From Spirochaetales bacterium (GTDB lineage Bacteria > Spirochaetota > Spirochaetia > Treponematales > Treponemataceae), in NCBI GenBank assembly GCA_003246765.1, contig QKDA01000047.1, positions 1 through 32,921 on the forward strand: DNA of 32,921 nt, given 5' to 3'. Every line of letters begins with the position of its first letter. The stretch's first letter is position 1. Position numbers and translations under genes: made by a program. Of the stretch, positions 1-32,921 are shown piece by piece. The notes below the pieces were generated by a model. The model did not search any database and was not told the DNA's origin. It saw nothing but the letters and a program-made list of their open reading frames with translations.

Positions 1-40
1 GCACATCTCTATCTTCAATGGTAAACTGTTTATACGACAT
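1..40 (-). CDS. IS30-family transposase, N-terminal fragment (cut by window edge)
   Basis: An ATG on the minus strand at 38-40 is preceded by AGGAG with a 7-nt spacer. It opens a frame running off the window edge that reads MSYKQFTIEDRDV. Many IS30-family transposases begin with a similar MSYK-x-(L/F)-T-x-E-(E/D)-R stretch, so I read this as the start of such a transposase. Only 13 residues are visible; no DDE residue and no confirmed insertion-sequence end can be seen. The identification is suggestive only. If right, an insertion sequence bounds or lies inside the left block. Confidence 0.45.
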   Translation of the reverse strand, partial: MSYKQFTIEDRDV

Positions 41-102
41 CGAGTGACTCCTGTTGGTCTGTAGTTGTGGTAACCACATTCTATCAGAATCCTCGATGTC
101 GT
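34..102. repeat. Inverted repeat, 11-bp arms, around the transposase 5' region
   Basis: ACGACATCGAG at 34-44 is repeated in perfect inverted orientation at 92-102. Between the arms lies a smaller palindrome, TGTGGTAACCACA, at 66-78. The left arm overlaps the ATG of the putative IS30-type transposase, so the repeat could be a transposase-binding or autoregulatory site. It is not clearly a terminal inverted repeat of an element. Confidence 0.6.
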
Positions 103-186
103 GCTTCTACCTAATTTTTTCGCACTTCAGATTTGAACTGGCGATATAAAACAAACGGATTGTTGGTGTTATTTTGTGGAGCGAAA

Positions 187-888
187 ATGATGGGACGCCC
201 GATATTGATCGTGGAAGATGACGAGTCTATTGCTGAAGGCTTGGCCTACCAGTTACGAAGTGAGCTTTTTGAGGTATTTGTTGCTTCAACCGCCAAGGAA
301 GCCATGAATTATGTAATGAGGCATGACCCCCAGTTAATCCTGCTCGATCTCCGATTACCGGATGGTGACGGTTTTAATCTCTGTCGTTCGTTTCGGGGGG
401 CGGGAAAAACAATGCCCATACTCATCCTCTCGGCTCTGGACAATGAGTCTGATCGTGTTCTTGGTCTGGAACTGGGCGCAGATGATTATATAACCAAGCC
501 CTATAAACTGAGGGAAGTCGTGGCTCGTATTCGAAGCGCTTTGCGTCGAGCCTATGGATCCTTAGCGGAATCGAACCATGACAGATCTATCGTATTTGGT
601 CGTGTGCGTATCGATGTTGATGCGGTTCGTATTTTCAGGGATGGGCTTCCGGTAGTGGTGACTCCGGCGGAATTCCGGATCGCATTATTGCTGGCCTCAA
701 ATCCGGGAAAAGTTTTTTCGCGTTCGCGCCTGGTGGAGGAGATATATGGAGAGAGCCGTTTTGTGACCGATCGCAGCATAGACGTCCACGTTCACCATTT
801 GCGGACCAAAATAGAGGATGACCCGAGAAAACCGCAATGGTTTACCACCGTACAGGGATTTGGCTATGTCTTTGGCGGTATACATTGA
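187..888 (+). CDS. OmpR-family DNA-binding response regulator
   Basis: This 233-residue protein has an N-terminal receiver domain and a C-terminal OmpR/PhoB winged helix. The receiver shows the acidic pair in ILIVEDDES, the phospho-acceptor Asp in LILLDLRLPDGDG, and the conserved Lys in DDYITKPY. The winged helix ends with DVHVHHLRTKIEDDP and a GFGYVF wing. I start it at the ATG at 187, which follows GGAG by 5 nt; a second ATG at 190 is equally possible. The stop overlaps the start chosen for the sensor kinase, so the two form an operon and probably a cognate pair. Its position upstream of the SPFH and metal genes suggests it senses envelope or metal stress, but no target site is identified. 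Confidence 0.93.
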   Translation: MMGRPILIVEDDESIAEGLAYQLRSELFEVFVASTAKEAMNYVMRHDPQLILLDLRLPDGDGFNLCRSFRGAGKTMPILILSALDNESDRVLGLELGADDYITKPYKLREVVARIRSALRRAYGSLAESNHDRSIVFGRVRIDVDAVRIFRDGLPVVVTPAEFRIALLLASNPGKVFSRSRLVEEIYGESRFVTDRSIDVHVHHLRTKIEDDPRKPQWFTTVQGFGYVFGGIH

Positions 889-2507
889 AATTTCGAGGGA
901 TGCGTCTCAAGTACAGTTTGTTTATCTACAACACAGGACTGACTCTTTTCGCGTTATTGGTAAGCGGAACCCTTTTGCTCGCTTTGGAAGTGAATTATAC
1001 CAAGTCTCATGAACGGGAGCAGCTTCTTATCTATGCCCGGAGCCTGGCAGAACAGATTGCCCCATTTATGTTGCCGGAATTACAGTACGAACAAGTTAGT
1101 GCCGTGGTTGGAATGTATGCCGAATTGGGAGATTTTCAAGCCAGGGTCTATGACAATGAAAGGATTCTCATTGCTCAGTCTACGAACGTTGACATACAGG
1201 GAAGGCCCACAGTTGGCACGGTTCACCCGCGTCCATCAGGTCAAGCCAACGCGGGTTTCCGTGCGATCTCAGATGGTTCGAACGCCGTATGGCACATTAC
1301 GCGACGAACGGATACTAACTTGAGCGCTTTGGATATTCGATATGTTTGTAACCTCCCCATACAAGAAGCCCCCCCAGAGATGCGATCCGCGCAAATAGAA
1401 ACAGGAACCGATAATACCCGGCCGTATGGAGTGAGGACTTTTATTAAGGATCAGCGTTCGGTCATAGCTGAGATCGAAAGTTCTGATCGCGTCGTTGGAT
1501 ATATTGAGCTATTACACCTCAACGACCATGTAATCAGCGCAATGCGTTTCCTGCCGACCGCCATACTGCTTGCCGCAAGCATCTCATTAGCTCTTTCACT
1601 GGCTTTTGGTTCCTTGGCAGGAAGAGGCATGACTAAATCATTGACCGACCTTGGTAGGCAGACCGCACTGATTGCCGCCGGTGACCTTACCGTTCGAACC
1701 CGTCCGGATATAATCCCGATCAAGGAGGCAAGGGAACTCTGCGAGGCATTCAATACGATGACGGACCGTATCAGGGAAATGATCGACGAACGCGATGCGG
1801 ACCGGCAGACTATCCGAAATTTTCTGGATGACGTAGCCCATGAAATGCGCACCCCCTTGAGCGCGATCTCGAATTATGTGGAATTGATTCAGGGCGCGGC
1901 AGCCGAAGATGAACCTGCGCGCATAAAATTCCTTTCTGAATGCGGTCGGCAAATAGACAAGCTTGAATGGCTGAATAAAAACCTATTAAGCCAAGCCCGT
2001 TTGGATTCCGGCGTGCAAAAATACAATAAAAGCCCTCACCATGCAATCGATGTATTGAAAGAGGCGGTGGAATCGCGACGAACCGAATTTGAAAAAAAAT
2101 CCATTGTTCTGGAAGAGACAATTGAACGAGAGGAATTGATCGTGTCTTGCGATCGTGAATGGTTGGTAATAGCGTTATCAAATATCTTGGACAACGCAAT
2201 AAAATTCGCCCCGAATAATTCATGCATTCATGTCGGCGTCGGAAGTAGTTCCGATCAGAAAGCGGTCGTCTTTTCGATCGCAGATCAGGGACCCGGCATC
2301 TCACCCGAGCAACTACCGTTCATCTTTGAGCGATTCTATCGAGGCTCGGTTGTTGGGGCCGGATGCGGCCTGGGATTGGCCATGACGAAAAGTATTGTCA
2401 CCCGCCACTCCGGCCATGTTCTGGTTGATTCCATTCTCGGTAAAGGGAGTACGTTCACAATAACACTGCCGAATTTACCCGAATCAAAGGATATTTCGAA
2501 ATCTTAA
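885..2507 (+). CDS. Membrane sensor histidine kinase (HAMP, HisKA, HATPase)
   Basis: This kinase has about 540 residues. An N-terminal membrane helix (SLFIYNTGLTLFALLVSGTL) is followed by an extracytoplasmic sensing region of about 180 residues, a second membrane helix, a HAMP linker, a dimerisation domain with phospho-acceptor His in DDVAHEMRTPLSAIS, and an ATPase domain with an N box (NILDNAIKFAPNN), G1 box (DQGPGISPEQ), F box (FIFERFYRG) and G2 box (GCGLGLAMTKSIV). The start is uncertain. A TTG at 885 overlaps the regulator's TGA by 4 nt and suits translational coupling; ATG at 900 and ATG at 837 are alternatives. No recognised ligand-binding domain or metal motif is evident in the sensing region. 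Confidence 0.92.
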   Translation: MKFRGMRLKYSLFIYNTGLTLFALLVSGTLLLALEVNYTKSHEREQLLIYARSLAEQIAPFMLPELQYEQVSAVVGMYAELGDFQARVYDNERILIAQSTNVDIQGRPTVGTVHPRPSGQANAGFRAISDGSNAVWHITRRTDTNLSALDIRYVCNLPIQEAPPEMRSAQIETGTDNTRPYGVRTFIKDQRSVIAEIESSDRVVGYIELLHLNDHVISAMRFLPTAILLAASISLALSLAFGSLAGRGMTKSLTDLGRQTALIAAGDLTVRTRPDIIPIKEARELCEAFNTMTDRIREMIDERDADRQTIRNFLDDVAHEMRTPLSAISNYVELIQGAAAEDEPARIKFLSECGRQIDKLEWLNKNLLSQARLDSGVQKYNKSPHHAIDVLKEAVESRRTEFEKKSIVLEETIEREELIVSCDREWLVIALSNILDNAIKFAPNNSCIHVGVGSSSDQKAVVFSIADQGPGISPEQLPFIFERFYRGSVVGAGCGLGLAMTKSIVTRHSGHVLVDSILGKGSTFTITLPNLPESKDISKS

Positions 2508-2617
2508 CATTACCATAATAGTTCTATAAAGCTCCCCGGGTAGTAAACATAGTATTCGTGCCGCATCGATAACGAGATGGTGTACGAGGCTAATATATCA
2601 TCTACCAGGGAGAGACC

Positions 2618-4165
2618 ATGAATAATCGTTTAAAAACGCTGGATCGACGTGAATTGGCCATTTTGATCACCATCGGGGCTAATTTGGCCTTGGTCGGGCT
2701 CAAATACGGGCTGTTCGCGCTTTCCGGCAGCATGGCTTTGAAAGCCAGCGCATGGCATTCATTCGGAGACGTATTTTCTTCACTGCTCGTTTTTTCGGGC
2801 TTTCTGATCAACAGGATTTTAACCGGGAAACGGGAGAAGTATTCGGTAATAATCGAAAATATCATCGCTTTGACCATGTCCGTATTGATCTTTTATATGG
2901 CAGTGGACATTTATCGGGAATCCATGTCGACAGCTGGCACGGTATCACTCACATACCTTTGGCCTGTTACCGCGGCATCGTTTCTGACCATCGGAATTAC
3001 CTATTTTACCGCGAAGTATAAGGAATTTGTCGGACATTCAACGGAGTCCCTTAGTTTGATCGCCAGCGGTTATCATTCACGCCTGGATCTGTACTCGTCC
3101 TTATTGGTTCTCATCAGTTTGATTTCCTCGGCTTTGGGCATGGCTGCTTTGGATCGGTTTGCGGCCATGATCATCTGTCTGTTTATTGTTATTTCTGGCT
3201 GGGAAATTGCCATTCCGGTGCTAGCTTCCCTGAAATCCGCATTGCGCAAGACCCCGTTAGGAGAAAAACTACCACAAAAGGGGATGACTACCAGAGCTAT
3301 GGTAATGATCGGCATCGGCGCATTTATGGTTATGTCACTTCTGTCGGGCTTTGTAGTAATCCAACCCGATGAAAGGGGCATTGTGACGCGCTTTAGCAAG
3401 GTGGATCGAGAACTTAGCCCTGGACTTCGATATCGAATTCCCTATATTGAGAGTATTCGCGTCGTTTCTACCGGCGAGGTCAGAAGGATAAATACCGGTA
3501 ACAGACTTGTCCTGACCGGTGATACGAACTTGCTTAATGTGGAAATGAGCGTTCAGTACCGGATAAAGAACCCGGTAAAGTTCTTGTATGGGAATGCTTT
3601 GCCCGCAAAGATGGTTGCCGGTAGCGCGGAAACCGCATTGTCTGCCATAACGGCAACACGCGGAGTGGATGATTTACTGGTGGGGCAACGCCTCGAGATC
3701 GCCGCTCAGGTTAAAAATGATGCGCAGGTTCTTCTGGATTCCGGTAGTACAGGCTTGGAAATTGACTCGGTATTGTTTGTCTCGGTTGCTCCGCCCGATG
3801 ACGTGGCTGAAGCCTTCCGGGATGTAGCCAGTGCCCGGGAGGACAAGAACACCTATATCAGCGAAGCGATGGTGTACCGTAATGAAGTCGTTCCCCTGGC
3901 GCGCGGCGAATCAGCCAGGAACGTCCTTGCCGCCAAAGCCGAAATGCAACGCAAGTCCGACATTTCGTCCGGAGAAGCCGATAGATTCTCTTTACGCTCC
4001 CGTGCAAACCGTCAAGGCGGGGAGGTGAATAAAAATCGCTATTTCTTCGAAGCGATGGAAAAGACGTTGCCTAAAGCCAGGAAATTCATCGTCGACCCAC
4101 GGGTTGTTTCGAACCCGACCCAGTTATGGCTTTCCCGGGAGGGAAGTCTCCCGGGACTCGAGTAA
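2618..4165 (+). CDS. CDF transporter membrane domain fused to an SPFH/HflK-type domain
   Basis: This 515-residue protein has two modules. Residues 1 to about 210 form six hydrophobic segments with the CDF metal-site signature: H47-x3-D51 in the second segment and H153-x3-D157 in the fifth, the His/Asp tetrad of Zn-type CDF exporters. The usual CDF cytoplasmic C-terminal domain is missing. In its place a seventh membrane segment (about 228-250) leads into an SPFH domain beginning VIQPDERGIVTRFSKVDRELSPGLRYRIP and continuing through HflK-like blocks (LTGDTNLLNVEMSVQYRIKNP; VAPPDDVAEAFRDVASAREDK) to a coiled region. SPFH proteins such as HflK/HflC form large membrane cages. My inference is that this one holds a metal exporter inside such a cage. 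RBS GGGAGAG precedes the ATG. The downstream SPFH genes are close and co-directional. Confidence 0.88.
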   Translation: MNNRLKTLDRRELAILITIGANLALVGLKYGLFALSGSMALKASAWHSFGDVFSSLLVFSGFLINRILTGKREKYSVIIENIIALTMSVLIFYMAVDIYRESMSTAGTVSLTYLWPVTAASFLTIGITYFTAKYKEFVGHSTESLSLIASGYHSRLDLYSSLLVLISLISSALGMAALDRFAAMIICLFIVISGWEIAIPVLASLKSALRKTPLGEKLPQKGMTTRAMVMIGIGAFMVMSLLSGFVVIQPDERGIVTRFSKVDRELSPGLRYRIPYIESIRVVSTGEVRRINTGNRLVLTGDTNLLNVEMSVQYRIKNPVKFLYGNALPAKMVAGSAETALSAITATRGVDDLLVGQRLEIAAQVKNDAQVLLDSGSTGLEIDSVLFVSVAPPDDVAEAFRDVASAREDKNTYISEAMVYRNEVVPLARGESARNVLAAKAEMQRKSDISSGEADRFSLRSRANRQGGEVNKNRYFFEAMEKTLPKARKFIVDPRVVSNPTQLWLSREGSLPGLE

Positions 4166-4218
4166 GGTATAAATCAAATTAATCAATACCGTATCGGCAT
4201 CATCATAGGAGGTGAGTT

Positions 4219-5106
4219 GTGACCGTCAAGAAAAGTTTATTTGTTGGTTTGCCCGTAATGGCGATCGTTCTTGTTACCTTGGTCTTTTTTACCGTGGATA
4301 TGACTGAATATGCAATCGTCACGCAATTCGGGGCACCTCAGCGGGTAATCATGGAACCAGGGCTTTCCGCGAAACTGCCCGATCCCGTGCAAAGCGTCAT
4401 CAAGCTAGATCGTCGTGTTCAGCTTTATGATTCCCCCGAGATTGAATACCTTACCAAGGATAAGAAAAACATCCTGGTTCAAGCCTATGCCGTCTGGACT
4501 ATCAGTGACCCCTTATTGTTTTATAAAAGCGTGAAGACCCTCGAAGGGGCCAGCGTGCGCCTGACTGATATCGTGACTTCCGATTTGGGTTCAATCCTCG
4601 GACGATACGAATTGCCGGAATTGGTCACGACGCAATCCGAGCAAACAAAATTGGATGAACTGAGCCTTGAAGCTACGAAACTCATTGCCTCAAGAGTCAG
4701 TGCCTACGGATACGTAATCTCGGATGTTCGGTTGAAGATGATTAACTTCCCTGAGGCAAACCGAAAAAGTGTCTTCCAGCGGATGCGCGCCGAACGCCAG
4801 CAGATAGCCCGTCAGCTCCGATCGGAAGGAACTGAGGAAGCGACCAAAATTCGCGCGGCGGCAGATGCCGAAAGGACGACGATTCTGTCGGCATCCATGC
4901 GCGATGCAGAAGCAATCCGAGGGGAAGGCGAAGCTAAGGCCATCCGTATCTATGCGGCCGCATACGGTAAAGACCCGCAGTTCTATAAGTTTTTGCGTTC
5001 GCTTGAAGCGTATGACAAAGTAATCACCGAAGGAACGACCCTCATCCTGCCGTCCAATTCCGAGTTGTTCAAGTACTTGAATCCGGATGCAAACGCATTG
5101 CGTTGA
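4219..5106 (+). CDS. hflC: HflC-like SPFH-domain membrane protein
   Basis: This 295-residue protein has an N-terminal membrane segment at about residues 7-27, then an SPFH domain (EYAIVTQFGAPQRVIMEPGL; PEIEYLTKDKKNILVQAYAVW) and an Ala/Glu/Arg-rich helical region typical of HflC (MRAERQQIARQLRSEG; AIRGEGEAKAIRIYAAAYG; PQFYKFLRSLEAYD). HflC assembles with HflK around FtsH in known bacteria, with most of the cage outside the cytoplasmic membrane. The start is GTG at 4219 after a strong GGAGGTGA. It lies 53 bp after the CDF-SPFH gene and 26 bp before the second HflK-like gene. No ftsH lies nearby, so the caged partner may be the fused CDF domain rather than the protease. Confidence 0.9.
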   Translation: MTVKKSLFVGLPVMAIVLVTLVFFTVDMTEYAIVTQFGAPQRVIMEPGLSAKLPDPVQSVIKLDRRVQLYDSPEIEYLTKDKKNILVQAYAVWTISDPLLFYKSVKTLEGASVRLTDIVTSDLGSILGRYELPELVTTQSEQTKLDELSLEATKLIASRVSAYGYVISDVRLKMINFPEANRKSVFQRMRAERQQIARQLRSEGTEEATKIRAAADAERTTILSASMRDAEAIRGEGEAKAIRIYAAAYGKDPQFYKFLRSLEAYDKVITEGTTLILPSNSELFKYLNPDANALR

Positions 5107-5132
5107 TCTAGTTATCCAGAGGAGGAAGTCCT

Positions 5133-6293
5133 ATGTCTGATAAAGTGCCAGGAAATGAACCAGATGGAAATCAAGCGCCCCGTGGTACGGAGAGACCGTC
5201 GATCGCGTTATCGCTAGTCTGGATTTGGGATCGTATTAAAGTCATTTATAGCCGCGTCGTCCGGCTATTTACGGCTGAAAGAAATACCGTTTTACAAGAT
5301 ATCAAGCAGGCGTTCAAGCACCTTAATCCTATGCGGATATCATATGGGATCGTCCTTGGAGCATGTATCTTATATGCGGTATCGGGGATATACACCGTTC
5401 AACCAGGCGAAAACGCGGTAGTGGTAACCCTTGGCGCCATCTCCGAGGCCGCGGTTCCCGAAGGTATACACTACCGCTTACCCTGGCCCTTTGCCAGGGT
5501 GAGCAAAGTCAACGTTTCGGAAGTTCGCCGGGAGATTGTCGGGCTTGAACAAGCCGAACCGGATCATCCCGAGCATCCCGAAGGTCTGGATCGAATACAA
5601 GTCTTGAGCGGCGACACGAATATCATCGATTACGTAGCGATTGTGCAATATAAAGTGAAGGATCCGACTAAGTATCTGTTTTCGGTAAACGTCGCTCCGT
5701 ACCGGCTTATTCGCAACGCAATCCGGACTGCAATAACCAACAAAAGCGCCTTATTACCCGTCGATGACATTTTAACCACGAAACGGCAATCCATGCAGAC
5801 GGAAATCCGCAATGACATTCAGGCGTTGATGGACTCCTATGGGAGCGGGGTTTCTATCGTTACAGTTAACTTCCAGAAGGCCTACCCTCCTGATGAGGTA
5901 GCCGACGCGTTCCAGGACGTACAAAGCGCAAAAGAGGATAAAGAGAAAATGATCAATCAAGCTCTGGGTTATCAGAATAGCCTGATACCTGAAGCACGAG
6001 GTACCGCCGAACGTTCCTTGATCGAAGCGCAGGCGTACGCCCAGTCCGTGATGGATACGGCGAATGGAGCCTCCATGGGCTTTGATAAAATCCTTTCGCA
6101 GTTTCGCTCGGATCGTCTAATTTATGGCGAAGACGTCACCAGATTCCGTTTATACCTCGAGACTATGGAACGCGTGATCAAACGCGTAAATACGTATGTC
6201 GTGGAAAAGGACGGAAAGATCGATCTACGCATGGTCGACGCGATGCAGAAGATACGCATGAGCGAGTCCACTATGGGGATTGGTGAACGATGA
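5133..6293 (+). CDS. hflK: HflK-like SPFH-domain membrane protein
   Basis: This 386-residue protein starts at an ATG behind GAGGAGG. A hydrophilic N-terminal section of about 70 residues precedes one membrane segment (ISYGIVLGACILYAVSGIYTV), then the SPFH domain (VQPGENAVVVTLGAISEAAVPEGIHYRLPWPF; LSGDTNIIDYVAIVQYKVKDP) and the HflK-type block AYPPDEVADAFQDVQSAKEDK followed by a long helical region. It shares block order with the SPFH half of the fusion gene upstream, but has no CDF domain, so the operon encodes two different HflK-type subunits and one HflC-type subunit. Its end overlaps the chaperone gene start as ATGA, showing translational coupling. Confidence 0.9.
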   Translation: MSDKVPGNEPDGNQAPRGTERPSIALSLVWIWDRIKVIYSRVVRLFTAERNTVLQDIKQAFKHLNPMRISYGIVLGACILYAVSGIYTVQPGENAVVVTLGAISEAAVPEGIHYRLPWPFARVSKVNVSEVRREIVGLEQAEPDHPEHPEGLDRIQVLSGDTNIIDYVAIVQYKVKDPTKYLFSVNVAPYRLIRNAIRTAITNKSALLPVDDILTTKRQSMQTEIRNDIQALMDSYGSGVSIVTVNFQKAYPPDEVADAFQDVQSAKEDKEKMINQALGYQNSLIPEARGTAERSLIEAQAYAQSVMDTANGASMGFDKILSQFRSDRLIYGEDVTRFRLYLETMERVIKRVNTYVVEKDGKIDLRMVDAMQKIRMSESTMGIGER

Positions 6294-8278
6294 GTATCGA
6301 AGATATGAATTCCACGACTGATTCTGTAAAAGAATCTTCCAATGCCCTCGTGCCGGTAGTTAGACAAGTATCACATAATGCTAATAAACCAAAAATCGCT
6401 AGAATGATAGCGGGAATGGTATCCCTCGTGATTTGCGTCGTTGGTTTTACAGCATATATTTTATCACGACCACCGGCCCCGAATATTGTCGCATCTATGG
6501 AAGGGGGGCAAATCACCGTTGAGGATATAAAATCCCACATTGAATTGCTATCCAGGCAAAAAATCGAATCGCTTGGCGCTATTGACTTGAAAACCTTGCT
6601 TGCTATCACCGAAGAGATGGTCTTTGATGAGCTAGCCCGGCGATGGGGAACAACGCGCAAGGTGGAAAAAGATGAGCAGATCAGTCACCAAATGGTTCAC
6701 CTGAATGATGAAATCGATCTTGATAATTGGCATGATTCCATGCATGCAAGCGGAATGGGGATCAATCAAAGCGACATTGAAGCATATTACAACGCTAATA
6801 AGGAATCATTCGCCGAACGTACATTAAGCGAATCACGTGATGAAATCGAGCGGATTCTCAAATCTCAGAGTGAGGACAACTTTGTTGGGAATTATATCGA
6901 AGGATTGAGGAATAATGCGGATATTCAACGCTATTTTGACATTCTTAAAGCCCCCGAACCGACTTCTGAAGAAATAGAGGATTTTTACAAACGAAATCTT
7001 GAATCATTCTCCTTACCAGAAATCGCATATGTGGACCAAATCCGGATCGACGCTTCCGAAAACCGGCTTCAGGCTCAAGGAGCTGCCGATCGCATACGCC
7101 AAAGGATCACCGACGGCGCGGATATCGCCAGCGCTTTGGGAGAAGATGAGAAAATCGTAGACCTTCGGGAAAACATACTCTTGACTCGTCAAGACAAGGA
7201 CGCTGATGTCGAATTCACGGACAAGGCCTTTGAATTGACACAAGGGCAGATCAGCGCTCCATTCGAGGTTGAAGGATCCATCATCTTGATCCGTATGAGA
7301 AAGAAGGAAGCGGCAAGACAAATGCAATTATCCGAGATACGTAACGAAGTGACATTGTCCGTCAGTAAAGAAAAACTAACCACATGGTTTTCGGAACGAA
7401 AAGATTCCCCCTTGTTCTACGTTAACGGCGTTCGTTTAAGCGCGGGGGAATTCTGGCAAGAATTCCAGGAAATGCCGCCAGAGTATCGAATGGCTTATAA
7501 TGGCTTTGAAGGTCGAAAGCGCGTGGCAGAACAACTTATTGACCGATACTTGGTGGTTATGGAAAACACAGGAAAAAAACAAGAGGGAAGCGAATCAGAG
7601 TTGCTGAAGGAAACTCGAACCCAGCTTATCAAACAATTGATCGACAACGAGGAGATAGATGCGAACACGAAGGTCACGGACGCGGAGATCCAGGCATTCT
7701 TTAGCAAAAATAAAAAACGTTTTACCCTCCCCCCAAAATCTCAAATACGCCAGATCAAGATAACACTGGAATCAGCGAATATGGATGTTAAACAAGCAAT
7801 GGATCTCGCGCAAATCGCATACAACAAATTGGTACCGGGATGGCCAAAAAAAGGTGCGAGTTTCGATGAGATAGCCAAGGAATATGATACCGCTACCTTG
7901 GCGGGGATACCCGGCGCCAGTGAACCCCGCTGGGTTGGCGAGGGAACCAATCACGATAGGGAGCGCCGCGATCATGACCTACATATGAGGGTAAATAAAC
8001 TGGGAGTTGGAGAGATCGGAAAGCCTTTTGTCTCCGGGGACGGAGTGTATATCGTCCAAGTTCTTGATCGCGCGAAGCCCATTCCACTGTCTTTAGCTGA
8101 TACGAAAGTATTTATCGAAGAAGAGATTGGAGCCCTTAAGCATGAAAAGAGCATGAAGGAATTTCAGGACAAGCTATATCGGGAATACTCCGTGCGAATA
8201 TATAAGGCATCTTTATCTGGCTTACTGTCTGAACTTAATTCAGGGAAAAATATGAGCGATTCCTCTCAATTACGATGA
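6290..8278 (+). CDS. Membrane-anchored parvulin-type peptidyl-prolyl isomerase/chaperone (SurA/PpiD-like)
   Basis: This 662-residue protein has a cytoplasmic N-terminus, one membrane anchor at about residues 36-58 (MIAGMVSLVICVVGFTAYIL) and a large extracytoplasmic part. That part has SurA-N-like helical segments and two rotamase-like regions. The first, from EIEDFYKRNLESFSLPE to FEVEGSIILIRM, looks degenerate. The second, from EIQAFFSKNKKRFTLPP to GDGVYIVQVLDRAKP, keeps the order of a parvulin fold. It starts within the hflK-like stop (ATGA overlap), so it is likely made together with the SPFH proteins. I infer that it folds or protects envelope proteins at the SPFH assembly. Whether either rotamase region is catalytic cannot be judged here. 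Confidence 0.82.
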   Translation: MSIEDMNSTTDSVKESSNALVPVVRQVSHNANKPKIARMIAGMVSLVICVVGFTAYILSRPPAPNIVASMEGGQITVEDIKSHIELLSRQKIESLGAIDLKTLLAITEEMVFDELARRWGTTRKVEKDEQISHQMVHLNDEIDLDNWHDSMHASGMGINQSDIEAYYNANKESFAERTLSESRDEIERILKSQSEDNFVGNYIEGLRNNADIQRYFDILKAPEPTSEEIEDFYKRNLESFSLPEIAYVDQIRIDASENRLQAQGAADRIRQRITDGADIASALGEDEKIVDLRENILLTRQDKDADVEFTDKAFELTQGQISAPFEVEGSIILIRMRKKEAARQMQLSEIRNEVTLSVSKEKLTTWFSERKDSPLFYVNGVRLSAGEFWQEFQEMPPEYRMAYNGFEGRKRVAEQLIDRYLVVMENTGKKQEGSESELLKETRTQLIKQLIDNEEIDANTKVTDAEIQAFFSKNKKRFTLPPKSQIRQIKITLESANMDVKQAMDLAQIAYNKLVPGWPKKGASFDEIAKEYDTATLAGIPGASEPRWVGEGTNHDRERRDHDLHMRVNKLGVGEIGKPFVSGDGVYIVQVLDRAKPIPLSLADTKVFIEEEIGALKHEKSMKEFQDKLYREYSVRIYKASLSGLLSELNSGKNMSDSSQLR

Positions 8279-8382
8279 CTATTGTCTGAGGATTGGGTAA
8301 TGGATATGTATCATCGTTTGCCGCCTTTCGTGCAAAGAAGTCGTTGACCTCGGCAATCTAGATAATAGTCTCCTTAATTGAC

Positions 8383-8444
8383 TTGACAGTTCATATCTCA
8401 GAGGCTATTTTAATGATTAAGCAAACGTTTAATCGTTAAAATAG
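8383..8444 (+). promoter_or_regulatory. Promoter with 40-bp metal-repressor operator
   Basis: A sigma70-type -35 TTGACA at 8383-8388 and a -10 TATTTT at 8406-8411 are separated by 17 nt. Overlapping the -10 and running into the transcript is an inverted repeat with 17-nt arms at 8405-8421 and 8428-8444 (left arm CTATTTTAATGATTAAG), with one internal and one terminal mismatch and a 6-nt spacer. The placement is that of an ArsR/SmtB-family operator blocking RNA polymerase. The gene immediately downstream encodes such a repressor. Confidence 0.85.
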
Positions 8445-8457
8445 TCAGGAGGTTAGA

Positions 8458-8802
8458 ATGCATGAGGACATATGCAGCCAATTCGGAATTACCTGTACGG
8501 ACGATGCAGAACCTCTTCGGCAATCACTTCTCGATGTCTCGGGATTATCAGAGCTTTTCAAAGCACTGTCCGACGAGACCAGAGTAAAAATTCTGTTCCT
8601 CTTTTCCCAGAGGGAACTTTGCGTCTGTGATCTTGCCTTTTTATTAGAGATGAGCCTGCCTGCTATCTCGCACCATTTGCGTTTTCTGAAAGCCATGCGG
8701 CTTGTTCGGAGTCGCAAAGATGGCAAAAACGTTTTCTACGCTCTTGAGGATAATCATGTTCTTTCGCTTATCGATCAGGCTAGAGAACATTATATCGAGT
8801 AA
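8458..8802 (+). CDS. cadC: CadC/SmtB-type ArsR-family metal-sensing repressor
   Basis: This is a 114-residue winged-helix repressor with an ATG 5 nt after AGGAGG. It keeps both metal sites of the CadC group. The alpha3N-type site is built from C6 and C13 in the N-terminal arm plus C55 and C57 in ELCVCDLA. The alpha5-type site is D98, H100, H111 and E114, with exactly the SmtB spacing D-x-H-x10-H-x2-E. The recognition helix is in SLPAISHHLRFLKAM. By family knowledge it would release DNA on binding Cd, Pb or Zn and so derepress the P-type ATPase 22 bp downstream. It probably binds the 40-bp palindrome in its own promoter. Confidence 0.93.
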   Translation: MHEDICSQFGITCTDDAEPLRQSLLDVSGLSELFKALSDETRVKILFLFSQRELCVCDLAFLLEMSLPAISHHLRFLKAMRLVRSRKDGKNVFYALEDNHVLSLIDQAREHYIE

Positions 8803-8824
8803 AACTAGAAATCAGGAGGACTAT

Positions 8825-10921
8825 ATGACCAAGTACAAGATTCAGAACCTTGATTGCGCGCAATGTGCCAACACAATCGAATGTGAACTCAAAAAAACTC
8901 CAGGGCTGGAATCTACACGCCTCAGTTTCGCGACGGGATCCATATATCTTGAGGCAAAACATACGCAAATTGCCCAAGAAGTTATCGACAGGATTGAGCC
9001 GGGAGTAACGATAATCCCCTTTGATACTGTGCAGAAAGAAGAGCAATCAAATACGGGAAGAGTAATTCAGATCGCGATCGCGGCGGCGCTTTTCATCGTA
9101 GGTTCTGTTTTCAACAGTAAACTTCATCAGACTCCTTATGCCTTTGCTGAGTATGCCGTTCTTTTTTCGGCGTATCTTTTGGTCGGGGGACCCGTACTCT
9201 TGAACGCCTTCAAGAGTATCATCCGGGGACAGGTTTTTAACGAGATGTTCCTGATGAGCATCGCGACGATCGGTGCGATAATCATTCATCAGATACCCGA
9301 AGCGGTCGGGGTAATGCTCTTCTATTCGGTGGGGGAATACCTCCAGGACCGCGCCGTGGATAAATCCAGAAGATCCATTGCATCGCTTATGGACCTTAGG
9401 CCAGATACCGCCAGGGTATTGGAAGGAAAGGAGCGGAGAAATGTCTCGCCGGAGATAGTCAGGGTAGGCGAACTGCTTGAAGTACTTCCTGGCGAACGAA
9501 TCCCCCTCGACGGAGAAGTCGTGGAAGGATCATCCTTCGTAAACACCTCCTCACTGACGGGAGAATCAGTTCCGCGCAAAGTAGAGCCAGGCGATAAGGT
9601 TTTGGGCGGATTCCTAAACGACGAAGGAAGAATTGTCATTCGAGCCGAGAAGATATTCGGGCAGAGCGCGGCAGCGCGCATTTTGGAGTTGGTAGAGAAT
9701 GCTTCCAGCCAAAAGGCGCCTACCGAAAAATTCATTAGCCGTTTCGCTGCTGTTTATACACCCATAGTGGTATTGATCGCTACGATCGTCGCTATTGTCC
9801 CGCCGCTTATCCTTCCTGGCGCGACTTTCGGAGACTGGATATATAGGGCGTTGGTTATCCTTGTAATCTCTTGTCCCTGTGCTCTCGTCGTTTCAATCCC
9901 TCTAGGTTACTTTGGCGGCATCGGTGCGGCGTCTCGTAATAAGCTGCTATTTAAGGGGTCAAATTACATTGATGCTCTCACTAAAGTCGACACAATCGTC
10001 TTCGACAAGACTGGAACCTTGACGGAAGGAGTTTTCGAAGTAATAAACATAACAACGAGAAACGAGTTTCCAAAGAAGGAACTTCTTGAGTGGGCAGCTA
10101 TTGCGGAATCGCATTCGTCTCATCCGATCGCGCGATCGATTCGTGAGGCAGCCGGTAACCCCGGTCGCATGGCAGATGACATACTGGAAGTCAAAGGACA
10201 TGGGGTCATTGCACAAATAGGCGGAAAAAAAATATCCGTGGGTAATGACCGACTTCTGCATAAAGAGGGTATCCCGCATGAAGATTGCGGAATTCAAGGG
10301 ACTATCGCGTACGTTGCGGTTGATGGCCGCTATGCAGGTTACATCCTGATAGCCGACCGTATAAAACCCACGGCTCAGGCAATGGTATCGTCATTAAAAG
10401 CATTGGGTATCCGTAAAGTCGCAATGCTTACAGGTGATGATCAAACGGTGGCAAAATGCGTTGCCGTTGAACTCGGTCTCGATGTCTTTTATGCGGAACT
10501 TTTGCCGGATGAGAAGGTTTCCAAGTTAGAGGAACTTGAAAATGACGTAAACCGCAAAGGCGCTATTGTCTTTGTGGGAGACGGCATGAACGATGCTCCC
10601 GTCCTCGTTCGGTCAGACGTAGGAATTGCCATGGGAGGATTGGGCTCTGACGCCGCGATTGAAGCCGCGGATGTGGTGGTAATGGATGACGACATCTCCC
10701 GCGTACCGCTAGCCCTGAAAATATCCCTGTTTACCAGAAAAGTCGTTTTACAGAATATCGTATTTGCCCTTGCGGTTAAGGGGGTCTTCATCGCGCTAGG
10801 AGCATTTGGCGTTGCCAGCATGTGGGAAGCCGTGATCGCCGATGTCGGAGTTTCATTGCTGGCTGTTGTAAATTCCATGCGAACTGCATCTCAAAGCACG
10901 GCGGGAAGCCTAAAGAAGTAG
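8825..10921 (+). CDS. cadA: Zn/Cd/Pb-exporting P1B-type ATPase
   Basis: The protein has 698 residues from the ATG at 8825, which follows AGGAGG; longer upstream starts would overlap the repressor gene and are not needed. It has an N-terminal heavy-metal-associated domain with C11-x2-C14 (LDCAQCANT), the actuator motif TGES, membrane metal motif SCPCALVVSIP, phosphorylation motif DKTGTLTEG, the SHPIAR motif of the nucleotide domain, and the hinge GDGMNDAPVL. A CPC motif with a CadC-type repressor points to Zn, Cd or Pb rather than Cu. It would pump the metal out across the cytoplasmic membrane. It is followed at 12 bp by a transglutaminase-like gene in the same operon. Confidence 0.95.
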   Translation: MTKYKIQNLDCAQCANTIECELKKTPGLESTRLSFATGSIYLEAKHTQIAQEVIDRIEPGVTIIPFDTVQKEEQSNTGRVIQIAIAAALFIVGSVFNSKLHQTPYAFAEYAVLFSAYLLVGGPVLLNAFKSIIRGQVFNEMFLMSIATIGAIIIHQIPEAVGVMLFYSVGEYLQDRAVDKSRRSIASLMDLRPDTARVLEGKERRNVSPEIVRVGELLEVLPGERIPLDGEVVEGSSFVNTSSLTGESVPRKVEPGDKVLGGFLNDEGRIVIRAEKIFGQSAAARILELVENASSQKAPTEKFISRFAAVYTPIVVLIATIVAIVPPLILPGATFGDWIYRALVILVISCPCALVVSIPLGYFGGIGAASRNKLLFKGSNYIDALTKVDTIVFDKTGTLTEGVFEVINITTRNEFPKKELLEWAAIAESHSSHPIARSIREAAGNPGRMADDILEVKGHGVIAQIGGKKISVGNDRLLHKEGIPHEDCGIQGTIAYVAVDGRYAGYILIADRIKPTAQAMVSSLKALGIRKVAMLTGDDQTVAKCVAVELGLDVFYAELLPDEKVSKLEELENDVNRKGAIVFVGDGMNDAPVLVRSDVGIAMGGLGSDAAIEAADVVVMDDDISRVPLALKISLFTRKVVLQNIVFALAVKGVFIALGAFGVASMWEAVIADVGVSLLAVVNSMRTASQSTAGSLKK

Positions 10922-10933
10922 AAAGGACATATC

Positions 10934-11647
10934 ATGGATGCATTTCTTGATCAAACACTGCTTTTGGATTTTCAAAATCCGAATATTCAAGAGCTCATTG
11001 ATTCTCGTGGGTGGCGTGGCTTTAATGTAGAGCGGCGTATTCGTGGAGTATATGAGTTCATCCGCGATGAGATCCTTTTTGGGTACAATGAGGACGATGC
11101 CCTTCCCGCATCCCGAATACTTTCTGACGGTTACGGCCAATGTAATACAAAGGGAATTTTATTCATGGCCCTATTACGGGCCCTGGACATTCCCTGCCGT
11201 TTTCACGGATTCACGATCCACAAAGCGCTCCAGAAAGGCGCTATAACCGGTATCTGGTACACTCTCGCGCCAAAGGAAATCGTCCATAGTTGGGTCGAAG
11301 TTCTCTATGAGGGGACATGGAGAAACTTTGAAGGGTTTATCCTGGATCTAAAGTACTTGAGGGAAGTGCAAACAATGTTTCCGGAAAGAAAAGGCTCATT
11401 CTGCGGATATGGAATTGCGACAGACTGCTTTGAGGCTCCCGCCGTCGAGTGGACCGGCGGAAATACGTATATCCAAAAGGAAGGCATTGAGCGAGATTAT
11501 GGTGTTTTCCCTGATCCTGATACGTTTTTTCGGGAGCATTCGCAGTCGCTCAGTATCGTCAAAAGGGTGGTATATAAAAATATAACAAGACATTCAATGA
11601 ATAAAAACGTTGAGCGTATACGAAACGGATTTACGATTAGCCGTTAG
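10934..11647 (+). CDS. Transglutaminase-like cysteine protein in the metal-efflux operon
   Basis: This 237-residue protein has a transglutaminase/papain-like core: the Cys nucleophile C70 in GYGQCNTKG, the His at H118 in EIVHSWVEVLYEG, and an acidic third position near NFEGFILD (E133 or D138). No signal peptide or membrane helix is visible, so it is probably cytoplasmic. It lies 12 bp after the ATPase gene and is the last gene before a terminator, so it is co-regulated with metal export. Its substrate is unknown. Transglutaminase-like folds include proteases, amidases and isopeptidases, so it might act on a thiol peptide, but nothing in the sequence shows that. Confidence 0.78.
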   Translation: MDAFLDQTLLLDFQNPNIQELIDSRGWRGFNVERRIRGVYEFIRDEILFGYNEDDALPASRILSDGYGQCNTKGILFMALLRALDIPCRFHGFTIHKALQKGAITGIWYTLAPKEIVHSWVEVLYEGTWRNFEGFILDLKYLREVQTMFPERKGSFCGYGIATDCFEAPAVEWTGGNTYIQKEGIERDYGVFPDPDTFFREHSQSLSIVKRVVYKNITRHSMNKNVERIRNGFTISR

Positions 11648-11683
11648 GATAATATTTTGGTTTATTGTTTAGCAAGTTCGATT

Positions 11684-11713
11684 AAACGGCTTAATAAATA
11701 AGCCGTTTTCTTT
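11684..11713 (+). terminator. Intrinsic terminator of the metal-efflux operon
   Basis: The arms AAACGGCTTA (11684-11693) and TAAGCCGTTT (11699-11708) enclose a 5-nt loop and are followed by TCTTT. It lies 36 bp past the transglutaminase-like stop and ends that operon. Confidence 0.88.
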
Positions 11714-11726
11714 ACTAGAGGTATAT

Positions 11727-12203
11727 GTGATACGAAAGGTAATAACAGGTTTTTTATTGTTTGCATTTATAGGTATAGGAATGGTAGATTCTATATTGCA
11801 TGGTAAAATGACCTTTTCATCAACAATGGCTATGGATATAAATCGAGTGTTTTTCTACTCGATTTACCTGTTATTTCTAGGTAGTTGGCTCCTTTATAAT
11901 GGATTCATTGTTGGCATAGGTTTTCTTGCCTTGGCAGCATTTAATTCGTACTTTGAGGAATATACCCTACTTCATAATTATTTCGCATCTATACTTATTT
12001 ATATAGGTTTGTTTTTTGATCTTCTGCGTGAAAAAAAAGGTCTTTTGATTTTGTTGTTTATATGTATTGGTTCAATCCAAGGAGTCGCCTTCCAGACTGC
12101 CGGCATAAGTAAATATATCGTAGGCGGAATGGAGTTGCTTTCATTATGCCTTGGATCATTTTTTATTATAAACAATATACCCCGCTCTCTAAAAACAACC
12201 TGA
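11727..12203 (+). CDS. Small integral membrane protein of unknown function
   Basis: This is a 158-residue, very hydrophobic protein with about five predicted membrane segments, for example VITGFLLFAFIGIGMV, VFFYSIYLLFLGSWLLYNG, GIGFLALAAF and GLLILLFICIGSIQGV. The start is GTG at 11727, 6 nt after a weak AGAGG. The only visible charge cluster is the RKV start and LLREKKG in a loop. The gene is distinctly AT-rich compared with everything to its right, which suggests recent or separate acquisition. I do not recognise the family. It follows a terminator and so has its own promoter or depends on read-through. Confidence 0.7.
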   Translation: MIRKVITGFLLFAFIGIGMVDSILHGKMTFSSTMAMDINRVFFYSIYLLFLGSWLLYNGFIVGIGFLALAAFNSYFEEYTLLHNYFASILIYIGLFFDLLREKKGLLILLFICIGSIQGVAFQTAGISKYIVGGMELLSLCLGSFFIINNIPRSLKTT

Positions 12204-12542
12204 GACTTAAAAGGTTGAGAGGGCGATACAAGCAGGACAAACCAGAGTACGGCGGATGAAAGAAAATGACGAACACGGGAATCGCTGGCCGTTCGGCGGT
12301 CCACCTACTCGGTAGGCAAATCATCAGAGAATCTAGATTAGTCAAACGAATCCACGTACTCACCACGGCAATCACCTTCGACGCGAAAGCCAAAGACCTT
12401 TTTTGTCTTAACTCACGCGTACGCGGTCATCGACGCGCGTGTCGCCAAACAGTATGCCACTGGCAACAGTCCTGGCGGTTTCACGCAGTGCAAGGCGACG
12501 CATTCATAATACCGCGAGGACAACCCTCTGGTAGTCGCACTA
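12204..12542. other. Non-coding or decayed stretch at the left edge of the phage-derived block
   Basis: No convincing gene lies here. The open frames on both strands lack recognisable domains and ribosome binding sites. There is a small hairpin, CCTAC-TCG-GTAGG, at 12304-12316. Base composition rises from the AT-rich membrane-protein gene towards the phage-like genes. I looked for a copy of the tRNA 3' end that could be the left attachment site and found none convincing. Confidence 0.6.
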
Positions 12543-12550
12543 TCAGAGGG
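12524..12550 (-). terminator. Hairpin at the end of the head-gene operon
   Basis: CCCTCTG at 12524-12530 pairs with CAGAGGG at 12544-12550, with an inner TAGT/ACTA pair around a 3-nt loop. It overlaps the stop codon of the last minus-strand head gene. No T-run follows on either strand, so it may be a Rho-independent-like or RNA-stabilising structure rather than a classical terminator. Confidence 0.55.
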
Positions 12551-12941
12551 TTATCACTATTTTCAGCATTCCCGAATTCGTTTTTTTCTCAAGCAAGCAG
12601 CGACTGCATTCAAGACGTCGTGCCGTGATAACTTTCTCGATTGCCGTAAAATACCGCCAGATCACTTTCTCGTCCGCAAGTAATAGGCGTAACGATACCG
12701 TGAACAGACTATTTTTGATAACTCTGTCTTTCAAAGAACAACTGCCGACCTCAAGCGAAACGAACGCCTTGGGAAAACCCGTTCCCGCCGGAATCTTTGA
12801 TTCGAGCCCCACGTATCGCAATGGCGGCAGCCGGATCGCGTCGTCCGAGTTCTCTTCGATTTCGATAAGCGCACAGGACAATTCACCCATCAAGGTTTCG
12901 GCAATACGCTCGAGAATCCTCTCTTCCACAATCTCGATCAT
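12543..12941 (-). CDS. Putative phage neck or tail-completion protein
   Basis: This 132-residue protein has an acidic helical start (IEIVEERILERIAETLMGEL) and a mixed beta region. Its stop lies in a hairpin, and its start overlaps the stop of the connector gene as ATGA. Position after the connector, size and pattern fit a neck or tail-completion protein of HK97-like phages, but no signature motif decides it. It is the last visible gene of the head operon. No tail tube, tape-measure or baseplate gene follows on this strand. Confidence 0.5.
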   Translation of the reverse strand: MIEIVEERILERIAETLMGELSCALIEIEENSDDAIRLPPLRYVGLESKIPAGTGFPKAFVSLEVGSCSLKDRVIKNSLFTVSLRLLLADEKVIWRYFTAIEKVITARRLECSRCLLEKKTNSGMLKIVITL

Positions 12942-13459
12942 CTCAAATACAATCTCCTGTAGGGAGAGAGGTTCATAAGGCGATCCTTGTCCATCGACTG
13001 TGTCTCCTCGATTGTCGTCTTTCCGTACATGAGAAGACGATCATTCATCATCTTGAGAACAGCCTCTTGAATGAGTTGCGGCATTTCGGTTTTCTCGTAT
13101 CCATATCTATAGGTGATGAGCACTCCTCGTTCCGATGCGCTCTCAATCCGAAAGAAAACTTGACGATGCGCGTCGGGTCGTTTGATATCTTTCAACACTA
13201 CGCCCGGCGCGAGTTGTAAGGCCTCGCCAGTCCATGCGTCTACTATCGCGGTAATTTCCCGAACCGGATATTCATGGGGAAGGATTTCTTCGTCGTTCGT
13301 TTCAAGCAGTTCTGTCGTTGAATCCAGAAGGAGATTCCGGTCCAGATACAGGCAAATTTGCTCGGAAACGGCACCGAGTAGCAACCGGTTCCGTGTAGCG
13401 TCCCGCGCATCGAGACCCAGTAGTTCCGACACGACCTCGAAATCCATCAAATCCTGCAT
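12938..13459 (-). CDS. Phage head-tail connector protein (HK97 gp6-like)
   Basis: This 173-residue protein has an N-terminal helical pattern, LLGLDARDATRNRLLLGAVSEQICLYLDRNL, typical of gp6/gp15-type connectors, which form a ring under the portal. A beta-rich middle (EYPVREITAIVDAW) and a helical end (MPQLIQEAVLKMMNDRLLMYG) follow, as in that family. It lies between the virion-like protein and the putative completion protein, consistent with the usual order in head operons. Confidence 0.72.
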   Translation of the reverse strand: MQDLMDFEVVSELLGLDARDATRNRLLLGAVSEQICLYLDRNLLLDSTTELLETNDEEILPHEYPVREITAIVDAWTGEALQLAPGVVLKDIKRPDAHRQVFFRIESASERGVLITYRYGYEKTEMPQLIQEAVLKMMNDRLLMYGKTTIEETQSMDKDRLMNLSPYRRLYLR

Positions 13460-13532
13460 ACATCCCCCTTCTCACAAAGGGGAAAAGTCCTTATGGCACC
13501 CATCCCCTCCACAAACCTGAATTCAGGCGATA

Positions 13533-14093
13533 TTACACCCCGATAAAGGCTACCGTACCGCCCTCGATCACCTCGTTCCCGTCGGTGTTCTCCAGATGAA
13601 GAATTACCGGCCAGCCGAGTTCCTTCCCGGCTACTACGCCGGGGCAGGGGCTTTCAAGACTGGTTCGGTTGGAGGCGGTTAGGGCGAAGAAACTGGTACT
13701 AGGGCTTGCTTCAGTTCCCAGAAGATAGAGCATGGCTGTCTGGCTTGCCTCCACCTGATCGTCGAGGGTAATCGCGTCCCCGGTTTGGGCAGTAATCTCG
13801 GAAACGAGGGTTTGGCCGCCCGAATACCGTATCACCACCTGCCGGCCGGTAAGGCTAGCGCCAATTCCCGGAATCGTCAGGACCGCGCCCTTCGTGGCAA
13901 GGCTGAACCGGTGGACTACCTCGCTTTGAAGGACAATCAGGTTTCCCCCTCCCGCTCCTGCGCGGAGCCGGATTGCCGGAATCGTTACACGCTGGTCGCT
14001 AGCCGGAATGATTGGATAGTTAATGGCCGTTCCGGCGGCCGCGCTTCGGGAAGGGATCGGGATTACTTTCAGAAGTTGCGCGTTGTATCCCAT
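13533..14093 (-). CDS. Virion-associated protein of unknown function (possible decoration protein)
   Basis: This 186-residue protein is rich in Gly, Ala, Ser, Thr and Ile and looks beta-rich (QRVTIPAIRLRAGAGGGNLIVL; VVIRYSGGQTLVSEIT). It has no signal peptide or membrane helix. It begins 1 bp past the end of the major capsid gene and precedes the connector, the slot often used by head decoration or head-fibre proteins. I do not recognise a family; the call rests on position and composition. Confidence 0.55.
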   Translation of the reverse strand: MGYNAQLLKVIPIPSRSAAAGTAINYPIIPASDQRVTIPAIRLRAGAGGGNLIVLQSEVVHRFSLATKGAVLTIPGIGASLTGRQVVIRYSGGQTLVSEITAQTGDAITLDDQVEASQTAMLYLLGTEASPSTSFFALTASNRTSLESPCPGVVAGKELGWPVILHLENTDGNEVIEGGTVAFIGV

Positions 14094-14094
14094 G

Positions 14095-15408
14095 CTACGC
14101 TCCCGTCTTCAGGGTAACCATGTTGCCCTTGCTCCGCGTCACGAGGAAGCCGTCGCGCTTCCTGAACCGGAGAAAGAGTTCCCCGTGTTCAAGCGCCTCG
14201 GTCGTCGCGTCGAAGCGCTTGATCTCCACACCCTTCCGGTTTCCGTGGATGATCCGCTTGGGGTTCATGAAAATGGCGAAGGCCTGATTCGCCACGATGT
14301 CGCCCATCTGGGGGAGGATATGGCTTTCCGTGTAGGCGTAGCCGTCCACCGTGCCGGGCTTTCCATCCATCGGGCCGCGCCAGATCGGCCTTCCATTGGC
14401 GTCCACGATGCCCGTTACATGGGCAAGGACAGACTCATGGAAGAACCACCGGCAATCCTTTCGCTCTTCGGCGGGCACCATGAGGACCGCCTCACGAAGA
14501 TCCTTGTAGGTGAGCGCCGTTGCAGCCGCGCCTCCGATCGTCTTCGTCTTGATATCACTCGCGTTGAAAGCACCCGTGAAGGGAGCTGCGTTCGCGAGGA
14601 GGCACTGCCTGTCGAACTCGAGGGCGTAGGTCTCGGTGAACTCGTCGATGAACATGGAGCCAAGGTCGACGAATACATCTTCCTCGAACTCGTCGAACCA
14701 CGGAATAAATCCCGCGAGAGTGTAAGCCTTGAGCTCGACGCGAGTCGCGCCTTGGGGCTTCGAGCCGTCGATCTTCTGTCCGTAGGCGGTAAGCCACTTG
14801 AGTTCCACGCCGCCCCTTTCGCGCTGTGGCAGGAAGATACTCGGGCCCGTCATCGGGCGATGCTTCACGAGGTTCATCATCACCGACTGCTTCGCCGCGT
14901 CCTGCATGATGGCACTCTCGTAGATCGGGTTGATGAGATACTGCTCGTTCGTCGCCATGTTGCCCATCGGCTCTCCCAGGGCGGCCTTGTTGTTCGAAAG
15001 CTGGAAGCCCTTCTCCGCGGTCCAATTAAAGTCCCGCGGATTGTTCCAGTTGTCGCTCTTGAGGTTCGGACTACACCGCAGTTCCCCAAGAGTCTGAAGG
15101 TTCCCCACCCAGGCCGCGGCGATTGCCTTCCCGAGCTGGTAGCAGAGTTCGCTCCGCGTCAGCTCCTTTGGATTTGCGGCCTCGCCTTTCAGGTTGAGGC
15201 GCATCTCCTTGAGTGTCCCCTTCAGGGCTTCAAGCTCCGTCGTCGCCTGCCCCTTGAGATCGGCAAGCGCCTTGCCCACGTCGTCGAGAATTCCTTCCTT
15301 CTCGGCGAAGTAGTCGGCGGCCGCTTGCTCGGTCGTAAAACCGGTCTTTTCCACACGCTTCATGCCCTTCAGTTTTTCCGTCAGGCCTTGAAGCATCACG
15401 TCTCCCAT
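14095..15408 (-). CDS. HK97-fold major capsid protein
   Basis: The protein has 437 residues from the ATG at 15408, which follows a strong GGAGGAG; a longer upstream frame overlaps the protease gene and lacks this site. The first 100 or so residues are charged and helical (TEKLKGMKRVEKTGFTTEQA; DVGKALADLKGQATTELEAL), like the scaffolding delta domain removed by the prohead protease. The capsid core follows, with blocks such as INPIYESAIMQDAAKQSVMM, FIPWFDEFEEDVFVDLGSMF and GYAYTESHILPQMGDIV. It would form the icosahedral shell. The neighbouring protease, portal and terminase support the call. Confidence 0.88.
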   Translation of the reverse strand: MGDVMLQGLTEKLKGMKRVEKTGFTTEQAAADYFAEKEGILDDVGKALADLKGQATTELEALKGTLKEMRLNLKGEAANPKELTRSELCYQLGKAIAAAWVGNLQTLGELRCSPNLKSDNWNNPRDFNWTAEKGFQLSNNKAALGEPMGNMATNEQYLINPIYESAIMQDAAKQSVMMNLVKHRPMTGPSIFLPQRERGGVELKWLTAYGQKIDGSKPQGATRVELKAYTLAGFIPWFDEFEEDVFVDLGSMFIDEFTETYALEFDRQCLLANAAPFTGAFNASDIKTKTIGGAAATALTYKDLREAVLMVPAEERKDCRWFFHESVLAHVTGIVDANGRPIWRGPMDGKPGTVDGYAYTESHILPQMGDIVANQAFAIFMNPKRIIHGNRKGVEIKRFDATTEALEHGELFLRFRKRDGFLVTRSKGNMVTLKTGA

Positions 15409-15421
15409 AGTCTCCTCCGTT

Positions 15422-16105
15422 TCAGGTAATGCTGGTAAGCGGCCAAAAGCCGCACCTATCTGAACGGGCGGTAGGGGCGCCGGTTCTATTGCCAAGAGCC
15501 GTGGAGTTTTCGGCATCGCCGGAAACTCCAAGCGAATCCGTTTGCAACGCGAACGGATTCGCCGGAACATTGCAGATCGAAAATTCAAGTAATTCCTGTT
15601 TTCTGATGATAAGGTCGCACGTTTCTTCCGGGTTCTTCTTGCGATCGATGAACTCGATTTCCTTCACGAGCATCCCGACGCTTCCGGCGCGGATCACGCC
15701 TGCCTTCACACGCTCGCCGATTCCCCAGCCGAACTCGTCGATGTCCTTCGCGTTGAACTTGATTTTACCGGAGAGGTTTTCCGTAGCGGACAGGTCTTGC
15801 GCCGTACCGATTGCGGGAATACCGTGACTGTGTGCCCAAAGCACCACCGGGTTTTCACGGTAGCGATCAAGCTCCCAGCCCTTCGGGTCAACGCGCTCGT
15901 CAAAACGGTCAGTGTCGTAGGTCGAGAACACCCAGGGGATGAGGCCGTCAGACTCCTCGGTTGTTTTACCAAGGAAGCCCGCAAGGATAATCTCGACCGG
16001 TTCCTTCACCTTCCCGGAATCCGTTGTGTTCGCTTTCAAGAAGTCAGTCAGCGTCTTCGCCGTTACCCGTTCGAATTGCCTTGCGCCCTTAAACCTCAAC
16101 AGCAT
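15422..16105 (-). CDS. HK97-type prohead protease (serine protease, S78-like)
   Basis: The protein has 227 residues from the ATG at 16105 after AGGAG; an ATG five codons upstream is possible. Family motifs are present: the FSTYDTDRFDERVDPKGW start, the catalytic His in NPVVLWAHSHGIPAIG, the catalytic Ser in IRAGSVGM, and LLEFSICNVPANP near the end of the domain. It cleaves the scaffolding part of the capsid protein and itself during head maturation. It overlaps the upstream regulator gene by 17 nt, so the two are translationally linked. Confidence 0.87.
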   Translation of the reverse strand: MLLRFKGARQFERVTAKTLTDFLKANTTDSGKVKEPVEIILAGFLGKTTEESDGLIPWVFSTYDTDRFDERVDPKGWELDRYRENPVVLWAHSHGIPAIGTAQDLSATENLSGKIKFNAKDIDEFGWGIGERVKAGVIRAGSVGMLVKEIEFIDRKKNPEETCDLIIRKQELLEFSICNVPANPFALQTDSLGVSGDAENSTALGNRTGAPTARSDRCGFWPLTSIT

Positions 16106-16754
16106 AGTCTTTCTCCTCATAGTGATGCAGGTTGTACTGAAAGCCGATCTTCACCAGCTCCACGAGACTTTGCACTCCCATCTTCCGGAATGCGTTCTTC
16201 CTTGTCGTGCATGCCGTGGTTTCCGCCACGGCGAGCTTCCGCGCAATCTCCTTAAGGGTGTATCCCTTCAAGGTCATCACGAGCATCGCGTGTTCCTTTC
16301 GGCTCAAGAATCGATACCCCTTCCCATCAACGTGCACACGCTCATCAAGAAGCCGCCGCAGGTCCGGGGGATAGTACCGCCTTCCGAACTGGATAGCGGC
16401 AGTCGCGCGTTGGAACTCGGTTCTACAATCGATGTTGGCAAGGATGACATCGACGCCATTTTTTATCAGGCGCATGGATATGTAATCAGACAATTTATGA
16501 GGAGAAATACAAACTACGAAGGCTTCGGGAAATTGGAGCTTCATCCGGTTCAGCTGGTTATCCATGTTGAAACCGATTGCCATGATGCTGAACACCAACA
16601 CGTTCACCAGCTGGGTCGTATCAGCGGTCAACAGTTCGTCCATCGTATGAAGCACTTCCACTTCTCTCACTCCACATACTTCCTTTACCAAAGGCACAAT
16701 CATAAACTCCGCCATATTGCTACAACCAAACAGAATTACCCTTTTTGATACCAT
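16089..16754 (-). CDS. LuxR/NarL-type regulator with degenerate receiver domain inside the head operon
   Basis: This 221-residue protein has a C-terminal LuxR-type helix-turn-helix (about 150-210): LSRKEHAMLVMTLKGYTLKEIARKLAVAETTACTTRKNAFRKMGV. The N-terminal part has the hydrophobic rhythm of a receiver domain but no acidic pair in the first strand (VILFGCSNMAEF) and no phospho-acceptor Asp in the third strand (VNVLVFSIMAI). It is therefore probably not phosphorylated. It lies between portal and prohead protease, with 17 nt overlap into the protease. A transcription regulator at this spot is unusual for a head operon. It may control the element's late genes or host genes. Confidence 0.82.
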   Translation of the reverse strand: MVSKRVILFGCSNMAEFMIVPLVKEVCGVREVEVLHTMDELLTADTTQLVNVLVFSIMAIGFNMDNQLNRMKLQFPEAFVVCISPHKLSDYISMRLIKNGVDVILANIDCRTEFQRATAAIQFGRRYYPPDLRRLLDERVHVDGKGYRFLSRKEHAMLVMTLKGYTLKEIARKLAVAETTACTTRKNAFRKMGVQSLVELVKIGFQYNLHHYEEKDYAVEV

Positions 16755-16767
16755 TCGGATCCTCTCT

Positions 16768-17982
16768 TTAAATAGGTTTTTCAGCGTCGTTCACCGGAAC
16801 GACAGTTCCCGGTCGATACCAGGTATCTCCCCAAGGCTTCAACGGCTTGCCGCGTTCGGAAAGTACGTCATTGATGGTCTTGAGTCCGGCGGCCATTTCT
16901 TCAATGTCGCGCTTTGACTGTTCGTCCTCACTCTTCTGGAGTTCGGGGATACTTGAAAGGTCGAACGTCCCTCGTTCGGCCAAGCCAAAGCGTCTGAAAA
17001 ACTGGGATTCCGCTATCATCTCGAAGTTTTTGAGTATGGGGATTAACGTATACTTCCAGAACGCTGCATGTTGGCTTTCCGTGTCGGTGCCTGAGAGGTT
17101 TGCTTTTGCGTCCTGTATGTTTGCCACGCGGGGAGGGATGCCGTACTTGGCAAGGATCGTGTATAAATTCCAGCGTTTGAGATCAAAGAGCTTTAATACG
17201 TCGGGCGAAAAGGTGAGCGGTTTGAAATCCGTTCCCTTTCCGATAACCGCGATCTTGCGGTTCTTCGCACTCTTCCCGTATTTCCGCTCCCATCTCGCTT
17301 CGATGAGGTCGGCTTCCTCTTCCCGGATCAACTGGTCGGTCTTGAGAATCCCCTGCGGAATCGCATTATGCTTAAGAAGGTCAGTATTCGATTTGTTTGC
17401 CCATGAATCCTGTTCAAGCTCGTACTTCAAGGAAACGAGCGGCGTCACCCCGCGCCACGGATTCCATGGATTCCATTCCCTAAAATGCACGATCTCGTCT
17501 GGAAGAATCGGAACGACGTCCCCGTCGGTCGAATAATACCAGCGGGTAACGACTCCTTCCTCAACCCGCATCGTCATGCGTCGCGGATTGAGTATATGGA
17601 TTTCTTCAGGTATGCCTCCGGTATAGTCGTTTCCGAAATACCAAAAGGCCTCACCTTCAAGAAACCACCATGCGCCCGTCTCCTTCCACAGATCGTACCG
17701 GCTTAGAATCCGGTTGGGCTGATTGAAAAGTGCGTATACCGGGCCTGAACCAATCTTCTTGCCATCCTTTGAAATGGCAAACTCGGTTCTCCCGATATTC
17801 CTCATCAAAATGCCTATGGCGATATTCACCCAGGCATGGGTAAGATAGTAGTCTTGCTGACCGGGGAGGTTCATCGCCTCTGCAAAGGGGTCATTGGCAT
17901 AGAGGCCATCCCCTTCTTGTAAGGCTGTAGAAAAGCCCTCGAGCGCCTTTCGTACCCCCTCAGCAATAGCGGCAATCCTCAT
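16768..17982 (-). CDS. Phage portal protein (HK97-like)
   Basis: The 404-residue protein has HK97-portal blocks: YLTHAWVNIAIGILMRNIGR near the start, FLEGEAFWYFGNDYTGGIPEEIHILNP, DEIVHFREWNPWNPWRGVTPL, and AKYGIPPRVANIQDAKANLSGTDTESQHAAFW. It forms the ring through which DNA enters and leaves the head. The ATG at 17982 has only a weak ribosome binding site. The frame is open upstream to a TAA that sits next to AGGAGG, so a slightly earlier non-ATG start (for example ACG) cannot be excluded. The 131 bp between it and the large terminase contain no gene. Confidence 0.88.
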   Translation of the reverse strand: MRIAAIAEGVRKALEGFSTALQEGDGLYANDPFAEAMNLPGQQDYYLTHAWVNIAIGILMRNIGRTEFAISKDGKKIGSGPVYALFNQPNRILSRYDLWKETGAWWFLEGEAFWYFGNDYTGGIPEEIHILNPRRMTMRVEEGVVTRWYYSTDGDVVPILPDEIVHFREWNPWNPWRGVTPLVSLKYELEQDSWANKSNTDLLKHNAIPQGILKTDQLIREEEADLIEARWERKYGKSAKNRKIAVIGKGTDFKPLTFSPDVLKLFDLKRWNLYTILAKYGIPPRVANIQDAKANLSGTDTESQHAAFWKYTLIPILKNFEMIAESQFFRRFGLAERGTFDLSSIPELQKSEDEQSKRDIEEMAAGLKTINDVLSERGKPLKPWGDTWYRPGTVVPVNDAEKPI

Positions 17983-18113
17983 CGTTTCCGCGCCACCTTC
18001 GAGACGCTTCCTTCGCGGGTTGCCCTTCGTTTCGGGTTACCTCCTCTTGTAAAGTTTTTACATTTATTTGATTCCATCCTATCACCTCATGTAAAAAAAT
18101 CTATATAAATCAC

Positions 18114-19364
18114 TCAGGAACACACGACACCGTATTGTACCTGGCTAAAGATCGCGTACCGCATGGCATCCATGTAGTGGTCATTTACTTTCACTATCTG
18201 GTTCGCCTCGTCCCGAGCGTAATCCGCTATTTCCTGTAGCACCCCGGTACACCGGGAACTCACGTAAAACTGGTCTCGCTCCATCAAGGCACAGATGTAA
18301 TCGATGCCACTATCGACGGAGTTATTCGCCTTCACCCCGCCGGTTATCTCCTGAATGCGCTCCCCACCTGCCGGATCACAGAAGGTCGGGAACACATTCA
18401 CGGTTCCGTCTTCGTTTAGGTACCATCCCTGTTCAGTCAGGTCTTCGTTGAAGGTTCTCGTCGGTACGTTGTATGCACCATAGTCCGCGATCAGGTACAC
18501 CGTCTTTCCGATCCAGCCAACCTTCACGTTCGTAATGTTAAGACCGAAGTCCTGTCCCGCCGTCACGAAATCAAAGCGTTCAGGCATCTCGTCGGGCGCG
18601 AGGATCATCTCCTCGCTGAACTTCTCGTAGACCACACCCTCGGCTTTGACCCACAATCCATCCCGGAATCGCGCTCGCTGTTTCTCAGGCATCGTATCGA
18701 GGATGTCCTCGATGTAGTCGGTCGCAAGGTTCTCCGCGTTGTCCGCGGGGTTAAGGAGCATCGAGGTATAGAGGTCCGGCTTCATGAGCGGAGTATCCGT
18801 CCTCGCCTCGATCTTCCTGATGAACACCTTGTACGCCCAGTGCATCGGACTCGCCGGATTGCAGTCGTACAGGAACATGTTCCGGCATCCCGGCACGTTC
18901 ATCGCAAGGCGGCTGTATGCCACGTTAACTGCAGCCCACGAAATCTGACTCACCTCGTTGAAGTAGATCGTGTTGTACTCATGGCCCAGAATCTTGTCGA
19001 CCTGTTCCTTGTCCCCAAGTCCGCCGATCCAGATTTCAGAGCCGTTCCACAACTTCACGTAGTTGTCATGCACCATGAGCTTGAAGCGCTTGGTCCCGAG
19101 AATCTTCTTGAGCCAGGGCATCATCGTCTCGTGCAGGACCGAACTCCGGGCATCCTTCGTGCGGAGCCGGCATATCAGGTGCCGGCTTCCCGCGTAACGC
19201 ACCGCCCGGTAGATGATGACGATCACGAGTATCGTCGTCTTCCCGCTCCGCGAACCACCAAACAGGAGCACATGCTTCGCGCCACTTTTCAAAAGCGCCA
19301 ACGCTTTCCGCTGTACCACCGTCGGCTTGAACACCGCTCCGAAAAGATCGGGTAGCTCGCTCAA
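18114..19364 (-). CDS. terL: Phage terminase large subunit (packaging ATPase/nuclease)
   Basis: This 416-residue protein starts with TTG at 19364, 3 bp after the small-subunit stop. The ATPase half has Walker A in LFGGSRSGKTT and Walker B in YNTIYFNEVSQ. The nuclease half has acidic residues in TAGQDFGLNITNVKVGW, in VFPTFCDPAGG, and in KVNDHYMDAMRYAIFS. It translocates DNA through the portal and cuts it. All key residues seem intact, so packaging should be functional. Confidence 0.92.
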   Translation of the reverse strand: MSELPDLFGAVFKPTVVQRKALALLKSGAKHVLLFGGSRSGKTTILVIVIIYRAVRYAGSRHLICRLRTKDARSSVLHETMMPWLKKILGTKRFKLMVHDNYVKLWNGSEIWIGGLGDKEQVDKILGHEYNTIYFNEVSQISWAAVNVAYSRLAMNVPGCRNMFLYDCNPASPMHWAYKVFIRKIEARTDTPLMKPDLYTSMLLNPADNAENLATDYIEDILDTMPEKQRARFRDGLWVKAEGVVYEKFSEEMILAPDEMPERFDFVTAGQDFGLNITNVKVGWIGKTVYLIADYGAYNVPTRTFNEDLTEQGWYLNEDGTVNVFPTFCDPAGGERIQEITGGVKANNSVDSGIDYICALMERDQFYVSSRCTGVLQEIADYARDEANQIVKVNDHYMDAMRYAIFSQVQYGVVCS

Positions 19365-19367
19365 ACC

Positions 19368-19838
19368 TTATAGTCCCCTGAACCCGTCATCAAAGATGAT
19401 CTCGAGCTGGCCAACACCATCGTCGTCGCCCTTCTTCCCGTCCTTCCCGTAAATCGTTCGTTCGATCTCGAAGGCGGTCTTGATAAACTCAAGGGCATTG
19501 CCCTGGGTCACCTCGTCCTTCTCCATCGTCTCAAGCTTCTGCTTGCCCTTCTCAAGAAGGAGGCCGGTCGCCTCAAGGTACTTCTTCTCGCGCTCCACGA
19601 TTTCCCGCTCGCGCTCTGCACGTCTGAGTCCATCGAGGTAGGTATCGTATGCGCCGCACCGTTTCACCCACTCGTATTTCGCCGACCACTTGCACCACGC
19701 ACCGTAGCGTGAGGAGGGAATCCCGTTCAGCACAAGCGCCTTCAGGATTCCCCGCTCCCGTCCGTAATCACGATAGAGACAGAAGGCGTTCCATGCCGCG
19801 TTCGTCTCACCGTCCTTTCTTTCCCATTCCTCGGAAAT
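19368..19838 (-). CDS. terS: Phage terminase small subunit-like protein, probable ATT start
   Basis: The protein has about 156 residues. The N-terminal part (NAAWNAFCLYRDYGRERGIL... SSRYGAWCKWSAKYEWVKRCGAYDTYLDG) is the HTH region typical of small terminases, followed by a charged coiled-coil region and an acidic tail. The conserved start of this domain lies upstream of any in-frame ATG. The frame opens after a TGA at 19842-19844, and the only well-placed initiator is ATT at 19836-19838, directly after a 12-nt perfect Shine-Dalgarno sequence. A GTG at 19733 would remove the HTH start. The small subunit selects the DNA to be packaged. Confidence 0.75.
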   Translation of the reverse strand: MSEEWERKDGETNAAWNAFCLYRDYGRERGILKALVLNGIPSSRYGAWCKWSAKYEWVKRCGAYDTYLDGLRRAEREREIVEREKKYLEATGLLLEKGKQKLETMEKDEVTQGNALEFIKTAFEIERTIYGKDGKKGDDDGVGQLEIIFDDGFRGL

Positions 19839-19850
19839 GGATCACCTCCT
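19836..19850 (-). promoter_or_regulatory. Extended Shine-Dalgarno plus ATT initiation codon
   Basis: On the minus strand AGGAGGTGATCC (19839-19850) is directly followed by ATT (19836-19838). It is complementary over 12 nt to the usual bacterial 16S rRNA 3' end. The TGA of the upstream small gene lies inside it, so the two genes are coupled. ATT starts are rare and usually make initiation weak or IF3-sensitive. Confidence 0.68.
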
Positions 19851-20030
19851 CCCGGGTTTCGTCTCTTCCGGTTCAAGTTCCAGCGCGCACAAGCTCCGGA
19901 TAATCCTGTTGGCGTTCTCGTATTCGGCCGCCCATTCGGTGTTTCCCGTCTCGCTCGCATGCGCCTTCCGCTTTTCCAGAAACCTCACCGCCCGCTTGAT
20001 CCCGTCAAGCGATAGATACGGCTTCTTCAT
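19842..20030 (-). CDS. Small charged protein upstream of the terminase genes
   Basis: I start this 62-residue protein at the ATG at 20030 (MKKPYLSLDGIKRAVRFLEK) behind GGGGGTGG; the frame is open about 28 codons further upstream. It is rich in Lys, Arg and Glu and predicted helical. Its stop lies within the Shine-Dalgarno sequence of the small terminase, so translation is probably coupled. The family is not recognised. It may be a small regulator or a DNA-binding accessory. Confidence 0.5.
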   Translation of the reverse strand: MKKPYLSLDGIKRAVRFLEKRKAHASETGNTEWAAEYENANRIIRSLCALELEPEETKPGRR

Positions 20031-20464
20031 CTTCCGCACCACCCCCTTTAATGGCTTACTTCCGCGCCCTACACACGGAACCAAGTCACTTCCAAGAATT
20101 TCACGTACAAGCAAAGAGTATCTCTGAGGGGAAAGGGGAAAATTACCAAAGGTTTTATGACTATCCCTATTAGGGATGAAGTAATTCTATTTTTTTCTGA
20201 ATCGCTACAGCTCAAGCTCTCAGCGCTCAATTTTCTCCCGGGGGAAGGCGGAGTATAAGGCCAGTGACGGAACCCCGCAAGGCCAAGGCAAGCGTCCCTC
20301 CGCGGCGATGTAAACATCGCTCGCTTCGGTCCGGCCTTGCGTGAACCCGTCCCTGGCCAAAGAGTTTTTTTCATCCCCCGGGAGAAAAGTAAAGGGGGCA
20401 GTCCGCACTTTTTACTTCAAGGCTTTTACAGCTTTGAAATCTTAATGGGCGAAAAGGAGTTCTT
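20031..20464. other. Intergenic region with long nested inverted repeats
   Basis: No gene is supported here. A short palindrome, ATCCCTATTAGGGAT, lies at 20163-20177. The dominant feature is the folded block at 20231-20388, annotated separately. The region separates the minus-strand packaging genes from a plus-strand gene starting at 20465 and so should contain promoters for both directions; I could not pick convincing -35/-10 pairs. Confidence 0.6.
20231..20388. repeat. 158-nt nested inverted-repeat structure (possible ncRNA, ori or packaging site)
   Basis: Successive arms nest around one centre. The outer pair is TTTTCTCCCGGGGGA (20231-20245) with its perfect complement at 20374-20388. Next is GGCCAGTGACGG (20259-20270) with 20347-20358 (one mismatch), then CGCAAGGCC (20276-20284) with 20333-20341, then AAGCG (20290-20294) with 20322-20326, and an apical GCGATG-TAAA-CATCGC (20305-20320). 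Seven Ts follow the second stem at 20365-20371, so plus-strand transcription would meet a terminator-like signal. Five co-centred stems are unlikely by chance and predict a rod-like RNA or a DNA cruciform. Confidence 0.8.
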
Positions 20465-20893
20465 ATGGCAGATGTAGCGATTTTTCAGGAAGAGCGCGTC
20501 GAGACGTTCGCGCGCAGGGAAAGCCGGTTTGAGCAAACAGGATCAAAGGCGATCTACTGTTTGGAATTCGCATCTCTCTTTCCGGCGGTTCGGGAAGAGA
20601 CGGGAAACATCACGTTTAACGTGTCGGACGTTGCCCGGCTTATGGGTATCAGAACGCCCGTCTTTCTCTCTGGCGGTTTGTACCGGGAAGAAATCTTGAA
20701 CCGGGTACAGAATCCAATCAAGAACGTTGAAACCTTGTGTCACGCGTTCCTGTATGCCGTCGATTGTGACATGCAAGATCATTGCATGTTGGAATTCCAC
20801 GTCCCGGGAAATGGCTCGGCGCCCTACAAGGCCCGCGCCCACCTTCGCGGATTCAGGGACAAAACAATCCTGATCGAACGCGTCAACGAGTAA
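20465..20893 (+). CDS. Conserved-looking hypothetical protein, divergent within the satellite
   Basis: This 142-residue soluble protein starts with ATG behind AAGGAG at good spacing. There is no signal peptide or membrane segment. It has a mixed alpha/beta pattern with the segments FNVSDVARLMGIRTPVFLSGGLYREEIL and KTILIERVNE. DVARLMGI could be a short helix-turn-helix-like piece, but this is weak. It is the only plus-strand gene between integrase and head genes, and a perfect hairpin follows it. Genes in this slot of phage satellites are often regulators or interference genes; I cannot assign a function. Confidence 0.68.
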   Translation: MADVAIFQEERVETFARRESRFEQTGSKAIYCLEFASLFPAVREETGNITFNVSDVARLMGIRTPVFLSGGLYREEILNRVQNPIKNVETLCHAFLYAVDCDMQDHCMLEFHVPGNGSAPYKARAHLRGFRDKTILIERVNE

Positions 20894-20900
20894 AGCAAAC

Positions 20901-20922
20901 GGCCAGGGCTTTTGCCCTGGCC
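20901..20922 (+). terminator. Perfect 9-bp hairpin after the divergent gene
   Basis: GGCCAGGGC (20901-20909), loop TTTT, GCCCTGGCC (20914-20922), placed 8 nt after the stop codon at 20893. No T-run follows, so termination strength is uncertain. It could also serve the convergent minus-strand genes. Confidence 0.6.
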
Positions 20923-20949
20923 GCACTCCCGACGCACTGACGACGACGA

Positions 20950-21132
20950 TCACTTACTCTCGATACCGCCCGAGATCCGGTTGAAGGTAAGCCGTTCGCT
21001 CTTGGTGATCGACACCGGCATCCCCTCATGAATCGTGATCTCGACCCCGAAGGTACCGAACCGTTTTTCCTCGCACTGCTCCCGCACCCATGCGACGAGC
21101 TCGTCGATGAACGACTCCTTCGAGTACTTCAT
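20950..21132 (-). CDS. Small protein coupled to the excisionase-like gene
   Basis: I start this 60-residue protein at the ATG at 21132 (MKYSKESFIDELVAWVREQC), whose codon overlaps the stop of the HTH gene as ATGA. It has an N-terminal helix followed by a beta-hairpin-like segment, FGTFGVEITIHEGMPVSITKSERLTF. The second half resembles small DUF2292/YezD-like proteins in pattern, but the match is weak. Its strict coupling to the HTH gene suggests they act together, perhaps in excision or control. Confidence 0.6.
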   Translation of the reverse strand: MKYSKESFIDELVAWVREQCEEKRFGTFGVEITIHEGMPVSITKSERLTFNRISGGIESK

Positions 21133-21371
21133 GAGCGCTGCGACCTCGACAAGATACCGTCGACCGGCTCCTGACGATACCGGTCTAGCCAGGTCAACAA
21201 CTCCGACCGTTTGAACAGCGTCCGCGACCCGAGCTTGATGCACGGGATTTTCTTCTTGCACACATAGTGATAGAGCGTCGACGTCCCGCACTTCAAGAAC
21301 CGCGCCGCGCCCTCGATATCAAGGACGTCATCCGATACGTCCACCACCTCACGATTGACTGAATCCGTCAC
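21129..21371 (-). CDS. AlpA/excisionase-type helix-turn-helix protein
   Basis: This 80-residue protein starts with GTG at 21371 after GGGAGA. The core, DIEGAARFLKCGTSTLYHYVCKKKIPCIKLGSRTLFKRSELLTWLDRY, is a MerR-like HTH of the excisionase/HTH_17 type: a helix, a recognition helix and a wing ending in the LFKRSEL motif. Such proteins bend DNA at attachment sites and, in phage satellites (AlpA), also activate integrase transcription. It lies 121 bp downstream of the integrase gene on the same strand, as expected for an int-xis pair. Confidence 0.85.
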   Translation of the reverse strand: MTDSVNREVVDVSDDVLDIEGAARFLKCGTSTLYHYVCKKKIPCIKLGSRTLFKRSELLTWLDRYRQEPVDGILSRSQRS

Positions 21372-21492
21372 TCTCTCCCTGTCCTCCTTGGGTTTGCACT
21401 TGTTTGTACCGTTTCACTCTAGAGGCGAACGACACAACCAAACGCACCCATTGATTACCGGGAGACGACCAACGAACCGAACTAATTCTAAA

Positions 21493-22803
21493 TCACCCGC
21501 CCAAGGCGCCCGAGAACGCATCCCCAACCGCCCGCTCTATCACAGCGAGATCCGCTTCCGTCTTGTGGTCGGCATAGTAGGCGGTCATGGCCGCGGTCAT
21601 GTGCCCGAGCGCCAACTGCGCCTGACGCTGATCCACGCGGTCCGCGATAACCTTCGCGTAATAATGACGCCAGGAATGAAAGACGATATTCCGTTCCTTC
21701 CGCTCAGCCTCGCTCACCCCTGCGCGCGCGAGCGCGTCCTTGAACCCCTCGACCAACACATTCTCGACGACTGGCTTTTCAGGTAGTGTCCCATAAAAAA
21801 TAAACCGCTCCTTGTCCCAGCCGAACGGGTTCTCCGTCGCGAGCTTTGCAAGAGCGCTTTTCACCGACGGAAGCATGGGCACTTCCCGAGCCTTCCCGTT
21901 CTTTGGCGTCTTCAAACCATCGAGGGCACTCCAGGAGTGCCGGACATACAAACGATTCTCCGCAACATCGCACATCCTGAGCGCGAGGACCTCGCCCATA
22001 CGAAGCCCGCAGGTCATCGCGACGAGACTGCCAACCCGTGCCCGCTCATCAGCCCACTGCACCTCGAAGAGTTTCTTCGCCTCGGCCTCCGTGAGGATAT
22101 CCCGTTCCTTCGTTTCCTTCCCGTACCGCGTAAGACCGAGACACGGATCCTCGGCGAGCTTCTTGTTCGCCACTGCCCACTTAAAGGCCGTCTTCCCCGC
22201 GATCATTATATGATTGAGTGTCCCGGTTGAAAGACCCTTATCCGCGAGCGACTTCTCGAAGGCCTTGAGATCTAACGTCGTCACATCTTCAAGATATGAA
22301 TCATCCCCGAAAAACTCCTTCCAGTACGAGATACGATTTTTCGAATCGTAACAATGGCGCTTCCCGATCTTCTGTTTGTGAATAAGCTTGTCCTGGACAT
22401 AGGGACTCGTTTCATACGTCCAGAAGTTTTCGAGGAAGGATACAAGATGAGTTTTTACGATCTCTGGCGATTGCGGTTTTGCTTGAGCGCTCGCGCTGAC
22501 CGCGAGTCCCTGCGCCTTAAAGGCTTCTGCAATTCGTTCAAGCTCGGCAGGGCCGAGCTTGCCCTCAGCGAGTAAGGACATGAAGGATTGAACAGTCGCG
22601 ACCTGCTCAACAGGCTTTCGGCCTTCGCGCGTCGGCAATCCCTTCTGAAGCCAATTACAGGCAACCTTCATTGCATCGGTGTAGTTTCGCTGTCTGGTGG
22701 AGAGAGCGGTGAACCGCTCATGCGTTTTTTCGTTCGAAAACTGCACGTAATAGATGCCGCGCTTTGACTTGTACAAGTAAAAAGGGCGCATGTAAAACCT
22801 CAC
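21493..22803 (-). CDS. int: Tyrosine recombinase (phage-type integrase)
   Basis: This 436-residue integrase has an N-terminal arm-binding region (YLYKSKRGIYYVQFSN), a core-binding SAM-like helical domain (FLENFWTYETSPYVQDKLIH) and a catalytic domain with Arg in TCGLRMGEVLALRM, HxxR in HSWRHYYAK, His in LGHMT, and the Tyr nucleophile within MTAYYADH. All catalytic positions appear intact. Its 5' end faces the 3' end of the adjacent CAU tRNA 113 bp away, the standard arrangement for integration into a tRNA gene. Confidence 0.94.
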   Translation of the reverse strand: MRFYMRPFYLYKSKRGIYYVQFSNEKTHERFTALSTRQRNYTDAMKVACNWLQKGLPTREGRKPVEQVATVQSFMSLLAEGKLGPAELERIAEAFKAQGLAVSASAQAKPQSPEIVKTHLVSFLENFWTYETSPYVQDKLIHKQKIGKRHCYDSKNRISYWKEFFGDDSYLEDVTTLDLKAFEKSLADKGLSTGTLNHIMIAGKTAFKWAVANKKLAEDPCLGLTRYGKETKERDILTEAEAKKLFEVQWADERARVGSLVAMTCGLRMGEVLALRMCDVAENRLYVRHSWSALDGLKTPKNGKAREVPMLPSVKSALAKLATENPFGWDKERFIFYGTLPEKPVVENVLVEGFKDALARAGVSEAERKERNIVFHSWRHYYAKVIADRVDQRQAQLALGHMTAAMTAYYADHKTEADLAVIERAVGDAFSGALGG

Positions 22804-22915
22804 TGCGCAAGGGCTGTTCAGCGTTTGCTGAAAGTCTTGCTGAAAGTGCTTAGGTTTACATACGCCCTTCTTTGAAGGGAAGCATGTTTTTCCTTACAAC
22901 GTAAGGAAATCTTTT
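22804..22915. repeat. Putative integrase/excisionase arm sites and attachment region next to the tRNA
   Basis: TTGCTGAAAGT is repeated at 22825-22835 and 22837-22847. With an upstream inverted copy, TTCAGC at 22817-22822, this gives three GCTGAA-type sites. Two further inverted repeats follow: CCCTTC/GAAGGG (22865-22879) and TTTCCTTAC/GTAAGGAAA (22889-22909). The region lies between the integrase start and the tRNA 3' end, where arm-type sites and the attachment core are expected. No second copy of the core was found inside the window. Confidence 0.65.
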
Positions 22916-22989
22916 TGGGCCCACCTGGACTTGAACCAGGGACCGACGGATTATGAGTCCGCGGCTCTAACCAACTGAGCTATAGGCCC
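22916..22989 (-). tRNA. tRNA with CAU anticodon, probably tRNA-Ile2 (lysidine type)
   Basis: A complete 74-nt cloverleaf folds on the minus strand: acceptor GGGCCTA paired with TGGGCCC, D-loop AGTTGGTTA, anticodon loop CTCATAA with CAT at 22953-22955, T-arm CCTGG-TTCAAGT-CCAGG, and discriminator A. CCA is not encoded. The GGGCCTATAGCTCAG start is typical of bacterial tRNA-Ile, so I prefer the Ile2 (CAU, modified by TilS) identity over elongator Met. It is the likely integration target of the adjacent integrase. Confidence 0.9.
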
Positions 22990-23065
22990 GGTGCAGATCT
23001 GGCGATATGACGACGGTGCTACGCAAAGGAAGTAAAACGCGTCATAAAGCCGGAAATGCTTGGAT

Positions 23066-23094
23066 ATAATATCGATTTGGGGGTGGAGGGTCAA
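23066..23094 (-). promoter_or_regulatory. tRNA promoter
   Basis: On the minus strand TTGACC (23089-23094) and TATTAT (23066-23071) are separated by 17 nt. Initiation would fall about 70 nt before the tRNA 5' end. Confidence 0.7.
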
Positions 23095-23192
23095 GCGGAT
23101 TCAGGTTATGCCGTCGGTGTCGCTCTTCCTCCCCCCTCCCGCCCCACATGGCCCTGACTCCGAGGGGCTGCGAGGGTCCCTCGTTCGCCCCC

Positions 23193-23223
23193 CTTCAAAA
23201 GGCGCGGACCGCGCCTTTTGAAG
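23193..23223 (-). terminator. Strong hairpin after the NifV/LeuA-like gene
   Basis: A perfect 14-bp stem (arm CTTCAAAAGGCGCG at 23193-23206, complement at 23210-23223) has a 3-nt loop. It lies 16 bp past the stop of the minus-strand synthase gene. The A-run pairs with a T-run inside the stem, as in many bidirectional terminators, but no free T-tail follows. The sequence from here to 22990 holds only the tRNA promoter and a short palindrome (CGAGGG-T-CCCTCG, 23171-23183). Confidence 0.75.
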
Positions 23224-23238
23224 ACGGCCCTTTCTGCC

Positions 23239-24843
23239 TCACCCTGGACCCTCTTTTCGGGCTGTGGCGATGACCGAGGCTACCCCTGCGCGGGCGGAGT
23301 TTACCGCGTCGAGCATGCACTCCAACAGCAGCTTTCCGGGGGCGCTCCCCCGCCGTTCAAAGGCCCACAGGCGGTCGCCGAAGCCTTCGACGGAGGTTTC
23401 GAGGTAGACCCGGTGGGTTTCTCCCCAGGAGGTTCCCGAGGCGCTCCTTACCTTGAGGGTGTGGCCGGTTTCTTCCCGGACTATGGCGAGCAGGGCCGCG
23501 ATGAGAACGTGGGCTTCCGCGCGGACGGGACGGGGGCGGCCCTGGTCGGAGAAGCGGGCCTCGACCCGCCAGAGGGGTTTTCCGTGGTCGTCCGCGGTTT
23601 CTTCCCGGTAGGATGCGAGGGCTACGGTGGGCAGCCCGCCGGGGATCCCCGCGCTGAGGTATCGCAGGACGGCGGTGGCGGTCGGGGGTTTCGCCTCGGT
23701 CTTGATCTTGGCCAAGAGGTCTCCGACGGTATCTCCCGGCGGAACGTAGCCCGCGTGCTCCCGTATCCAGGAGGCGACTCCGGCGCTGCCTGAATGCCGG
23801 GAAAGGACGATCCTGTCCGGGGCGGTGCCGTAATCGGCGGGGTCCGCCAGGCGGTAGGCTTCCTTTGCCTTCCCCTGGCCCTGCTGATGCATCCCCGAGG
23901 CGTGGGCGTTCACGTTCCAGCCCGTGACGGGCTTCAGGGGCGACAAGGAGCTTCCCACCGAGGCGGCTACCGCCCGGGCGAGGTCTCCCGTAAGTTCAGG
24001 CCTTATTCCCGTCTCAATGCCCAATTCCTCCCGTTCCCGGGCGACGAGGGCGAACTCCTCCAGGGCGGCGTTACCCGCGCGCTCTCCGACTCCGAGGGCG
24101 GTCAGCTCCGCCTGCCTGCAGCCGGCTTCCACGGCGGCCAGGGTATTGGCCAGGGCCAGTCCGCGGTCGTTGTGGCAGTGAACGCTCAGGATCGCCCTCC
24201 CGGAGGCGAAGGCGGGGACGAGGTCGAGAAGGCGTCGCACGAGGCGGTCCATTTCGCCGGGAAGCGAGCGGCCTACGGTGTCCGCGATGTTGACGATCCG
24301 GGCGCCTGCCTCGGTTACGGCGATGCACCATTCCGCGAGGAAGGCCGGATCAGAACGGGTTGCGTCTTCGGCCCCGATCTCGACGGCCCCGGCATAGCCC
24401 GACGCGAAGGTCACGGCCTCCACGGCAAGGCGCAGTACCGAGGCCCGGTCTATGCCGAGCTTGGCCGAGATGTGGAGGTCGCTCACGGGGCAGGAGAGGT
24501 GGAGGAGTCCCGCGCTCTCCGCTAGTCCCGGGGGCCAGCCGCCCGGCATGGGGGAGAGGAGGGGCCCCGGGGGCAGGAACGCGGCGCTTTCGCGGATTTC
24601 CGCGGGCTTGAGGCGGCTCATGACGGCGAGCTGAACCCTTCCCTGGAGTTCTTCGCAGATAAGCCTTGAGGCCTGGGCGTCCGCCGGGGATGCGGCGGGA
24701 AAGCCCGTTTCCAGGCAGTCGACGCCGTAGTCCGCCAGGCTTCGGGCCAGGGAGACCTTCTCGGTGACCGTGAGGGCGAATCCCGCGGCCTGGTCGCCGT
24801 CCCTGAGGGTGGTGTCGAGGATTCTTATCCGGCCCCCGGTCAT
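23239..24843 (-). CDS. nifV: LeuA/NifV-family acyltransferase, probable homocitrate synthase
   Basis: This 534-residue protein has a TIM-barrel acyl-CoA condensing domain: ILDTTLRDGDQAAGF near the start (catalytic Arg14, metal Asp10), ETGFPAASPADAQA, the metal His pair in SVHCHNDRGLALANTL, GVGERAGNAALEE, and NVNAHASGMHQQG. Unlike typical NifV (about 380 residues) it has a C-terminal extension resembling the regulatory dimer domain of 2-isopropylmalate and citramalate synthases. The active site could thus belong to homocitrate or isopropylmalate synthase. The nif/mod setting favours homocitrate, an organic ligand of the nitrogenase cofactor. It is coupled to the HEPN-like gene by an ATGA overlap. 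Confidence 0.78.
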   Translation of the reverse strand: MTGGRIRILDTTLRDGDQAAGFALTVTEKVSLARSLADYGVDCLETGFPAASPADAQASRLICEELQGRVQLAVMSRLKPAEIRESAAFLPPGPLLSPMPGGWPPGLAESAGLLHLSCPVSDLHISAKLGIDRASVLRLAVEAVTFASGYAGAVEIGAEDATRSDPAFLAEWCIAVTEAGARIVNIADTVGRSLPGEMDRLVRRLLDLVPAFASGRAILSVHCHNDRGLALANTLAAVEAGCRQAELTALGVGERAGNAALEEFALVAREREELGIETGIRPELTGDLARAVAASVGSSLSPLKPVTGWNVNAHASGMHQQGQGKAKEAYRLADPADYGTAPDRIVLSRHSGSAGVASWIREHAGYVPPGDTVGDLLAKIKTEAKPPTATAVLRYLSAGIPGGLPTVALASYREETADDHGKPLWRVEARFSDQGRPRPVRAEAHVLIAALLAIVREETGHTLKVRSASGTSWGETHRVYLETSVEGFGDRLWAFERRGSAPGKLLLECMLDAVNSARAGVASVIATARKEGPG

Positions 24844-25253
24844 GGAGCGTCCGTTCCGCCGGGGGCGGTTTCCCGCTCCGCGAGACGGGCCATGGCGTCC
24901 AGGGCCGAAAGGAACCGGGGGATGTCCTCCCTCCGGGGCGAGCTGATCTCGAAGTCGTCCATCGAGCAGATTCGCTGAAGGCTGTCCATATAGAGGAGGG
25001 TCTCGGCGACTTCCGGCTCGATGGCGAAGATTCCCTCTGCATCCGAGAGAAGGTCGCCCATGGTATGGTTGCGGGGCAGCATGCCCCGGTGCATGAACAG
25101 GGCCATGAAATATTTCTCGATACCCATCGCCGCGAGGTTTTGCACTATCTCGCTCGTGAATACTTCCGGTCGGCGAACGCTCCCTTGCGCTGTCCGATGA
25201 TAGCTCCTGCCTTCCTCAAGGAAGGTCTTCCAGTCTACCAATTCGTTCACCAT
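24840..25253 (-). CDS. HEPN-like small helical protein in the nifV operon
   Basis: The protein has 137 residues from the ATG at 25253 (MVNELVDWKTFLEEGRSYHR). An open frame continues about 12 codons upstream without a better site. The core, EIVQNLAAMGIEKYFMALFMHRGMLPRNHTMGDLL, matches the HEPN pattern, with the R-x(4-6)-H-type motif in HRGMLPRNH. HEPN proteins include RNases and nucleotide-binding helpers. No MNT nucleotidyltransferase partner is nearby, which argues against an ordinary HEPN-MNT toxin pair. Its stop overlaps the synthase start, so it belongs to the nitrogen-fixation operon. Its role there is unknown. Confidence 0.62.
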   Translation of the reverse strand: MVNELVDWKTFLEEGRSYHRTAQGSVRRPEVFTSEIVQNLAAMGIEKYFMALFMHRGMLPRNHTMGDLLSDAEGIFAIEPEVAETLLYMDSLQRICSMDDFEISSPRREDIPRFLSALDAMARLAERETAPGGTDAP

Positions 25254-25291
25254 GATAAGAAACTTACCTCTCGGAGCCGCTTGTGTCAATA

Positions 25292-25324
25292 TTTATGCAA
25301 TAAAAGCTGATTAAATTGCATAAA
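25292..25324. promoter_or_regulatory. Inverted repeat between the divergent nifV and modABC operons
   Basis: TTTATGCAAT (25292-25301) and ATTGCATAAA (25315-25324) form a perfect 10-bp inverted repeat with a 13-nt spacer. Another TTGCA follows at 25326-25330. On the minus strand a TTGACA lies close by (just left of the repeat), and on the plus strand a TTGACG lies at 25339-25344. The placement suits an operator shared by the two divergent promoters; the regulator is not known. Confidence 0.65.
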
Positions 25325-25382
25325 CTTGCAAAAATAGCTTGACGAGGGGACGGTTATTCGCTAGCCTCGGGGTGAATCGGAC

Positions 25383-25436
25383 AGAGCCGTGCGATCCTGA
25401 GCCTTGCTGGCCCAGGACAGCGCGGCTCTTTTTTTT
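25383..25436 (+). terminator. Terminator-like hairpin in the modA leader (possible attenuator)
   Basis: Two 17-nt arms at 25383-25399 (AGAGCCGTGCGATCCTG) and 25413-25429 pair with one wobble and two mismatches, an inner GCC/GGC extends the stem, and eight Ts follow at 25429-25436. It sits about 30 nt before the modA start and just downstream of a possible promoter (TTGACG at 25339-25344, weak -10 near 25362), so it would stop modABC transcription unless bypassed. Confidence 0.8.
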
Positions 25437-25465
25437 AAAATCCGGACCCTGCGGGAGGCTTTGGC

Positions 25466-26233
25466 ATGAGACGTGTCTTGACGGTTGTCCTTTTTCTGGC
25501 GGGTCTTGCGAGCCCCTTTTTCGGAGGCGGCAGCAAGGAAAAAACCGAGCTTATCGTGGCCGCCGCGGCGAGCCTTACGGACGCGATGAATGAACTTGCG
25601 GCCCTCTACGGGGAAACGCGAGAATCCGTGTCCGTAAAGGTTACCTACGGTTCCTCCGGCGCCCTTCAGGCCCAGATCGAGCAGGGAGCGCCGGCAGACC
25701 TGTTCATGTCCGCTTCCCCGAAGCAGATGAACGCACTGGAGTCGCAAGGGCTCCTGCTTGAGGGTACACGGAAGGACCTCCTCGTAAACGAGGTGGTTTT
25801 GGTAGTCTCTCCCTACCTTAAAGAGGGGATCGCTTCCTTTAACGACGCTGCAGGTCCCGGGGTGGGCAGAATCGCCCTCGGCGATTTCCGGAGCGTTCCC
25901 GCGGGCCAGTACGCCGAACAGGTATTTACCAGCCTCGGCATCGTCGAGGGCGTCAGGGCCAAGGCCGTGTTCGCGAAAGACGTCCGGCAGGTGCTCGCCT
26001 GGGTGGCCTCAGGCGAGGCGGACTGCGGGGTGGTATACGCCACGGACGCCGCCGCTTCGCCCGGCCTGAAGGTGGCCGCCCGGGCGCCCGAGGGCTCCCA
26101 TGTACCGGTGGTGTATCCCGCGGCGGTAGTGGCCTCCAGTTCGAATCCCGGGGAGGCGAAGGCTTTCCTCGCTTGGCTTTCGCTTCCCGAGGCCCGCTCG
26201 GTCTTCGAGAAGCACGGATTTCTGGCGCCATGA
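25466..26233 (+). CDS. modA: Molybdate ABC transporter, periplasmic binding protein
   Basis: This 255-residue protein starts with ATG after GGGAGG. A short signal peptide (RRVLTVVLFLAGLASPFFG) lacks a lipobox Cys. The mature part begins LIVAAAASLTDAMNELA and contains YGSSGALQAQIEQGAPADLFMSAS, the oxyanion-binding pattern of ModA, and RIALGDFRSVPAGQYAEQVF. It captures molybdate (or tungstate) and delivers it to ModB. The next gene starts inside its stop codon. Location between nifV and nifB implies supply of Mo for nitrogenase. Confidence 0.93.
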   Translation: MRRVLTVVLFLAGLASPFFGGGSKEKTELIVAAAASLTDAMNELAALYGETRESVSVKVTYGSSGALQAQIEQGAPADLFMSASPKQMNALESQGLLLEGTRKDLLVNEVVLVVSPYLKEGIASFNDAAGPGVGRIALGDFRSVPAGQYAEQVFTSLGIVEGVRAKAVFAKDVRQVLAWVASGEADCGVVYATDAAASPGLKVAARAPEGSHVPVVYPAAVVASSSNPGEAKAFLAWLSLPEARSVFEKHGFLAP

Positions 26234-26916
26234 GGTTGGATTGGGCCCCTTTGGCGATATCGCTGAAGACCGCCCTGTGCGCGACGGCCATCGCCTTCCT
26301 TCTCGGCATCGCGGCGGCCCGATGGGTCGCGTCGCTGAGGGGGAGGCTCCGGGCCTTCGCGGACGGGCTTTTTACCCTTCCCATGGTCTTGCCCCCGACG
26401 GTGCTCGGCTTTTTTCTCCTCGTCCTCTTCGGCCGTCACGGTCCCGTGGGGCAGGCCCTATCCCGGGTCGGGATTCGCCTCATATTCTCCTGGCCCGCCG
26501 CGGTTATTGCCGCGACGGCGGTCGCCTTTCCCCTGGTGTACCGGACCGCCAGGGCCTCATTCGAGCAGCTCGATCCCTCGATTACCCACGCGGCCCGCAC
26601 CCTGGGGCTGTCGGAATGGACGATTTTCTGGAGGGTGATCCTTCCCGCGGCCTGGCCCGGGGCGGCGGCGGGCACGGTGCTGGCCTTCGCCCGCGCCCTG
26701 GGCGAGTTCGGCGCCACGCTGATGGTCGCTGGCAATATTCCCGGCCGGACCCAGACTGTACCGGTTGCGATTTTTTTCGCCGCGGAAGGGGGGAGGATGG
26801 ATGAAGCCCTCGTTTGGGTGGCGATTATCGTAGCCCTCTCTACTGCCGTAACGGTAGCCGTAAACCTTTTGCCCGGAGGTTCCCGGGCGGGGATTCCCTC
26901 GGCGGGCGGGAGGTGA
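26230..26916 (+). CDS. modB: Molybdate ABC transporter, permease
   Basis: The 228-residue permease starts at the ATG at 26230 that overlaps the modA stop (ATGA); an open frame upstream overlaps modA and is not used. It has about five membrane helices (ISLKTALCATAIAFLLGIAA; GLFTLPMVLPPTVLGFFLLVLFG; WPAAVIAATAVAFPLVY) and the EAA loop that contacts the ATPase, followed by RALGEFGATLMVAGNIPGRTQTVPVAIFF, a ModB hallmark. It forms the membrane channel for molybdate. Confidence 0.93.
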   Translation: MRLDWAPLAISLKTALCATAIAFLLGIAAARWVASLRGRLRAFADGLFTLPMVLPPTVLGFFLLVLFGRHGPVGQALSRVGIRLIFSWPAAVIAATAVAFPLVYRTARASFEQLDPSITHAARTLGLSEWTIFWRVILPAAWPGAAAGTVLAFARALGEFGATLMVAGNIPGRTQTVPVAIFFAAEGGRMDEALVWVAIIVALSTAVTVAVNLLPGGSRAGIPSAGGR

Positions 26917-26920
26917 GCCC

Positions 26921-28000
26921 ATGGGGATAAAGGCGGAGATAGTAAAGCGTTATCGGGGTTTTACCCTGGAGGTCTCCTTCGACGATCAGGGGAAGAGAAC
27001 GGGAATTCTCGGCGCCTCGGGATGCGGCAAGAGTCTGACCCTGCGTTCCGTCGCGGGCATCGAGACCCCCGACGAGGGGCATATCGAGATTGACGGGCGG
27101 GTGGTATTCGACTCGGTTTCGGGCGTGAATGTGCCCCCCCGCTTCCGTAACGTGGGGTATCTCTTTCAGAACTACGCCCTCTTTCCCAACATGACCGCCG
27201 AGGAGAATGTCCGGATCGTGATCCGGGAAAGGGAGCGGAAGGGAAGGGGGGAGGCTCGGGCCTCGACGGACGCGCGGGTCGCCTCGCTCCTTGAGCGGTT
27301 CCATCTGCGGGGACTGGAGCGTCGGCGGCCGTGCCAATTGTCGGGGGGACAGCAGCAGCGGGTAGCCCTGGCCCGGATCTTCGCCATGGAGCCCCAGGCG
27401 GTGCTCCTGGACGAGCCCTTCTCGGCCCTGGACAGCCACCTCCGCGCGAGCATGGAGGCGGAACTTCTCGAAACCCTCTCGACCCGCGATGTCTCCGTGC
27501 TGTTCGTGTCCCATGACCGGGACGAGGTGTTCAGGATATGCCAGCGGATGGTCGTTCTGGACGGCGGAAAGATCGCGGCGGAGGGGGGCGTGCGGGAGGT
27601 GTTCGACGATCCCGGTACCGTTGCCGCCGCGCGCCTTACGGGGTGCAAGAACGTTGAGCGGGCGTACCCCTCGGGGAGTACCCGGGTGAGGGTTCCCGGC
27701 TGGGGCTTGGAATTGGAGACTGCCAGAGCCGTGCCGGGGGACGTTACCCATGCGGGAATTCGAGCCCATCATATTCGGGCCGCGGGACCGGGCACCGAAG
27801 CCAATCTCTTTGAGGGCATGGCCCGTTCGGCCAGGCATGATCCCTTTTCAAAAAGCGAGTTCGTTCACGTACTGGACTCCGGTCAAGGGATGAGCCTTTC
27901 GCCCCTCTTACGGATTTCCGACGAGATAGCGGAGGGCGACGGCGAGTTGCGCTGGCGCGTCTTTTCCGTAAATCCCGAGGATATCCTTCTGCTGAGGTAA
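26921..28000 (+). CDS. modC: Molybdate ABC transporter, ATP-binding protein
   Basis: The 359-residue protein has Walker A GASGCGKS, Q-loop LFQNYALFPNM, signature LSGGQQQR, Walker B AVLLDEPFSALD and the switch His in VSHDRDE. The C-terminal 110 or so residues look like the TOBE/MOP domain that binds molybdate and can inhibit transport in ModC proteins. It starts 4 bp after modB. The gene ends just before a hairpin and is convergent with the ferredoxin gene. Confidence 0.93.
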   Translation: MGIKAEIVKRYRGFTLEVSFDDQGKRTGILGASGCGKSLTLRSVAGIETPDEGHIEIDGRVVFDSVSGVNVPPRFRNVGYLFQNYALFPNMTAEENVRIVIRERERKGRGEARASTDARVASLLERFHLRGLERRRPCQLSGGQQQRVALARIFAMEPQAVLLDEPFSALDSHLRASMEAELLETLSTRDVSVLFVSHDRDEVFRICQRMVVLDGGKIAAEGGVREVFDDPGTVAAARLTGCKNVERAYPSGSTRVRVPGWGLELETARAVPGDVTHAGIRAHHIRAAGPGTEANLFEGMARSARHDPFSKSEFVHVLDSGQGMSLSPLLRISDEIAEGDGELRWRVFSVNPEDILLLR

Positions 28001-28005
28001 AAAAA

Positions 28006-28053
28006 CCGGAACCGGGAGAGTATCCGGTTCCGGCGGGGAGAGAAGCTTTTTTT
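28006..28053 (+). terminator. Terminator after modABC
   Basis: CCGGAACCGG (28006-28015) pairs perfectly with CCGGTTCCGG (28024-28033). A purine-rich spacer and seven Ts (28047-28053) follow, and a run of As precedes it. It can end modABC and perhaps also the convergent ferredoxin transcript. Confidence 0.75.
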
Positions 28054-28100
28054 ACATGAGGAAGAGAAGTGTATGAAACGGAAGGTCCACCGGAAGTAAC

Positions 28101-28409
28101 TCAGGCGATGATATAGTCCGCGGCAGGCTTCCCGCTTTCGATCGAATCGATGATCGCGTCGATCGCTTCCTCGTCGTCCACGCGTCCGTACCACCAGCCC
28201 TCGGGGTAGACGACCATCGCGGGGCCCCGGTCGCATACCTTGAGGCAGCCGGTGCTGGAAACCGCGACGTCGGCCATTCCACGGTCCGACAGCTCGGTCT
28301 CAAGGTATTGCATGAGGCCGAGGGATCCTGCCTTGCTGCAGACGCCTTGCGGGGTTCCGTTCATTCGGAAGGAGCCGCATACGAAAATGTGATGTGCCGG
28401 TTTGGTCAT
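28101..28409 (-). CDS. nif-associated 2Fe-2S (thioredoxin-like) ferredoxin
   Basis: The protein has 102 residues from the ATG at 28409, 7 nt after AGGAG; further in-frame starts exist upstream but are less well placed. Four Cys lie in the order VCGSFRMNG, GVCSKAGS, STGCLKVCDRG, the pattern of thioredoxin-fold 2Fe-2S ferredoxins. PAMVVYPEGWWYGRVDDEEA is the usual C-terminal part. Such ferredoxins next to nifB and nifEN are thought to carry electrons for nitrogenase or cofactor assembly. It is the last gene of the nif run here, 89 bp after nifB. Confidence 0.88.
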   Translation of the reverse strand: MTKPAHHIFVCGSFRMNGTPQGVCSKAGSLGLMQYLETELSDRGMADVAVSSTGCLKVCDRGPAMVVYPEGWWYGRVDDEEAIDAIIDSIESGKPAADYIIA

Positions 28410-28498
28410 GTTCATTCTCCTGTAACGTATCGATGTCCATGGATACCGCGGCGCCGTAGCGCCCTCGTGATCCCGCAAGCAAGCTTAAATGACTGTTT

Positions 28499-29770
28499 CT
28501 ACGCGCAGCCCTGTCCCGTGCCGCCGCAGGAGCTTCCCGACCCGCAGGATCCCGCGCGGCGCATCAGTACCTTGGGAATTTCCCGTCCCGCGAGCAGTTC
28601 GTGGGCGGTGTCCGAGATAAGGCCCTCCACGGCGATTACCCGGATTCCCTTCTCTTTCAGTATCCGCTCCGGGGAGGGGCCCGCGCCTGAAACGAGGACG
28701 GCGAAACAGTCCGAAAGCGAGTCCGCGAGGGCTTCCCATCGGGCGTCGCCGCCTCCGGGAATCGGCGTCGCCCGCTGCTCCACGAGAACGGGCTTCCCGG
28801 TTATGCCTTCCCCCTCGGCCTCGTAGATCCACAGGGTCGGCGCCTCTCCGAGGTGGCGGTTTACGAAGAGGCCTTCCATGGTCGCAACGGCCAGGCGGGG
28901 CCGGCCTTCCGTGGGCTTAACCCGGCCCGCCTCGGCGAGGAGCGCCGCGATTTCCTCCTGGTTCCGCTCGCCCAGGAGCCCCGCGGCGTCCGCGCGGCAC
29001 CGGGCGCAGTGGGACATCTGCTTTAGGCTCTTGCCCGCCTCGAAGCGCATGGCCTGCAGGGCACCGGTCTCCGGCGCGGGAATGCCCTCGAAGGCGGTTC
29101 CCTCCACGTGCATGAGGGGAATGCAGTTCTGCACGTCCGCCCCGAGGGCCCCCGCGACCCGGGCGATCTCGGGAACGTGATCCTGGTTTATCCCGGGGAT
29201 CACCACCGTGTTTATCTTCACCGTGACTCCCCGTTCCTTCAGGAGCTTGATCGCGAGGAGCTGGCGCTCCAGGAGTATCTTGGCTCCTTCCACGCCCCGG
29301 TAGGGCTTGTTGCCCACGCGGATCCAGGCGTAAATTTTCGCGCCTATCTCGGGGTCCACGGCGTTGAGGGTTATGGTAACGTGGGACACGTTGAGGGCCG
29401 CCACCCGGTCAGCATATTCGGGAAGACCCAGGCCGTTGGTTGCCAGGCACAGGAGCTTATCGGGATATTTGCTGCCGACCAGCTCCATGGTCTTGAGGGT
29501 TTCCTCGGGGTTGGCGAAGGGATCCCCGGGGCCCGCGATCCCGACGACCGCGACGTTGGGTATGCGGTCCAGTACCGATGAAAGGTAGTCGACCGCGGCG
29601 TCGGGCTCGAGCACCGAGCTCGTGACCCCGGGGCGGGACTCGTTCACGCAGTCGTACTTCCGGTTGCAGAAATTGCATTGCACATTGCACTTGGGGGCCA
29701 CGGGCAGGTGTACCCGGGCGGTGGTGTGTCTAGCTTCGGCGTTGAAGCAGGGGTGATTCGCAAAGTCCAT
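28499..29770 (-). CDS. nifB: NifB, radical SAM FeMo-cofactor core synthase with NifX-like C-terminus
   Basis: This 423-residue protein starts with ATG after AAGGAGG. The radical SAM cluster is C28-x3-C32-x2-C35 in PKCNVQCNFCNRKYDC, followed by family blocks GIAGPGDPFANPEETLKT and LATNGLGLPEYADRV, and Cys in HCARCRADAAGLLGE that hold accessory FeS clusters. Residues from about 300 form the NifX/NafY-type domain (RLAVATMEGLFVNRHLGEAP). The end is a Cys/Gly-rich tail, GSCGSGSSCGGTGQGCA. NifB builds the carbide-containing 8Fe core passed to NifEN. It lies 24 bp after nifN. Confidence 0.95.
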   Translation of the reverse strand: MDFANHPCFNAEARHTTARVHLPVAPKCNVQCNFCNRKYDCVNESRPGVTSSVLEPDAAVDYLSSVLDRIPNVAVVGIAGPGDPFANPEETLKTMELVGSKYPDKLLCLATNGLGLPEYADRVAALNVSHVTITLNAVDPEIGAKIYAWIRVGNKPYRGVEGAKILLERQLLAIKLLKERGVTVKINTVVIPGINQDHVPEIARVAGALGADVQNCIPLMHVEGTAFEGIPAPETGALQAMRFEAGKSLKQMSHCARCRADAAGLLGERNQEEIAALLAEAGRVKPTEGRPRLAVATMEGLFVNRHLGEAPTLWIYEAEGEGITGKPVLVEQRATPIPGGGDARWEALADSLSDCFAVLVSGAGPSPERILKEKGIRVIAVEGLISDTAHELLAGREIPKVLMRRAGSCGSGSSCGGTGQGCA

Positions 29771-29794
29771 AATTAGCCTCCTTGGCGCAATGCC

Positions 29795-31207
29795 TTAAAT
29801 GTACGTGTAGCCGATTCCCGCGGCCTCTTGTTTCGTTTCCATTAACGTGTTGCATACCAGGTCGAAAAGGTTCAGCGTGCCCCGGTAACCCAGGTGCAGT
29901 ATCCGCTGTCCGCCGATCCGGTCGTGGATCGGAAACCCGCAGCGCACTAACGGGATCTTCAGCTTCCGCGCAAGGAAGAGACCCTTGCTGTTTCCCATGG
30001 CGAAATCCGCGCCCAGCCCTTTCGCTTGCTCGGCCATGGCTGCGAAGTCTGCCTCGGGGCCGCCTGAGAGCGCGACCTTCACGCCGATCTCGGCGAGGAA
30101 GGAGCCCACGGCGGATACGAAGTCGTTCTCGCCGTAGAGGATGGCCTTCTTCCCCGCGAGGTATTTGTGCCCGTCGATATAGGCGTCCACGAGCCTGCCC
30201 CGGGCCTTGAGCCACCGGTCAGGGATCGGCGTTCCCGCCGCCTCGGAAAGGGCGGCGAAAAAACGGTCTGTGTTCTCGACCCCGATCGGGAGGGGTATGC
30301 GCGTAAGGGGCACGCCCCGGGTTTCGGCGAGCCAGACCCCCGCGTCCCGGTCGGGCGACACGTCGGTCCCGAGGGCGACGGTACGCGCCGCGCTTCCCAT
30401 CGCCCTGATGGAATCGAGGGGGGTTCCCCCTTCCGGAAGCTTCCTGTACTCGTCCCAGGACACGCCGTCGAGGGTCTCCGAATAATCGGGAAGGAGGGTG
30501 TAGGGCACGCGAAAGGATTCGAGGATCTCGTGGAGCTCCCGAATGTCCTCCGTGGAAACGAATCCCGAAAGCAGGTTTATTCGCGAGTCGGCCTTTGAGA
30601 GCGCCGGGGAGTCATGCTGCCCGCGCGGGTTATCGCTCCCCGCCGGGGGGGCCTGCCGACAGCGCGCGGTTTCGCTTTCCGCCGGCACCAGGGCTTCTAC
30701 CACCGCGCGCACCGCGGCGTGGAACCCTTCCATATGGGTGCCCGCGTAGCTCGGCGTGGAAGCGTAGAAAACCACTGGCTCGGTCTCGACCGGTTTGCCT
30801 TCCGCGGCCGCTGCTTCCGAGTCCTTCGCCCGGTCCGCCCTATAGCGGGCGAGGTACATCGGCACGTTTTCGCCGATCGTTTCGGAAAGGCAGGTCGACG
30901 CCACGCCAATCGCCTTTGGCCCGTACTGGCGGCTCACGTTATTGAGGGCCATGCCGAGGTTGAGCTCGCCCCCGAAGATCGCGGCGGACTCGGTAAAGTT
31001 GGAGCTCGCGATGTCGATGGGCTCGCGGAAATGGCTTATGCCGTAGCGCCTGATGTAAGTGGAACAGCCCTGGGACCCGTGCAGGAGCGGGACAGTCCCC
31101 TCGACGCCGAGGTAGGCGAAACTCGCGCCGAGGGGGGCGCACAGCTTGCAGGCGTTCCGGGTCGAGACGAAACTAGTCTTCGCTGCTGCCGTCGTTACTT
31201 CGCTCAT
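29795..31207 (-). CDS. nifN: NifN, FeMo-cofactor scaffold subunit
   Basis: The protein has 470 residues from the ATG at 31207, which overlaps the ancestral nifE TGA as ATGA. The start is typical: STRNACKLCAPLGASFAYLGVEG, then LHGSQGCSTYIRRYGISHFREPIDIASS and GVASTCLSETIGEN. An unusual polar insertion (about PAESETARCRQAPPAGSDNPRGQHD) follows the region preceding NLLSGFVSTEDIRELHEILE. The C-terminal part includes KKAILYGENDFVSAVGSFL and GYRGTLNLFDLVCNTLME. NifN pairs with NifE as a scaffold where the NifB product matures with Mo and homocitrate. Because of the nifE frameshift it is also read as the last part of one 963-codon frame. Confidence 0.93.
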   Translation of the reverse strand: MSEVTTAAAKTSFVSTRNACKLCAPLGASFAYLGVEGTVPLLHGSQGCSTYIRRYGISHFREPIDIASSNFTESAAIFGGELNLGMALNNVSRQYGPKAIGVASTCLSETIGENVPMYLARYRADRAKDSEAAAAEGKPVETEPVVFYASTPSYAGTHMEGFHAAVRAVVEALVPAESETARCRQAPPAGSDNPRGQHDSPALSKADSRINLLSGFVSTEDIRELHEILESFRVPYTLLPDYSETLDGVSWDEYRKLPEGGTPLDSIRAMGSAARTVALGTDVSPDRDAGVWLAETRGVPLTRIPLPIGVENTDRFFAALSEAAGTPIPDRWLKARGRLVDAYIDGHKYLAGKKAILYGENDFVSAVGSFLAEIGVKVALSGGPEADFAAMAEQAKGLGADFAMGNSKGLFLARKLKIPLVRCGFPIHDRIGGQRILHLGYRGTLNLFDLVCNTLMETKQEAAGIGYTYI

Positions 31208-32575
31208 AGGGTCCCCCATTTCTGACGCGCCGGGGAGAACTTCCATACCGGGCTCGTGGCCGAGGCGTGGACCTCCCGCGCGAAGTTCGCCATGCCCTCG
31301 AATCCGGCGAGGGCCTCCTTCCGCTCGTGGTTGTGGTCGCAAAAGGCGATTCCCATCTTGTAAAGCGATGGGCCGTTCCTTCACGCCTCCGATCAAGAGG
31401 TCCGCCCCCTTCTCGAGGATAAAAGCCGAGAGTTCCAGCGGGTTCGTGTCGTCGCAGATGATCGTCCCCTCGCTGGTAATTTCCTTGAGGTACTCGTAGT
31501 CTTCCTTCGTCCCGGTTTGCGAGCCGACGACCACGGTTTCCATGCCCAGGTGGCGCAGGGCCTTCACCAGGGAGAAGGACTTGAAGGATCCGCCCACGTA
31601 AATCGCCGCCTTCTTACCCTCGAGGTCCTTCCGGTACGCGGCGAGCTCGGGAAGCAGCTCCGAAACCTCCGAGCGCACGAGCTCGGAGGTCGCCACCTTC
31701 ACCTCGTCCGCGCCCGGCGTTCCGGCGTTCGCGAAATACTCCGCCACGTCGTACAGGGCCTTGGACATATCCTCTATGCCGAAATAGGAAACCCGAATGT
31801 AGGGAATCCCGTATTGAGCTTCCATCATTTTCGCGAGATAGGTCATGGAGCCGGAACACTGAACCACGTTTAGCCTGGCCCTGTGCGAGCGGCCTATCTC
31901 GTCAACCCGCCCGTCGCCGGTAATGCAGGAGACTACCTCGATGCCCATGCGCCGGTAATAATCCTTGATGATCCAGGTCTCGCCGGCGAGGTTGAACTCG
32001 CCGAGTATGTTTATCGAGAGCGGCCCCACCGGGGTAGAGTCGTCCCGGCCGACGAGGCGGAACACCGCCTCGCAGGCGGCCTTATAGCCGTCTTTCTTGG
32101 TTCCCTTGAAGCCCTCGGAATGGACCGAGATGACCGGGATACCCGATTCGCGGGAGGCTTTCGCGCACACCGCGTCCACGTCGTCCCCGATGAGGCCGAC
32201 GATGCAGGTGGAATACACGAAGGCCGCTTTCGGCCCGTATTCCGCGATGAGTTCGGTAAGCGCGGCCGCGAGCTTCTTCTCGCCGCCGTAAATCACTTCC
32301 CTCTCGTGAAGGTCCGTGGAAAAGCTCATCCGGTGGAGCTGGGGCCCGCTGGACATGGAGCCGCGTATATCCCAGGTGTAGGCCGCGCAGCCGATGGGCC
32401 CGTGGATGACGTGAAGGGCGTCGGCGATGGGGTAGAGCACCACGCGGCTCCCGCAAAACACGCAAGCCCGCTGGCTCACGGAGCCCGCGGCGCTTGCCTT
32501 GCCGCACTCGATGCCGAAGGAGTCCTTTCCCTTTTCGAATACCTGGCTCTTTCTCTCGTTCAGTATGTCGATCAA
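31204..32575 (-). CDS. nifE: NifE, FeMo-cofactor scaffold subunit, with one-base frameshift near the 3' end
   Basis: Translation from TTG at 32575 (GGGAGG 8 nt upstream) reads LIDILNERKSQVFEKG, then the NifE blocks RACVFCGSRVVLYPIADALHVIHGPIGC, YSTCIVGLIGDDVDAVC and KKAAIYVGGSFKSFSLVKALRHLGMETVVVG, as far as LLIGGVKERPIA. There the frame breaks: the conserved end (YKMGIAFCDHNHERKEALAG..., ending RQKWGTL then TGA) continues one base out of frame. One extra A within the AAA at 31362-31364 explains it. Without that base nifE has about 456 codons. It may be a sequencing error, a real mutation or a programmed slip. NifE carries the precursor cofactor in the NifEN complex. Confidence 0.85.
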
Positions 32576-32604
32576 AAGCGTTCCTCCCGGGGCTGTGGGC
32601 GACA

Positions 32605-32718
32605 CCCGGGAAGTATCGCGGGCGTCCGCCCACTGCCCTCCTCGGGCTTTGGTTAAAGATCCCCGGGAGGTATCGCGGGGACTCACCCGCTGCCCCTCTC
32701 GGGCCTTGTCAGAATCGC
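32605..32718 (-). repeat. Two 57-bp imperfect tandem repeats in the nifK-nifE gap
   Basis: Two units with a 57-bp period start at 32605 (CCCGGGAAGTATCGCGGGCG) and at 32662 (CCCGGGAGGTATCGCGGGGA), with a partial similarity to a third unit just left. Each unit contains GC-rich inverted pieces such as GGGCG-TCC-GCCC and CCCGGG, so hairpins are likely. The gap between nifK and nifE (32576-32777) has no other gene. The open frame through it is an upstream extension of nifE, not used because the RBS points to 32575. Confidence 0.75.
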
Positions 32719-32777
32719 GCCGGGCGGCGAAGCCTTCGGTTTCCCGTCAGCTTCGCTTTCCGCGCTCCATAATCCGT

Positions 32778-32921
32778 TTACATTACGAGCTCGAACTTCT
32801 CTTCCGGGGCGTCCCGGTCCTGGCGGTCCATGAACGCGTCCAGCACCTTCTCGAGCAGGCGGAGGGTTCCCCGGTAGCCCACGATCGGGAAGTAGGAGTG
32901 CCCCACGCGGTCGTAGATCGG
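32778..32921 (-). CDS. nifK: NifK, nitrogenase MoFe protein beta subunit, C-terminal end (cut by window edge)
   Basis: The last 47 residues are visible: PIYDRVGHSYFPIVGYRGTL, LLEKVLDAFMDRQDRD and the end EEKFELVM before TAA at 32778-32780. This matches the conserved C-terminus of NifK of anaerobe-type nitrogenases, with the DR-V-x-x-FP-x-VGY pattern and a FELVM end. It is followed by the tandem repeats and nifE on the same strand, the usual nifDK-EN order. Confidence 0.85.
   Translation of the reverse strand, partial: PIYDRVGHSYFPIVGYRGTLRLLEKVLDAFMDRQDRDAPEEKFELVM

Follow-up and report, generated by a model that had tools for sequence, protein, structure and literature searches.

HflK has one membrane helix, and its SPFH part lies in the periplasm. 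CDF proteins have both their N- and C-termini in the cytoplasm and export to the opposite side; they are normally dimers aided by the C-terminal domain, and CDFs without this domain are known. For the HflK/C complex of E. coli, PMC12048511 gives a periplasmic position, models HflK residues 79-355 and, in the passages that deal with its shape, describes both a closed cage and an open shell resembling a nautilus. What HflK/C-type shells contain, and why bacteria build membrane domes, is an open question in the field. In the passages of PMC7997004 that name them, CDFs and SPFH proteins are treated separately.

SPFH proteins have been linked to metal in the P. aeruginosa locus PA2434-PA2439, which begins with HflK (PA2439) and also encodes HflC (PA2438), a third SPFH protein (PA2437) and the P-type ATPase HmtA (PA2435). 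The SPFH genes of this locus are PA14_33070, PA14_33080, and PA14_33110, named PaFlo5-PaFlo7 in the relevant part of PMC13086221. According to the portions of the papers that concern the locus, zinc depletion raised the transcripts of PA2437, PA2438, and PA2439 14.4-, 10.6-, and 9.0-fold, respectively (PMC4542158), and the rise of PA2438 and PA2439 protein in zinc-depleted cells was significant in the authors' judgment (PMC11761036). The same portions report that a zinc-chelating drug induced the locus (PMC9431628) and that Zur bound the PA2439 promoter, yet hmtA mRNA showed no zinc response (PMC8531726). A triple deletion of PaFlo5-7 is described there as growing normally, while biofilm and insect-model virulence were slightly affected (PMC13086221).

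We analyzed a stretch of 32,921 nucleotides, hereafter the window, in which the following features were recognized.

133 to 888, plus strand: response regulator of the OmpR/PhoB type, true start probably near 187 (NCBIfam response-regulator profiles)
837 to 2507, plus strand: sensor histidine kinase with HAMP, HisKA, and HATPase_c (Pfam)
2618 to 4165, plus strand: CDF-HflK fusion (Pfam, NCBIfam, HflK alignment, hydropathy, FieF/YiiP profile), consisting of a CDF membrane domain (residues 9-205), a linker (about 206-226), an HflK membrane helix (about 228-248), an SPFH domain (247-418), and a coiled-coil/C-terminal part up to residue 515
4219 to 5106, plus strand: HflC with a GTG start and one N-terminal membrane helix, residues 8-26 (TIGR01932 hflC, 210.6 bits, cut-off 134.4)
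5133 to 6293, plus strand: HflK2, a second HflK without the CDF part, one membrane helix at residues 69-87 (TIGR01933, 205.9 bits, cut-off 159.4)
6290 to 8278, plus strand: membrane-anchored double-rotamase PPIase, helix at residues 40-58 (two Rotamase_2 stretches)
8458 to 8802, plus strand: ArsR-family repressor with an ELCVCD motif (HTH_5, E 9.5e-20; sequence)
8702 to 10921, plus strand: P1B-type heavy-metal ATPase, start probably near 8822 (TIGR01512 Cd family, 502.7 bits, cut-off 313.5)
10934 to 11647, plus strand: transglutaminase-like protein (Transglut_core, E 9.9e-11)
12938 to 22803, minus strand: prophage-type module with head-tail adaptor, major capsid, head protease, portal, terminase large and small subunits, and tyrosine integrase (PHROGs, Pfam)
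22916 to 22989, minus strand: tRNA-Met adjoining the integrase (ARAGORN, Rfam RF00005)

The uninterrupted open frame at 2618-4165 encodes a protein of 515 amino acids. The first-pass annotation had described it as a CDF exporter with an intact metal tetrad, fused to an HflK-type SPFH domain and belonging to a set of three SPFH proteins, and each of these points was borne out, the three SPFH genes lying in a row. Cation_efflux (PF01545) matched residues 16-205 (E 8.6e-18) over profile positions 2-197, that is, 196 of its 198 positions, and Band_7 matched residues 247-418 (E 1.1e-25) over profile positions 2-173 of 176 (both Pfam). Against TIGR01933 hflK the protein scored 188.8 bits, above the cut-off of 159.4 (NCBIfam). 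Residues 228-494 aligned to E. coli HflK 80-345 (E 8e-40; 7vhp and others), a stretch that begins at the HflK membrane helix and covers nearly all of the residues modeled in the E. coli assembly described in PMC12048511. The fusion thus has the equivalog score, membrane helix, SPFH domain, and coiled coil of an HflK, but, instead of a cytoplasmic N-terminal tail and a single membrane helix, it has six additional helices.

On the CDF side, the score against TIGR01297 (69.3 bits) was under the cut-off of 82.35, as expected because the C-terminal half of a CDF is missing; no further Pfam family was found in the protein at E 0.001. The top named CDF subfamily was MamB, likewise below its cut-off (NCBIfam). 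A CDF profile built from five of the six fusion forms matched FieF/YiiP structures (best E 1.3e-11), with its tetrad in register with the D/D/H/D metal residues of these structures, and H47, D51, H153, and D157 are all present in the window. The fusion therefore has the six-helix domain of a CDF and a site-A tetrad on helices 2 and 5, but not the cytoplasmic C-terminal metallochaperone-like domain. Because CDFs without that domain are known, its absence bars the protein from classic CDF status, not from CDF-like transport.

In a hydropathy analysis (19-residue windows, cut-off 1.5), five of the six CDF helices and the seventh helix of the window's protein exceeded the cut-off and the remaining CDF segment fell below it, whereas all seven segments exceeded it in the Aquibium relative. 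In the relative, Lys and Arg were also commoner on the loops expected to be cytoplasmic. An AlphaFold2 model, for which the input consisted of three rows (the window's fusion, HflK2, and HflC), showed six long helices, then a helix at 225-242, and then an SPFH fold; its confidence was low (mean pLDDT 54.5, pTM 0.38, CDF part mostly <50), so it lends weak support to the order of the helices and to nothing else. With six CDF helices followed by one HflK helix, the SPFH part is expected on the periplasmic side of the membrane, which is also where CDFs export. The SPFH domain had earlier been placed where a CDF has its cytoplasmic domain; that domain is indeed absent, but the expected position of the SPFH part is on the other side of the membrane. 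Since the HflK match runs from the membrane helix onward, the CDF domain would occupy the place of the cytoplasmic N-terminal tail of HflK, and the CDF exit would face the side of the SPFH shell. Our best reading, to which we assign a probability of roughly 0.4, is that a metal/proton antiporter may form part of the wall in an assembly like that of HflK/HflC, giving a metal-responsive membrane-upkeep complex.

Six sequence-distinct forms of the fusion were found, in the window, in the genomes G008, G410, G523, and G123, and on the Aquibium oceanicum plasmid NZ_CP018172.1. In addition, the fusion protein of G001 is identical to that of the window, and G357 and G506 carry near-identical versions of the G410 form (by DNA or profile score). 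The carriers comprise eight genomes from five genera and four families, all in the phylum of the window, together with one closed alphaproteobacterial plasmid. The fusion was detected in 3 of 59 relatives, in 3 of 139 genomes of the family of G410, and in 1 of 8 of the class of G123; with at most three candidates scored per genome, so that a copy may have been missed, it was detected in 5 of 392 genomes of the phylum, 4 of 390 of the order, and 3 of 394 of the class of G410. These surveys include the own genome where it was drawn, and they differ in threshold and overlap in their draws. Phyla beyond that of the window were sampled through plasmid records, of which 1 in 72,556 contained a full-length fusion; a search of these records with HflK2 yielded no second record at coverage of at least 80%. 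A genome-contig search with one protein returned the G001 contig as its sole match. No match to fusion residues 1-224 was obtained in the phage collection at E 1e-3, and the sole match in the viral-contig searches was a 31,283-base contig of G001 that is classed as viral in IMG/VR.

An assembly artefact joining two genes was ruled out because the fusion is uninterrupted in unrelated assemblies, including the closed plasmid and the single-contig chromosome of G410. The fusion is a genuine, conserved, and mobile domain architecture in which known families occur in a combination that we did not find described. Literature on SPFH/HflK together with CDF, cation efflux, copper resistance, or prophage/cadmium yielded no description of it; domain databases may list the architecture. 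As to the earlier statement that no system of this design had been described, the fusion itself was not found in that literature, but a published Pseudomonas locus combines a P-type ATPase with three SPFH genes and may be related.

The tetrad was HDHD in five of the six forms and M-N-H-H in G123. Recurrence with a conserved tetrad, which the first-pass annotation had counted as support, was thus seen in all but this one of the six forms; mutated metal residues in relatives, which it had counted as refutation, occur only in this divergent form, from a MAG with 8% contamination, and weaken the claim without refuting it. Among the five HDHD forms (ten pairs; overall identity down to about 37-41%), the CDF half was 40-63% identical and the helix-7/SPFH part 38-54%, with the CDF half at least as similar as the SPFH part in all ten pairs. 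In the five pairs that include G123, the CDF half was 28-35% and the SPFH part 33-40% identical, the CDF half being lower in four pairs and equal in one, as if its constraint were relaxed. The 21-residue linker, in contrast, was 5-33% identical over 15 pairs and only 5-10% identical between the window and the other five forms. Nonsynonymous distances between the window and G523, where synonymous sites were saturated, came to 0.31 (CDF half), 0.40 (SPFH part), and 2.5 (linker). Judged by these comparisons, both halves of the fusion are under constraint. The residue aligned with R193 of E. coli HflK is Ser in the window and Arg in the other five forms; the FtsH contact published as Arg191 in the relevant part of PMC12048511 does not agree with the E. 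coli HflK sequence used here, in which residue 191 is Ala and residue 193 is Arg.

In a rival reading, the protein is a metal sensor or gate: metal binding by the CDF part would bring no useful turnover but a change of conformation, and this change would open, close, or recruit the shell, and FtsH with it, in step with cytoplasmic metal. The binding site is retained in five of the six forms though the usual regulatory C-terminal domain is missing, a dedicated metal pump (the P1B ATPase) is already present in the operon, and the HflK/C shell is described as open or closed (PMC12048511, in the passages on its shape). We nevertheless regard a sensor as unlikely, since the similarity extends across the entire CDF half, which fits the needs of a transporter, whereas sensing could manage with less. 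The conservation of HDHD in four forms that are only 38-60% identical to the window over the CDF half similarly makes it quite unlikely that the CDF fold is a membrane scaffold, that is, a bulky dimerising anchor that spaces or curves the ring, with metal transport lost or incidental. The observations that fit a scaffold come from G123, which retains the fusion despite its altered tetrad and adds further N-terminal membrane helices, and from the sub-cut-off match to MamB, a CDF protein with a scaffold role.

The partners of the fusion were conserved as well. HflC adjoins it in all six forms, and HflC, HflK2, and the PPIase each have a single N-terminal helix. In a tree of 25 SPFH proteins, in which the canonical outsiders were only four HflK and three HflC, the six fusions formed one clade (95/97), which lay on the HflK side. 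The six HflK2 proteins formed another (100/99), fusions and HflK2 together constituted a clade (99/95), and so did the six operon HflC proteins (100/99). These groupings suggest a single origin among the forms found, and the simplest history would be one hflK duplication and one fusion event followed by co-inheritance with HflC and HflK2. No ftsH gene is present within the operon; the window's own genome encodes two FtsH-type (M41) proteases.

The gene order of the window is that listed above, from the response regulator to the transglutaminase-like protein, and the genes from 2618 to 8278 lie in tandem with short gaps. G008 has the same gene set with the PPIase ahead of the fusion. The order in G410 is ArsR, ATPase, fusion, HflC, HflK2, PPIase, regulator, and kinase, and that in G523 is ArsR, ATPase, transglutaminase-like gene (by eye, without a Pfam match), regulator (by eye), kinase, fusion, HflC, HflK2, and PPIase. 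On the Aquibium plasmid, regulator, kinase, fusion, HflC, HflK2, PPIase, and ATPase lie amid PCu(A)C, SCO, CopC, and CopD genes, and in G123 the contig ends after fusion, HflC, and HflK2. Counterparts of the response regulator were recognized in G008 and G410 by Pfam, in Aquibium by annotation, and in G523 by eye; those of the kinase were recognized by Pfam in G008, G410, and G523, and the transglutaminase-like protein also occurs in G008. At E<=1e-80, with at most three candidates scored per genome, so that a copy may have been missed, a profile of the PPIase, which is presumably PpiD/SurA-like, had matches in 4 of the 392 genomes from the phylum, all of them fusion carriers. Three of the four further carriers matched at E<=1e-296, and G123 gave two partial matches only; a full-length PPIase is therefore present in seven of the eight fusion genomes, and also in Aquibium. 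PADLOC returned nothing for six operon proteins, and promoter and terminator counts showed no excess over shuffle expectation.

The ATPase of the window contains CPCALVVSIP and, in its last helices, K and D-x-G; we take its CPC motif and flanks to indicate the Zn/Cd/Pb (P1B-2) type by the motif-to-metal rule. CPC with P1B-2-like flanks, along with Lys and D-x-G in the last helices, was found in all five ATPases inspected (window, G008, G410, Aquibium, and G523), a count that leaves out G123, where the contig ends. An ArsR-type gene adjoins the ATPase in the window, G410, and G523. Taken together, the ATPase motifs and the ELCVCD motif in the presumably CadC-like ArsR protein of the window point to Zn/Cd/Pb, and the ATPases beside the fusion look to be of this type.

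Another rival is that operons of this type provide zinc housekeeping during zinc shortage. The ATPase would then import metal and the CDF part would hand zinc to membrane or periplasmic clients held by the shell and the PPIase, forming a metal-loading chamber rather than a detoxifier. A PPIase next to the fusion suits client folding. In the portions of the papers that concern the Pseudomonas locus, the three SPFH genes beside hmtA rise on zinc depletion (PMC4542158), Zur with zinc shifts the PA2439 promoter (PMC8531726), and HmtA and the PA2437-2439 proteins are higher in zinc-depleted cells (PMC11761036). However, that locus is known here from papers, so that the likeness is one of gene content by description, and hmtA mRNA did not respond to zinc in one study (PMC8531726, in the part on expression). 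The operons found here, moreover, have ArsR and two-component regulators and CadA-like ATPases, and we judge a scarcity function improbable. Similarly improbable is a simple tether, by which the fusion would only keep the transporter and the quality-control proteins equal in amount and in one place, with no cage and no confined metal. The short-gap tandem of the genes from 2618 to 8278 makes stoichiometric co-production plausible, but the resolved part of HflK is retained almost entirely and HflC stands beside the fusion in every form.

The settings of the operon differed among the carriers. An integrase and phage head genes lie beside it in the window and in G410, where it is flanked on one side by a serine integrase (phrog_95) and on the other by genes for capsid, portal, and terminase; in the window, the tRNA-Met beside the integrase is the probable integration site. 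The G008 operon has an integrase and a minor tail protein as neighbors, and inspection by eye of the stretches read revealed no head gene. Beyond the G001 operon, on its far side, are genes that, by eye, resemble the tail genes of G008. In Aquibium, the operon is on a plasmid typed as conjugative. G410 and G357, which belong to different genera, share 15.8 kb at 99.97% identity. From 143 to 22,971 the window has a counterpart in the G001 contig, with two differences up to approximately 13,500 and 89-95% identity per kilobase thereafter, whereas the rest of the DNA of the two genomes was 67-86% identical in the 14 pieces found. Mis-binning as the sole source of this near-identity, although conceivable for the contig as such, is less probable: two base differences followed by 5-11% per kilobase resemble the outcome of recombination more than the double binning of a single contig. 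A plasmid island of Nitratireductor (L020) carries an in-frame junction of kinase residues 1-86 with PPIase residues 133-564, and none of the operon's SPFH genes was found in the 25 kb read, implying that these three genes are dispensable in some settings. Judged by the prophage-type elements and the conjugative plasmid, the operon is mobile. That its SPFH proteins are phage cargo mainly shifting host FtsH activity toward lysogeny, with the metal genes as an extra benefit to the host, is nonetheless very improbable: phage genes lie beside the operon in the genome of the window, G001, G008, and G410, and HflK/C reportedly modulates FtsH in the lambda lysogenic decision (Kihara 1997, cited in PMC13086221), but the Aquibium operon sits on a conjugative plasmid amid metal genes and no phage gene was seen by eye in the 20 kb around the operon of G523.

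On the preferred reading of an antiporter in the assembly wall, the fusion would be one type of subunit of an HflK/HflC-like membrane assembly, oligomerising with HflC and HflK2, and a working CDF metal/proton antiporter would be covalently integrated at the base of the wall. Together with HflC, HflK2, and the membrane-anchored periplasmic PPIase, it would constitute a complex for membrane upkeep that responds to metal, next to a Zn/Cd/Pb-type P1B ATPase. In response to a metal load, presumably an excess rather than a shortage, the CDF part would clear the cytoplasm of Zn2+-like ions and discharge them beside the periplasmic SPFH shell or into it. Export would then share one site with the protection of membrane and periplasmic proteins, via the PPIase and, if contact is made, the host FtsH in trans. 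This arrangement suggests a physical coupling between metal transport and the upkeep of membrane proteins.

Several observations run against this reading. The altered tetrad of G123 and the relatively low similarity of its CDF half would weaken it, and the Ser at the window's R193 equivalent and an operon without ftsH would also count against it. The absence of the CDF C-terminal domain is a further point against it, as CDF dimers normally use that domain. Should the hmtA locus of Pseudomonas prove to be this operon, its response to zinc scarcity and its ATPase, described as an importer, would run against a trigger by metal overload. The least secure step is the confinement of metal in a sealed compartment, because the resolved HflK/C complex can be open; the first-pass annotation had taken SPFH proteins to form closed cages, and a closed cage has indeed been described, but so has the open shell (PMC12048511, in the passages on its shape). 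The interpretation then offered, of metal released into a confined compartment, is partly supported. Its fullest version, a mobile, self-contained metal-transporting SPFH cage whose wall antiporter would release Zn2+-like ions into a periplasmic lumen holding the PPIase and FtsH, appears to us possible yet doubtful. Were it true, one machine would join metal transport, for detoxification or for client loading, with the folding and turnover of membrane proteins, and a natural SPFH assembly would have a transporter as an integral subunit.

The fusion offers a direct handle on the function of SPFH shells, in that evolution appears to have covalently marked a client by fixing a metal transporter to what would be the shell wall. 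It also means that mobile metal operons, prophage ones included, carry membrane quality control, and the operon may explain the published but unexplained link of three SPFH genes to zinc in Pseudomonas.

Compared with E. coli HflK/HflC-FtsH, the fusion shares the HflK membrane helix, SPFH domain, and coiled coil, and the operon shares the HflC partner; the differences are a six-helix CDF domain in place of the cytoplasmic tail, two types of HflK, a PPIase and a metal ATPase in the operon, and the absence of an adjacent ftsH. With the CDF Zn2+/H+ antiporters (YiiP/FieF and MamB/MamM) it has in common the whole six-helix domain and the site-A tetrad. Unlike them, it lacks the cytoplasmic C-terminal domain and carries an extra helix and an appended SPFH domain, and it has HDHD instead of the DDHD of YiiP/FieF. 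CadA/ZntA P1B-2 ATPases with a CadC/SmtB-type repressor occur on mobile elements, and the same pair of ATPase and ArsR gene is found here beside SPFH genes; we know of no cad or znt operon that contains SPFH proteins. Hinderhofer et al. 2009 (PMC2636767) likewise sorted SPFH proteins into operon classes by their partners, and in that text the words "cation", "efflux", and "transporter" occur 0 times each. The P. aeruginosa hmtA locus resembles the operon in having three SPFH genes near a P-type ATPase of Zn/Cu transport (PMC13086221, PMC4542158, and PMC9431628, in the parts on this locus), and its SPFH genes are described as patchy, present in a small subset of species from different classes, a distribution ascribed to horizontal transfer (PMC13086221). 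In contrast, that locus is described in these parts as Zur-regulated and induced by zinc scarcity, with an ATPase described as an importer; the ATPase of the window is CadA/ZntA-like by NCBIfam. No CDF part is mentioned for the locus in these parts, and "cation" occurs 0 times in PMC13086221; the comparison is by description only. The fusion operon is possibly related to the Pseudomonas zinc locus.

The metal operon adjoins a prophage-type module located at tRNA-Met (window 12938-22989), which comprises an integrase together with packaging and head genes; no tail genes were recognised among the scanned ORFs of this module. The homologous contig of G001, another species of the same genus, is listed as a viral entry in IMG/VR (IMGVR_UViG_2751185592_000002). 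When window 143-22971 was compared with this contig (L021 and L022), only two base differences were found over the operon stretch, and identity was 89-95% beyond approximately 13,500. The change point falls within the phage genes, and its abruptness suggests recombination. Window 1-142 had no match to the G001 contig, whose sequence differs beyond that point; a further inserted element may end there. Between G410 and G357, which belong to two genera, the 15.8 kb bearing the operon (L023 and L024) was 99.97% identical, which points to very recent transfer.

Across the tRNA from the prophage-type module, the window carries the following genes.

28499-29770: nifB, adjoining the gene for a 963-aa NifE/NifN-like protein
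29795-32686: the 963-aa protein, with a NifE match in its first half and a NifN match, just under the cut-off, in its second half

The modA and modB genes and a LeuA/NifV relative also adjoin the latter gene. Together these genes make up a nitrogen-fixation cluster.

In the G123 fusion (L025:213-2633), the site-A tetrad was altered to M-N-H-H, and about six extra N-terminal membrane helices were present; this extension was weakly similar to DUF7847, with a score below the family cut-off. On a Nitratireductor rhodophyticola plasmid, L020:11737-13293 encodes residues 133-564 of the double-rotamase PPIase fused in frame behind residues 1-86 of the sensor histidine kinase. The plasmid record labels this product an ordinary PPIase, and the junction resembles that expected after natural deletion of the SPFH genes.

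A zinc-scarcity locus has been published for Pseudomonas aeruginosa (PA2434-PA2439), and its PA2437 or PA2439 product might be a CDF-HflK fusion. As described in the literature, this locus parallels the operon of the window in having three SPFH genes and a P-type ATPase, which in Pseudomonas is HmtA.
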